Translations under genes and position numbers: made by a program
DNA from: Ochromonas danica
Lineage: Eukaryota; Sar; Chrysophyceae; Chromulinales; Chromulinaceae
Assembly: GCA_015146655.1 (NCBI GenBank)
Contig: VKHL01000005.1
Span: 186,001-250,000 of the forward strand
Length of the DNA: 64,000 nt
Direction: 5' to 3'
Shown: positions 1-64,000 of the stretch, piece by piece
Numbering within the stretch: the stretch's first letter is position 1
How the letters are laid out: every line of letters begins with the position of its first letter
Notes under the pieces: model-generated
What the model saw: only the letters and a program-made list of their open reading frames with translations
Told to the model about the DNA's origin: nothing
Databases searched by the model: none

Positions 1-1062
1 CTGAATTGCATTCCATACAGTGCGACTAGCACGCAGCAGATAGACCATAGCAAGGCTATCCATTACATTTGGACTTTCTCCCCCAGCGTTGTTACCACTT
101 CCATTCGATGTTGCGATATTATTACGAAGTGACATAGCATGTAAATAATTAGAAAATAGATCTTTTAATAATCTCGCCATAGTGATCAAACTGTCCTTAT
201 CATGAGCTTGTCTAGCTGTGAGATAGAGAAGCATTCCACCATGACGTTGTAAAGTCATATTAGGAATGACTGAAAGAGAGATAAAAGAAGACAATAGATT
301 GAAAGGTAATCCTTTCTTTAACCTTCTCAATGCAGAACATCCTTGAATTAATAGAATTAATCGACTTTCTTGATCTTTAGGATTATTTGTAGGAACTATT
401 AAAGAGAAGGAAGGTAAAGCTTGAAGGAGAACTTGATAGATATTCTCTTTGTCTTGAGAGGAAAATAAAGTGTTATTCTTCTCATTCTTAATATTCATTA
501 ATAATGCCATAGAACGAAGAAGGAAAGCTTTATTGATCCCTTGTGAACGTTGCATTTCAATAGTTATAACCTCTAAAAGCTTCTTAGCAATCTCTCTTCT
601 TTCTTCAATAGTAATAGAAGGAGGAGTTGAAGTTGAAATAGAAGAAGAAGAAGAAGTTTTCACACCATTAAACTGAAGATACGGCTTTCCTGAGGAAGAA
701 GAAGAAGAAGAAGAAGAAGAAGAAGAAGAAGAAGAAGACTGAAGAAGATACGATGAAGACTGAAGTCCTTCCAGAAGGAAGTGGAAGAGACAGCGGAAGA
801 CCTTGCGCTCTATATGGCCATCATTCTCTGCAATAGAAGACAAGAGATTCAATGAGGTCATCAAGATATGGAAATCAATTCTATCATTCTTTCTGATCAG
901 GACAGATTGATAAAGAAGAAAGGTACGAAGTTGACTAATCTCTTTTTTATTCCATCCTTGAGAAGATTTCTTTTGTTGCTTGTTAATAAGCAATTGACAG
1001 ATACCATCAATGGTCGAAGGAGTAATGGATGTTGATTTGAGCACGTAATGATCAGCCATCAT
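1..1062 (-). CDS. Partial alpha-helical protein of unknown function (C-terminus off the left edge)
   Basis: An open frame runs from a double ATG at 1062 to the window edge, 354 codons without a stop, so the gene continues to the left. I do not recognise the family. The protein looks mostly helical and Leu/Ile rich, with regularly spaced amphipathic segments like an alpha-solenoid. It is interrupted by a serine run near residues 105-120, encoded by a GAA/TTC microsatellite (about 690-740), and has an Asn/Gly-rich stretch near residue 320. Upstream in the same frame a short protein-like segment (about 1063-1110) precedes a possible acceptor AG, so an extra 5' exon may exist. ClpR lies head to head with it, about 130 bp away. 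Helical-repeat organellar RNA-binding proteins are one possibility, but no diagnostic motif is visible. Confidence 0.7.
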   Translation of the reverse strand, partial: MMADHYVLKSTSITPSTIDGICQLLINKQQKKSSQGWNKKEISQLRTFLLYQSVLIRKNDRIDFHILMTSLNLLSSIAENDGHIERKVFRCLFHFLLEGLQSSSYLLQSSSSSSSSSSSSSSSSGKPYLQFNGVKTSSSSSISTSTPPSITIEERREIAKKLLEVITIEMQRSQGINKAFLLRSMALLMNIKNEKNNTLFSSQDKENIYQVLLQALPSFSLIVPTNNPKDQESRLILLIQGCSALRRLKKGLPFNLLSSFISLSVIPNMTLQRHGGMLLYLTARQAHDKDSLITMARLLKDLFSNYLHAMSLRNNIATSNGSGNNAGGESPNVMDSLAMVYLLRASRTVWNAIQ

Positions 1063-1153
1063 CTCTCGATCTTCCTCATCAAAAGCTACTGCCCCTTCCC
1101 ACACCCTTGATAAGCCAATATTATTAAAGAATTACACAATTGTTCCACGAATC

Positions 1154-1165
1154 ATTCCATGGAAT
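1154..1165. promoter_or_regulatory. Perfect 12-bp palindrome in divergent promoter
   Basis: ATTCCATGGAAT is its own reverse complement. It lies between the divergent starts of the left-edge gene and ClpR. The same core recurs in other divergent promoters (16898, 38481; one-mismatch copies at 35014 and 35039). A regulatory role is inferred from position and recurrence only. Confidence 0.35.
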
Positions 1166-1189
1166 TGTGGTGGTGTGTGATGAGCATGG

Positions 1190-2290
1190 ATGATGAATCG
1201 AGACACATCAAGAAGGTCGATTTCAATGATGATAGCTCTGATTCTATTCTGTTTGATTGCATTTCCTTTCATAGAAGGATTGAGATTTTCCACTTCTTCT
1301 TCAAGTAAAGTCTTTTCTAAGACAGTGGATAGTAATGCATGGAAGCTCTCTGGCAAGGGAGTGCTTTTGCCCCAATATGCGGTTAGATTGCATAATCATT
1401 TCTTTCCTTCACTCTGATTCTTCTTACTCTTCTTATTTTCTATATCATCTTACTATAGAGAAGAAATTCTGGTGGTACGGATGGTGGCATGATTCCCAAT
1501 GCCCCCAGTGACAAGATGCAGTCATGGGGTAAGAAAATAATATAATAATTACACGGTTTAATCAATTCAAGTATCCTTATCTTCTATCTGGTCTTGTATG
1601 TTGTGATTGATGAACAGAGATTGGTCCACCCCCTGATCTCCCTTCTCTCTTGTTATCCAATCGCATCATCTACTTGGGCATGCCCATCGTGCCTTCTGTC
1701 ACGGAACTCATCATCGCCCAGCTTCTCTACCTCAATTATCAAAATGATGAAATGATTACCATGTATATTAACTCTCCAGGCACCAACTCTCCTGATGGTC
1801 GAGCCTTTTCCTTTGATACGGAAGCCTTTGCCATTGCCGACACCATGCTCTTCATTCGTCCGCCAATTCGCACCATCTGTGTGGGCCAAGCACATGGAAC
1901 AGCTGCTATGTTACTTTCTTTGGGGCAAAAGGGCAATCGTTTGGCTTTGCCAAATGCTTCGATCATGTTAAATCAACCTCGTTCTCGTGCTCGTGGTCAA
2001 GCCACTGATGTTGCGATTAAAGCACGAGAAATTGGCAACAATCGCCGCACAACCAACGAATTCCTTGCGAGAGCATGTGGTAAAGATCTTGCTGTGGTGG
2101 AGAAGGATAGTGCTCGTGCGAACTATCTCGCGCCAGAGGAGGCCGTGGCCTATGGCCTGGTAGACCAAGTCCTTTACCCTGAACAGTTGCGCGCTCAGGT
2201 AGACCTTGTGTTGTTTTATTCCTATTGATTCCACTCATTCATTGTGTTGTCTTGCCTCTATAGTCTCCCAAGTTCTTGGATTTTATTTAA
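1190..2290 (+). CDS. CLPR: ClpR-type inactive subunit of the plastid Clp protease, with bipartite targeting sequence
   Basis: Proposed exons are 1190-1381, 1459-1528, 1618-2198 and 2264-2290, giving 289 residues. Joining exons 2 and 3 restores the Clp entry motif GPPPDLPSLLLSNRIIYLGM, which supports the splicing. The Clp fold follows (residues about 90-280), with the ClpR-like GQATDVAI and EEAVAYGLVDQV segments. The catalytic serine position is glycine (Gly181, in GQAHGTAAM) and the catalytic histidine is asparagine (Asn206, in IMLNQP), so this is a non-proteolytic ClpR rather than ClpP. Known ClpR subunits sit in the plastid stroma in mixed rings with ClpP. The N-terminus has a hydrophobic signal peptide (about 14-28) and a likely cleavage before LRFSTSSSS, a Ser-rich transit-like region. 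Leu or Phe at +1 suits stromal import in secondary red plastids. The first donor (GTTAGA) is weak, so the exon 1 end is the least certain boundary. Confidence 0.88.
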
Positions 2291-2744
2291 TTCTCTTATA
2301 GTAGCGAAGGGAGGATGAATGAATACTGCCTGACTGTGGAAAGAAGAAGGTGGATCGATGAAGAAAAGTAGCTCTTCAATGAATAGATGGCAATGATTAT
2401 GATGAAATAGTCTTGTAAGGATGGTATAGAAGGTGCAGTTAAAGCATGGTAAATGAATAAAATGCTTGATCTAACGCTCTTCATTGAGATCTCCTCAGCC
2501 TTCGAGTATGTAGAGCAATGGAGAGAAGCTTAGGTATGAGATCTAGGAATAGGAACCTCTACCAGGTCGTTGTTTAAGAATCAAGTTCCAAGACAGAAGA
2601 AAACAGCGTTGTTTAAGAATCACACAATAATGTCAAATCAAATCCAACAACACGTTCGATGCCACACACACAACCACATACACAATCACCACAGAAGAGA
2701 GACAGTTTGAACAAGTACAATATAGCAGAGTCCATGTAGATGAC
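2291..2744. other. Intergenic spacer between convergent genes
   Basis: About 450 bp between the ClpR stop and the stop of the coiled-coil gene. I see no convincing ORF. A 16-bp direct repeat (CGTTGTTTAAGAATCA at 2568-2583 and 2607-2622) is the only structure noticed. Confidence 0.5.
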
Positions 2745-5700
2745 TTAGTAAGGATGGGCCAGAGGAGGAGTGCGATGAGGTCTCTTGGGCATCTTGAAGC
2801 CTGCCTTGAGTACATATCCCCCACTACCACTACCACTTGTTCCTGGCGGTGCTCCTGTCAATGAAGCTGACATCATGGATGAGCTGTGCAGACTATCAAA
2901 CAATGAACCATGAAGACTGCCTAATCCAGCAGAGACTGGGGTAGTTCGAGGTCGAGACAGAGAGGATGGGAGAGATTGGAATTGTCCTGGAGATGGCATA
3001 CTTGCTGGCTCATCTTCTAAGAAGAGTCCACCTGCCATAACTCCTCCTCCTCCACCTACCCCTACCCCGTGAGAAGCAGTAGATCTACCACTACTAGCAG
3101 ATTGAGGAGGTCCTGAGTAATGATCCAATTTCACCTAGAAGAACAACACAAACAACAGCATACAGGTAACAGGGGTAGTGACAGTGTGATAAGTGACGAG
3201 GTAGTGGTGAGGTAGTGACAAGGTAGTGGTAACATTACCTTCTCTAATAATGGTCGATCACATGCAATACAAGTAGGAATTTTAATTCTTCCTAATCGAC
3301 TATTTCCAGCTACTAAAACTTGATTATGTTTTGTTAGAAACATATCTAATGCTTTCTTTGTCATAGCTAAAAATAGATTTCTAGCATCCATTCTTAATAT
3401 ACCTCCTATATTACCACTATTACCACTATTACCATGACCATTAAATGTAGATGATGATTGTGGTAGTTGTGGTAGTTGTGGTAGTTGTTGTTGATTGACT
3501 ATCATCATTAATAATAAATCTAAAAAATGATCAACTAATTGTTGACGACGTGTTAATACAAAATTTTCATCATATATCACATCATTTACAATTGCCACTG
3601 ATCCATGTATATTCTCTAATTGACCTTCTACCATCTCATAGTCTGCTGTATTGGCCATATACTCTGCTAAGTTAAAGGTCACCTCCACTAAGGATTTACA
3701 CATCACAGGAGGGACTGTATCAAGTCGTTTACGTTTTAGTGTAATTTCTTCATAGTTAATACATAGATCAGCTAAGAATTGTGCTTCATTACTGTGTAGT
3801 TGATTATCCATTGTACCACCACCACCACTACCAGCAATAGATGATGATGAGTCATGATGATCTAGTAATTGTCCATATTCTTGTGCTAATACCTCTGCAC
3901 GACTATTACCACTGTTACTATTATTACTATTAGTGTTAGTGGTAATGACAGTACTACTATTTCGAGCAATCATGTTGTCATTAGATACACTAGGTACACT
4001 GACTACCATACTACTCCTCCCTCCTCCTCCTCCACCACCACCACCTCCAGCTACTTGAAAGGTAATAGCAGTAGGTTGGGGTATACTAGATAGTTCATTG
4101 GTAGTAGTGATAGTCGAAGAAGGAAGACCAGGTGAAGCTGTGGTAGAGAGTGGGTAGTGGCCACTGTCACCTCTCACAGGGGAAGGCGATCGATCAGATA
4201 AGAGAGAAGCAGAGGAGGTATTACGACCCGAAGCTGTTGACACTGTGGATGACTGCTTCTTCATGTTAGCTGCAGTGGTAGTAGTAGCAGGAGGAGGAGG
4301 AGTCTCCACTACACCTCCTCCTCCTCCTCCTGAGGTATTGGAGTGGACAGAAGAATTAGAAGATTGCTTACGAAGAATACCAACACCTGTCCCTCCTCCT
4401 GCTCCTACTCCAAGCACTGCCTTGGCAGCAGCATTGGCAGCAGCTCGCACATTGTTGATAGACCTCCTAGTACCTCCTCCTAGCATAGGAGCTGCACTGT
4501 CCACCTCCTCCTGCTCCTCCCCCTCTCCTGCTGCATCAGAGAAGCTTGCTAAAGTATTATTAAACTGAGTAGAAGGTCTACGATGACGTTTACCAATTAT
4601 CCCTGCCCCTCCTCCTCCTCCTCCTCCACCACCACCACCACCTCCTCCTCCACCACTACCAGTAGAAGCATTATCAGAAACTCCTTCTAGTAGATTACTA
4701 GAAGAAGAGCCAGTGACTACCGCACCTTGAATGCTGGGCCTCTTGAAGGAGATGCTCTTCTTGAGAGGTCCGAAGGATGACTTGATGGTACCTCGCTTGT
4801 TACCCGAGCCATAGTACGACCCTCCTCCTCCTCCTCCTGCTCCACCACCTAGACTGACATCCATCTCATTGGGACTGTTCGTCATCCTCATAGAAGCATT
4901 TCTAGCCAATCCTCCTCCACCACCACCTCCTCCTCCTCCACCACCACCTCCTCCTATCACATCCCCTGCCATTGAGATCGCTTCAAGATTCTGTGAGACT
5001 TGTAACATCGCTTGATGAGTCTCACTTTGTTTAGCTAACAACGTCTCCATTAAGGTATCTCTTATCTGATTCATTCTCTCACTAATAGAACTTTCATGAT
5101 GTTCTAAATTCTCTTCTAATTCTTCTATACGACGTACTACTTCATCATTAGCATCAATACAACCAGCTAAAGCTTCTTTTAATGAAGCAATTTCTTCATC
5201 ATGTTGTTGAAAACTTTCTCTTAATACTTTAAATTGTTCTTTAAAAGGTAAAAATGATTCAATTTGTTCTTCTAATAGCACTAGTTTAGTCTTGGTTTGT
5301 TCTAGATTATGTGCATTTAATTCATGATATTGAAATAATTCATCTATTTTATGTCCTTGTTCTGCTAGTAACGTTGGTAAGCTATGATGACATTGCTCCT
5401 GTAATACATTAACTTTTAAGTGAATTCCTTTAATCTCCGCCATGACAACAGTTTGGACAAACTGGTTTATATCGTGCAGGTCAAAAGACAGTTTATTCAG
5501 ACGATCTTCATGTTTGGATAAACGACTAGGGAAGTCCATAGCATTAAACTCTTCTACATATTTTACCATTTCTTTCATATGTTTTTGTTCATCTATTAAG
5601 ATATGATCTAATCGTTGTAAGGTAGTTTGAATTGTTGAAATTTCTTCTTTTATCTGATATTGATATTGACTTATAGTATTTTCTATTTCATGTAGATTCA

Positions 5701-6736
5701 CTTGTTGTTGTTGATCTATTTCTTGTAAATGATGTATATCTTTTTTCATTTCTAATAATTCTTTTTCAGTTTTTATTTCATTGGATGCGATACTTTGTTC
5801 AAAAACAGCTTTTTGGTCAAGAAGCTGTTTTTCAAGGTCTTTCACTTGTCCTTTACTTTCTGCATGAGCAATATGTAAAGATTGAATTTCTTTTGAAAAT
5901 TCATTTTTCATTTTCTTTATTAATTCATCTTTTTGATTTAATTCATTTCTTAATAATTGAATATCTTGTAATATCATTTCTTTATCATCAATAGATCTTT
6001 GTTTCATTTGTAAGATATCTTGAATTACATCTTGTACTTGACTTCTCATAGCTCGATAGGAATCATCTTGTTTACTTGATCCATGTTTTAATTCATCTAC
6101 TAAACTAAGCATTTCTTGAGAGATTAAATCTTTCACATTTGATGATAACTGAATTTTCACTTCTTCAACTTGATTTTGCATTTTCAGTTCAGATTGACGA
6201 AGTGAAAGTATCAATTGTTGTAAATCCCCTTGTGTGGGGCGAATCTGCAGTAACTTAAGAAGACGATCCACTTCCAAGCCACAAGCTGACACTTTGCTAT
6301 CAAGTTGAATATGAAGACCTGCCAAAGCAGCTTCCATCTCACTGCGAACTTTTATTAGGACTTTCTCTTCAGACAGTCCTACACTTCCTCCTCCTCCTCC
6401 TCCTCCTCCTCCGCTACCTGTAGTCCCACCACTACTCTTACCCTCACCAACACCTCCACTTCCCCCACTACCACCAGATGGTACAGACCAGGTCGAGGAT
6501 GATCGCCATTTCTCCAGTTGCTCTAGACGTTGTTCCAGTGCGGTGGCCCAGATAGGAGGCTTGTCTTGTCTCTGAGACTCATTCATCTGGTGCTCAAGAT
6601 CACGCACGATATTGACTAAAGCCGCGGTATCCACTCGCACAAGACTACCACCATGTGCTCCACCACCGCCTCCTCCTCCTGCTGCCGCCCCAAGCAGACT
6701 GCTACCTGTGGATAAACTAATCTCATTCTCACTCAT
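2745..6736 (-). CDS. Large coiled-coil protein with multiple poly-glycine tracts
   Basis: Two exons, 6736-3239 and 3134-2745, are joined across a GTAATG...CTTCTAG intron in phase 0, giving about 1295 residues; without splicing the frame reads into low-complexity intron sequence. Residues about 40-75 and 120-600 are heptad-rich (long runs of Glu, Gln, Lys and Leu without proline), so an extended coiled coil is likely. At least seven glycine runs of 6-16 residues, encoded by GGA/GGT trinucleotide repeats, separate the segments. A more ordered helical region follows near residues 1000-1160 and ends in a CIAC motif directly before the splice. The last exon is Gly/Ser/Pro rich. The layout suggests a cytoskeletal, centrosomal or flagellar scaffold, but I recognise no named family. 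The upstream 330 bp (6737-7068) hold no gene. Confidence 0.8.
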
Positions 6737-7068
6737 ATTTTAATTTTGCGCACAGTCAAATGAAAACCAGTCTGGATGACTGTTATTAGACTAGACTGGT
6801 GTGTTGGATGCACAGCCGTTAAGTAGGAGGAAAGCGAAACCGCCCGATCTGAGTGACAAAGAAAGTCGACTTTTAATAACAGTAAAGCTCCTTTATTATA
6901 ACAACATGCGAGTTTGTTTGGGGAGTTGTCTGTAGTGCATTGCAGACAGATAGACGAACACTAATTTTATTGGGGGATCAGAAGATTACAGTCACAAACT
7001 ATATGACACAGCATAGCATAGCATAGTATAAACAAGATAACCGAGAAGACCTTTCAAATCAACTTATA
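6737..7068. other. Promoter-side spacer of the coiled-coil gene
   Basis: About 330 bp separate the coiled-coil gene start from the stop of the LRR gene, both on the minus strand. It presumably holds the promoter of the former and the 3' UTR of the latter. A short (GCATA)n run lies near 7010-7027. No ORF or RNA gene was recognised. Confidence 0.4.
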
Positions 7069-8877
7069 CTAATATTCCATTTCCGCATCAATTTTTCCTA
7101 TTCGCGATTGAGAGAATTGATATCGAGCATAATAGTCAATCGAATCGCTTTTCCTGATGACATGTTTCCAATTTGAATACTGTTCCATATCTTTGAGATG
7201 TTCAAATTGAACTAAATTAGCATAGAGTCGTCTAATTCGAGGTAGTTTGCCTTTCTCTAGAGCACGCATTACTTTCTGAACTGAGGCAGAGGTAGCAGAA
7301 ATATCAAGATAAGCTAGTCGAGGACAGTTTTCTCCTATAATAGTCAGTGCTTTTGATTTCACTCCCCCTTCATCAAATACATACAAAGAAGGCATCATCA
7401 AAGTCTCTAAGTCATGACAACCAGTGATCAACTTGATGAAGGCTTTCTCTGACAAGGTATGATAGATAATAAGAGTCAGCTTCTTTAAACGAGGACAATA
7501 ATCTGATAAACTACGCTTATTGCTCTTAGGATAGCATTGGGGGACATAGCATATGGTGAGGGACTCAAGATTAGGGGTATAGATCAACATGTCGAAGCTA
7601 ATACAGTCAAGAATCTCCAACGCCAACAACTCTTTTCCTCTCACCTCTATAAAGGTAGCCAAACCTTCTAATTTCTCTGTTCTGTCAGTATTCAAAGACA
7701 CAAGGGAAGTGATTTTCCATGGAAATTCCATGGAAGTAAAAGCAGGCAATGGCTGGCTATAGTTGGAATAGATCATTAAAGTACAAGACTTTCTGCCACC
7801 ACCATGGTCATCTATTGCTGGATGGCTAGTATCATTCACATAGAGATGGAAATCAGGACATTCTATACTCTGTAGTTGACTGCAACAAGCAATTAGTTCA
7901 CGAATAACTCTATAGTCAAAGCGACCCAACACCATCACCACCTGCTGATCTTCCATCATCTCCACCTCCTCCTCATAAAGTTCAGGGAGAACTATTGACT
8001 TGAGTTGTGAACAGCGACCATTAGCGCGAGACCATCTGAGAGCATTCAAAACCGCATAGACTATTCTCCCACCGGTGATAGTAGAGTTGTTATAGATAAA
8101 CTGATTTTCGCTGAGAAACAGTCTCAAATGCTGTAGGTGGGGCAGTTCATAGACAATTGCTCCAATAGTTGGTAGTGACAAATGGTCACAACATAGACCA
8201 AGATAGCGTAGACCAACTAACTGTGATAGAACTATTGGTATCAGCTGGCTATCATAAATAGAAGGAACAGTGAATGCTTCCAATGTACCACAAGGACCAT
8301 CCTCTTGTGAAAAGATTCTACACAGAAGACTAAGAGATTCCACGGAAAGATAGCTATTCCATGGAATGAGTAATCTTTTCAATGATGGAATAATCTCAGC
8401 AGCAGCGTTAGCCATACCAAAGACTTCTTCATCCTGTAAACAACTTTCACAATTGATAGTGTGAAGATTAGGAAAGCATTGTAAGAAAGATTGCATCGTA
8501 CGAAAAGGAATAATTCCTTCAATTGATCCATCAATTCTTAAGAATTCTATAGAAGGCAATTGAGGATATGTTTCCATTAAACTAATGGCACGAGCTAGGA
8601 TAGGGATACTTCCTAAATGAAGTGATAAAATCTTAATATTAAGTTGACGACTTATCATCCAATAGAAAAGAGAAGTGATTCTCTCATCTAGACGAGTTAT
8701 TAATGTGAAAGAACGACTTTGAGAAGGTAAAGGATGACTTTGAGTGAGTAGAGTAAGCCAATCATTTCGTTCCTCTGCTTGACAATAGGCAATATCTAAA
8801 GAGGAGAAGTCACCCATCCACTCTAACCAATCATCAAGAATGATTAAAGAAATATCAGAAGGAAAATGAGTCAGCAT
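7069..8877 (-). CDS. Leucine-rich-repeat protein with F-box-like N-terminus
   Basis: A single-exon frame of 602 residues. The N-terminal segment (about 1-45, with LTHFPSDISLIILDDWLEWM) resembles the degenerate F-box-like opening found ahead of RI-type LRRs in many protist proteins. The rest consists of irregular LRRs of 24-30 residues, with recurring L..L.L..C/N patterns (for example PRLKKLTLIIYHTLSEKAFI and CPRLAYLDISATSASVQKVM). Such proteins usually act as substrate receptors of SCF ubiquitin ligases or as general protein-binding scaffolds; which applies here is inference. No membrane segment or signal peptide is visible. The start at 8877 is the first ATG and sits 240 bp from the divergent SET gene. 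Three TTCCATGGAA palindromes lie inside the coding region (7715, 7726, 8357). Confidence 0.8.
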   Translation of the reverse strand: MLTHFPSDISLIILDDWLEWMGDFSSLDIAYCQAEERNDWLTLLTQSHPLPSQSRSFTLITRLDERITSLFYWMISRQLNIKILSLHLGSIPILARAISLMETYPQLPSIEFLRIDGSIEGIIPFRTMQSFLQCFPNLHTINCESCLQDEEVFGMANAAAEIIPSLKRLLIPWNSYLSVESLSLLCRIFSQEDGPCGTLEAFTVPSIYDSQLIPIVLSQLVGLRYLGLCCDHLSLPTIGAIVYELPHLQHLRLFLSENQFIYNNSTITGGRIVYAVLNALRWSRANGRCSQLKSIVLPELYEEEVEMMEDQQVVMVLGRFDYRVIRELIACCSQLQSIECPDFHLYVNDTSHPAIDDHGGGRKSCTLMIYSNYSQPLPAFTSMEFPWKITSLVSLNTDRTEKLEGLATFIEVRGKELLALEILDCISFDMLIYTPNLESLTICYVPQCYPKSNKRSLSDYCPRLKKLTLIIYHTLSEKAFIKLITGCHDLETLMMPSLYVFDEGGVKSKALTIIGENCPRLAYLDISATSASVQKVMRALEKGKLPRIRRLYANLVQFEHLKDMEQYSNWKHVIRKSDSIDYYARYQFSQSRIGKIDAEMEY

Positions 8878-9117
8878 TGTAAATAGGATAAGCTTGCTTC
8901 ACAATAATTATAATAATATTAATGCTATTATTATTATAGAACAGTAATTATTATAATATTGCTTTGCTCACAATGTCAATGGGGTTTGGATGTTTGGATG
9001 AAAGTATCATGGTCTGATATTATTACAATGCATGGGGTTGAATAACTCCTACGCATGGTAATACTAAGTACTGTTTGTGGTGTGAAAGAGAAATAAAAAG
9101 AAATAAAATTAAAGACT
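8878..9117. promoter_or_regulatory. Divergent promoter region, LRR gene / SET gene
   Basis: A 240-bp AT-rich interval between two divergently transcribed genes, with ATTATTATA-type repeats around 8905-8960 that can form weak stem-loops. It does not carry the TTCCATGGAA palindrome. A shared promoter is inferred from layout. Confidence 0.4.
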
Positions 9118-10215
9118 ATGTCAACCTATTGGAAGAGAGTACGATATGATGAGAATAGTAAATCAAGTCCGCCCTGGATATTAAAAGAGAAACCAGGTTG
9201 TGGTCTAGCAGCCTATGCAACACGTGATTTCCAACCTGGTGAGCTTATTTGTGTCGAATTCCCTGTAGTGTGGATTCATGGTCATCATCCATTTACTCCT
9301 GAGCAAGTCAAAGAAATAGAAGAAAAAGTCGCAGCTCTCTCAGAAGAAGATCGTCATGCCTTCTATGATATGGCTAACGTCTTTTCATTAGATGAATATC
9401 CATCTGCTGTTGGTATTTTCATGACAAATTGCTTTGATATGACAGACTCTATCTATGGTACGTGTTGTGCTATGTATCTTGCTCTAGCAAGATTAAATCA
9501 TAGTTGTATCCCAAATGCTCAACAAACTCATCTCCCTGAAACTACCGAGGAGGTGCTCTATGCTGCACGCTATATAGCCAGTGGTGAGGAGATTAACGAC
9601 TGCTATATTGACTTACGACAACGAAGAGAAGCACGACAAGCAAGTTTATTAGAGTATTATCGCTTCCATTGTCAATGTGCTGGGTGTACCTTCACTCATC
9701 TACCTCCAACTACTACCTCAGGTAGGAAGGATAGAGAAGGAGGAGGAGAGGAGATTGCAGTGATAGAAGCGCAGCGTGAGCGAGATGATGAATTACGACA
9801 GTCTGCTTCCGATCTCATTGATGAGCTAACTGACATCATCAGTCAAGATGACCTTCCTAAGGCATTGGCTAAAGCCCAGGCCATGGCCAAGACACTTGCA
9901 AAGGCTGACTGTCTCTTTTGGAGTATACGTTACCTGCCTGAGCTCTACCTCTCCATCTATGAGATTGCTCTCACATTGGATCAAGGAGGATTAGCAAAGA
10001 AGTATCTTGAGAAGGCATATCGATTAAATGTCTTGTTACAAGGAGTGAGAAGTGTGGATAGTCTACGATCGGCTAGTTTATTAGAAAGATTAGCTGATCG
10101 AAGTAATGTTAGAAATAGTAGTGGTAGTAGTAGTATTAGTAGCAGCAGCAATGGCAAGAGTGTTGGTGGAGGAGCAAGAAGTAGTAGTAGCAGTTGTGGT
10201 GGTAGTAAGAACTAA
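9118..10215 (+). CDS. SET-domain protein, SMYD-like without MYND finger
   Basis: A single exon of 365 residues. The SET core is clear: KPGCGLAAYATRDFQPGELI (about 26-45) is the N-terminal SET strand, RLNHSCIPNA (about 125-134) is the cofactor-binding and pseudoknot motif, and GEEINDCYIDL supplies the second half of the pseudoknot. A post-SET FHCQCAGC cluster (about 183-190) can bind zinc. A helical TPR-like tail follows (about 225-325), as in SMYD proteins, then a Ser/Gly-rich end. The MYND finger that normally interrupts the SET domain is absent; the insert (about 65-100) is helical and cysteine-free. Family members methylate lysine on histones or other proteins; the substrate here cannot be told. 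Confidence 0.85.
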   Translation: MSTYWKRVRYDENSKSSPPWILKEKPGCGLAAYATRDFQPGELICVEFPVVWIHGHHPFTPEQVKEIEEKVAALSEEDRHAFYDMANVFSLDEYPSAVGIFMTNCFDMTDSIYGTCCAMYLALARLNHSCIPNAQQTHLPETTEEVLYAARYIASGEEINDCYIDLRQRREARQASLLEYYRFHCQCAGCTFTHLPPTTTSGRKDREGGGEEIAVIEAQRERDDELRQSASDLIDELTDIISQDDLPKALAKAQAMAKTLAKADCLFWSIRYLPELYLSIYEIALTLDQGGLAKKYLEKAYRLNVLLQGVRSVDSLRSASLLERLADRSNVRNSSGSSSISSSSNGKSVGGGARSSSSSCGGSKN

Positions 10216-11556
10216 CAACTCCTATTCTACCATGAACTGTATGGTATGTAGCCTGCTGTAATGTGGCTGTAGCACACCCCGAGTCCCGTGCTGACAGGTT
10301 CGGACTTCTACCTTGTAGCGTGTTCCCGATTTTTTGGAACCCGGCTGAAACACTCTCACCGGTGGCAGTCAGAGAGATAGATAGAGAGAGCGCGTGGTAT
10401 TTTTGCAGTTGTCTCGGGCAACCTTTGCCTTTATGCAGAAAGAAATACAAGCAATAGAATATGATAATAAATTAGTAATAGGATCTTAAATTAAGCTTCA
10501 TGGCGATAACGAGTGCAAAATGAGTCATGAATCAGGTCGCTACATTGCAATGACTTTGTAGTCGCACTAATTGAACATGCGGCAAGACATTGCACTCATT
10601 TGAATATTTCTTACATACTACTGTGTATCAAAGCATAGTCTCTTTCTTATGAAAGAATAAAGAAGACAAACTTTCTTTCAATTCTCTCTCTTTTTATTAT
10701 CCTTGATTCATTGCCGACAAACAACAATTTTAACTATCATCTACAATTAACAATAATAGGTGGAGGGCTGGCCTACACCTTGTCTTACACAAAAGACGGA
10801 GAGGAGAAGAAGAAGATGTCACCAACAAGTCAGAAGGGGGGCGGAACAGCTCTCACAGGATTGCGAAATAAACCAAAGCAACACATATAAAACACAACTT
10901 GAGACGATGATGATGATCAAGCAAATTATGAGGAAAATCATCATGGCACTAATCTACTCTTATAGATCTCTTTCGAGTCTCATAAGAACAAGATGATGAC
11001 CACCAAAAGAAACAACAACACACCCATTCTAATATTCTTAATTCTTCTAGCGAATAAAGACAGCGAGTACGATGTGGTCATGGTGGAACACACATAATGA
11101 TCTTTTGTAAAACTTTCTCTGTATTGGCCAATGATAGTGGAAGGAGTTGTAATAACAAAGCCATACAATACATCAACTCAACCAAAAGAAACATGAGAAG
11201 GTAAGTATGACGAAAGAGAGAGAAAGACCAACATTGACAACAGTATATAGGAAAAGGAATGTGGTAGCTTTTGAGTTAATATTTTGAAAAACGACTCCAG
11301 GAAACAAAGTTCACGTTTAGTTTTTGAAAGAAGTCAAGCCCTCTCGTAGAAGCTGGCTTCAAATATAATGTATTATCATGTAGTAGAAGATGGGGGGTGA
11401 GCTTGGAGGGAAGAGAGGATATCAAAAAGAAAGCAAGAATGAATTCAAACAAAACTCTCATACAACATTCATCACTTATAAGAGATATGGGAGGTAGAAA
11501 GCGTGTGTGTTCGGATGAAATTTATATTTTTTTGGTTTTTTCTGGTTCTCACATTC
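10216..11556. other. 1.3-kb intergenic region between convergent genes
   Basis: This lies between the SET gene stop and the stop of the RRM gene. The short frames inside start at non-ATG codons or have biased composition, and none resembles a protein. I looked for tRNA and snRNA signatures and saw none. Most of it is probably 3' UTR and unassigned sequence. Confidence 0.4.
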
Positions 11557-12659
11557 TTAGACTCGGAAAGATGGAGGAACAGGAGGATAGAGGATTGTTG
11601 TGTAATCATCACCACCATAACTAGGTGGAGATATATTATGGTTCATAGGGACATCGAAATAATAAGGCATTCCAGCAACATCCCTGGGGGAAGGAATGGA
11701 ATACATGGGATGACGAGAATAGACAGCTGTTGGAGCAGATTGGACCATATGATATGCGGGGGCAGGAAGCGTCCAAGGAGCAGCAGTGGAGATCATGGAA
11801 GGAATTGAGGCAGCAGGAAGAAGCGTCTGCTTGGCAAACTGCATGCTGCCATCCATAAGAGATGGACCTCTTTGTGGTTGCTGGTGCACCATTTCTCGCA
11901 TGGTAGTATATCCTTCACTACCACCACTAAGAGAGGATGGAGAAGGAGAAGAAGGAAGAAGTTGACGGCGAAGTTCTTCCGTGCTATGACTCACTTCACA
12001 CTTATACTCCACATTATCGACAATGGCATTATCCATATGGGAGACAGCCGTGTAAGCAGCATTGACACCTGCTAGATCACATGTATATTGTACGAAGGCA
12101 TAACCTTTCTGCAAGCCAGTCGACGGGTCGACTTTGGACTGCTTCACGACCACATCTTCTACCACACCGAAATTCTCAAAGAGAGGCCGCAAAGTCATCT
12201 CATTGGCTACCAATTGCTTGTTATAGACCAAAAAGACGACAAAGACGGATGGACCTCGATTACCGCCACTGTTCTGGCTCATCATCTCATTTCCACCAGA
12301 CATCTTCGTGAACTTGTTCGAAGCCCAACGAACTCTATCAAACACAACACCAACGGATCATAAACAGTTAGTAAAGAAAGTCGACCGTTAGGATGTGGGA
12401 ATGCACGTAGGATGGCCAACCTGAGGATACGACCAAGAAACATAGCGCCATTCATTGCTTGCATGGCACGGATAGCTTCCGCGGCAGAGGAATACTCCAC
12501 GAAGCCATAGAGAAGATGCTTCTTATTCTCACTACTACGCTTAATACGAACGTTCGTCACACGTCCGAAGACACTGAAGGCAGACAAAATGTCCTTCTCA
12601 GCACAAAAAAGGGACAAATCGCCCAAGAACAAGCAGAAAGAACCATTCTGAGTCGCCAT
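11557..12659 (-). CDS. RNA-binding protein with two RRM domains
   Basis: Two exons, 12659-12421 and 12334-11557, give 338 residues. The intron (AG|GTTGGC ... TTTGATAG) was placed because joining it yields GRILRVRWAS, the typical fourth strand of an RRM. RRM1 spans about residues 5-84, with RNP2 CLFLGDL and RNP1-like LLYGFVEY. RRM2 spans about 100-185, with VFVVFLV and KGYAFVQY. The tail is Pro/Met/Ser/Tyr rich and low in complexity. The arrangement suits an mRNA-binding regulator of splicing, stability or translation. The frame stays open upstream to an ATG at 12878, which would add a basic 73-residue extension; I prefer 12659 because it directly precedes RRM1. The start faces TAF6 across about 520 bp. 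Confidence 0.82.
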
Positions 12660-13181
12660 ATTGAATTGACTCTTTACTAGGGACGAAGGCAAGGAAGAAA
12701 AGTTCCGACCTGGAGTTAGAATATGCAGGGAGAAGAGAAAAGCCTTCTGACATTGAAGGGGCAAGAGCTTCTCTACATCCTGAGCACACCTCGAACTTTT
12801 CTCACCAATGCGCCTCCACCTCCCGAACACTTCTGCAACACTAGCACGAAGCCTTCTGCTTCCGACTTTTAACTTCAATTTTTACAGGTTTGGCCACCGT
12901 CCTGCTGCTCCTCTCTCAGATTGTTCCCGCGGAATTGTGGGTGGTGGTAACAATAATTGCCGATGGTGGGACGCGGTGGTGTCCGGTGACGGCTGAGAAG
13001 TTTCAACTTTTGTTTCACCGAAATACGATATTTTGGAATCGAGAGGTTCGGGGTTCGATGCCTGCTACACTGGTTGCTTTCGCCTACTTGAACGAAACAA
13101 GGCATCATTCAAGGGGAAAGCGAAAACCAGAATAAATCAATCAGACAATAATTAAATCTATAATCAATAGATTATTATCTA
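12660..13181. promoter_or_regulatory. Divergent promoter region, RRM gene / TAF6
   Basis: About 520 bp between two divergent genes, more GC-rich than other spacers. A sequence resembling a tRNA B box (GGTTCGATGCC near 13041) was noticed, but no tRNA fold could be built around it. No other element was recognised. Confidence 0.4.
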
Positions 13182-15107
13182 ATGAGTGCCAGTGGTTTGA
13201 CGGAGTCTTGGTTGCTCGAAGTGAGTGACTCTCTTCGACTGCCTCCTCTCAGTCCCTCTGTTGTCAATGCCCTGCTGCCCATCATCGAATTACAATTACG
13301 GAGAATTATCCAACAAGGAAATAAGTTTCAAAGACGATCAAAGTCATCCACTTTGAAAGGTAGGCTTCTCTATTCTTCTCTTTCCATCTGTTATTCTCAT
13401 TACTCTTGTTGTTGATGGATGACATGGTATGATATGACATGATATGATATGATATGATGTCATGGGTAGTGGAGGATATTAACCTTGTCCTAGTAAGCAA
13501 TCGTCTAGAACCTATCTATGGTCTACATCTGCAAGAAGCTCTTGTTGATCCTTTGGGTAATAAAATCACTTCTTCCTTATTAGAAGAAAAACCCAAAACT
13601 ACCTCTTCGAAGTCTTCTTCTTCTTCCCAGATGATATCCTTGGGTAAGCCCTCCTCCTCCTCCTCCTCCTCTCTTCCCCTTTTCTTATAGTCAGTGTTAC
13701 TTTGCTTTAGTGGAGTTTGCTGATCGAAGTATTCCACCTTGTCCTCTCAAACCACAGATGAACTTACATTGGTTAGCAGTACAAGGAGTACAACCTACTA
13801 TCCCTGAGAACCCTAATATAGTCAGTAATGATCAGATTGAGAAGCTACCTTTGACTATTCCTAAGGATTTACAACTTCTTTATGCTCGTATTACTGGTAT
13901 CTTATTAAGTGGAGATGATTTGAAAGCTGTACAAAGTGTATGTAGAGTCTTAGAAAAAGATGAAGGATTACAAGATTTATTACCTTATTTCTCTCGATTC
14001 TTTTATGCACAAATTAAACAACATATGAAGAAGTTAACGACGACACGTGTTATGATACGTGCTATACAAGCATTACACAGTAATAGTCATATTAACTTGG
14101 AGACTCATTTACAACAGTTATTACCTGCTATCTTTACTTGTATTGTAGCAAGTAAGTTATCTATATCAGCTGAAGAGGTAAGTAATATACTATTAGAAGA
14201 GGATAACATGATACTTTAGATACACCTGAATGATGCCGATTGTTGTTGATGTGTGTTGATGTGTGTTTATATGGATAGGATCATTGGTCTCTAAGGGATA
14301 AAGCTGCTGAGTTAATTGCTCAAATATGTCACAAATATAGGTCAGTATGATGAACTACTTCTACTGTTGTTATTCTAATTAGTCTTTTGTCTATGTTATT
14401 ATATTGGGTTAGTGCCAAGTTTCCAGAGTTATTCAGTAGAGTTTGTAAGACCTATACAGATGCTCTATTACCTGATAAAAGTCTGTGTACAGTCTATGGA
14501 GGTATAGTAGGACTGAGAGCGATGGGACATCTCGTTGTTAAGACTGTTCTGTTAGATCAGTTGGGAGCAATTCAGCATCATTTACAGAGTCCAGTCAGTA
14601 GTCTACCATTAGCATCATCATCAGCTTCACAAGGACCAAATGGTGAACCAGTCGTCACTACTTCTAGCAAGAGCATGATGAAATCCTGGCAGAATTTGTT
14701 AGAGACAAGGTTTGCATCAGATATGTGCAGGGAAGCTCTGCGTATTGCATTAGGTAAGGACTTCATTGCATTGTCATGGATACGTAAGTCTTAACAATCA
14801 TGTTATATATATATATATATATATATGTGTACAGGACGATATATGATGCAAGCAATGAACGAGCCGGACCTTCCATGGGCCAAGAAAGTGAAAGATTCTT
14901 CCTCTTCTACTACTAAGAGGTCAGTTAGTAGGGATGAAGTCGTCTATTTATTATTATTGTTATTATTACTGTTATTACATTCTATTATCTAATACATACT
15001 GTATACTGTGTATATCTAGATACAATCTGAACGATCTGGAGGAGAGACTGGTGCCTTTCTATGTAGTCACTTCACAACAGTTGCCTTACTGTCGAGAGTT
15101 CATCTAG
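13182..15107 (+). CDS. TAF6: TAF6, histone-fold subunit of TFIID/SAGA
   Basis: Seven exons: 13182-13359, 13470-13643, 13711-14177, 14279-14340, 14413-14783, 14835-14919 and 15020-15107. All are in phase and give 474 residues. The N-terminal histone fold (about 17-80) contains LRRIIQQGNKFQRRSKSSTL, then after the first intron VEDINLVLVSNRLEPIYGL, the TAF6 signature. Ser-rich linker sequence follows. The C-terminal HEAT-repeat domain begins around LTIPKDLQLLYARITGILLS and includes RDKAAELIAQICHKYS and VYGGIVGLRAMGH, both TAF6-like. TAF6 pairs with TAF9 in TFIID (and SAGA) for RNA polymerase II initiation. Length is close to the minimal family size. Introns are 51-110 nt; intron 1 carries a TATGA pentamer repeat and intron 5 an AT dinucleotide repeat. 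Confidence 0.92.
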
Positions 15108-15237
15108 TCTAGTTTGTCACTTGTCCTTCCCTGAAGCTTTGCAGTTAGACTACCAACTACAGTACTGTACTGTAGTGTAGTGTAGTGTAGTGTACGGTAT
15201 GTCTGCATTACTAAAGATCTAAACGAGAGTGTCATTA

Positions 15238-16785
15238 TCAACCATGAGATATGTTATGATGGTTGTTGTATTTCTCTGCACGACGATCAGCAAGATATCT
15301 TTGACTTGCTTCTACAGCTTCTTCTTCTTCTTCTTTACAGAGATTGACTAATCGAAACCTTCCCACTCCTGCTGGGGTAAAGACTTCTTGTACCATCTTC
15401 TCTACCTCTCCTTGTAGCCAATCTACTTCTTCTACAGGGGTATAGCCATTATCTAACTTCTCTCCTCCTCCTCCTCCTTCTGGTGGTTGATCCTCCTCAC
15501 TAGATCGACAGATGCTAACAAAGAGAGGTAGCTGCTGCTGTCTACCTCTACCTTGAGTTAAGCTACCCATACGATATGACCAATCAGAGAGAAAGGTCTT
15601 CATCTGATTAATGCTCTCTTTCAGTATGGTCCGTCTTGATTCTTTTGAGTCATTACTATTACTCTGTGTACACTGCAGGAGTTCATGAGGTAGGAGGAGG
15701 AGGAGTAGATTATCTGCGAGGTATTGCCTTGTTTTCTGAGAGAAAGAAGGAAGAACTTCAAGAAAATCTCTTGCAATCTTTCTGTCTTCATACAGAGCAC
15801 AGAGTGTGTCTACCTCCTCTACTGAGGGGGTGTGAGTAGCGGGGAGGAGGAGGAGGTTGGTAATGGTAGAGATCGCCTTCTCTCTTTCTTGGACTAGGTC
15901 TCTGTCATCTCTCATGATCTTTCTCTTCTTGTTGTTGTTGATGCATCTGTTATTTTTCTCTTCCTCTTCGAGAGGGAAGAGGGTAGCAGGGCCTAGGCGA
16001 TAGCGCAGGCCTGCCACCACCTTGCACACCCTCGCCACTACCTCCTCCACCCCCACCTCTACCTCTACCTCCAACCTAGCATCATTATTCTTATCAATAG
16101 TAGCAAGATCCTTAGCAATCAAGTGCTTAGCTTCAACAAGGAAAGGGTTATTGGTGAGGAAGTAGTCCAAGCAGATGTCGAGGATCCACAACAAGTCCTT
16201 CTCCTTCCTCCCCGCTGAGAGAGGGCACCACTTCGCAGTGTCCATGTCTTTAACTTCACTCACTGTTAGAGGAACTTTCGTGATAGAGGTGGTGGAGGAG
16301 GAGGAGGGATAGGCGAAGTCTTGGTTGTCGAGGTAGTAGGCACAGGCCCAATTGACTCGAGGAGGCTGTCCATCCTCTTCGAAGAGATCGAATACGATAG
16401 GACCATCAGGTAGTTGATGCGACCATGAAGGATGTATCCAAACCATCTCTTGAAGAAGATGAGTAGCGAAGAGTGGAAGGATGAACTCTGCGATACCTCC
16501 TTCACTCTCTGCTAGGAGGTCATAGAGAGTGTGAGGGTCCTTCCACTGCTCTAGAGAGGTCCTCTTAGGAGGTCCTGAAGGAAGAGATAGGTCAGGATGA
16601 CCATCAAAGTGTAATAGAATCACTTCCTGGTGTCCAGGTTGAAAGCGATGTAGACGATAGAAAGCGTGTAGGAAAGGTACGAGATCACAGTGATCCTCTA
16701 ATAGACAACAACAATAACAACAACAACAACAACAACAACAACATGATGATGATGATGATGATTGGAAGGATACAGTCAAACACAT
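15238..16785 (-). CDS. UPF0489 (C5orf22) family protein
   Basis: A single exon of 515 residues. Family motifs are visible: LLEDHCDLVPFLHAFYRL near the start, VILLHFDGHPDL (about 57-68), EGGIAEFILPLFATHLLQEM (about 95-114), and WILDICLDYFLTNNPF (about 200), matching the WxLDxDLDFF signature of UPF0489. The conserved Asp and His residues resemble the metal-binding site of the arginase/deacetylase fold, to which the family has been compared; no reaction is established. Two low-complexity inserts (Glu/Lys rich) lengthen it. The N-terminus is odd: a Ser run followed by about a dozen cysteines (residues about 9-27), encoded by CAT and (ACA)n repeats. A start downstream of this tract is not available in frame before the conserved core. 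Confidence 0.82.
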   Translation of the reverse strand: MCLTVSFQSSSSSSCCCCCCCCCYCCCLLEDHCDLVPFLHAFYRLHRFQPGHQEVILLHFDGHPDLSLPSGPPKRTSLEQWKDPHTLYDLLAESEGGIAEFILPLFATHLLQEMVWIHPSWSHQLPDGPIVFDLFEEDGQPPRVNWACAYYLDNQDFAYPSSSSTTSITKVPLTVSEVKDMDTAKWCPLSAGRKEKDLLWILDICLDYFLTNNPFLVEAKHLIAKDLATIDKNNDARLEVEVEVGVEEVVARVCKVVAGLRYRLGPATLFPLEEEEKNNRCINNNKKRKIMRDDRDLVQEREKAISTITNLLLLPATHTPSVEEVDTLCALYEDRKIARDFLEVLPSFSQKTRQYLADNLLLLLLPHELLQCTQSNSNDSKESRRTILKESINQMKTFLSDWSYRMGSLTQGRGRQQQLPLFVSICRSSEEDQPPEGGGGGEKLDNGYTPVEEVDWLQGEVEKMVQEVFTPAGVGRFRLVNLCKEEEEEAVEASQRYLADRRAEKYNNHHNISHG

Positions 16786-17045
16786 GCGCCTTACTTACTT
16801 ATTAGGCAACAGTCTAAAGAGCATGAAGACGATGACTTTGACATTCTAGCTGAGATTATATCAACCATTTCATGTTGAAAACAACAACAAAAAATAGTTC
16901 CATGGAATCCATGGAATAAATCCAAATCTCCAGAGGCTGGGGACTGGGGATTTGGAAATGAACAGGATGAGGTTGATTTAATCAATGACGACAATCATTG
17001 ATTGAAAGCAGAAAACTGAAAGTGAAGAAGTGAGAATCGTATCTT
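16786..17045. promoter_or_regulatory. Divergent promoter with tandem CCATGGAAT palindromes
   Basis: A 260-bp interval between UPF0489 (-) and the glycosyltransferase (+). TTCCATGGAA at 16898-16907 is immediately followed by a second, overlapping ATCCATGGAAT, forming a tandem pair of palindromic sites. The role is inferred from recurrence at other divergent promoters. Confidence 0.4.
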
Positions 17046-18896
17046 ATGTGGTTGTGTGGCAGTGGCAGTGGCTGTGGTAGTGGCTGGCGGCTTGTCTTCT
17101 GTCTCCTAACACTCACTCTATTGCTTACTAGAGAGATGATAGGAGTAGATGGGAAGAAGCAGAAGCAGAAGAAGAAGAAGAAGATTGAGACTGAGGCTGG
17201 ACCTCTTCCTGCTGCTCCTGTTGTTGTTAAGAAGGAGAAGGAAGAGGTCATAAATGACAATCTTTTCCATTCTAATCAAAGTCTCTATGAGTTATTTCAT
17301 CATCATTTCCAAGAGAAATGTGTGAAGAAATATGCTTTTATTCAACGTTATATTAAGCATCTAGAAGATCCACCACCTTCCGCTTCTTATCTAATCTTTA
17401 CTTTCCATCGTCCTTCACTTAGGAATGGTGGATTAGGAGATAGAATGGGAGGGTTAATAACAGCTGTAGCAGCAGCAATCAAGTCAAATCGTACCCTCTT
17501 AATCGAAGCGTCAAATGGTTTGTTTGACTATTTCAAACCTTACCATCCTCTTGATAAAGGAAAGACAGATGAGGAAGCCTACTATACTTGGTCGAATCAG
17601 CTAATTTGGTCGCATTTCCCATACCCTTCATTGGATAGTTGGAGTAGTCATGTAGACGATGTAAATGACCATCACGATGAAGATGATAATAGCATCAAAG
17701 TGCAGATTCCATCGCTGGATCTAACTGACTGTGTATCTAACACAGAAGCTGGTTTCACCTTGGATCAAACTAAACGATGTGCTATGATGAATGGCTTGCC
17801 TGCTGATATTCCAGTGGTTCGCTTTACTTCTAATCGTGCATATCTTTGTCTCTGGACCAATCGCAAAGTTAAGCAAGGACGTTCAGCTAACCAAAAATTC
17901 TATCCAGCATATTATGAAACCTTACAAGAGTTAGGATTGACATCCAAATCCAACCTGTTTGAAGCAGCTGGTTGCATGCTACGATTAGTTCTTTGGCCAA
18001 GGGAAAAGCTTTGGCGTTCAATAGATGAAGCCTACGCTACCTTGAGTCATGGTAAGATGAAAGCAAAGATGAAGAAGGGCGATAAAAAGAAGAAAAAGAG
18101 TAGTCATAAAGCTGGACTACAAGATCCTGTTGATCTTCCTTCATTGAAAAATAGTTATGAGCATATCGTGAGGTCATCATTTATTCATCACATACCAGCA
18201 GTCTATCAGGTTGGTCTGCATTTCCGTTGTGGTGACATCCATTCTTATCGTTATGGTTACCTACACACCCAAGGATATGATAAGAAAACATGCATCTTTG
18301 ACGTAGGGAAGGATGAAAGTGTGATGGATTTTGGTTCAATAGGAAAATCGCACTATATGAATGCTGGCCATCCGTATAGTATTGGACAATGTGCTAAGCA
18401 TATGTTGAATGAGTTGGTCAATCGGAGTGATGACATGTCGGTTCAAAGTCTTGAAAGAGAAGAAGTTGAAATTAATAGCGACTCTTCTTCCACGACATTG
18501 AACACTACGACTCCTTCTGCACAAGCTGTTCGTTATCCTATTGCTTTGTATATTACGAGTGACAACCTTATTGCGAGCGAACAAATGTGGAATATCAGCG
18601 AGCATGCATGGTCTGTGGTTTCTCCACAAGGTTGTCACATCGAATTTGACGGTTCCAAAGAGTGCTTTCAAGTTACATCTGTCTATTGGTTTATGCTCGC
18701 TCTTAGTCAGAAGATCATCAGCCAAACATTCAACACTCCCATAAATGCCCCGACCAGTTCTTTTTCTCGCTATGCTGCGATCTATGGCCTTTGGTCTGAA
18801 TGGCCTTTACATAGTGGTAGATACTGCGAGGACAAGGAAACATCTATGACAGCACTAAGTCGAGTTGATCAAGGGAACTGGCGTTGTAACCTTTAG
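17046..18896 (+). CDS. Secretory-pathway glycosyltransferase, NodZ/O-fucosyltransferase-like
   Basis: A single exon of 616 residues. A hydrophobic segment at about 14-28 (RLVFCLLTLTLLLTR) acts as a signal peptide or signal anchor, followed by a Lys-rich stem. The catalytic-type region has LRNGGLGDRMGGLITAVAAA (about 125-144), the GLGDR donor-binding motif seen in NodZ and related fucosyltransferases, and VGLHFRCGD (about 390-398), matching the HxRxGD motif in which the arginine binds GDP-fucose. Family knowledge suggests transfer of fucose or a related sugar in the Golgi or ER lumen; the acceptor is unknown. A Lys/His-rich insert (about 335-360) and a Ser/Thr-rich insert (about 475-495) interrupt the core. 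It is divergent from UPF0489. Confidence 0.75.
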   Translation: MWLCGSGSGCGSGWRLVFCLLTLTLLLTREMIGVDGKKQKQKKKKKIETEAGPLPAAPVVVKKEKEEVINDNLFHSNQSLYELFHHHFQEKCVKKYAFIQRYIKHLEDPPPSASYLIFTFHRPSLRNGGLGDRMGGLITAVAAAIKSNRTLLIEASNGLFDYFKPYHPLDKGKTDEEAYYTWSNQLIWSHFPYPSLDSWSSHVDDVNDHHDEDDNSIKVQIPSLDLTDCVSNTEAGFTLDQTKRCAMMNGLPADIPVVRFTSNRAYLCLWTNRKVKQGRSANQKFYPAYYETLQELGLTSKSNLFEAAGCMLRLVLWPREKLWRSIDEAYATLSHGKMKAKMKKGDKKKKKSSHKAGLQDPVDLPSLKNSYEHIVRSSFIHHIPAVYQVGLHFRCGDIHSYRYGYLHTQGYDKKTCIFDVGKDESVMDFGSIGKSHYMNAGHPYSIGQCAKHMLNELVNRSDDMSVQSLEREEVEINSDSSSTTLNTTTPSAQAVRYPIALYITSDNLIASEQMWNISEHAWSVVSPQGCHIEFDGSKECFQVTSVYWFMLALSQKIISQTFNTPINAPTSSFSRYAAIYGLWSEWPLHSGRYCEDKETSMTALSRVDQGNWRCNL

Positions 18897-19427
18897 AGCT
18901 GTTGTGTATGAATTAGTTATAGTTTTATTGATCGTAATGCAAGTGGTTTGGTGGGGTTTAAACATTTACGTGAATGGTTATGTATAACCTTTCGTTTTCT
19001 CTGATTCTTTATTTACCAAATGTTGAATTTCTTTCATTGAAGAGGAGGAAACTTTTGATGAAGATTACTTGCTGTAGTCCTAGAAACATACGCGGTAGTA
19101 GACTATTAGTATCGTTATCATCCATAACGATGCGAAAGTATTCGTGCTTTTAACGTCAAATGTGTAAACTCCACAATGACCCTTCCAGTAACATTCAATT
19201 TAGTCGATTAACAGACTGCTGTTTGCTATAAAATGGAGGTGATAAAAAGCATTGTAAAGGTAGACCTACTGTACATATATACTGTACTGTAGTACATACA
19301 ATGTGTGGTTGACCTTCTTTGTCGGGAAGATCCAAGCCACTTCAAAATCTCTTTGCTAAGCTACATCATCTATGCATATCTTCTCTCTTGCCTTCTTCTT
19401 CTAGTACTAGATAGATGACTTCCTTTT
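18897..19427. other. Intergenic spacer between convergent genes
   Basis: About 530 bp of AT-rich sequence between the stops of the glycosyltransferase and the WW-domain gene. It includes a TACTGTAC-type imperfect palindrome near 19267-19300. No ORF or RNA gene was recognised. Confidence 0.4.
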
Positions 19428-21530
19428 CTAATTTCCTTCACGCACATGTGCATTGACCTCTAGAGTAGAATAGACTATCTCTACAACTTCTTTAATCGTC
19501 ATCAATATCGGATCAACTACAATCTCACGTATCCATTTATCTAACAAGAACATTCGTTCATTCCGAACATTATCATCAACTCCTCCTGCCATCCAAAGAC
19601 TTATTCCACTTGATGGAAAAGGAGAAATGATTGTTGTAAGATATTCAAAACGTTGTACCACCTGATAGACTGCTTTAAAACTATGGAAACGAAGATTCAC
19701 TTGCCAGGATTCAACCTTATCACCAAAGAGATTAGAATATCCTATCGAAGTCACATAACCTGTATGATAATCTAATCCTTGTTCATCTGGTAGCTTTGGT
19801 AACCAACTACCAATACGAACCATAAGACGAGGTTTCCAGAGTGCATGTAATGAAGCTGTAGGATCATTATGAAGAAGAGTAACAACTTCCTTATGTATAA
19901 AACTCATTGCAGTTGTAAGATCATCTTTTCCTCGTTCTAAAGCACTTTCAGCAGCTATCTGACATACTCCCCACTTCATTAACCTATAATAACCAAATAA
20001 CCAACCAAACATGTACTGTTAAGTCAAACAACAAGATGAAGAAGAGGAATGGTAGAAGTACTTACTGGAGTAGTTGTGGAGAAAGATTACGCAATGCTAA
20101 GCTAATATCAATAGCTGGTTTAGAATGATGGCTACCAGCCCAAGATCTTTGACGAGAAGGAGGCTGTGCTGCCTGTAGCATACCAGAAGAAGAACCTTTG
20201 CTAGGAGGAGGAACAGGTGGAGCAACTGGACGGTTGCCGTTCTTGTTGTTATTATTCCCTCCACCACGTTGAAGCTCTAATAGCATAGATGATTTACGCC
20301 GTGTTGGTCCTCCATCAGGATAGCCTTGACTATTGGTATGCATTACTTGAGGTTGAGTAGGCGAAGGCCCTAGAGTAGCAGTAGTCTGTGTTGAATTGGC
20401 CGTTAGTGGTGCTGCTGGAGATCTTCGTCGAGCATGTAGTTCTTGTAGAATTGAAGAACATGATGCATTAGACGAAGAAGCAGTAGTTGTAGTAGTCGAG
20501 GCTGGTAGGGAATTGCTGCTGCTTGGCTTTTGTGCCATTTCTTGCTTTGACTCTGCAAAAGGATTGAAACTCCTTCTTCCTGGTTGGACATTATCTCTCT
20601 GCCTCACAGTACTACTCGTCTCCATCATATGCTTTGCTTCTTCTCGGCCATTATCATGTGCAGCTTCGAAAGGATTCGAAGAGTTCAATACAGGAGCACT
20701 CCGTGGTGCCACAGCAGGTGATGAACGAGAAGGACGAGCTGGTCCTGCATGACCATTACCATTACCATTACCAACACGTGGAGCAGGTGAAGTAGCAGTC
20801 CTGTTACTGGTACTTGTTGTTGTTGGCGGAGGAGAAGCAGCAGCACTCTGACCACCACCAGCACCAGCAGATGATGGCGCCACATTATTGTCAAAGGGAT
20901 TCGATGAAGCTGTGGTAGTAGCCGTCACATGAATGACTCCTTGTTGATTGTCTTCTTCCTGGCCATGTTCCCAAGGTGTAGCATGAACAGTAGCAGGAGG
21001 TGAAGCACCAGCAGTAGTCGTCGTCATTGGCACTTCCACGGCCACGGGCAGAGCGGGAGAAGCAGACCGTGCAGCAGCAGCCGGGACAACAGCCTCTCCC
21101 TCTCCCTCTCCCTCTGTCTCATTGCTATTGCCAGCATCTTCTTCTTCTCCTCCTCCTTCTTCTTGTTGGTGTTCCACCTGTCTCTCATCTAGCTCTTCTT
21201 GTTCAGAAGCTGGGATGGTAGAGGGAGGCAAACTATGAATCTCTGGCGGAGCGGATGGTTGGATTACAACTTCTTCATGATGACTCTCTAGACTCTCTCT
21301 TTCTCCTACAGGATGATGCCAAGAAGTCTCACCCGTCTCATCGTTATAGAAATACTGTGTTCCAGGGAAAAAGGAAAAATTAGCACATGATGATGATAAT
21401 GCTGGGACTGTAGGAAAAGGAAAGGAAATCAGATCATTCATTCACTGACCTCTTCGCCATCATCCGTGAAATAGCGATACCATGGCAAAGGCAAGCCTTC
21501 ATCTTGCTTGTCTCTCTCAACCTCAGTCAT
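19428..21530 (-). CDS. WW-domain protein with low-complexity middle and novel C-terminal domain
   Basis: Three exons, 21530-21450, 21354-20066 and 19983-19428, give 641 residues. The first intron splits the WW domain; joining it restores LPLPWYRYFTDDGEE plus YFYNDETGETSWHHPV, with Trp17 and Trp39 22 residues apart and a proline after, a complete WW domain. WW domains bind Pro-rich peptides. The middle (about 60-440) is Ser/Thr/Ala/Pro/Asn rich and probably disordered. It contains three SNPF-type motifs (SNPFDN, SNPFEA, FNPFAE), resembling NPF peptides that bind EH domains in endocytic adaptors. The C-terminal 190 residues are a folded-looking domain (WKPRLMVRIGSWLPKLP and following) that I do not recognise. 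A role in membrane traffic is a guess from the NPF motifs. Confidence 0.8.
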
Positions 21531-22406
21531 TGGTGATACAGTAGTAGTTCAACAGGTCTTGTCCCAGTTGTTAATGTTGATTTTGATTGTTTCGCACTGC
21601 ATTGAACGCTGGGAAGATTGGAGTGGAAAACAAGGTAACTTATAACTTAGAAAAGAAGACTTTTATGAGTGAGGATCGCAGTTTCCATGGCGATTTAATC
21701 CCAAAAGGAATATGCCATGTCTTATGTCTCTTCATCAACGATGTATTGTACATGTACAGTGGCACTAGTTACAGTAAGACATAACATCTAGTGTTTACTG
21801 CATATAACAGCAACATCAAGTGGCGTACTACCTTGATCTTCCGATGCATCCCCTAACAATGGTTTTTGTCGCTTTACACAGCCACATGTCTGATGTTAAA
21901 TACATCTTATAGGACGGGAACTACATGATACATAAGAGTTCTCCAAAAAGTTCTTCCGAAGGCATGGTAAGTATTTTAAAGACAAAGCTTATTACTACAA
22001 ACAAGAAACATAACAACACAAAAGAATTGCTGCACCACGGGTAGCAGACATGCCACATTATGCCAACATGTAACGAAGCAACTCTAAAGACTGCATGAAA
22101 CACCACTAAACCAAAATGCTTGGTCACAACAACACTCACAGCAAAAACAAAAAGCATATAAATTAAGCAATCGATCGATCATTCATCCAATCTTCCAGGA
22201 AAACAAGCAATGAAAAAGGAACGTCAAACCAGAAGATAGACTATTCTATATTTATATCAACTGACTATAAATATCTTGAGAAAGAACCGTTGTGCTATTT
22301 CTCATAGACATTACTACTATTTATTGACATGAACACTAACACTGTTAGTAACAGTGAAGTGTGATGATTGTCGTCATTGCCATCTTGAAGAAGAAGAACT
22401 GTTTTT
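21531..22406. other. Intergenic region between two minus-strand genes
   Basis: About 875 bp between the WW-gene start and the stop of the giant kinase-like gene. It should hold the WW-gene promoter and the 3' UTR of the latter. A 65-codon frame at 21587-21784 lacks an ATG start and resembles nothing known, so it is not called. Confidence 0.4.
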
Positions 22407-25400
22407 TTATAAAAAGGACTGACGCAATTGTCGCTCCAAACAAATGGTTCGAAGAGAATCTAAAGCTGGGCGTTGCAAAGTTGAGCCTGTGAAGGTGACG
22501 TCTGCATCTGTTAACTCTACATTGGAAGAGAAGAAAGAGAAAGAAGGTGCACGAGACTGGGTCTTACTCAACTCCTTCATTGTGATGATCTCTGTTGCTT
22601 TGGGTGTTGCGGACGCTGACCCCATCTTAATGGATGGGGCAGAAGCAACAGTGCTATCATTACTTGAACTGTTGGCATCCCACATGGAGGAGACAGGAAG
22701 AGCAGGAAGAAGTTCAGCAATGATTCCTCCATAGCCATGACCACGCAGATAGACAATAAGCTCTTGAACGAAGCGACGATTTCGAGTTGATATGATATCT
22801 TTCTCAGAAATCACCTTGTTGTTGCTATTCTTTTCCTTCACACTATTCCATCGACCACTGCGATGGCTGTGACTGCTCGAGTTTGTTATAGTCGCGGATT
22901 TAGAACCTGTTGTTCCTGGAGCTTGATAAGAAGAAAGATTGCTGTCGATTAGAACACAATCAACTAAGAAGCTGGAAGAAGGGGTCATCATTAAATCTGT
23001 TGACCAAGTTGGCATGTCACGAGTGAGATAATGGATTCGTCGTTCCCATCGTGCAGTGGAACAGAAAGTGGTGGACATCGCTCGAACAAGAGATGATCGA
23101 TCTTGATAATCACAAGAAAACACAATCATCGACATCCACTTGTAATCCTCTCGAAGAGAAGGAAGAGGGTAATAGAATCCAAAGTCTTTCATCGTGGACA
23201 AGGAAGGATAGCAGCAATATCCACTTCGCCGCCCATTGGGCAGTTCTTGTGCCTCGACTGACCATCGCATAGAGCGATGCAAATGAGACTGGAAATGCTG
23301 GGTCATCTTATGACTCAAGGGTGTCAACCGATAAGGCACGGCGATTCGTTGATAGTATCGATAAGATGACAACATATTTTCCGACAAGCCATGTCCTTCT
23401 CCTCCTTTCCATCTACCTGATCGATAGCAATCTGCTTCCCCACTCATGGCGGATGGAGGCAAGAACGATTTCAAGAATCGTGCGTGAAGATGTCTGCGAT
23501 AAGCTTCTTCATTCATCACATGGCTGCTGCTCTTGTACAAGCCATCTTCCTCCTCGTCATTCTCATTTTCATCGCTGAGAGGAAAAGAGTAACAGGTTTC
23601 CAGCACATGCAGATGAAGCATCCTCACATCTGTGAACCTCAATTCTTCTTGACCTGGCATGGGTTCAATCAGAACCGCAATCTCTTCACCCAAGGATTTC
23701 GACAGCTTCTGCTGCTGATGGGAGGTTGAAGGAAATGAAGAAGAGGAACTGGAATTTCTTAAAGACGTGGTCTCAGAAGAGCTGCTCCTGGTGGCAGAAG
23801 ACGAAGAAGAGGAAGAAGTGTGGAAGATTCGCCTCAAAGCTGATCTACAGGCATTGGAGAGCCATGTTTTCACCACAGCAACATCGCATCGAATAAAATA
23901 CAGACTTGGATGGATCAACACTGTCAGATGAATCATAGGCGAATCAGATGCTGGGCTTCCCACCAACGGATAGAAAATCCTCTCCGTCACATGATAAACA
24001 ACCTCAGGGAAGAGACACATGTCCATCTTTTCCATTACAATCGACATCAATTGACCTTGTTGTTGAGGGACAGGAGGTTGTGTGGAGAGAGACAGAGTTG
24101 GAGTATGCTTCATCATGATATCTGACGTGATCTTCAAATCCAGTTGAATGTCTTGGAATTGCTGATATTGAGCAACGATCTTCTTCGTCATCCTCTTTAT
24201 GATCGATGTGCTCATGAACGAAAACCTTCCTCCCATTTCCTCTTCGCCAGCGTCTGGGTCACCAGGTTGGAAACGACGAAGATGCTTGTGCTGTTGATGC
24301 GCATGATCCACCTGTTCTTGCTCCTGCTGCTGTTGTTTGGTTACTATGGCCATCATGTCTTCCACCATCACTTCCTGAACAGTCAGTAAATGCTGTAGAG
24401 GTTTGCATGAAAGTTCGCAGCACACCACCATGGCCCGATCCAAAGTATCTCTAGTCAAAATGAACCTCTTCAATGCTAGAAACTCTCTCCTTACTAACGC
24501 CTCGGAGAGGATTAACTGAGCAGTTATCGTGATGAAAATGGTCAAGAGGAGGAGGGTATACATACTGGCAGCTTGTCGGGCAATCAATGGACCAATTATC
24601 ATATTCACCACACGTATTATAATCAAGAAAGTAACAACGTGCGGAATAATTGCGTGCGGCCAAGAGATGAGCTCAAACAAGATCTTTATACGAACTGGAT
24701 AAGCTAAAGACATAAATAGCAATCCACGTCCAGTATAAATGCCGAATCTACGATACAAGAAGGACTTTAAGTTGTTGCTGTCATCGTCATCACTGAATTG
24801 AAAAGGCACAGAAGTGAAGTATAGTCGACTCCTCCCAGACAAGCTACCATACAAGGCCACAGCGCCTGCCAAAAAGCTTATGACAAGCAACATATCAAAG
24901 ATTCGATATGCCCATAAAAAACCTCGACCCCAATGAGTCAACATGCCCACTGGAAATCGCCTCACCAAAAATATCAGCAAAGGAAATAAGTTGAGAGTTA
25001 TAGCAGCGAATGGGAGAGTCCCACAAAGCCAATACGTCACATAGATCAAAGCATTCGCAAGGATGGTCAAGTCAAAGGAAGTGGTTTTATGGAAGAGCTT
25101 CGTCGTGGGGTTGAGTCGCAGCCATCGTAAGTAATTCAGTTGACTATTCGAATCAATGGAAGGCGGCCAGCAGTTTGACAAAAGAGTCATAGCTATTTGT
25201 TTCAAGGTAGACAAGAATGTAGTCATTGTCCAGAAACGAGCCCAATAACAACCAACCTCACCGCCAAAATCACTCACATGATCCAATGAAGTGTAATTGT
25301 TATTAGAGCTACTGCTAAGATGACGGCTCTTAACATCACCAGAATATTTGTTAGTGTCGCCGCTACGATTACTGTGGCTCAAGTCCTCGATATCACCTCT

Positions 25401-27806
25401 CACTAATCCACCATAAGCATCCGTCATAGGCATGGAAAGGTCTTTTCCATCATGGCATACTTCCAATAACCATGTCTTTAACGCTTTCATCTCTGGCAGA
25501 GGGCAAGGCCATGACAAGGCATAGTTAAAGATCAATTGTTCCTGTTCATCCAAATAAGAGAGTCGCTCAGAGAGTAAGATAATCAATCGCCTATAGCCCT
25601 TCTCTCTCAAGACACGACATGCTGCATAGGACGTTACTATTACTATCGATCGAATTTGGAGATCTGCCATGTTAAGCTGATGGAAAATGGAGACGTTACG
25701 GTGGGAATAACCCCCTACAGAGGATGGACGATCACCAGGAAGAACTAAAAGATAGTCCAGGATGTCTTCTATTGAAGGCTGCAAATAATGATTGTCCACA
25801 TAAACGCATAGTTGATCTACTAGCCATTCACTAAACATGGCTTCAGGAAAGGACGAGAGCGAAGAAGATCTCATCAGATCATTTGCCTCCTTCACCTTTT
25901 CTTCTAACAACATGCGAACAGCTGCTGTGGCAGTAACTGACGGATGACCTGGAGGAGGATGCGATTGTGATCGAGTTGGGCCCGACGGCGGCTGCTGCTT
26001 GGGACGAATTGCTCGCGAGGACGAGGTTCGAATTGAATTTTTACTTTTCTCTTTCGTGTGTCGCTTAGGTTTATAAGGAATGGTAAACTCAATCTTCACT
26101 CCCTCTTCCTCCGTGGAAGTCAATGTGAAACTCTGCTTCAAAGTCCGCAGCACCTTCTCAACCATCATAAGATACGATTGATACAAATATAAGGCAGTGG
26201 GAGAAGCAGCAGAAACACCCTCAACATTAGCACGACAATGTCGAGCTTGAAGAACCACCTTGAGGAAACGAGCAGGTTCATCTTGCGATCGCGGCGATGC
26301 TTCAATCGGCCCTTCTTCGAAGAAGAGTCGAAATGGGAGCCTGCGAGTATCCGACTGGCTATTATCATCACTCCCTTCACCTCCGATTGCATTTACCTCT
26401 TCTTCCACAGTCATCATTGTCAGGAGAGCAGAGAACAAATAAAACAACAGAATGGACCAGCACCTCCTATCTGCGTGGAGTCGACTATGCGGTTGCAGAG
26501 GACTATGAAAGATCAAGTCCACACGGCTCTTCAGTGAAGTCGAGAGGCCATGACAAGCCGTCAAATGGGCCAAGACAGTCTCAACAAGATCCGAAAGATC
26601 GATCACATCACCATATTGAATACGAAATCGTCCTTCTTCTATCCTCAGAAAGACCAAGATATGGTCTATCAAATAATTCAAAGCGTCCAATCTAGGCACT
26701 ATACTGGCATCACTCACAGCACCACTACTATCACTATCCATTGCACTGCTCATTCTTCGTATGCGATTATACTTCTGAACCACGTAACCCATGGAATGCA
26801 AAGGAACCTTTAAGTCACTGCACAATAAATTTACTAGTCCTTTCTTCTCTTCAGCTGCTTCTTTGATCTTCTTTACCATCTCATAGGAAGCATGAATAGA
26901 TGCTTCTAAGCGACGGGACGGAATAATACCAACAAACAGATATGAGCTGGCAATTAAAATGGTCACACAAAATAGTAAAGGTACCGCAGTGCTATAATCG
27001 TCTGAATGGACACCGATACGATCATAACACGTTAGAACTCGCATCACTTGGGAAGTGGCCTCAATCAAGCAGATGAAATATATCCATGGAGTCGCAATAG
27101 GTAAAACAGCGAAAGCAAACATCTGATACATCTCGAAAATAATCAAGAAGGAGGCAAATCGAAAAGAAGTATCTTTGGGGGATAGAATGTCGTCCACAAT
27201 ACACACCTTATCATCCACTACCATATTGATCAAGAGAGCATGTAGCAAGACCAGTAGACGAGTTAACAACACACAGTTCCCCAGCCGTCTGATGCCATTG
27301 CAAATAGTTTCTTTGCCTTGCATCTTCTTTCCTCTCTTCCCCATGACACTTCCCAAGTCGCCGCTCCCCATATCAAAAACCCCATCCTCCAACACCTTGA
27401 GAATCAATCCACTATAGAAAATAAGAGTCAGTACTGTGAGTACTACCCAGCTACCCACTTCTAGCATAATGCCATACTTTGAAGAGAACAAAGGAGAGGA
27501 AAGACCAAAGGTTTTCAATGGAGTCATGATTAGAAAGACAGCTTGGTAACACAGGTTAAATAGAAAGGCGATGAATGTGATATATTTTGTCTTGTGGATA
27601 TAGTAATATCGGAAATCATGATCATCCAAAGAATTTTCTTCTTCTTGAGATGTTTGTAACCATTTCAGGCAATCGTTGAAGGAAGAAAGAATGACATTTA
27701 GCCAGTGATGATCAACTTTCTTTGTTTGCTCAATTTCAACATAGGATGACCAAAATACATCCTCTTCTTCATATAAAGGCCATATAATTCTCTCATTCCT
27801 GATCAT
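22407..27806 (-). CDS. Giant membrane protein: two fused, degenerate hybrid-histidine-kinase modules
   Basis: A single exon of 1799 residues. The first half has about six hydrophobic segments (75-130, 175-195, 220-255, 272-295), then a juxtamembrane helix and a dimerisation-like helix with LVNLLCSDLKVPLHSMGYVV (324-343). This aligns with the histidine-kinase H box, but the phospho-accepting His is Ser. An ATPase-like region ends in KIEFTIPYKPKR, comparable to FWFEIPYRPD of the neighbouring kinases, yet the glycine-rich G boxes are gone. A receiver-like segment follows (RSIVIVTSYAACRVLREKGY). The second half repeats the plan: further membrane segments, then DRAMVVCCELSCKPLQHL with no His, and a C-terminal receiver-like domain with VDCVLIDSNLSSYQ that keeps one Asp. 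It therefore looks like a pseudokinase built from two copies of the family represented by 32368-37706. Function unknown; a regulatory partner of the active kinases is plausible. Confidence 0.72.
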   Translation of the reverse strand: MIRNERIIWPLYEEEDVFWSSYVEIEQTKKVDHHWLNVILSSFNDCLKWLQTSQEEENSLDDHDFRYYYIHKTKYITFIAFLFNLCYQAVFLIMTPLKTFGLSSPLFSSKYGIMLEVGSWVVLTVLTLIFYSGLILKVLEDGVFDMGSGDLGSVMGKRGKKMQGKETICNGIRRLGNCVLLTRLLVLLHALLINMVVDDKVCIVDDILSPKDTSFRFASFLIIFEMYQMFAFAVLPIATPWIYFICLIEATSQVMRVLTCYDRIGVHSDDYSTAVPLLFCVTILIASSYLFVGIIPSRRLEASIHASYEMVKKIKEAAEEKKGLVNLLCSDLKVPLHSMGYVVQKYNRIRRMSSAMDSDSSGAVSDASIVPRLDALNYLIDHILVFLRIEEGRFRIQYGDVIDLSDLVETVLAHLTACHGLSTSLKSRVDLIFHSPLQPHSRLHADRRCWSILLFYLFSALLTMMTVEEEVNAIGGEGSDDNSQSDTRRLPFRLFFEEGPIEASPRSQDEPARFLKVVLQARHCRANVEGVSAASPTALYLYQSYLMMVEKVLRTLKQSFTLTSTEEEGVKIEFTIPYKPKRHTKEKSKNSIRTSSSRAIRPKQQPPSGPTRSQSHPPPGHPSVTATAAVRMLLEEKVKEANDLMRSSSLSSFPEAMFSEWLVDQLCVYVDNHYLQPSIEDILDYLLVLPGDRPSSVGGYSHRNVSIFHQLNMADLQIRSIVIVTSYAACRVLREKGYRRLIILLSERLSYLDEQEQLIFNYALSWPCPLPEMKALKTWLLEVCHDGKDLSMPMTDAYGGLVRGDIEDLSHSNRSGDTNKYSGDVKSRHLSSSSNNNYTSLDHVSDFGGEVGCYWARFWTMTTFLSTLKQIAMTLLSNCWPPSIDSNSQLNYLRWLRLNPTTKLFHKTTSFDLTILANALIYVTYWLCGTLPFAAITLNLFPLLIFLVRRFPVGMLTHWGRGFLWAYRIFDMLLVISFLAGAVALYGSLSGRSRLYFTSVPFQFSDDDDSNNLKSFLYRRFGIYTGRGLLFMSLAYPVRIKILFELISWPHAIIPHVVTFLIIIRVVNMIIGPLIARQAASMYTLLLLTIFITITAQLILSEALVRREFLALKRFILTRDTLDRAMVVCCELSCKPLQHLLTVQEVMVEDMMAIVTKQQQQEQEQVDHAHQQHKHLRRFQPGDPDAGEEEMGGRFSFMSTSIIKRMTKKIVAQYQQFQDIQLDLKITSDIMMKHTPTLSLSTQPPVPQQQGQLMSIVMEKMDMCLFPEVVYHVTERIFYPLVGSPASDSPMIHLTVLIHPSLYFIRCDVAVVKTWLSNACRSALRRIFHTSSSSSSSATRSSSSETTSLRNSSSSSSFPSTSHQQQKLSKSLGEEIAVLIEPMPGQEELRFTDVRMLHLHVLETCYSFPLSDENENDEEEDGLYKSSSHVMNEEAYRRHLHARFLKSFLPPSAMSGEADCYRSGRWKGGEGHGLSENMLSSYRYYQRIAVPYRLTPLSHKMTQHFQSHLHRSMRWSVEAQELPNGRRSGYCCYPSLSTMKDFGFYYPLPSLREDYKWMSMIVFSCDYQDRSSLVRAMSTTFCSTARWERRIHYLTRDMPTWSTDLMMTPSSSFLVDCVLIDSNLSSYQAPGTTGSKSATITNSSSHSHRSGRWNSVKEKNSNNKVISEKDIISTRNRRFVQELIVYLRGHGYGGIIAELLPALPVSSMWDANSSSNDSTVASAPSIKMGSASATPKATEIITMKELSKTQSRAPSFSFFSSNVELTDADVTFTGSTLQRPALDSLRTICLERQLRQSFL

Positions 27807-28264
27807 TCTATTTCCTCTTTAATTCATATTTTCCTTTTAATTCATCGTCATCTCCTTTTCTCCTTTCCTTTTCTCCTTTGCTCTCTGATTTTGATTCTTT
27901 CTTCGTGCACGCGGGGCGCGGGGTGCGAAATGGTGATCAAATACCGAAAACCTCCATTTTCGATATTTAAAGTCGATAGTTTTTATGTTTCGGCCGTTTT
28001 ACTTGGAATTCCTGCAATTTTCTCTCCTTGTGCTGGCGGTACGATAACACTGATCTGCGGCCCGGTACTTGATGTTACTCAAGACTTTGTAAGCCTTCAC
28101 GGTGACTACCACTATCAATAGAAGTGAACTACTCTAAGAATCACACACAGAGAAAGAAGGTCACACTACACAAGCTAACATATTGTTGTCTTGCGTGTGA
28201 ATTGGATGTGTTCTCACTGAAGCACACAAAAGCCAACACAGAGCACCTTGTATTGATGCTTCTG

Positions 28265-28444
28265 CTTGCGCAGCCCCATAAATCCTCTACCTCGGTAGTC
28301 GCTTCAAAACTCGCGTTTTGAGGGTTAAAACTGGCAAAGCAGGCATTTGTGTGGTGCTGTTACTTGCTAAGTTAAGGTTGGAAGGCCTAAAAGTAATCGA
28401 GTTTGAAAAAAGTCGAGAAAAAGCGATTTATGGGGCTGCGCAAG
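28265..28444. repeat. Inverted repeat with perfect 20-bp arms
   Basis: CTTGCGCAGCCCCATAAATC at 28265-28284 and its exact reverse complement at 28425-28444, 140 bp apart. Pairing continues inward with bulges (TCAAAACTCG at 28304 against CGAGTTTGA at 28399) and weakly outward. The chance of a perfect 20-bp inverted match this close is very small. Confidence 0.8.
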
Positions 28445-29242
28445 TGGAAGATGCATGATGTTTGTAGTTGAGAGGCTTGGCTATCTTCACTGTCAGTTGA
28501 GCGTTGCTTCGAATTTGATGTGAGCAATGCATACATGGAAGCTACACTGAATATGCACAAAGATTGAAAGAGCTTTGCATCTGTGATTACGGAGATACTG
28601 TGTGACGTTTCAGCAACAAGATGATAAGAAAAGTGATTAGAAGTTGCAAAATAATGGAGTATATTTGTACAGGGCTTGAAAGTGTTGTGATGGCCGTAAA
28701 GCATCATTTGAGGCTGAAGAGAGTATTTTTGATGAACTTCGTTGGGAGAAGTAGATGCTCTTCGAGTGAATACTATGGAGGTTGGACTGAAGAATGATTG
28801 TTTGATATTGACCTTTTCATATGGTGTGCTTCAAGGAAGGGCTGCTGCTATTAAAACATCGGATAAGAATGACAAAGAAATGTACTGCATGACTTAAATC
28901 ATTTGCTTCTGGATCTTGTTGATTGCTACGTCACATGCGAAATGCTAGGCTCTTCATAGTTTACGTTTTAATGTCTAATTCAAACTCTTTGCAGAAACAT
29001 TTTCTCGTTGTTCTTCTTAGAATAGCAGGCATGGTAGTTGCCCTTCATGGATTCGACAAAAAACTCGTGGGCATTGGAGATTGACTAGAGCTAACCAACA
29101 CAAGCTCCATTATTTCAATAACAAAACAAGATGATTAAACTAATGAACAATCTTTCAATTCATATCTTACTGTAGTATCACAACACTCTTCTACAACTAC
29201 AAATCAATATTCTCACAGCAAGTATTTTGTTCGTTCAGAACA

Positions 29243-29484
29243 GACGACGATCGCCTTCTGGGTGTCCATGGTGCGACATTGGAGTATTCGATCCGAGCTC
29301 GACCACAAGAGATGGTAACAAACGTCTATGAGGAACAAGCGCATTGATTTGATCTATTAACAAATTTCTTGTTAATGGACCAAATCAATCGCTTCCTGCT
29401 CAAAGAGGTTTTTATCAACTCTTGTTCGAGCTCGGATCGATTATTCCAATGTCGCACCAGGACACACAGGAGGCGATCCTCGCC
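29243..29484. repeat. 242-nt near-perfect hairpin with 5-nt loop
   Basis: The left arm (29243-29363) and right arm (29369-29484) are reverse complements with roughly 80% identity and few indels. The tip is fully paired (ATTAACAA with TTGTTAAT) around loop ATTTC at 29364-29368. Long exact stretches include GGTGCGACATTGGA and CGATCCGAGCTCGA. Such a foldback could be a hairpin RNA (small-RNA precursor-like) or a foldback/MITE-type element. No target-site duplication was identified at its ends. Confidence 0.85.
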
Positions 29485-29805
29485 ATCGATGATATCATAA
29501 CACGCTCACAACAAACACAAGCATATTAAGCATACAGCTGATGAAACCTTGTCCACCTCGCCAGAAGATTCCAATTTGACCGGTCTTGGTCACGCTCAAA
29601 ATCTTTTCAACAAGTCAACAACTTCTCATCATCAATACAACTCACTTACGATTGTGTATGTCGGGAGCTTTCACGGTGTCATCGATAACCTCTCTACCCG
29701 ACTCCAACCAAAAGGCTGGAGTGAAATAGAGAGGGTCCCGCGACGATATACATCAAGAGACGGATTCCAGACCCAATCTCTTGAAATGTATCGTCTTGAG
29801 CGAAC

Positions 29806-31281
29806 TCAGTGAAGAATACGCTTGGCAATAGCACGCGGCGATCCCTTTGGATCAACTGACACGCAAAGCCTTTTGAAAGGATGGACTTCTTCCTCTGTAA
29901 CAGAAGAATCTTCCACCCTTCCTTTTCTCTTTCCATGACAGACTGTCAATTCATCACAGCCCGCCAATTTACCCAAATCAATCCAAATTTCTTGGTTGAT
30001 CGGTAAAAGAGAACCACAAGAACTTAACTTGATAGATGATTTAATACCATCCTCCAGTAGAGTTTCACCTTCATCATCCATTCCAAGATCATCGAATAGA
30101 CGATCATCAAGATCAAAGGAGAACGCGTCATCTCTGGAAGCATTCGACTCTACAGAGGTATTGTCGTCTTCCAATTGAATCTTGTTCTCAATTGGATGGT
30201 TAGTCCATTTACTCAAATCATCTTGATTGGCATTGACCGGCCAGAAAGAATCATAGCAGCCGGACTCGACAAATTTATTACTGTCCTCGAATTGAGCTTC
30301 ATGTTCATCGTCGATTTCAAGATCATTGAATAGATCCAAATCTAGTTCCCCTTTTGAAGCCACAGAGCTGCCACACTCGATAGAAGCGTGACTATCCAGC
30401 TCCAACAGAACTTCCCAACACATGCCCCAATCCTTTTCAGTAGGGACATTGCACTTCTCGCAAATAATTTGTTCTTTGTCTTGATACCCACAAACTGAAG
30501 GCAAGAGGTTCAACTTCTCTTCGGCCTTCGGAGGAGATTCAGAGCAAAGGTCAACAAGGCTATCACACAGCTTCAGGACGCGGTTAACACCTCCACCATG
30601 AGAACAACCACCACAGCCGATCAGACAACTCGCGGCAGCAACCAAAGCCACTTTGTTGCCCGACTTCTTGACAAAAGGAATGCATAAGAATCTTGTCAGT
30701 ACAAGATAAAAGCACAACAACATGCTCTTTTCCTCAGCTTTCAAATCCTTCAATGTGGACGCATAGTTCTCCTTCAATAACTTCGCACATGCCTCCCAAT
30801 CATTCTTGTGTTCCAACAGGATGTCGACTGATCTTGACGGTAGAATGTCGTTAGTATGTCGGGTATAATAAAGAAGGTAGAGAACGACTAGAACCACTTC
30901 TCTGACTCGTCGAGGATCCAAATCACTGCAATGCACCTGTAGTCGAGCGAACACTGTTGTGCCGCTCTTGCATAAGTCGGTCAGCTTGGGCAGTTCTATT
31001 TTCTTCTTCCTGCTCTTCTTCTCACTTCTTGCCACAGCAGGAAAGAAAAACTCATCGATCATTTGAAGAGTCTCCAGGCGAAGTTCTTGGTTTTTATGCA
31101 TGGATAACTTTGTAAACGCTTGGCAAGGATTTGCCAGCGACAAAGCAGGGGAGAGAGGACCAGTCGAAGGACCCGGAGGAGATGATCTTTCGATGGCACA
31201 ATCGTCATTTTGAAAGCGATTCAAAATTTTAACAAGTTGCAAATCCACTTTTTCATAGAAAGCCTTCTTCTCGATATTCAT
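29806..31281 (-). CDS. Unrecognised protein with duplicated acidic repeat and basic C-terminus
   Basis: A single exon of 491 residues; no family recognised. Residues 1-250 are helical and Leu/Cys rich, with a basic patch EKKSRKKK (87-94) and a glycine/cysteine cluster CLIGCGGCSHGGG (219-231). A CEKCNVP motif (274-280) may be half of a metal site. Residues 312-360 and 387-440 are an internal duplication: DLDLFNDLEIDDE matches LDDRLFDDLGMDDE, and further on YDSFWPVNANQDDLSKW matches CGSLLPINQEIWIDLGKL. Alternating acidic and bulky hydrophobic residues resemble transcriptional activation domains. The tail is basic (GKRKGR, HPFKRL) and could be a nuclear localisation signal. A nuclear regulatory role is inference only. 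The start follows a GA-rich leader (31285-31320). Confidence 0.7.
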   Translation of the reverse strand: MNIEKKAFYEKVDLQLVKILNRFQNDDCAIERSSPPGPSTGPLSPALSLANPCQAFTKLSMHKNQELRLETLQMIDEFFFPAVARSEKKSRKKKIELPKLTDLCKSGTTVFARLQVHCSDLDPRRVREVVLVVLYLLYYTRHTNDILPSRSVDILLEHKNDWEACAKLLKENYASTLKDLKAEEKSMLLCFYLVLTRFLCIPFVKKSGNKVALVAAASCLIGCGGCSHGGGVNRVLKLCDSLVDLCSESPPKAEEKLNLLPSVCGYQDKEQIICEKCNVPTEKDWGMCWEVLLELDSHASIECGSSVASKGELDLDLFNDLEIDDEHEAQFEDSNKFVESGCYDSFWPVNANQDDLSKWTNHPIENKIQLEDDNTSVESNASRDDAFSFDLDDRLFDDLGMDDEGETLLEDGIKSSIKLSSCGSLLPINQEIWIDLGKLAGCDELTVCHGKRKGRVEDSSVTEEEVHPFKRLCVSVDPKGSPRAIAKRILH

Positions 31282-32082
31282 GCGAAAGAGAAAGAGAAAG
31301 AGAAAAGGAAAGAAAGAAATAAGGTTGTTTGTCTAGTTTTGACACCAAGGTCTTGAAGCAATTGATTGTGGCGAGACACCCGCAGAGAGAGGAGCAGCGG
31401 CAGCCTCACTTTAACTTCACATTAGAGGGTTTTGGTGAGAGCCGGTGAAGTTAACGCCCAAAGCCCACACCTGCTCCAGATCTCTTGATTGTAGGAGGCT
31501 CAAATGCCAGTAGGGGAAGTAATCAGGGACTTCGTTAGAGACATCTAATGGAGAGACATGCTCAAATCGCGAATAGCAGTTTGCAGTTCTTTCGGAGGGT
31601 TGAGATGAGGATCGCAAAATCTAAACAAGGGTGCATATATAGAAAGTGCAGAGCACTTCAATCCGATGGAGAGAGAATCACTCTGGAGGGATAAGCCATC
31701 AAGAACTCCATGAAGCAACTCGGATTCTCCTGATTCTCCTGGATGAGTTGCAAAGGAGGCTGACCCCGATGCTTGTTATGGTGATGGATGAGAAGACTAT
31801 GAGATCATCGTTACCATGACTGTGTTCTTCACTGTGTTCCTGTCAGTGCTCATCTTCAGTAGATATCCTACTGCAGATTTGTTCTAACACGAACTCAGTG
31901 AAGAATACAGTCATTTCAAATGTGACCTCTCTCACGTTTGGCTTGGTAGGCATGAAAGGGAGTGATAGTCTGTTTGCATATATCAAGTACTTATCTCAGT
32001 TATCTTAGTTGCAGCTATGAAGAGATTATCTCAGCTGCTGAAGTTGTATGCGCGAGCGCTGAGCAACTCTAGCTAGGGAACA
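31282..32082. other. Intergenic region upstream of the acidic-repeat gene
   Basis: About 800 bp. It starts with an (AGAAAG)n leader and contains, at 31890-31908, a 19-bp exact copy of sequence from the 3' end of the downstream gene (29801-29819). No convincing ORF is present. Confidence 0.4.
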
Positions 32083-32250
32083 ATGGTTGAACATAGATAT
32101 ATTTATGGATTGATTGCGGCTGCCCTAAAGAGCTTGAAATCACTGGATAAGGAAGAAGCAAGCATTGGACTTAATAATCTCAACCTCGCCTTAATTCTAG
32201 CGGAAAGAAAAATTGAACATGAAAAGAGAAGAAATAAAAGATCATTTTAA
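32083..32250 (+). CDS. Possible 55-residue protein
   Basis: ATG at 32083, stop at 32248-32250, with an in-frame TAG three codons upstream fixing the start. The predicted peptide is an alternating amphipathic helix, including YGLIAAALKSLKSLDKEEAS and LNLALILAERKIEHEKRR, ending basic. Composition is protein-like but no family is recognised. It could be a genuine small gene, the relic of a longer helical protein, or chance. It lies 118 bp from the convergent stop of histidine kinase A. Confidence 0.3.
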   Translation: MVEHRYIYGLIAAALKSLKSLDKEEASIGLNNLNLALILAERKIEHEKRRNKRSF

Positions 32251-32367
32251 CACGCTTCAATTCGAACACTTCTCGCCTACAACCTATGAAACTGCTGCCA
32301 ATAAATACGATAACAGAAGGGGTCGCAAAGCGCAACTGGTTGGAATAACATCATTAGTCGCTATTTC

Positions 32368-34940
32368 CTACGGTAGTATTTTCTTATTCTTATCATTAAC
32401 AACCTCCTGAGCAGTAGGTTGGGATGATGGAGGACTGAGTTGAACTTGTCGAATGTTTTGATATGTCTTATAGAATGTATTCAGTGAGAAAGGTTTTGAT
32501 ATAAATGCATCCACTCCCATTTTATATGCTTGGTCTGTTGTTTCGCTATCAGAATTTGCTGACACACCTATTATGAGATTATGTGGATGTACTCTCATTG
32601 TTACATCATCGCGCGTCGTTGTTTGATGATGCAAACCTTGTTCTAATAGTCTAATTCGTTTTGTAGCCTCCAACCCATCCATAACCGGCATTTGTAAATC
32701 CATCAAAATAACATCAAACAGTTCAGCGCGAATAGAAACTGAACATTCAGAGGTATTGCTACCATTGCAGCTCTCATATAAGTTCTTCATATGATTTTCG
32801 CATAATTTGAGAGCTTCTGCCCCATTAGTCGCTGTGAAAACCTCGTGATTATGCCGCCGAAGCATCATCGAGATCAACTTTAAGATCGCCGGAGAGTCAT
32901 CAACCAGCAAGATTTTCATCGGTTCCAATATTCCAAATGTCGATAAAGAAGCAATTCTGATGGGAACAGGTCTACCAGCATTATCTTCTTCCTTCGAATC
33001 CGGAAATAAATCCTTCCTTCTCACCATAGCGCACGCTCCGCAAGCTGCGCCATCTTTTAACAATCCAACATTAGAGGGAGATGAAGATGGGCTTTCAACC
33101 GCCTGATAATCAGGTCGATAAGGAATCTCGAACCAAAACAGCGACCCTTCTTCCCCATCTCGTCTTCGCTGCACTCCACATCCGCCCTCCAGCGCCTCCA
33201 AACGCTTTGCCAAACTAAACAGTCCCAACCCCGTGCCTCCAGCTAGACGCTGGGCCTGCTTGAAAGGACTGAATAACGTCGACATCACATCTTCAGACAG
33301 CCCGATTCCATGATCTTCGATCTCCACGCGCAGATACAAATTGCGATTCATTATATTCTGCAAATGCAAAGACGGATAAATGCGACTATCTTTCTCGTCC
33401 TCCAATGAGGCCTGTGACAACGTGTTATCCAAACATGGACTATTCCGCTGCTGTTGCGGGGACTGGTCATTAGGAAGTTTCAGCTCCGCACTCATTGAGC
33501 GGCTGTTGATTCGAGCCTGGAACTTGCGTTCATTCTCCACCAATACCACACTGATCGTCACTTCACCTTCGTTCGAGTATTTCACAGCGTTGCTCAGCAG
33601 ACAAAGAACATTCTCTTGCAACCATTGCTTGTCCGTGATGATGTGAGAGCAGATCTCTTTGCTAATGGGCTGCAACACTATCGACACACGCTGCTGAATG
33701 TCTTTCATGCAATTCAAAGGCAAAGACAATGTGTCCATGAGGTCAATGGTCTCGAACTTCGGTACCAGCTTCACTCCTTTTGAAGCCTTGGTATAATCAA
33801 TACAGCGATTGATGGTCATGAGCATGAAGGAGTTGGTATTGCGCATGTTCGTAATACACGTCGTGATGCAGTTCATCGCGTCATTTACATCCGATGGAGA
33901 AGTGGTACCTTCAGTGGTTAGTTTGTGATATCCATCGGTTATTATTTGTCCGATAAATTCCACTCCCGCGGTGAAAGAAGCCAATGGCTAAAGTATTCGA
34001 AATATCCAAGTTATCAAACATTCGTTCGCAGATGCAATGAGTAGACATGAATTCTTACCGTTTTTAGATCGTGTGCTACATTAGCTATCATATGACGCAT
34101 CTCTTCTGCATTAGCTTCGTCTGCAGCTTTCTCTCGTTCTTTCAAGATTTCTTGCAACTTCAAATGTGTGAAAAACAGAAAGTAATTCTGTCTTCTTGCT
34201 TCCAGCATAATAAATATACTACTGATCATATAATAGAAAACAAATAATATCGAGTTAAAAGCTTCATCATAAATTAAAGAGAAGGCGATAACAGCCATAG
34301 AGAATAACCATAAAAATATGGCAAATTGGACATGAGCTGCTTTTACAGTAATTAGATAAAGTAAAGGAATCATCATTAAAATCATTGTTGTTTCAACCAC
34401 TATCATATGTTTAGACTCAAGATTATTGCAATTCCATGCTTGTGTAAAAAAGGACGTTTTGCATTCTCCTATAATGGTCCGGACAACATGACGGTAACTA
34501 ACAATGGCTTCTAGTAGAAAGTAAATAAGCATTTGGAACCTATGTAAGAAATCTCTCAAACTTGCAGAGAGATGTACTTCTTGACCTTTAAGTACTTGTT
34601 GAATATGGAGATAGACCTTCCACACAGTGATATTGATGGTCAAAAGGAGTACGAGAATGATAATACAACTGCTTAGCTCAAAGGCAGAAGAACTGAAAGC
34701 AAGGTTTGTTCCCATCACAATAATATATGGGATAGTGAATATAGAGATAAAGATGTTAGCAGAGAATAAAGCAGATAAAGTTTGATGATGATTGTTGAAA
34801 GTTTGGAAAGCATGGCGTGTAGAATGATCTCTTAATTGAAAGAAATAATCAACATTATCACTAACTTTTCGATCAATTTCTAATGCAGAAGTAAAACCAA
34901 TATCTTCAAGAATAACATCATCTTTGTTTAAAGTGGTCAT
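32368..34940 (-). CDS. Membrane hybrid histidine kinase A
   Basis: Two exons, 34940-34059 and 33987-32368, give 833 residues. Six to seven hydrophobic segments fill residues about 70-255, followed by a charged helix (EILKEREKAADEANAEEM) and the H box NVAHDLKT|PLASF with His290; the intron falls exactly inside the H box. The ATPase domain has the N box (CLLSNAVKYS), G1 (EDHGIGLS) and G2 (GGTGLGLFSLAKRL). The receiver domain (about 649-790) has ILLVDDSP, the phospho-acceptor Asp723 in VILMDLQMPVMDG and the Lys in ISKPFS. All catalytic residues are present, so it should autophosphorylate and pass phosphate to its own receiver. The signal sensed is unknown. It is divergent from kinase B and shares a 695-bp identical block with it. 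Confidence 0.9.
33107..33801 (-). repeat. 695-bp perfect inverted repeat, arm A
   Basis: Base-for-base comparison with 36348-37042 shows no difference across 695 bp; mismatches begin immediately at both edges. It covers the dimerisation/ATPase coding region of kinase A. The intervening 2.5 kb contains the diverged remainder of both genes. Confidence 0.93.
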
Positions 34941-35244
34941 TGGATGGGAAATTGATATAGCTGTCGAAAATAAATTGCATCACATCATAATTGTTTTTGC
35001 AACGGAATTTAAAATCCATGGAATACTTCTTACTGTTGTCCATGGAATGCACTCACATCCATGTGCAGAGCTGGGAGCCTGTGAAACCATGATTTTGGTC
35101 GTTTAAAGTCGTAATGTTTAGTAATCTGACCACGTCCCCATCATCTCTCCGTCTCTGCTGTGAAAATGAGAAAAGATCCAGTGAGGTGTTGGAAGAGATA
35201 GAACCGAATAGCATTGATCAAAGAATAATTCTCTTCTTTTCCCC
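34941..35244. promoter_or_regulatory. Divergent promoter of kinases A and B, with two CCATGGAAT half-palindromes
   Basis: ATCCATGGAAT at 35014-35024 and TCCATGGAAT at 35039-35048, 25 bp apart, are one-mismatch forms of the TTCCATGGAA palindrome. They lie between the divergent kinase starts, so a shared control element is plausible; this is inference. Confidence 0.4.
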
Positions 35245-37706
35245 ATGATGATACGTGTTCCTTTAGCTATCTTTAATGCTGATTTTAGAAAGAATTTTTT
35301 GTTTTCTACTGACCTATTACCTTCTTATGATCACTTTGTAAATGAACACCAAACTTTATCTTCTTTCCTCATTGTTAATATCCTAATTACCTTACTTTCT
35401 ATACCTCATATTGTCATGTGTTGTCTTCTTATCGCCTATTCTGATAGTACCACCTATGATCGGATTAGTTCCATTTTTGGGTTGGTATTTGTAATTGCCA
35501 TAAACATTGTTGAGTGGCGAGTTCTACTCAAACACATTCATGATTTAAACGAAGATAATATTAGAATCTCTGAATCTTCTAAACTTTTATTGTTGCAATT
35601 CTTTGGGAGATGGCTCTGCTTTGTGAATATCTTAAGTAATCTGCATCTTGTAGTACAAACTATTGTTGGCTCTTGTTCATCCAATAGTCGCTCTTTAAAT
35701 TGGAATTGTAATGCTTTTTCAAGTTCTCAAGGAATTGTCATGGATAGTAGCATTATTGTGATGATTTTCCCTCTTGTATTAGCGATTGCGTTTCCAACTG
35801 CGAAGCATTTGCGCTATATTATCGTCAATTGGATGATCTCTGTTGTCTCTTTGCTTTTCTGTCTGATTTATGCAAGTGCAATCAATTCAGTACTTTTCGT
35901 TGTTTATTATATTATAGGAAGTCTCTTTATTTTGTTCCTAATCCATCTTCATCATTATTCTATTTTTAATCAATATCGTCGATTGCAAGAGATATTGAGA
36001 GAAAGAGAGAAAGCAGCTGATGAAGCTAATGCTCAGGAACTACGACATATGATTGCCAATGTTGCTCACGATTTAAAAACGGTAAGCTGCTTCTTTATTC
36101 ACCCATGACTGACGTTTGTAACATGGTTGTCTTGTCTCAGCCGCTATCGTCCTTCCTGTCAGGAATCGAATGTGTCGATCATGTAATAGCCGAACTAACC
36201 ACTAAACCTATCACCATAAAGGATGGAGATAGTGTGCGCCAACCAGTTAGTAGTGTGAACCTTCAAGAAAGTTTGACAACTATTTTCCACTGTATCACCA
36301 ACATGCGCAATACCAACTCTTTCATGCTCATGACCATCAATCGCTGCATTGATTATACCAAGGCTTCAAAAGGAGTGAAGCTGGTACCGAAGTTCGAGAC
36401 CATTGACCTCATGGACACATTGTCTTTGCCTTTGAATTGCATGAAAGACATTCAGCAGCGTGTGTCGATAGTGTTGCAGCCCATTAGCAAAGAGATCTGC
36501 TCTCACATCATCACGGACAAGCAATGGTTGCAAGAGAATGTTCTTTGTCTGCTGAGCAACGCTGTGAAATACTCGAACGAAGGTGAAGTGACGATCAGTG
36601 TGGTATTGGTGGAGAATGAACGCAAGTTCCAGGCTCGAATCAACAGCCGCTCAATGAGTGCGGAGCTGAAACTTCCTAATGACCAGTCCCCGCAACAGCA
36701 GCGGAATAGTCCATGTTTGGATAACACGTTGTCACAGGCCTCATTGGAGGACGAGAAAGATAGTCGCATTTATCCGTCTTTGCATTTGCAGAATATAATG
36801 AATCGCAATTTGTATCTGCGCGTGGAGATCGAAGATCATGGAATCGGGCTGTCTGAAGATGTGATGTCGACGTTATTCAGTCCTTTCAAGCAGGCCCAGC
36901 GTCTAGCTGGAGGCACGGGGTTGGGACTGTTTAGTTTGGCAAAGCGTTTGGAGGCGCTGGAGGGCGGATGTGGAGTGCAGCGAAGACGAGATGGGGAAGA
37001 AGGGTCGCTGTTTTGGTTCGAGATTCCTTATCGACCTGATTACACTATTAAGGTTGTTGGGTCGCTGGAGTCGATTGGAGATATGGGGTCTCCTCTTTTT
37101 CGGAGTGCTTCCGATCAGAGCCTCTTTTCTGAATATTTCGAAAGTTCGAAGTGTTCATCTGCAAAAGTTGATGTACATACGTTTTTTGGAGCGGAGAGCT
37201 TGGAGTTAGAACATCCTTTGGCAACTTACAATCCATTGTCTGGAGTTTCGGTGGACAGCACCCCTTCGGTGAAACTAGATCCTGCCACTCCTCCTTCAAG
37301 TCTACATGTATTGGTTGTTGATGATTCGCCTGCCATATTGAAAATGACATCCCTGATGCTACGTCGTCACAATCATACTATCTCGACTGCCACAAATGGT
37401 GCGGAAGCTGTTCAAACAGTCAGTGAGCATTGGGAGGATGATAGTGGTTATGGAGGTTACTATGATGTTATTTTGATGGATTTGCAAATGCCAGTTATGG
37501 ATGGTTTGGAGGCCACAAGACGTTTAAGAAAAATGGAGGAGCGTTACACTTCTAAAGGCAAGAAATTGCTTATTATTGGCATGTCGGCTAACTCTGACAA
37601 CGAGACGGCCAATACCGCATTGAAAGTTGGCGTCGATGCCTTCATGGCCAAACCTTTTTCTTTGGAAACGTTTTACAAAACTTACCGTAGTCTAGTGGAG
37701 ACGTGA
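35245..37706 (+). CDS. Membrane hybrid histidine kinase B
   Basis: Two exons, 35245-36081 and 36141-37706, give 800 residues. The plan is that of kinase A: six to seven hydrophobic segments, a charged helix (REREKAADEANAQEL), the H box NVAHDLKT|PLSSF with His275 and an intron at the identical place, then the ATPase domain and a receiver (from about 669: LHVLVVDDSP, Asp726 in VILMDLQMPVMDG, Lys in MAKPFS). Outside the shared 695-bp block the two proteins are clearly diverged, including membrane domain and linker, which suggests different inputs with a common kinase core. The N-terminus is about 15 residues shorter than A; an upstream ATG is not available in frame. Confidence 0.9.
36348..37042 (+). 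repeat. 695-bp perfect inverted repeat, arm B
   Basis: Exact reverse complement of 33107-33801. Third-codon positions are identical too, whereas flanking paralogous sequence differs strongly, which marks recent homogenisation rather than recent whole-gene duplication. Confidence 0.93.
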
Positions 37707-38098
37707 GGGAATGAATGAATTGCCAACATCGGTTTCTTTTTCTAGATTCGTATGCGATCACCCCGCGATTGGGTGCGCATTTTTATTTTTTGTTTCATAA
37801 CTTTCTCAACGTGGTGTGATGATTTGTAGTGTTTAAAGTGGTGTTATTCTAGTGTGAGAAATGATGATTCGATATGAAGTCTCCACAGCTGGGTGATGCA
37901 GTTCAAATTTGTTGTTTCCCAGTGTGATATAATGTGTTGTATTCGTGTAGTAAGTCGGCATGCCACCAGTTGAGTAGATTAAAGCGGAACCAATAGTTGA
38001 GATGTAATTTGCTTTAACTAAAAACATGAAGAGAAAATAAACTAGAAGGAAATCACTCGTTATTCAGTCAACCAGAGCTATCAACCACTATTGTTGTG
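37707..38098. other. Intergenic spacer
   Basis: About 390 bp between the stops of kinase B and the small membrane protein. AT-rich, with no convincing ORF. Confidence 0.4.
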
Positions 38099-38332
38099 TT
38101 AGAGCTTATCACCAGGAGAGGAGGACGAAGGAGAGGGAGGATCATTGCTCTTTGGTAAGGCAGCAGAAGCCTTAGCTCTTTCTGCTTCAAAACTTTCTTT
38201 AAACACAGTATATCCTTTTATAGAAGGAAAAGACGAAAAGAGAGTTTAAAAGTTGAGAAAGAGTCAAAACAAATAAATAATCTGACCTGTCACTGTTCCC
38301 AAAATAACAGCAAATATCCAATTCGACTTCAT
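38099..38332 (-). CDS. Small single-pass membrane protein (53 residues, spliced)
   Basis: Two exons, 38332-38287 and 38214-38099, are joined across a 72-nt intron with donor ACAG|GTCAGA and acceptor TATAAAAG|GA. They give MKSNWIFAVILGTVTGYTVF, then KESFEAERAKASAALPKSND and a Pro/Ser-rich tail. Residues 5-20 form one hydrophobic segment, followed by a charged helix. The splice keeps the frame and the product has a sensible membrane-protein layout, comparable in size to small mitochondrial inner-membrane or assembly proteins. No family can be named with confidence. Its start is head to head with the ion-channel gene, about 280 bp apart. Confidence 0.55.
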
Positions 38333-38610
38333 GTCTGATCTTGGACGAAATCCACTCTTTCGGAAAAACATGGTTGTTCTCTGTTCTATAGTTGAATCCA
38401 ATCCAATTTGGTACCAGACAATCTCTACAAGTACAGTACAATGCTTTTATTTCTCTCTTTCGAACCACAACAAAGCAGTTCATTCCATGGAATGGGAGGT
38501 GCTTAGTTAAGTTAAGAGCAACAGCAAGTCGGCAATTATTATTAAGTTAACGGTTGGTCCTCTGGATTATCGATGATCAACCAATCTTACGCTTAGCTAC
38601 TCCAGCAAAT
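38333..38610. promoter_or_regulatory. Divergent promoter with 14-bp perfect palindrome
   Basis: CATTCCATGGAATG (38481-38494) is a perfect 14-bp palindrome midway between the small membrane protein and the channel gene. It is the longest version of the recurring TTCCATGGAA element in this window. Confidence 0.4.
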
Positions 38611-40505
38611 ATGACGAATATACAACTAATTATATTTATGCTTTACTTGTTTATTTTCAACTGTTTTTTAGCTATAGTTAAAAGTAGTACCAATCCTGTC
38701 CCTCCATTGTGTATTGACTCGGAAGATAGCTTGGGTTATGTAAATGGCAATCTCTCTGCTTCACAAACATTTTATAATTGTTTGGCAAATGTTTCTGATG
38801 GTGGACTATTACCCAGCTATTATAACGGTGGTATCTATGGACCTGTAGCATTTTCCACCGGTATTACGTTAAATAATCTCATCGAGGTAAGGCTATGTTA
38901 TGCTCTAAACTATTATCTTCCTTCGTATTGATGATATATCCCGTGTTTCTTTCATAGATCGACGAAGTGCATGGTACGGCAACCATAGCATTCAGTATTG
39001 GTTGCTCTTGGGTCGACAAACGCTTTGCGATGCCTTTGTTCTGGAGCAAATATCATGCCTCTTCCATCCAACTCACTTTTATTGCAACGAACCAATCGAT
39101 TGTATTATTCAAACCACAGCTTCGCTACATAGATGCCAAGGATCTAGTATGTGTTGATGAAGATCTGACACTTTCCAGCAAGAACATGTTTCTCTATAAA
39201 GCTGCATGCACTATTACAATGATTCAGACGTCATTGAAATTCAACAATTATCCTAATGATTATCAAAGTTTACATCTTCGTGTTTACGCTTATCCATATG
39301 ATAATACTACCGCAGTCATGACCATTTATAATGGTGTTTCTTTCTCTACAGATGAAGAAGGAAAACCAACATTCCCACAAAATCAACTGTGGAGCTATAA
39401 AGGTAGTTATGCTAGTGTTTATAACTCAGGGGGCTCTTCATCTTCTACTAGTATCGCTACCTTTGTGATAAATGTCCAACGTAAAAGCGCCGGTATAGTG
39501 TTGAGATTAGTCGTACCTGTGTTGTTTCTTGTGGTCTTGTCCACATTAACATTTTGGACAGTCCCTGATCAGCGTGTGTCAATCACCATCACCATTCTAT
39601 TGTCAGTATCGGCCTTATATATTGTTATTATCAATAACATTCCCATGGTCGGATATCTTACGACGGTGGATCGCTTCATTTTCGCGGTAAGTAGTATAGC
39701 AGATGAATTGCTCAGTGAATCGCTCACATTGCTGAATTTGCTTCTCGTTTGGTGTGTATAGATGTTCCTTGTTTTGGTGCTGGTGGTAGTTGTTCATCAG
39801 ATTTATTCTACTCTGCAAGAAAAGCAAGATCGCTGGCCTTTGCGTCTAGTTTATCTTCGCATATTGGAGTGCGCTGGTCGCACTGTTGTTCTGCCTTTTG
39901 TCACTGCTTATTTCGTTTTCGCGATGCCTTCTGCTTTGGGGGATTCACCTTCCCACGAAGCACTCCGAAAGGCAATCTTCGCAATCGTGGTCGCTGGCTC
40001 AGGCATCATCTTCCTTAGAGAGCTGACAGGTTTGTATGCAGCTTGGATCCGTGCTTTAACTTTGCTCGTTGCAAAAATCAATGCGAAAGATACTACGGTT
40101 AGTGATTTATCTTGGATCGAATGCTTTATTGTAAATATTTGGAAGTTTGGAGTGATCTCCTTCTCTCCTCAATTCTTGATTGTGGTTCTGCAACATCGGG
40201 AAGAGATGGATTTGGGCTTTAAACAGCGGTTAAGCTTGCGGCAAGAGAGTATCATGAGAGAGTTGAGGAAGAGTCCTTCGAAAAGTAGTACAAGGCATGC
40301 TGAAGATGGCACGAGAAAACGCTTTTGGGTGGAATCCACCGAAGCGGGTGATATCGAAGCATCCATGTTGCCTCCTGAAGAAGAGAAAATTCTCGAGGAG
40401 CTCAATCAAGAGATGGGTGTTGTGCATTGGATGCCAAGTAAAATGAACTATATCGAGAAACAAAGTGATGAAGAAAAGAGTGGAAAAGATGACGCCGCTG
40501 ATTAG
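38611..40505 (+). CDS. Pentameric ligand-gated ion channel, GLIC-like, with extra C-terminal membrane segments
   Basis: Three exons, 38611-38886, 38958-39686 and 39762-40505, give 582 residues. A signal peptide (about 4-22) precedes an extracellular beta-rich domain with EIDEVHGTATIAF, CSWVDKRF, and FNNYPNDYQSLHLRVY, the region equivalent to the Cys loop. The paired cysteines of animal Cys-loop receptors are absent, as in prokaryotic channels. M1 is VLRLVVPVLFLVVLSTLTFW. M2 (PDQRVSITITILLSVSALYI) aligns without gaps to GLIC: Asp at -2', Ser 2', Thr 6', Leu 9', Ala 13', Ile 16'. M3 starts at NNIPMVGYLTTVDRFIFAMF. An M4-like helix (RTVVLPFVTAYFVFAM) is followed by two further hydrophobic segments and a charged tail of about 110 residues, which is not usual. 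The acidic -2' residue suggests cation selectivity, by analogy. The ligand is unknown. Confidence 0.85.
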
Positions 40506-41165
40506 AAGCGATCTGATGCAAATTCTTCGTGCTATAGGAAGGATGTTTATGGTATTGTCTTACCTGCTGTATTGTATGTGTGGTGTGATCCGTTATACCT
40601 TATGATGTAAAGTGGGAGCATGTGTTGCTTAGTCGCCAGGGGGATCCCTGCTTAATTGATTCGATTGGCTGAACTTGTTCGTTGTCCTGATCGCAGTCAG
40701 TGAGTGCGAAAGCATTTACTTTCTTGTAGTATGTGTGTGTTGGTGCCGAAGATGTTACTGATCATAGATGTGTGTACACGCTTGTTCTAGCCTCTTATTG
40801 TTTGGAGAGAGCGCCAAATCATATACTCAATTTTTCTTTTTTTTAATGTGACTGCATATCGTCAGCTGTGCTGACAAACTGTTTTCGGCAAAAGGGCGTT
40901 GTTGTCCACTTTCCAAAAAACAGAATTAAGAAGAAAACGCGCTTCTGAGGTGTAGTTAGTGCTGTTGTTCCGTTGCCTTGCCGGACCAGCAGCTCTGCAT
41001 CAAACACGTCGGGAGTTCCATCCCACCTCACCTCCGCTTTCTTATCTCTACGTCCAACACATCGGGAGAAGGAATGGAGGAAAAGGGATGAGCTCATGAA
41101 AGGACCTGCACACAATTCAATTCCTTAAGGGCAATAGGATTTGATTCTATTTTTAAGAGAAATCC
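40506..41165. promoter_or_regulatory. Upstream region of ABCG copy 1, with AACACNTCGGGA repeats
   Basis: About 660 bp with no convincing ORF. Two copies of a motif close to CAACACATCGGGA occur at 41002-41013 (AACACGTCGGGA) and 41055-41067 (CAACACATCGGGA), each followed by a purine-rich stretch. Related copies occur upstream of ABCG copy 2. Confidence 0.45.
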
Positions 41166-44100
41166 ATGACGAGCTCCAGTAATTCGTATTCAGTCTTGGC
41201 AGATAACAAGATCCGATCAGAACTCGCTCTGCAGGTTGTTGACCAGGAGCATCGCATCGAAGAGTTAGAAGAAGCCTTGCATGAGCATGGCATTGAGCTT
41301 CCTGAAGCCAAAGAGAAACCCCAACCTGCTGCTATTGATGCTGTTGGAGTGTCGTCTATCTTGGAAGATGGGAGCATTGATGAGTTGCGCCGTCACCTGG
41401 AGCAACGTGTGCACTTACACAACCTCCCAGACACTGATATTGAGTTCCACAATCTGAACTTCTCCACCACAGTCGATGTCAATCGCTCCATCTACACAGC
41501 AGGTTCCTTCCTCTCTTCTTTGGTTTGCTGGTGGCAGTGGTTCCCACCCCAGCGCAAGATTGACATTCTCGCAGATGCTACGGGTCGAATCCCATCGAGG
41601 AGAATGACTCTTCTGATTGGTCCTCCAGGTTCCGGCAAGTCAGGTAGGTTCAACTCTTCTTCTCCTTTCCTCGATGATACTAACCGTGCTATGGCGTCTT
41701 CTCATGCCTCATGCCTCCTGTAGTCTTGCTGAAGGCGTTGGCAGGCAAGCTTCACTCTTCAGGCAAAGCGAAGTACTCTGGAGAGGTCTATTTTGAAGGG
41801 GACAGTATCCGTAGTGGTAAATTTGTTCCCTGCAAAGTGGCCGACTATATCGAACAAGGAGATACCCATGAAGCCATCCTCTCTGTGGACGAGACATTCA
41901 AGTTTGCATGGGAATGCACAACCGGTGGTCACCATGATTATGGTGTTGCTCGCGATGAGGCAGCAGCGGAGATCCTGAGGAAAGACGATGCGGTGTATGC
42001 GATGGTGCAGAACACGACCGCTATGCTGGGTCTGAAGGGTTGCAAGGATACTTGTGTGGGAGATGCAATGATTCGAGGTATCTCAGGTGGGCAGAAGCGA
42101 AGAGTGACGATCGGAGAGATTATGGTGTGTCCTCGTCCCGTGAAGCTGATGGACTGCATCTCGAACGGTCTGGATACGGCGACAGCTTTTGATATCATCA
42201 ACTCTGTGCGCGCCTTCACCCATACTCTTGGTTTGACCACAGTGACCTCTCTGTTACAGCCTCCTCCCGATGTGTACAATCTCTTTGACGACATCATGGT
42301 GTTGAGCGAAGGCCGAATCGTCTATCATGGACCCCGAGATCAGGTGATGGGTTACTTCAATAACCTGGGCTATGAATGTCCCGAGTTGGTGGATGAAGCC
42401 GACTTCTTACAAGAGCTTCCCACTCCCGAAGGACGCAAGTACCGCATGAAGCCGTCTGTTCCTCACACCACCTCAGCTCTTGCAGCAGCCTGGAAGGCTT
42501 CTGAAATCTACAAGCAGATGCTGGCGGAGATGAGATATCCCAGTCTGGATGATGCTCGCGCGTTGTCGAAAGGCAACCCCAAGCAGTGGAATAAGGAATT
42601 CAGAGAGGTGTTTGCAGGCAGCTTGTCTTTCTACTTCCAACAATGTGTGAGAAGACAGTTCCAGATTATCTATCGCAATTCAGCGTTTGTTGGCGCACGC
42701 ATTGGGCAGAGTCTTCTCATTGGTGGTATCACAGGGTCTCTGTTCAATAATATCGCTACCAAGGACACATCGACAATGAATGGCTTTCTCTTCAACAGTG
42801 TTCTCTTCACAGCCATCTCCAATTTCTCTACCTTACCTGTCCTCTATGACCAGAGAAATGTCTACTACAAGCAGAAAGACGCCCTTTTCTTTCCCACGAC
42901 CGCTTTTACGTTTGCTCAGATGCTTGCGTTTCTACCTCTGCAGGTTATTGAAGCTATCCTCTATGTCGCAATTGTGTATTGGTCAGCAGATCTCTCAGCT
43001 CAAGAGAATGGTTCTCGTTTCCTCACCAATGTACTGATCTCGATCGCCTTTGGAGTATGTTTCAGTCAGATCTTCCGTTTGATTGCAGCATTGATGCCCA
43101 CGATGAATGCTGCATTGCCCGTTTGTGGTGTCGCCCTCACACTTTGCGTGTTGTTCAGCGGCTTCATCCAGCCGAAGTCTGTCATCTCGGATGGTTGGAT
43201 CTGGTTCTATTGGATCAATCCCTTGGCGTGGGCCTTGAAAGCTGTCACAGTGAATGAATATGCTTCTTCGAAGTATGATTTCATGACCTGCGTGAATGCG
43301 GCCTGCACAGAGCATGAACGCTTCGGAGACTACACCTTGAAGCAATATGGCAATCCTACCAATGAGCGTAACATCTGGTATTCCTTCGCGGTCTTGATCG
43401 CCGAGTTTCTGTTCTTCTTCGTCCTCACCGATTTGTCAATGACCTATGTGCGTTCCATTCCCACGCCTCCTCCACCTGTGCGCATCGATCCTGAGGATGA
43501 GGAGCGCTATGATGTGGAGAGCGCTGAGGCATTGTCTGCACCTGTGAAGGTGGAGCAGTTGCCCTTTGATCCTCTGGTGTTCTCTTTCAAGAACATTGGC
43601 TATCGGGTCACGTTGCCTAACAAGGAGGAGATCGATCTGCTGCAAGATGTGAATGGGTTCTTCACTCCAGGGTCGGTAACAGCTCTGATGGGCTCATCGG
43701 GAGCAGGCAAGACGACGTTGTTGGATGTGTTGGCAGGACGCAAGAACACGGGTGTAGTGACGGGCGAGATGTTCATCAATGGTGTGCCAAAGGTGGATGC
43801 TTACTTTCGCAAGGTGACAGCTTATGTGGAGCAGTTCGACATGTTGTCGACGAAGAGCACAACGAAGGAGTCGATCGCCTTCTCTGCAGCCTTGAGGCTT
43901 CGTGGGAATGTCACGAGGTATTATTACCACCACTAATAGTTTTGTTTATATCACAGCTCAACCGGGTGATTTGCGGTGTTGATATGACATTTGTTGATAG
44001 TGCGGAACGAGCGAAGTGGGTAGATTCCGTGATCAAGATGATGGACCTTGGACCTTTGGCCGATGAAATGGTGAGTCTCACGTCTGTGGGTGTTGTAGTC

Positions 44101-45798
44101 TTCTTGCATTAGCTCTACCTGTCGAGCTAGTAGTTTATGTGATAGTAGTTGTTGCTGAATCCTGTACTGACCCAGATTACTTATGTGGTTTTCCTGATTT
44201 GCGTTGTGTGTGTTTTGTTTGGCAGATTGGAGTATTGGGTCGTGGAGGCATGAGCTTTGAACAGCGCAAGCGCGTGTCGATTGGTGTGGAGTTGGCATCA
44301 AATCCCTCGATCGTTTTCCTTGACGAGCCCACGACCGGCCTTGATTCGCGCGCAGCGCAGATCCTTGTCCATAACATCCGCACGATTGCAGCGACAGGTC
44401 GCAGTGTGGTCTGCACCATTCATCAGCCTTCCACAGTGATCTTCAACTCATTTGACTCTCTTCTCCTATTGATGCGAGGAGGCAGGACTGTGTTCTTTGG
44501 AGAGTTGGGATCACAAGGCAAGAACCTCATCGATCACTTCCAGAGGGCTCCTGGAGTTCAGCCAATGACTCACCACATGAATCCGGCGACGTGGATGTTG
44601 GATGTGATTGGCGCAGGCACATCAGTGGCATCGAGCAGCAATCAGACCGACTTCGTGGCTCACTACAAGAACTCGGCGTTGTGTGAAGTGAATACTCAGC
44701 AGTTGGATATTTTGAGTCGTCCCATCGAAGGTTCGAAGCGCTTGACAGCGGAGGATATGGAAGAACAGACAGGTTATAATGCCTCTTATATCAGCCAATT
44801 CATGAGTATCATGTATCGCTTCACATTGACCTATTGGCGCTCTCCCATGTACACGGTCATGCGACCAGTAGTGAATGCTATTATTGCTCTGATCTTCGCT
44901 TCAGCCTATCCTCTCTATTCTTACCACAACAATATCGAGTTAATCTCAGCGACTGCTGTCATCTTCGTCACCACCTTTTTCTGTGGTATTCTTGCTGTCG
45001 TCATGATTATTCCAGTGGCAATGGCAGACAGAGGAGTGTATTATCGTGAGCAACAATGTCGCATGTATCATCCTGCCATTTATACCTTTGCTATGTTCTT
45101 GGTGGACTTACCCACACTCTTCATGAGCGCAGTGACATTCACTTTGCCTTTCTTCTACATTGTGGGGTTCAACAGTCCAGGCCATGCCACTCCGAAGTTT
45201 TTCTGGTATCTCTTCTTCTCATTCATGATGCAAGGAGTGTTTTTATATTTGGGACAGTTCTTCGCTGCTCTGACTCCCGATGAAGCTACCTCTCAAGGTA
45301 AATCATGAACTTGCTGTCTTCTGTGTTTTCGTTTTCACTTTTGCAAGGCTGATGTACTATTATTGTTTTCGTTGTTAGTGGTGATGGGATTGTCAATTAC
45401 TGCCACTTCTTTGTTCTGTGGATTCCTTATTGTGGAACATAAGTTCCCGGACTTCTGGATCTTCATGTATTGGCTGAATCCTTTGCACTATTGCCTGGAA
45501 GGAATGTTGAGCTCTCAATTCAAGGATGATCACACTTTGATCAAGACATCAAATGGGGCTGTGATGGAGGCTGTGGACTACATCACGAAGATCCAGTTTA
45601 CAACTTGGAAGTACGAGCATATCGGATACGATGCCTTGGGCGTGTGCATGTTGGCTTTCGGAGCAGTGTAAGTATCTACTTTTAGTTCTTACTACATTTT
45701 CTTTGTGATCGTTCTTATTCTCTCTTTTGACTGTTTGTTTTTTGTTCAGAGTTTGCAATTACCTGGCATTAGCCTATTTGAGACATGATAAGCGTTAG
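41166..45798 (+). CDS. PDR-type ABCG transporter, copy 1
   Basis: Six exons: 41166-41643, 41724-43917, 44001-44070, 44226-45297, 45379-45667 and 45750-45798. All phases agree, giving 1383 residues. Layout is NBD1-TMD1-NBD2-TMD2, as in full-size pleiotropic drug resistance transporters of oomycetes, algae and fungi. NBD1 has Walker A GPPGSGKS (split by intron 1), signature ISGGQKRRVTIGE, and a Walker B of KLMDCISNGLD with Cys where the catalytic Glu normally sits. NBD2 has Walker A GSSGAGKTTLLD, signature MSFEQRKRVSIG and an intact Walker B IVFLDEPTTGLD. One ATP site is thus degenerate, as is common in the PDR family. The acceptor of intron 2 was set at 44001 because it alone gives the conserved SAERAKWVDSVIKMMDL. 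Expected role: export of hydrophobic compounds or lipids across the plasma membrane. Confidence 0.93.
41199..45289 (+). repeat. About 4.09-kb direct repeat, copy 1 (identical to 47283-51373)
   Basis: Exons and introns 1-3 appear identical to the second copy at an offset of exactly 6084 bp, with matching frames on both strands. Identity ends abruptly on both sides inside coding sequence: the first 11 codons and everything after 45289 differ between copies. Confidence 0.85.
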
Positions 45799-47249
45799 TG
45801 TAGGATGGCTCTGGTTTGATTGCTTATTGATTCGTGAATGATTTTATTACGAGGTGCTGTAACATTTGTTCCTTTAACTTCTCCTGTCCTCTTTTGCGCA
45901 ATTTTGCAACAATGTTTTGTTCAATTTCGTTTCTATTTTAGCCGTTAGTTCAGAATAATAATGAGCGTGGAAGAAATAGCAGGCAAAAGATGATGGAAAG
46001 CCAGACAAAATGGGATCAGCTATCAGTGTTTATATCAGATCATATCAGGCACGGATCATTTTTTATGTTTCCAAGGAACCGACACCCACACAGAAAACAT
46101 CATCACGTGCATTGTGATGGTTTACGATGTTCTTCACGTCCTCCAGCAGGAAGAATAGTAGAAGTTCAAGTGGCTAATGCGAATACCCATCCACCTCGTC
46201 TTGATAGGATCTGTTGATCATAACATGACAAGCAAGCCAATGCAATGCTTTTCCGCTTGTGTCGCAGACTCGGTTTTACTCCCGCTCGCGCCGGCTCTCG
46301 TCGCTTTTTGGCTTGCATTTTCCAAAACAGTATAAGACCTCAGAGGCTAACAAGTCGACCATCAACCCATCATGTCGGGATTGAACGTCCAAATGGCTCT
46401 TTCAGCAATGGTGCTCTGCCCAGACAAGAATCGAAAAAGAAAGAGTTTTCTTTAAAAGCCCGAATTCACCAGCGGGTATACTACGTTTTATACTCAGCCA
46501 GGAAGCTAAGTGCGAATCATTTTTCGCACATTCCGTGGATTTTAACCGCTTGTTTGTCATCCAACCATGTTGCCAGCGCGCCGGTACAAGATTGTTGGGC
46601 TTGCATGCACAATCCAGTGTGGATTTGTGGCGGACACCACAAGGTCCACAATTACTGAGCACTCCTCGTATCCACGTTCAGAAGGATGCAAGGCATTTTC
46701 ATCTCAGCTTGAACGATGACAGCGATACTGGTTGGTTTATTCGAATGGTGAAGACGAGGATGTTGTGGACCGATGCAGATTCGATCCCCAGTGTTTGCCA
46801 AGAAGTTGAAGCGGCATAGTTGCATGGTTGTGCTGGGTGATGCACTTAATTATTGCAAAATCACTTCTTGCATTAAATCCGCCAGCATGAAGAGCATTAT
46901 GATAGTTTGAATAATGAAAGAATTACGCTGTTCATCTTCTGTCTCTTTTTTTCGCATCTCAATAGATCACAGCATGGAGCAGGCGTTCTAACCGTCGGAC
47001 GTTAACTTAAGTAGAAGCGAGCAATGGGAACGAAACTCTGCTGGCAACACATCGGGAAGTTCCTGAGCTCCTTTACTGTCAACTAACTGTCAGTCACAAC
47101 TCTGCATCCAACACAACCGGAAGACAAACCATGGAAAGAATCTCTACATCCTACACACCGGGAAAAGGAATGGAGAGAAAACATGAACGACCTCACATCT
47201 CAATTCCATTAGACTTAAATCCGACATTAAGTATCCGGAAAAATATCCC
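45799..47249. other. 1.45-kb region between the two ABCG copies
   Basis: It holds the 3' flank of copy 1 and the promoter of copy 2. A 137-codon ATG frame at 46245-46658 has an Arg-rich N-terminus (MLFRLCRRLGFTPARAGSRR) but no recognisable domain and no splice or homology support, so it is not called. Three AACAC(A)NCGGGA-like repeats lie at 47045-47057, 47109-47121 and 47151-47163. Sequence just upstream of copy 2 is visibly related to that upstream of copy 1. Confidence 0.45.
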
Positions 47250-50200
47250 ATGGAAAACTTAAGTAATTCATATTCGATGTTAGCAGATAACAAGATCCGA
47301 TCAGAACTCGCTCTGCAGGTTGTTGACCAGGAGCATCGCATCGAAGAGTTAGAAGAAGCCTTGCATGAGCATGGCATTGAGCTTCCTGAAGCCAAAGAGA
47401 AACCCCAACCTGCTGCTATTGATGCTGTTGGAGTGTCGTCTATCTTGGAAGATGGGAGCATTGATGAGTTGCGCCGTCACCTGGAGCAACGTGTGCACTT
47501 ACACAACCTCCCAGACACTGATATTGAGTTCCACAATCTGAACTTCTCCACCACAGTCGATGTCAATCGCTCCATCTACACAGCAGGTTCCTTCCTCTCT
47601 TCTTTGGTTTGCTGGTGGCAGTGGTTCCCACCCCAGCGCAAGATTGACATTCTCGCAGATGCTACGGGTCGAATCCCATCGAGGAGAATGACTCTTCTGA
47701 TTGGTCCTCCAGGTTCCGGCAAGTCAGGTAGGTTCAACTCTTCTTCTCCTTTCCTCGATGATACTAACCGTGCTATGGCGTCTTCTCATGCCTCATGCCT
47801 CCTGTAGTCTTGCTGAAGGCGTTGGCAGGCAAGCTTCACTCTTCAGGCAAAGCGAAGTACTCTGGAGAGGTCTATTTTGAAGGGGACAGTATCCGTAGTG
47901 GTAAATTTGTTCCCTGCAAAGTGGCCGACTATATCGAACAAGGAGATACCCATGAAGCCATCCTCTCTGTGGACGAGACATTCAAGTTTGCATGGGAATG
48001 CACAACCGGTGGTCACCATGATTATGGTGTTGCTCGCGATGAGGCAGCAGCGGAGATCCTGAGGAAAGACGATGCGGTGTATGCGATGGTGCAGAACACG
48101 ACCGCTATGCTGGGTCTGAAGGGTTGCAAGGATACTTGTGTGGGAGATGCAATGATTCGAGGTATCTCAGGTGGGCAGAAGCGAAGAGTGACGATCGGAG
48201 AGATTATGGTGTGTCCTCGTCCCGTGAAGCTGATGGACTGCATCTCGAACGGTCTGGATACGGCGACAGCTTTTGATATCATCAACTCTGTGCGCGCCTT
48301 CACCCATACTCTTGGTTTGACCACAGTGACCTCTCTGTTACAGCCTCCTCCCGATGTGTACAATCTCTTTGACGACATCATGGTGTTGAGCGAAGGCCGA
48401 ATCGTCTATCATGGACCCCGAGATCAGGTGATGGGTTACTTCAATAACCTGGGCTATGAATGTCCCGAGTTGGTGGATGAAGCCGACTTCTTACAAGAGC
48501 TTCCCACTCCCGAAGGACGCAAGTACCGCATGAAGCCGTCTGTTCCTCACACCACCTCAGCTCTTGCAGCAGCCTGGAAGGCTTCTGAAATCTACAAGCA
48601 GATGCTGGCGGAGATGAGATATCCCAGTCTGGATGATGCTCGCGCGTTGTCGAAAGGCAACCCCAAGCAGTGGAATAAGGAATTCAGAGAGGTGTTTGCA
48701 GGCAGCTTGTCTTTCTACTTCCAACAATGTGTGAGAAGACAGTTCCAGATTATCTATCGCAATTCAGCGTTTGTTGGCGCACGCATTGGGCAGAGTCTTC
48801 TCATTGGTGGTATCACAGGGTCTCTGTTCAATAATATCGCTACCAAGGACACATCGACAATGAATGGCTTTCTCTTCAACAGTGTTCTCTTCACAGCCAT
48901 CTCCAATTTCTCTACCTTACCTGTCCTCTATGACCAGAGAAATGTCTACTACAAGCAGAAAGACGCCCTTTTCTTTCCCACGACCGCTTTTACGTTTGCT
49001 CAGATGCTTGCGTTTCTACCTCTGCAGGTTATTGAAGCTATCCTCTATGTCGCAATTGTGTATTGGTCAGCAGATCTCTCAGCTCAAGAGAATGGTTCTC
49101 GTTTCCTCACCAATGTACTGATCTCGATCGCCTTTGGAGTATGTTTCAGTCAGATCTTCCGTTTGATTGCAGCATTGATGCCCACGATGAATGCTGCATT
49201 GCCCGTTTGTGGTGTCGCCCTCACACTTTGCGTGTTGTTCAGCGGCTTCATCCAGCCGAAGTCTGTCATCTCGGATGGTTGGATCTGGTTCTATTGGATC
49301 AATCCCTTGGCGTGGGCCTTGAAAGCTGTCACAGTGAATGAATATGCTTCTTCGAAGTATGATTTCATGACCTGCGTGAATGCGGCCTGCACAGAGCATG
49401 AACGCTTCGGAGACTACACCTTGAAGCAATATGGCAATCCTACCAATGAGCGTAACATCTGGTATTCCTTCGCGGTCTTGATCGCCGAGTTTCTGTTCTT
49501 CTTCGTCCTCACCGATTTGTCAATGACCTATGTGCGTTCCATTCCCACGCCTCCTCCACCTGTGCGCATCGATCCTGAGGATGAGGAGCGCTATGATGTG
49601 GAGAGCGCTGAGGCATTGTCTGCACCTGTGAAGGTGGAGCAGTTGCCCTTTGATCCTCTGGTGTTCTCTTTCAAGAACATTGGCTATCGGGTCACGTTGC
49701 CTAACAAGGAGGAGATCGATCTGCTGCAAGATGTGAATGGGTTCTTCACTCCAGGGTCGGTAACAGCTCTGATGGGCTCATCGGGAGCAGGCAAGACGAC
49801 GTTGTTGGATGTGTTGGCAGGACGCAAGAACACGGGTGTAGTGACGGGCGAGATGTTCATCAATGGTGTGCCAAAGGTGGATGCTTACTTTCGCAAGGTG
49901 ACAGCTTATGTGGAGCAGTTCGACATGTTGTCGACGAAGAGCACAACGAAGGAGTCGATCGCCTTCTCTGCAGCCTTGAGGCTTCGTGGGAATGTCACGA
50001 GGTATTATTACCACCACTAATAGTTTTGTTTATATCACAGCTCAACCGGGTGATTTGCGGTGTTGATATGACATTTGTTGATAGTGCGGAACGAGCGAAG
50101 TGGGTAGATTCCGTGATCAAGATGATGGACCTTGGACCTTTGGCCGATGAAATGGTGAGTCTCACGTCTGTGGGTGTTGTAGTCTTCTTGCATTAGCTCT

Positions 50201-51876
50201 ACCTGTCGAGCTAGTAGTTTATGTGATAGTAGTTGTTGCTGAATCCTGTACTGACCCAGATTACTTATGTGGTTTTCCTGATTTGCGTTGTGTGTGTTTT
50301 GTTTGGCAGATTGGAGTATTGGGTCGTGGAGGCATGAGCTTTGAACAGCGCAAGCGCGTGTCGATTGGTGTGGAGTTGGCATCAAATCCCTCGATCGTTT
50401 TCCTTGACGAGCCCACGACCGGCCTTGATTCGCGCGCAGCGCAGATCCTTGTCCATAACATCCGCACGATTGCAGCGACAGGTCGCAGTGTGGTCTGCAC
50501 CATTCATCAGCCTTCCACAGTGATCTTCAACTCATTTGACTCTCTTCTCCTATTGATGCGAGGAGGCAGGACTGTGTTCTTTGGAGAGTTGGGATCACAA
50601 GGCAAGAACCTCATCGATCACTTCCAGAGGGCTCCTGGAGTTCAGCCAATGACTCACCACATGAATCCGGCGACGTGGATGTTGGATGTGATTGGCGCAG
50701 GCACATCAGTGGCATCGAGCAGCAATCAGACCGACTTCGTGGCTCACTACAAGAACTCGGCGTTGTGTGAAGTGAATACTCAGCAGTTGGATATTTTGAG
50801 TCGTCCCATCGAAGGTTCGAAGCGCTTGACAGCGGAGGATATGGAAGAACAGACAGGTTATAATGCCTCTTATATCAGCCAATTCATGAGTATCATGTAT
50901 CGCTTCACATTGACCTATTGGCGCTCTCCCATGTACACGGTCATGCGACCAGTAGTGAATGCTATTATTGCTCTGATCTTCGCTTCAGCCTATCCTCTCT
51001 ATTCTTACCACAACAATATCGAGTTAATCTCAGCGACTGCTGTCATCTTCGTCACCACCTTTTTCTGTGGTATTCTTGCTGTCGTCATGATTATTCCAGT
51101 GGCAATGGCAGACAGAGGAGTGTATTATCGTGAGCAACAATGTCGCATGTATCATCCTGCCATTTATACCTTTGCTATGTTCTTGGTGGACTTACCCACA
51201 CTCTTCATGAGCGCAGTGACATTCACTTTGCCTTTCTTCTACATTGTGGGGTTCAACAGTCCAGGCCATGCCACTCCGAAGTTTTTCTGGTATCTCTTCT
51301 TCTCATTCATGATGCAAGGAGTGTTTTTATATTTGGGACAGTTCTTCGCTGCTCTGACTCCCGATGAAGCTACTGCTCAAGGTGATCATGATGTTGTTAA
51401 ACGTATCTTGTTTTCTGCAAGGCTGATGTACTGTTTTTGTTTTTAGTGGCGATGGGTTTGTGTAATACTGCTACTTCTTTGTTCTGTGGGTACCTTATTG
51501 TGGAAGACAAGTTCCCGGACTTCTGGATATTCATGTATTGGCTGAATCCTTTGCACTATTGCCTGGAAGGAATGTTGAGCTCTCAATTCAAGGATGATCA
51601 CACTTTGATCAAGACATCAAATGGGGCTGTGATGGAGGCTGTGGACTACATCACGAAGATCCAGTTTACGACTTGGAAGTACGAGCATATTGGATACGAT
51701 GCTTTGGGTATGTGCATGTTGGCTGTCGGAGCAGTGTAAGTGTCCACGTTTAGTTCTTACTACATTTTCTTTGTGATCGTTCTTATTCTCTCTTCTCTCT
51801 TTGTGTTGGTTGTTTGATTTTGTTTAGAATCTGCAATTACCTGGCATTAGCCTACTTGAGACATGATAAGCGTTAG
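47250..51876 (+). CDS. PDR-type ABCG transporter, copy 2
   Basis: Six exons parallel to copy 1: 47250-47727, 47808-50001, 50085-50154, 50310-51381, 51447-51735 and 51828-51876. They give 1383 residues. The core from residue 12 to the start of TMD2's last third is identical to copy 1, including the Cys in place of the NBD1 Walker B Glu. Differences are confined to the N-terminus (MENLSNSYSM against MTSSSNSYSV) and the last 100 residues (VAMGLCNTATSLFCGYL against VVMGLSITATSLFCGFL, EDKFPDFW against EHKFPDFW). Intron 4 has diverged in length and sequence. Promoters differ, so the two pumps may be expressed under different conditions while having the same substrate site; that is inference. Confidence 0.93.
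47283..51373 (+). repeat. About 4.09-kb direct repeat, copy 2 (identical to 41199-45289)
   Basis: See copy 1. Identity includes introns 1-3, where neutral drift should show first. Confidence 0.85.
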
Positions 51877-52368
51877 TCTATGGAGATTGTATATTTTGCA
51901 CGATTTGTGTTGTCATGTTGTTTTCCTAATTAGCTAGCTATTCAATAACATAGTATAGTGTTGGATAGCATTTTTTCCCTTGTAACAGTAGTCTTCACCA
52001 TTCTTGAAGATTAGACCTGCTTTGTCTTTCCATTGTTCTTGCAAACCTGGAAATATTTGATGAATCTGCTGGTGTGTCACTACCTACAGCAGTAGACCAC
52101 CAACAAAGTCGTGATAGTAACAACCAAATTGCGGAATGAAAACACTTTCATCTTATCCTCATTGATGTATATGTGTGTCATTAATCCGGATTGTGGTACT
52201 CTGTGTGCTGCGAATTGCACAACTCTGACTGCAGTTTATTAGACTCTGATTTGATTGTACAACCGCAGGTAAGTAAATACATAACTATGCTAAGCATTAT
52301 ACTAATTCTCTCTACAGCCATTTTCATCTTTTGTGGTTGTTGATGAAAAGAATAGCTTAGACTTCACC
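51877..52368. other. 3' flank of ABCG copy 2 and 5' leader of PRMT5 with a probable intron
   Basis: A canonical 49-nt intron is visible at 52269-52317 (CAG|GTAAGT ... CTACAG|). Its upstream exon has no in-frame ATG before a stop, so the intron probably lies in the PRMT5 5' UTR. Confidence 0.45.
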
Positions 52369-54609
52369 ATGAGCACTACCTTCACTAACCTTGCAATTTG
52401 TGCTGATAGTGTACTGGTACAAGATGCTCAAAGCTTACTTGAACTAAAGAAAGAATGTGGATTACATTCTATTACTTATCCACTTTTCCATCCACGATTA
52501 CAACGTGGTGATTTATTATCAAATCAACGTATAGGTCCAAAGACACGAAGTGATCGTTTATTATCAACCAGAGAATGGACTAGTAATTTCATTGCTAAAG
52601 TAAGTCCATGGATAGATATTGATAGTCCAAGTTTATCATGTCGAAAATCATCTGAAAAAGTTTTGATGGAAGAATTAAATCATGCTGTTCATTTAGGAAT
52701 GAAACATATCTTATTACCAACACCACGTTTTCATGCTTCGAATTATAGTAGATGTCTATTAAGACATTGTGATGCCTCTGCTACTATTTCACAACAATTG
52801 TTAATCAGAATGCCTTGCAGTCTGCCTGTCCATCTACATCAACAACAACACCATTACCACCATTCCCAGCAAGCATCCTCCTCTCTCACCTTAAACAACG
52901 ATGTTGGAGATATTGGAGATGGTTGGTATTTATGGAATAACTTCCAGCAATTAGTGGACTATCACACGAAGATCTTCATTGCGTTGGAGTTGAATGATGA
53001 CCTCGTATGGGATGGATGGGCTAGTGCTAGTGCTGGTAATAGTGATGCTTCTGTTATAATTCCTTCATGGTTACGTCGATTGGGAGCAGAGCCAGTGAAG
53101 ATGATTATCCTACCTACTCGATTGTTTGTTTGGAATGATGCTGGATATCCCGTACTACCCAAAGAACTACAAGAAGTTATCATCTTTTTCTTACAGCGAT
53201 TCGTCACGATAACACTCTCAGGTCCTGCTCAATCTGGAGATGTTTCTACTATATCTTCTTCTACTACTTCTACTTCTACTACTACTCGTCCTTTGCTTCC
53301 TTATATTCGTTATATTAGACATTTGCAACATCGAGCTGAACAACGACTAACAGAAATGGATCGTTATATTCGACCTTATTTTGATGTTTTACAAGTACCA
53401 TTACAACCATTAGGTGATAATTTAGAAGCACAAACCTATGAGACATTTGAAACAGATGTAGTCAAGTATATTCTCTATCAACGTGCTATTGTTAAGGCAT
53501 TGAATCATTGGGTTTCCAAGAAAGCTCGTGAAGCTCCTCTTTTGAATGATAAAGATCACGATGGTCTTATTATGAACCAAGAAGAAAGTGATGCAGAGAT
53601 GAATGAAGAAGTATCTTCACCAGCTGAGAGTGTCAATCAATCATCGGTGAAGCAAAGTCTTCGAGCTGTAGTGTTAGTCGTTGGTGCTGGACGTGGTCCT
53701 TTGGTCGCGGCCACGTTACAAGCAGTGGAAGAAGTAAACCAATCTCTTCCACCTCACTTACAATCTCAATACAGTCTTTCTGTATCAATCTATGCCATAG
53801 AGAAGAATCCTGAAGCTATTATTACATTACGTAATCGAGTTCTAACTGAACAATGGCGAAATGTGGAAATCATTTCACAAGATATGCGAAACTATCAATT
53901 CTGTGAGAAGGCAGATTTCGTTGTGAGTGAATTGCTTGGCTCATTTGGTGATAATGAGCTTTCACCTGAATGTTTGCGTGGACTCTATGCTGGCTATTAC
54001 CAATCCTTCCCCAGACAACCATTAATTAGCATTCCACAACAGTATGCCTCTTTCTTGCAGCCTATTTCAAGTCCTTTACTCTACATGTGTGCCAGAGATC
54101 TTTCTCCCAATAATGGTGGTATGGTAGGGGCAGGAATGGGAGGGTTAGGAGGGCGACTACCCTGTGGTCTTCAAACACCCTATGTAGTCTATCTTCATCG
54201 TTTCTGCCCATTGAGTGACAAAGCCCAACTTGCTTGGGAGTTCAAACATCCTCACTTGTTTGATCCAACAGAAGATGAAGAAGAGGCTGCTAAGAGATAC
54301 GCAGAGCTAAGATTTACTATCAGCACCACAGGAATGTGTCATGGCTTTGCAGGATACTTCTCTTCTTTACTCTATGGTGACGTTTCTCTGTCTATCTTAC
54401 CTTCAACTCACACACCTGGTATGGCAAGTTGGTTTCCCATCTATTTGCCAATCTTGCAGCCTGTCTTTGTGCGTGAGGGAGAAGAGATCGTATTGCATAT
54501 CTGGCGATGTCTAGATGGCCATAAAATGTGGTATGAATGGAGTTTAAGTAGTCCACAACATACTACGGTACACAATCTGCGAGGCAAGCACTACCATGTG
54601 ATCCTCTAG
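52369..54609 (+). CDS. PRMT5: Protein arginine methyltransferase 5
   Basis: Single coding exon, 746 residues from the ATG at 52369 (human PRMT5 is 637; extra length is low-complexity insertions). The N-terminal TIM-barrel domain is recognisable by YPLFHPRLQRGD and GPKTRSDRLLSTREWTSNFI. The catalytic domain has VVGAGRGPLVAATLQA (cofactor motif I), the linker QTYETFE that keeps the PRMT5-specific Phe, and the double-E loop SELLGSFGDNELSPECL with Glu521 and Glu530 spaced as in the human enzyme. The C-terminal barrel has HTPGMASWFPI and ends KMWYEWSLSSP. It makes symmetric dimethylarginine on Sm proteins and histones, usually with a WD-repeat partner (MEP50). Its presence beside an SR protein is consistent with RNA-processing roles but does not show an interaction. 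Confidence 0.95.
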   Translation: MSTTFTNLAICADSVLVQDAQSLLELKKECGLHSITYPLFHPRLQRGDLLSNQRIGPKTRSDRLLSTREWTSNFIAKVSPWIDIDSPSLSCRKSSEKVLMEELNHAVHLGMKHILLPTPRFHASNYSRCLLRHCDASATISQQLLIRMPCSLPVHLHQQQHHYHHSQQASSSLTLNNDVGDIGDGWYLWNNFQQLVDYHTKIFIALELNDDLVWDGWASASAGNSDASVIIPSWLRRLGAEPVKMIILPTRLFVWNDAGYPVLPKELQEVIIFFLQRFVTITLSGPAQSGDVSTISSSTTSTSTTTRPLLPYIRYIRHLQHRAEQRLTEMDRYIRPYFDVLQVPLQPLGDNLEAQTYETFETDVVKYILYQRAIVKALNHWVSKKAREAPLLNDKDHDGLIMNQEESDAEMNEEVSSPAESVNQSSVKQSLRAVVLVVGAGRGPLVAATLQAVEEVNQSLPPHLQSQYSLSVSIYAIEKNPEAIITLRNRVLTEQWRNVEIISQDMRNYQFCEKADFVVSELLGSFGDNELSPECLRGLYAGYYQSFPRQPLISIPQQYASFLQPISSPLLYMCARDLSPNNGGMVGAGMGGLGGRLPCGLQTPYVVYLHRFCPLSDKAQLAWEFKHPHLFDPTEDEEEAAKRYAELRFTISTTGMCHGFAGYFSSLLYGDVSLSILPSTHTPGMASWFPIYLPILQPVFVREGEEIVLHIWRCLDGHKMWYEWSLSSPQHTTVHNLRGKHYHVIL

Positions 54610-55177
54610 TTAATACCAACGGTAGTTAATTGTTATAGATGAACAACGAGGGAGGTGATAGATGACGTGATGTAAGGTAATTTATCCAACAGCTCAATTG
54701 TTATCCTTCTAAGATGTTTGAAACTCTATGGATGAAGATAAACCCTTGCTTGTGCAGGCAAGAGCAGTTAACAAGATCTAGTTAGTTTAATGTTTTCATG
54801 GGATGCTGTGCCAAGTGATCCGCTTGCCTAAGGAAGGCTGAAATGGTTAATTAACTACAAGGTGGTTAATTAGTCGATATTCTAGCCGTTGTTGTCCCTC
54901 TTTAATTGTACAGTAGTCTGGTCTAGTCTAGTCTAGTCTAGTCTACACCGCAGTTGAATAGCCAGATGTCTAGCTCTACCAGTCTGGCGTAGAACCTTCC
55001 TTGTGGCTGTGTGCTCTGCTCTGTGTGCACAGCGTGTGCACTGTGTGTGTGACTGACTCTCCGTCGTGTCGTCTGTCATGTGTTGGTGTTGTTGTTTGGT
55101 TGAGCGATCCAATCAATTTGAACTCTTTTCTCTCAGCTTGCTACAGTTTTCCTATTCACACGATAACTTTTGCTACC
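54610..55177. other. Intergenic region upstream of the SR protein gene
   Basis: About 570 bp. Contains a GGTTAATTAAC-type dyad repeated near 54845-54875 and a TCTAG pentamer repeat near 54920-54945. No ORF or RNA gene recognised. Confidence 0.4.
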
Positions 55178-56121
55178 ATGGCGAGAATCTATATTGGTAA
55201 TCTTCCTACTGATATCAAGGAGTCTGAATTAGATGACCTCTTCTACAAGTGAGATCTTCAATACTTTCCTTTTGTTTTCGTTTCTTTTTCTCTGATTTTG
55301 ACAACTTATCTTAGGTATGGACGTATTCGTGATATTGATATCAAATGTCCTGCTCGTCCACCTGCTTTTGCTTTCATCACATTTGATGACTCTCGTGATG
55401 CTGAAGCTGCTATTCGTGGTCGTGATGGTTACAGCTTTGATGGCCATCGCCTGCGCGTGGAGTTTGCCAAAGGTGTGTGCCCTTCCTCCTCTTTCCTCGC
55501 TCTTAATATGCCCTTATCCCGCCATATTTCATACCATCAATAGGCAGTCGAATGGAAGAACGCGGCGGCCGTGGAAGTGCTGCTGGTGCTGGTGCTCGCG
55601 CTGGTGGACGTCGCACAGATTATGGCGTTGTTGTCACAAACCTTCCTCGTGGTTGCAGCTGGCAAGATCTTAAGGACTTCATGCGCAAGTCTGGTGATGT
55701 CGTCTATACTGATGTTGATCGCTATGGAGAAGGTGTCGTGGAATTCTCCAATCGGGATGACATGGAGAATGCCATCCGCACTCTCGATGATACTGAGTTC
55801 CGCAACTACAACGATTCTTCCTACATTCGTGTGAAGCCTGCCAATAAACGCCGTGATCGCAGCAATGATCGTGATGGCAGTCGCGGACGTGGTGGCAGCC
55901 GTGATGATCGTTCACGCTCTCGCGATCGCAAGCGTTCACCAAGTCGTTCTCGCTCTCCTTCTCCTCGTCGCGATCGTTCAAGATCTCGCTCTCCTTCCCC
56001 TCGTTCACGTAGCGCTAGTCCTCGTGATGAGCCAGAGAGATCTCGTAGCCCTGAGAGAGATGTCACTCGTGATTCTGACGCTGCTGCAGAGGAAGCCCCC
56101 GCTGAGGAGGTGCAGGCCTAA
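55178..56121 (+). CDS. SRSF1-like SR splicing factor
   Basis: Three exons, 55178-55248, 55315-55472 and 55544-56121, give 268 residues, with a good initiation context (ACCATGG). RRM1 spans about 3-76, with RIYIGNLP (RNP2) and AFAFITFD (RNP1). A Gly/Arg linker follows, then a pseudo-RRM marked by the hallmark [15 protein letters not shown], which defines the SRSF1/SF2 group. The C-terminus is a long Arg/Ser domain ([20 protein letters not shown] and onward). Such proteins define exons by binding splicing enhancers and recruiting U1 and U2AF; the RS domain is phosphorylated by SR kinases. The second intron begins GTGTGTGC, a weaker donor, which might allow regulated splicing. Confidence 0.93.
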
Positions 56122-56527
56122 TTCTGTTCCCCTCAAGGTGAGTTTGTTGAGTTCTTAGTCATCTACTCTTCTTCTTCCACCTTCTTCCCGCCCGAGAGGC
56201 TTGACAAGAGCGAAAGAAATGCAATGCTTGAAGACTAGGCAATGTAGCTGCTGCTAGGAGTAATGTATACAATCCCTTTTCTTATGGATGCGGCTGCTTG
56301 CTTGCTTTGGCCTTCTTCCTCGCTACCTAATTTACCTTTTCTCTCTACTTTGGCTACTTCATCTCCTGTGGTCTATCTCTGGAAAAAGGGATTGGCCTTG
56401 CACTCACTGGAAGCATCAACAAAAAGTTGTCGCTTCCCCCATTTCGCAGGTGAATTGAACGCAATTGAGGAGACAGGGGACTCTTATTTGCATCTCCTTC
56501 TGTTCGCGGCCACCATTCAAGAGGTCT
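56122..56527. other. Spacer between convergent SR-protein and MPN genes
   Basis: About 400 bp, 3' UTRs of both genes. A 103-codon frame at 56263 continues antisense into the MPN gene and is not called. Confidence 0.4.
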
Positions 56528-58456
56528 CTAACTCGTGTAGGAGAGAGGCCGCTTCAGTCGTCCGTTCTTTGTGAAATCCTTCCAGCAGGCAACCAGGAAC
56601 GCCAAGAAGAGATCGAAGAAGCAACTATGCTTACCAGCTTGGTTGGTGTCACCCAGCCATCCAGTTCCCACACCCGTCTGCTGCAGCTCTTCGCCGGAGA
56701 CAAGACGAAGAGGTTGTAGCCAGCGCTGGATGCATAGCCGAATCTTGTCGATCCTCCGCATGCCTCTCCAAGCTGCCAGAACATCAGTACGATGTGTGAA
56801 GCGGCTGTAATAGAAGCCCAAGGTGACCAGCACGGCCGAGGTTGAGAGGAGGTGTGGCGGAGAGACGGCCAGGAGTTGACGAGCAAGCTCTGCTGACTCG
56901 AGATCCTGTTTGCCCAGCGAAGAGAGAAAGGAGGCATAGAGAGGGTGTTGTATCATCGTTGCGGGGGCTTTGGCCTTGCGAGGCTTCTCTTCTATCGTTT
57001 CCACCACGGCAGGAGGAGGGGGTGGAGGAGGAACAGGAGAAGGTGTAGCAAGAACAGGACTTTTGTTTCCTTTCTTCTCGCCGCGAACATTTCCTGTTTG
57101 GGTTGTATTGAGAAGGGCTTGAATAGCCTCGTTGAGACGATTGCTGTTTGCCCTTCTTGGTCTCCGTCTCTCCTCTCCCTCTGCCGGCTGTTGCACGACT
57201 TCGTTTGACGGAAGCGATGCATCGATGGAAGATTCTTGCAAGGGTGGTGGTGGCAAAGAAGCTGGGTCTATCTTTACCTTGGTCTCGAACTCGGTACTCA
57301 TGTCCCTTCGAAGCTTCTTCTTCTTGCCTTTCCTCGCATCGCTTGAAGTTGTGGATGATGGCGGTGGTGGCGAGGCCACCGCTTCCTTCAAGTTGCTCTT
57401 CATTTCTCTCTCTCGCTCGGGTGACAATATCTTATCCAAAGCCGAGGATATTTGCTTGCAGTCGTCTACCCCTGGCTCAACGGGGACAACTGCTAGCATC
57501 TCGATCTCTACAAGGAGTGGCAGCACTGCGCGGTTTTCGTAATCTCTCGCCATGAACCATCGTGGCTGTGAGAGAAGGGATGGATTATCCTTTTCAGCTG
57601 TGCTGATAATCAAGCCAACAAAGGGTTCTAGACCAGTGATGGGGTCATGAAATGCTGTCTGCAGGCCGTAATGATTGGCAAGGTCGATGATTGATGGATC
57701 CGGTGCAAACTTAGGATGTGAATGATACCACCCCACGATAGATAAATCAAGCTTTGCCACAGTTTCCCGCACCACAAACTCTGCCGTTGCTTCCATTTCC
57801 ACATCCGTTGCCCCATTATCCTCACGTAATGTTGCTGTGCAAGGAAAAGCTGCCTGGATGTAGAGGATGCGCTCCGTACTGTCCCACCTTCCCCCAAGGA
57901 GACCAATGACTTCTGCCGTGCTGAGCTGACAGTGAGTATCACAGAGAAGGAGTGCCTGTGGATGTACCACAACGCGGAAAGGTTGACTCTCATTCGGTGC
58001 GATGCCTTGCGCATCTCCAAAACGGAAAGGTTCAATGAGATGATAAGGATCATAACTCACTTGAGACAGCTCAGTGAGGATTCCTTCCACAGTCTTGCGA
58101 GGATTGATAATAGTTCGACGAGGACGATCCTGTGGACCACCACTAGTTGTTGTTGTTGTTGCTGCTGCTGGGTGCTGTGCAGGGACTGGGAGAGTGGAAT
58201 CAGCTGAGGTCTCTCCCAGTACTGGCAAAACTACAGCAATCTTTGCATTATCCCATGCTGGTAGACCAACTTTAACATCCCATTCTGAAGGTAATGAATG
58301 GGAGAGCTTCTCAATAAATTCTGACTTCCAGATATCCATGAGGAAATCTCTGTATGTGAAGTCAGTCAGAAAGAAAGGGAGTAAGAAGAAGGCTAAAAGA
58401 AGAAGCAAGGGATCTACGATGACATACCTGGCATCTCCATTCGGCACCACTGCCAT
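56528..58456 (-). CDS. MPND: MPN/JAMM metalloprotease, MPND/MYSM1-like
   Basis: Two exons, 58456-58428 and 58349-56528, give 616 residues. Without splicing, the frame reads through a hydrophobic stretch that is really the intron (GTATGTCATCG ... ACATACAG). The MPN+ domain (about 130-320) has STAEVIGLLGGRWDST with the catalytic Glu near residue 155, and the zinc motif GWYHSHPKFAPDPSIIDLA near 215-233, which matches HxHPx7SxxD in full. GGRWD and IQAAFPC are typical of the MPND/MYSM1 branch rather than of proteasomal Rpn11 or CSN5. It should therefore be an active isopeptidase, probably acting on a ubiquitinated or modified nuclear protein. No SWIRM or SANT domain is present. The long C-terminal half holds Pro-rich linkers and a helical tail of unknown role. 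Confidence 0.85.
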   Translation of the reverse strand: MAVVPNGDARYVIVDPLLLLLAFFLLPFFLTDFTYRDFLMDIWKSEFIEKLSHSLPSEWDVKVGLPAWDNAKIAVVLPVLGETSADSTLPVPAQHPAAATTTTTSGGPQDRPRRTIINPRKTVEGILTELSQVSYDPYHLIEPFRFGDAQGIAPNESQPFRVVVHPQALLLCDTHCQLSTAEVIGLLGGRWDSTERILYIQAAFPCTATLREDNGATDVEMEATAEFVVRETVAKLDLSIVGWYHSHPKFAPDPSIIDLANHYGLQTAFHDPITGLEPFVGLIISTAEKDNPSLLSQPRWFMARDYENRAVLPLLVEIEMLAVVPVEPGVDDCKQISSALDKILSPEREREMKSNLKEAVASPPPPSSTTSSDARKGKKKKLRRDMSTEFETKVKIDPASLPPPPLQESSIDASLPSNEVVQQPAEGEERRRPRRANSNRLNEAIQALLNTTQTGNVRGEKKGNKSPVLATPSPVPPPPPPPAVVETIEEKPRKAKAPATMIQHPLYASFLSSLGKQDLESAELARQLLAVSPPHLLSTSAVLVTLGFYYSRFTHRTDVLAAWRGMRRIDKIRLCIQRWLQPLRLVSGEELQQTGVGTGWLGDTNQAGKHSCFFDLFLAFLVACWKDFTKNGRLKRPLSYTS

Positions 58457-58625
58457 CTTAGCTTGGTGATCAATTAGTATGAATTTGAATTCTCTCACCA
58501 ATTTCTGCTGAAGGTAGAAATGCCTTCCTTCGGGTTGGGAGAAAATAGCTTAACTATTATTGTGTTGCCCTAGAAATCTCTCTTCCTCATTCGTGAAGAA
58601 AGTCCGAAGAAGACCAGACAAGGAA

Positions 58626-59006
58626 ATGACACTATCTCCAGCCTTATCCATGTACAAGAACTTGATGAAGTTTGCTAGTCGGCTACCGGCTAATAAACGG
58701 GAGGAGAGCCTAAAGAGAATCAGAGAGGAGTTTCGCAAGAACAGTCAAGAACACAATCCGGAACAAGTCGCGGAAATGTTAAAGTTTGCCAGTTCTACTC
58801 TTGGGTACTTGAAGATTGTGACACCAAGGAGTGTCAAAGAGCAAAGAGGTCACACTAGGATAGTATTTGGCGATGCATCGAATCCTTCCAAAGCTGTGAG
58901 CAACTGGACGGGGTCCAACATGGACCCTGACAGTGTGAGCCGCCATTACAGATCGCTCAAGAGAGCTGGCTTCACTGATAATAAGAGTGCGAAAGGTTTC
59001 TTTTAA
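58626..59006 (+). CDS. LYR-motif (Complex1_LYR) protein
   Basis: A single exon of 126 residues from the ATG at 58626; the frame is open upstream but without an ATG. LSPALSMYKNLMKFASRLP contains an LYR-like triplet (MYK) in the expected place, and the following IREEFRKNSQEHNPEQVAEM matches the IRxxFRxN core of LYRM proteins. Family members are mitochondrial and serve complex I, iron-sulfur cluster transfer or respiratory-chain assembly with acyl carrier protein. The C-terminal 50 residues are not typical and end in GFTDNKSAKGFF. Divergent from the MPN gene at about 170 bp. Confidence 0.78.
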   Translation: MTLSPALSMYKNLMKFASRLPANKREESLKRIREEFRKNSQEHNPEQVAEMLKFASSTLGYLKIVTPRSVKEQRGHTRIVFGDASNPSKAVSNWTGSNMDPDSVSRHYRSLKRAGFTDNKSAKGFF

Positions 59007-59050
59007 TGTAAATAATATTCCTTTACAGACTGGCAGAGCCAGCTTAGCTT

Positions 59051-60950
59051 CTAATTCATGCGTTTCTTGTTCTTCAATTCCTTCCTTTCCTTAGATTCCA
59101 TGAAGTGGGGCATCTGGAAGAAGAGCACTTTGCCACGGCGATTTCCTACGGCTAATGTATCACCATCGGGACTGAATGACAAGCTTTGCACGGTGTGAAG
59201 AGGAGTCTGCTCCATTGGCCAGTTGGTGAAGACTGTGAAGGTTGGGAGATGGAGGAGCTTGACCTGATCCTTCTTCTGATAAGATGACATGGCAAGAATC
59301 TGTCCAGAAGGATGGAATGCTAACGAAGAGATACGAGTTGTGATATTGAAGATGGTCTTCGCCTGCAATAATCCTGCTCCCATATCTTCGGCTGGATTCA
59401 TCATAGGATAATAGTTTCCTGCAGCAGGTGGTGGTGTGTGATCAACAGATTGGAAGAGAGACACCACACCTGAACTGGTACCCACAGCTAAATATGCACT
59501 GTCAAGCGAGAAACGATTCTTCAAATGGCCGGTATGATTTGGATGATAAGCTGCCATAGCTGTTGTGGCTGAACCATCATCATGGTTAAATCTGGACGCG
59601 CATTTGAAATTGTGCATAGCTTCCTTCCCATAGCGCAAATCCCAAAGGTAAACCTCTGCTTCAGCGTTGCTAGTTGCCAATACATGATCAGTCAAAAAGC
59701 ACGCTGTGCTTGCTTGGCCATTCATTTTCACACGATCAATCCACAATTTGCTGCTAGCATCGCCAATGTGAATATAGCCACTACTCCCAACCACACTCAT
59801 CAGCTCACCTCCAGGCGAAACAGATAAATGTTGAAGACTGTTCAGATCTCGATCCACTGACTTTCCAGGGCCCAAAAGCTGACTGACCTGGCCAGTAGCA
59901 CTATGAACTGTATAGAAATGGGGCTTGCGACCAGAAACAATAATCTCATCACGAGAAGAGAGGTTGACAACGGAGCGAGGAGTCATTTCTTTGAATTTCA
60001 GACCTATCGAACACGACGCTGTCAGCACTAGTCGGTGAAAGCAAAGGAAAAAAGGATAAAGACATACTCAGTAGCACTGGATTAGAAGCATGATCCACGC
60101 GATATACTCGGAGGAAACGATCTTCACTTCCAACGGCAATACTTTGAGAGCTGTCATGGAAGGACATCGCGGTAACAGCATCACCTGCTGGCTCAGCAGT
60201 ATTTCCATCTAGCACACGCTGAACACGCAGCTTCTCGGAAGGAAGGGGAAGCGTCACTTCTCCCTTCTTTCTTCCAACCAAACCATGATTTTGCTGAAGA
60301 AGCTCATAATCTTCATCATCCAAAAGTTCATTTCGTGGTGCTTCTTCAATAGATGTGGTAGCCCAGTCAAACTTCTGAGTCTGGAACCTATCAAACATAT
60401 CCCAATATTACATAATTTTCATACGAAGTGACCAAACGAGAGACAAACAGATCTTACCGCTCCTGAAGTAAATTAGTCAATTCACGACCAGTCACCACAT
60501 TGGAGCCACTGGCTTGCTTGGAGAACTTTAGTCTCTTCAAACGAGAAGTCTTGTCAAGATTGACCACTATTTGCTCGTCGTCTTCATCATGCCACACAGG
60601 CTGTTGGATGGCGTCATTGTCTTTCACTGCCGTGGGGGCAGTATCAATAGAAAACTACCCACACAACAAAAACAAGAGAGAATTGAGTTATTCCTATTCC
60701 TTCAAGTGATCCAAAGTAGAGCAATAAAGAGTCGTTGAAGTCTACCTGGACAGCTTCTTCGATGTCTTCCCATTGTGATTTAGTGGTCACAGTGTCCTTG
60801 CCAAAGAGCAGTCCTTCCAATTCCTTCTCCTGGGCACTGACCTCTTCTAGAGACAGAGAGAGTATCTTTCAGAGACAAGAAAAATGAAAAGATTCTGAAT
60901 GAACTGAAGATACCTGAAGAGAGTTTTCGTTTTCCAGTCATGCCTTTCAT
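59051..60950 (-). CDS. UTP18: UTP18, WD-repeat subunit of the small-subunit processome
   Basis: Five exons: 60950-60914, 60846-60746, 60654-60458, 60387-60068 and 60003-59051. All are in phase, giving 535 residues, close to yeast and human. The N-terminus has the acidic UTP18 features EKELEGLLFG and PVWHDEDDEQIVVNL. The beta-propeller starts with DAVTAMSFHDSSQSIAVGSE, includes VYLWDLRYGKE, and ends in the diagnostic NWPMEQTPLHTVQSLSFSPD and AVGNRRGKVLFFQMPHF. UTP18 is part of the UTP-B complex in the nucleolar pre-rRNA processome and recruits the exosome helicase Mtr4 in yeast. The tail is basic. Confidence 0.92.
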
Positions 60951-61204
60951 TTTTTTGTTTCCACAACCATCACTCTTTCTTCTTGTTCACAGGTCCAAAT
61001 CCCCAGATCTAGCTTTAACTTCACGTGTTGGGTTGTCCATTGGGTAAACTAAATTAGTCTAGACCGGTCTAGTGTAAATTATTAGGACATAGGCAACAAT
61101 AGCAACTTCTTTTCAACAAGGAGATTCTACACTAATAGCTAGATCAGAGTGAAAACCAATCACGAACGTTATCAACACCAGTCAGCCATTAAAACTTAAG
61201 ACAA

Positions 61205-62074
61205 TCACTTGAGGTATCTGGCATGGAAGGCAATATGGTCAGCTATAAAAGTAGAAATAAAATAATAGGAATGGTCATATCCTTCTTGCATTCGCAAGGT
61301 GATCTTCTGTCCAACTTGTCCCGCAGCCTCAATCAACTTCTCTGGTAGCAATTGTCCGTTAAGATAGAAGCTATCCGCCGTGCCCACATCAAGCAGGATA
61401 TCCGGATAATGACCTGAAGCTATCTTGATCAACTCAGTAGCGTCATATTTCGCCCAGAGACTTCTGTCTTCGCCCAGATAACCAGTGAAGGCTTTGATTC
61501 CCCAGGGGCAATTGGAAGGGTTACAAATAGGAGCGAATGCTGAGACACTTTTGAACTTGGTGGGGTTCTTCAATGCGATAGTCAAGGCACCATGTCCCCC
61601 CATTGAATGGCCTGTGATGGATCTTCTCAGAGGATCGAGGCAAGGGAAGTGTTCAGCCAGTACCTCGGGCAGCTCCTCGACGATGTAGGAGTACATGCGA
61701 TAGTTAACATCCCACGGAGTCTGAACAGCATCTAAATAGAAACCAGCGCCACTGCCAAAGTCCCAGCTATCATCCTCGCCGGTGATACCAGCTCCACGAG
61801 GAGAGGTGTCAGGGGCAATGAAGGCGACTTGGCTATCAACCAGAGCCTTGTAAGGACTACCCTTCTGACAGACGTTTTCATCCGTGCAAGTGAGTCCAGA
61901 AAGGTAGAGAAGGGAAGGGAGCAAAGAGGTGGTGCGGTCAAGACGATCCCTCTGGTCGGGCAGGAAGACCGCACAGGTCATCGTGGTCTTGGTCTCCTTT
62001 GATGGATGGCTGAACCGAATCAGCTGACCACCATGGACTTTGACGGTAGACTTGATCTCGAAGGAAGATGACAT
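61205..62074 (-). CDS. ESD: S-formylglutathione hydrolase (esterase D)
   Basis: A single exon of 289 residues from the ATG at 62074, the usual family length (about 280). The frame stays open a further 119 codons upstream, but that sequence is low-complexity leader. Catalytic Ser157 lies in GHSMGGHGALT, the Asp in DVGTADSFYL and the His in EGYDHSYYF. GLTCTDENVCQKG and DTSPRGAGITGEDDSWDFG are family signatures. It hydrolyses S-formylglutathione to formate and glutathione, the second step of formaldehyde detoxification, in the cytosol. Its start faces the E1 gene, 200 bp away. Confidence 0.95.
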   Translation of the reverse strand: MSSSFEIKSTVKVHGGQLIRFSHPSKETKTTMTCAVFLPDQRDRLDRTTSLLPSLLYLSGLTCTDENVCQKGSPYKALVDSQVAFIAPDTSPRGAGITGEDDSWDFGSGAGFYLDAVQTPWDVNYRMYSYIVEELPEVLAEHFPCLDPLRRSITGHSMGGHGALTIALKNPTKFKSVSAFAPICNPSNCPWGIKAFTGYLGEDRSLWAKYDATELIKIASGHYPDILLDVGTADSFYLNGQLLPEKLIEAAGQVGQKITLRMQEGYDHSYYFISTFIADHIAFHARYLK

Positions 62075-62273
62075 GGCAGTGACAAGATGAATCTCACACT
62101 CAAAGGTTGGATCTCTTACAGATAAGAAGATGATGATGATGATGATGACAGAGAGAACACCCCAATCTCGACATTTGCAAAGCTGGCCTTTAGCAGGCCT
62201 CCAAACTTCCAAAGTTTGGCCATTTGGCCCCGTGTTGCCAAGTGGGCTGGGTGATGCATGAGAGACGAAGAAG
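62075..62273. promoter_or_regulatory. Short bidirectional promoter, ESD / E1
   Basis: Only about 200 bp separates the two starts, so promoter elements must be shared or overlap. A CAT/GAT microsatellite (62129-62149) lies inside. Confidence 0.4.
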
Positions 62274-64000
62274 ATGAGGATGATGAAGAGGCTGTTTGCT
62301 TGCCTACTCCTTCTACTTATTGCAGTAGTTGGGGCCAATATAGGGCCAGTATTTTTGAAAACGAGAAATCCACTATCATCGCACTCCAACTCTTTGTCAA
62401 TACCTCCAACCACACCTTCCAATGAGAGCATCGATGAGTCCTTCTATTCGCGTCAATTGCTCGTCTATGGAAAGTCAGCACAAGCCAAACTAGCCAATGC
62501 AAGAGCACTCTTGGTTGGTAGAGGGCCTCTTCTGGATGAAACTGTCAAGAATTTGGCTCTATCTGGAGTGGGCAGTCTGGTCTTGTTGGCCGAGAAGAAG
62601 GCAGAAGTAGAAGCAGAAGCACTGCAACAGCTCTCCTCCTCCCCTCCAACAGCATCTTTGTGTGGCCAGGATGTTGATCTAGCCGAGTACGCCAAGTCTC
62701 TCAATCCTCATATCAAGGTCAGTGGCGGTAGTGAGGTTATGACCTGTTCATTGCCTCTAACTGTGTCTGTCTATACTAACTAAACACGTGATAATAAGGT
62801 TGAAGTAGTCCCTCTAGAAAGCTTCTCACAGGCTAGTTCTTTGTTGTCTGGAGGTCATTTTGATGTGGTCATTCTGTGTGACGAGGGCTTGGATTCCCTC
62901 AAGGCATGGAATGCTCTCAGCCGACAACAAAATGTTAAAATGATCTCCTCTACTGTAGTGGGGGTTACAGGGATGATCTTCACAGACTTGTTGGATAGAT
63001 TTGTTGTGGAAGATATTGAAGGAGAGTCTCATAAAGAGGTAGACATCAATCGCGTTGTTCCTTCTTGTTTCCATTGGATGCTCAGATTGGCTTTCCGTCA
63101 ATGCACAGGTACCGCTTAGTAGCTCGTGGGAAGGATTGGATAGTCCAAGTGATGATGCTCTTCTGCTTTGTATTGAGAGCATTCCAGAGGAGAAGCTGGG
63201 CTATGGCTTGAGCGATGTCATCGAGCTGCGCTCCAGTACAGACAGTCAATTAGTAATTCCAGCGACTGTAGAGAAAGTCATCAACACTCATAAAGTCGTA
63301 GTCCGCATTGATGGTCATAGCAAGTATCAAGAGTTGGTTCATGCAATCGAGAATCAATCAGGCCTGGCACAAAAGGTAGAGTGACTGTATCTGAAGTTGA
63401 TATGATATGATATGATATGATATGATATGTTGTTATAATCTTTGGTTTCATATTCTCTCTGTTCTCTCTTAGTTGAAGGCACAAAAGATTGTGAAGCATG
63501 AAAGCCTTCTCCAACAACTGTTGAAGCCTTCATTCAATCCAGCCAATGGCTGTTTGTCGCCGAAGCAAGATCGAGCTCTCTCGCTCGTCTTACTTGCTGC
63601 CTTCAAAGCCCGAGAGACGCTCAATAAGAGACTGCCGAAAAGTCGGAAGTTAACAAAACTGATATTTATTTCATCTGTGTTGCATGAGCTAAAGCTTCTT
63701 GGTGTGTCGAATGCAATGCTACCTATCAAGAAAGGTGGATTAGTTGGCGCTGATTGGGTAAAGCTTGTGGTGGATGGGTTTTACTCGAGTCAGTGCTCTC
63801 AATGTCCTGCTACAATCTCGATTATGGGAGCGATCGCAGCCCAAGAAGCTATCAAGGCTATTACTCAAATGTATGAGCCAATTTCTCAATTCCTCATGTT
63901 TGAATCGATTGATGCTTTACCTTTGAAGCCGCCGGGTTTTGATGAAGAAGAGATAGAGACAAAAGAGAGAGTCAGCTGCTATGGTTCAGAATTAATGGAA
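62274..64000 (+). CDS. UBA1: Ubiquitin-activating E1 (UBA1-like) with signal peptide; partial, C-terminus off the right edge
   Basis: Exons 62274-62717, 62799-63038, 63109-63375 and 63473 to the edge; all are in phase. The ATG is followed by a strong signal peptide (KRLFACLLLLLIAVVGA, about 5-21), then ESFYSRQLLVYGKSAQAKLA, the UBA1 opening that leads into the inactive adenylation domain. Exon 4 carries SIMGAIAAQEAIKAITQMYE and QFLMFESIDALP, the end of that domain; the first half thus matches cytosolic Uba1, and the catalytic-cysteine and second adenylation domains would lie beyond the window. Ordinary Uba1 has no signal peptide. Diatoms have a second, symbiont-derived E1 with a signal and transit peptide, which acts in the periplastid compartment in SELMA-mediated protein import. 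A non-aromatic residue after the likely cleavage fits that compartment. Placement as sUba1 is inference. Confidence 0.85.
63399..63429. repeat. GATAT pentamer microsatellite in E1 intron 3
   Basis: Six uninterrupted GATAT units just inside the intron. A similar TATGA array (13428-13459) occupies TAF6 intron 1. Confidence 0.8.

Follow-up and report, generated by a model that had tools for sequence, protein, structure and literature searches.

What kind of protein is encoded by an uninterrupted frame of 1799 codons in the genome of the chrysophyte Ochromonas danica? The frame lies in a 64,000-nucleotide stretch of DNA, hereafter the window (C5:186001-250000, contig VKHL01000005.1, of a 31.19 Mb assembly in 337 contigs). 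A preliminary description, made from the letters of the window, had read it as a histidine kinase plan of membrane domain, H box, ATPase-like domain and receiver-like domain, repeated twice with the phospho-His and the ATP-binding glycine boxes gone. Our analysis leads us to the view, to which we give a probability of about 0.6, that the gene belongs to a conserved family of tandem hybrid histidine-kinase-like membrane receptors in which catalysis has been lost.

The Frame and Its Parts

The frame runs from ATG to stop on the minus strand without interruption and occupies 22407-27806; the plus strand of the same interval contains many stops. The 1799-residue frame originally described is therefore borne out, with the addition of its strand, which had not been given. 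In the window copy, a plain hydropathy scan finds two membrane modules with 6 and 7 partly overlapping segments, as well as two weaker hydrophobic segments outside the modules, at residues 449-470 and 1294-1313; in some modules of other copies the same scan finds fewer segments, down to 3. The gene and its parts are as follows, with the evidence for each.

22407..27806, minus strand: putative tandem pseudo-histidine-kinase, complete 1799-aa frame (open frame; paralogues; conserved N-terminus and length)
26910..27584, minus strand: membrane module 1, residues 75-299 (hydropathy)
26799..26822, minus strand: degenerate H box CSDLKVPL, residues 329-336, with Ser330 where a kinase would have its phospho-His (alignment to the bacterial kinase profile)
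26058..26873, minus strand: HisKA- and HATPase-like core 1, approximately residues 312-583 (223 aligned columns with the C5w reference; sliding-scan peak at 375-583)
26625..26645, minus strand: RIEEGRF, counterpart of the kinase 'KIEAGKL' at the end of DHp helix 2 (profile alignment)
26064..26087, minus strand: FTIPYKPK, residues 574-581, last strand of ATPase-like domain 1 (profile alignment)
25458..25679, minus strand: receiver-like domain 1, core residues 710-783, LNMADLQ ... IILLSERL ... YALSWP (profile scans; family-wide conservation)
24486..25070, minus strand: membrane module 2, residues 913-1107, strongly diverged among paralogues (hydropathy; paralogue comparison)
24396..24422, minus strand: H-box-like peptide 2, CCELSCKPL, residues 1129-1137, with Glu at the His position by eye only (beyond the reach of the profile alignments)
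23832..24011, minus strand: ATPase-like domain 2, N-terminal part, residues 1266-1325 (..IRCDVAVVKTWLSNACRSALR) (profile scans)
22407..22958, minus strand: putative truncated receiver-like tail 2, from CVLIDSNL to the C-terminus (doubtful; mixed profile results)

A Family of Paralogues, Probably under Constraint

The window gene is not alone. A six-frame search of the assembly with the window protein gave 21 matching places and, combined with searches using two of the paralogues, identified at least eight near-complete copies in the 31 Mb genome, falling into four lineages. The family members outside the window gene are these.

C5, 174397-179856: inverted copy of the window gene, on the same contig, 90% identity
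C210: near-complete copy
C95, 72.8 kb: near-complete copy C95b
C95, 38 kb: near-complete copy C95a
C175: near-complete copy
C219: near-complete copies C219a and C219b, in tandem
C95, 68745-69535 and 107927-108676: two truncated copies

The second truncated copy lies near a contig end, and the assembly may have cut it. The sequences of C210, C95b and C219b were read short of the gene ends, where the fetched stretches stopped. In the flanking sequence compared, the inverted duplication takes in the window gene together with some 50 bases upstream of it.

The other three lineages share 20-29% identity with the window copy across whole halves, and C95a is closer to C175 and C219 (45-48%). The family alignment begins at the N-terminal motif W..(Y/F).EE..FW and continues almost to the C-terminus, and the layout is common to seven further paralogues. 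The description of the gene as a single exon holds for the window copy but not for the family, as the C95a, C175, C219a and C219b genes each need one intron. No relatives were found in the viral contigs searched, nor relatives of the second half in the bacterial and archaeal genomes searched. A neighbour candidate on C212 (a 1840-aa frame, of which 1741 residues were read) was rejected as an ordinary single active hybrid kinase, with HDLRTP, DFGIGL and VDIQMP motifs. The assembly also holds 47 matches to the chlorophyll a/b-binding family, implying that the host is a photosynthetic alga.

All eight copies are long frames without stops outside inferred introns in the stretches read. Estimated by the Nei-Gojobori method, dN/dS is 0.40 for the window gene and its inverted copy, 0.30 for C210/C95b and 0.26 for C219a/C219b; the nearly identical pair C219a/C175 has a ratio of 1.36, calculated from 3.5 synonymous and 16.5 nonsynonymous changes, which are too few to use. 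Eight long frames in four lineages, taken with these ratios, look like working coding genes. The earlier suggestion that the frame is under selection as a protein is consistent with this: the protein appears constrained as a member of a family whose seven other members share its plan.

Likeness to Kinases

Ordinary searches did not find a kinase. In Pfam, the window protein and 14 rows of two family alignments (together covering six of the eight copies) gave a best E value of 0.045 and no kinase family, so that the curated domain models proposed earlier as a check do not recognise hybrid-kinase families here; a PDB sequence search with the window protein and two family profiles gave nothing better than E 1.1. 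HMMs of the genome's own active receivers (48 rows) and ATPase domains (41 rows), run against eight paralogues with 400 shuffled and 4 reversed decoys, missed the domains at the expected places, and the best receiver matches, of 4.7 bits in C210 and C95b, were misplaced. Three other approaches were set aside. Profile-profile comparison with the in-genome kinases was weak or out of register; alignment of the window protein to the active kinases encoded in the window had a wrong or doubtful register and was left unused for prediction; and single-sequence AlphaFold models of residues 301-832 (mean pLDDT 35.8) and 652-792 (43.7) were uninterpretable.

A likeness does emerge from profile-profile comparison with bacterial proteins. 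A motif filter reduced 80 bacterial hybrid-kinase loci to 59 kinase and 27 receiver segments, one locus being able to yield more than one segment, and the rest were dropped. These profile tests used the family copies that span more than 40% of a segment. With boundaries fixed from landmarks, and with 40 column shuffles for each of four reference lineages, core 1 aligned over 222-223 columns, reaching from the H box to the final ATPase strand, in three of the four references and over 132 columns in the fourth (z 4.2, 3.5, 3.0 and 2.5; 0, 0, 1 and 2 of 40 shuffles as high). Core 2 aligned over 54-62 columns around the N box in all four (z 3.9, 5.3, 3.9 and 4.0; 0 of 40 shuffles as high), and receiver 1 over 25-72 columns, in an uncertain register (z 2.8, 3.3, 3.4 and 3.3; 1 of 40 shuffles as high in the first). 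Control pairings with the wrong domain were flat (z -0.3, 0.9 and -1.1). The significance of core 1 depends on where it is cut: with another boundary and C95a as reference, z was only 2.0 and 6 of 100 shuffles scored as high. Against the genome's own ATPase profile, again with C95a as reference, core 1 gave z -0.5.

We also scanned the whole protein with sliding windows, which need no boundaries, using the window copy, C210 and C219a as references and reversed windows as control. In the window copy the kinase profile peaked at 375-583 (34.3) and 1266-1325 (27.7), where reversed windows reached at most 19.9; the receiver profile peaked at 710-783 and inside it (20.4-20.9, against 14.2). The best kinase windows of C210 and C219a lay at the matching place in the second half and at the end of ATPase-like domain 1 (51-53 columns), with an additional 88 kinase columns at 365-459 in C219a; their receiver peaks also fell at the matching place, by a slim margin in C219a (20.8 against a reversed 19.9). 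Together, these comparisons support a degenerate kinase-receiver-kinase layout for the predicted protein. Of the twice-repeated kinase-receiver plan first proposed, this order of domains is retained, but the second receiver is doubtful.

The evidence on that second receiver is mixed. With fixed boundaries its z values were 1.2, 3.5, 1.1 and 0.8 over the four references, and a further test, which omitted two near-duplicate or short rows, gave 0.6-1.7. Wide boundaries gave z 2.9, on a different stretch near the C-terminus, and the C210 scan placed a second-rank receiver peak at 1648-1662 (17.3, against a reversed maximum of 14.2). The peptide VDCVLIDSNL had been taken to carry the only receiver-like Asp that remains. 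Aligned with receivers of the same genome, it does fall on the phospho-Asp strand (z 1.4), but with bacterial receivers it falls, at a low score, on the acidic pair of strand 1; moreover, an invariant Asp in receiver 1 (LNMAD) may occupy the phospho site, in a register that is uncertain.

Loss of Catalytic Residues

Both H-box peptides singled out in the preliminary description are present, and neither contains a His. All 8 copies have Ser or Lys at the phospho-His position of the first half. In the second half, the residue placed by eye in the H-box-like peptide is Glu, Lys or Arg, and again none of the 8 copies has His. By comparison, the His is kept in 16 of the 16 active-kinase membrane exons read (two from the window and 14 fetched, of 70 places).

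The FTIPYKPK landmark does persist, and in the alignments it corresponds to the final strand of the ATPase domain of kinases. The glycine boxes, reported as gone, are absent from the window copy in that it has no GGTGLGL-type box and reads VLETCYSF in the G1-like block, but the C175 and C219 copies keep VYDTGL, which by eye resembles the canonical DTG of the G1 box. In ATPase-like domain 2, the four reference lineages have Ser, Tyr, Ala or Asp aligned with the Mg-binding Asn of kinases, and in half 1 an Asn stands one residue off the N-box Asn in some lineages. A block N[AVM]CR.A is conserved in the family. We considered LSNACR as the retained Mg-binding Asn of core 2 and rejected it, as the alignment places that Asn at the preceding NL.

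How Alike Are the Two Halves?

If the protein repeats one plan, its halves might resemble each other, and the preliminary description had named dissimilar halves as evidence against its reading. The cytosolic halves show no measurable similarity (z 0.5 and -1.0), and membrane modules 1 and 2 are weakly similar (z 2.7 and 4.9). Comparison of whole halves gave 44.7 against a shuffle maximum of 24.9, a contrast to be read with the fact that shuffling disrupts hydrophobic runs. The mutual similarity expected of the halves is thus not found in the cytosolic parts and is slight in the membrane parts. A single duplication of a hybrid kinase is thus a possible origin of the two halves.

A Mosaic of Identical and Diverged Tracts

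Three paralogue pairs, the window gene with its inverted copy (the C5 pair), C210/C95b and C219a/C219b, are mosaics in which identical tracts of 1.0-2.6 kb lie beside a strongly diverged membrane module 2. Ignoring indels, the longest identical codon runs in the three pairs are 1021, 1775 and 2554 nt, lengths reached in 0 of 2000 shuffles. In the diverged blocks dS runs from about 0.4 to saturation, and where it exceeds 0.4, dN does not rise above roughly one third of dS; a boundary block in C210, residues 125-184, has dN 0.157 and dS 0.14. Membrane module 2 has 55 of 176, 86 of 186 and 65 of 66 third-position differences in the three pairs, while contributing 195 of 1786, 199 of 1714 and 197 of 1572 aligned codons.

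Divergence is not confined to that module, nor shared by the other. Membrane module 1 is identical in the C219 pair, shows no excess in the C5 pair (0.071 against 0.077 elsewhere), and in C210/C95b is diverged in its first part only; a further diverged block of the C5 pair, at 782-842 (dS 0.73), lies in neither module. When the diverged blocks were rotated along the gene, 69 of 1785, 227 of 1713 and 131 of 1571 rotations placed them in membrane modules to as extreme a degree, which is weak for each pair. Window counts for module 2 are stronger (58 of 1592, 17 of 1516 and 62 of 1376), for a module picked after the data had been seen. Membrane modules as favoured sites of divergence are weakly supported by these comparisons. 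We read the pattern as gene conversion that may homogenise much of the cytosolic part and leave membrane module 2 distinct; a membrane segment acquired by exchange with another paralogue would give the same appearance.

The Active Kinases of the Window

Two canonical kinases lie in the same window.

32368..34940, minus strand: canonical membrane hybrid histidine kinase A, two exons, with the intron inferred at the H box (Pfam HATPase_c and Response_reg; HDLKT)
35245..37706, plus strand: kinase B, also a canonical membrane hybrid histidine kinase, arranged head to head with A (motifs H, N, G1, G2, Asp and Lys all present)

This pair forms a similar mosaic. In the kinase core, 752 bp are 99.5% identical (33107-33858 and 36291-37042), and the membrane exons have diverged to dS 2.7 with the receivers saturated; the 752-bp tract is likely, from this pattern, to be a conversion tract. 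The membrane exon of the active kinases has at least 70 matching places in the genome, on C5 and 45 other contigs. None of these 70 places, a lower bound, is on C95, C175, C210 or C219, the contigs of the other lineages. The pseudokinase had been placed beside active relatives, which is true of the window (kinases at 32368-37706) but is not a general arrangement. In the 16 active-kinase exons read, the frame continues past the H box into the apparent start of the intron.

Interpretation

The reading that we favour would give each chain a pair of polytopic membrane modules. Behind each module would come a kinase core in degenerate form, and behind the first core a receiver, likewise degenerate. 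The dead cores may retain the helical-bundle and ATPase-like folds as docking surfaces, and the single chain could behave as a receptor dimer joined in advance. The membrane modules would sense inputs, and the cytosolic part would relay a change of shape by binding a partner rather than by transferring phosphate. That partner would most probably be an active hybrid kinase, a phosphotransfer protein or a receiver; the matches to the active kinases' membrane exon imply that candidate partners exist, and that there are many. A role as scaffold or sensor, which the preliminary description had also suggested, is what we infer from this arrangement.

How firmly should the kinase ancestry be held? 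The lack of any significant Pfam or PDB match, the failure of the in-genome kinase profiles at the expected places and the dissimilarity between the membrane modules of the family and of the active kinases would all suit an orphan family of tandem polytopic membrane proteins, in which short kinase-like motifs arose by chance or convergence. We think this unlikely, as kinase and receiver peaks fall in the expected places and order in all three references scanned, one receiver peak narrowly, and core 1 aligns over 222-223 columns in three of four references. If the ancestry is accepted, one core might still be active, or bind nucleotide, through unusual residues; the DTG-like VYDTGL seen by eye in the C175 and C219 copies, the conserved N[AVM]CR.A block and the half-1 Asn one residue from its N-box position in some lineages point that way. 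Residual activity of this kind nevertheless seems improbable, given the VLETCYSF of the window copy, the substitutions at the Mg-binding Asn of half 2 in four reference lineages, the missing second glycine box and two H-box peptides without a His.

The copies could also be decaying, held open by gene conversion and with no present function. Long identical tracts among paralogues, two truncated copies on C95 and the dN/dS of 1.36 for C219a/C175, on few changes, would be expected in that case; eight long-frame copies free of stops outside inferred introns in the stretches read, dN/dS of 0.26-0.40 in three pairs and the 20-29% identity to the window copy retained across lineages would not, and we consider decay very improbable.

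The favoured reading, a tandem receptor with catalysis lost, can be extended more tentatively. Two sensors and two dead cores might be fused as an obligate, built-in dimer, with conversion keeping most of the chain uniform across paralogues while a sensor module, chiefly the second, is kept different, as in the window's active pair; the family would then form a repertoire of sensors on a shared output chassis. This extension is possible rather than probable, and is made less so because one pair shows no divergence in membrane module 1 and another shows little.

If the favoured reading is correct, the family would show how far a retained histidine kinase can drift: two non-catalytic cores conserved in several lineages and missed by the standard models tried. 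It would also provide a system for asking what the kinase fold does when it transfers no phosphate. The mosaic is a testable case of selection maintaining receptor diversity against gene conversion.

Relation to Known Systems

Subfamily II plant ethylene receptors are eukaryotic membrane receptors with degenerate histidine-kinase cores that signal by docking. They have one membrane module and one core, and their kinase domains are recognisable. The bacterial pseudokinase DivL likewise still scores as a histidine kinase, unlike the algal family.

DivL, a pseudo-histidine kinase of Caulobacter, has been co-opted to sense a phosphorylated regulator (PMC4211667). It resembles our proposed receptor in having a kinase core without kinase activity that binds another signalling protein, and differs in being bacterial, with a single core and PAS domains (PMC4211667). 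Tandem kinases are known as well. In a survey of two-component proteins, the HK1RR1HK2RR2 type is rare (90 proteins in 60 species), tandem types are relatively abundant in fungi, and HK domains lacking the His were discarded when such domains were identified (PMC4558063). A 2016 review of fungal kinases confines the dual HK group to Basidiomycota and mentions clades or species whose kinases number as many as 15 (PMC4965123). Like the algal family, these HK1RR1HK2RR2 and basidiomycete dual kinases carry two kinase cores and one or more receivers in a chain (PMC4558063, PMC4965123); unlike them, the algal family has its alignable catalytic residues replaced, a membrane module for each half and a photosynthetic algal host.

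Nearer at hand, hybrid kinases A and B share with the family a membrane module, kinase core and receiver and the mosaic of identical core and diverged membrane part. They differ in their intact catalytic motifs, one unit per chain, the intron at the H box and membrane modules of no measurable similarity, with scores no higher than those of reversed sequences. Searches of an open-access library (titles and the beginnings of abstracts, with a minority of subscription journals covered) showed, among the matches listed, neither a tandem pseudo-histidine kinase in an alga nor a description of histidine-kinase mosaics formed by conversion. Both components, the tandem hybrid kinase and the pseudo-histidine kinase, have been described, and their combination, which the family of the window gene and its seven paralogues would appear to represent, was not found in the literature searched.

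Other Features of the Window

Several other features accompany these genes. An ABC2-type transporter gene is duplicated in tandem (41044-45802 and 47140-51880; 97.4% identity over 4774 bp), and a frame at 38967-39758 has a weak match, below the Pfam cut-off, to the membrane region of neurotransmitter-gated ion channels (E 0.00038). Two frames rich in low-complexity sequence lie at 20062-21441 and 3131-6736, the first with a weak partial match to a WW domain, also below the Pfam cut-off. Finally, an imperfect palindromic (self-inverted) repeat, 82% identical over 243 bp, occupies 29245-29482, about 0.3 kb past the 3' end of the frame at 29806-31281.
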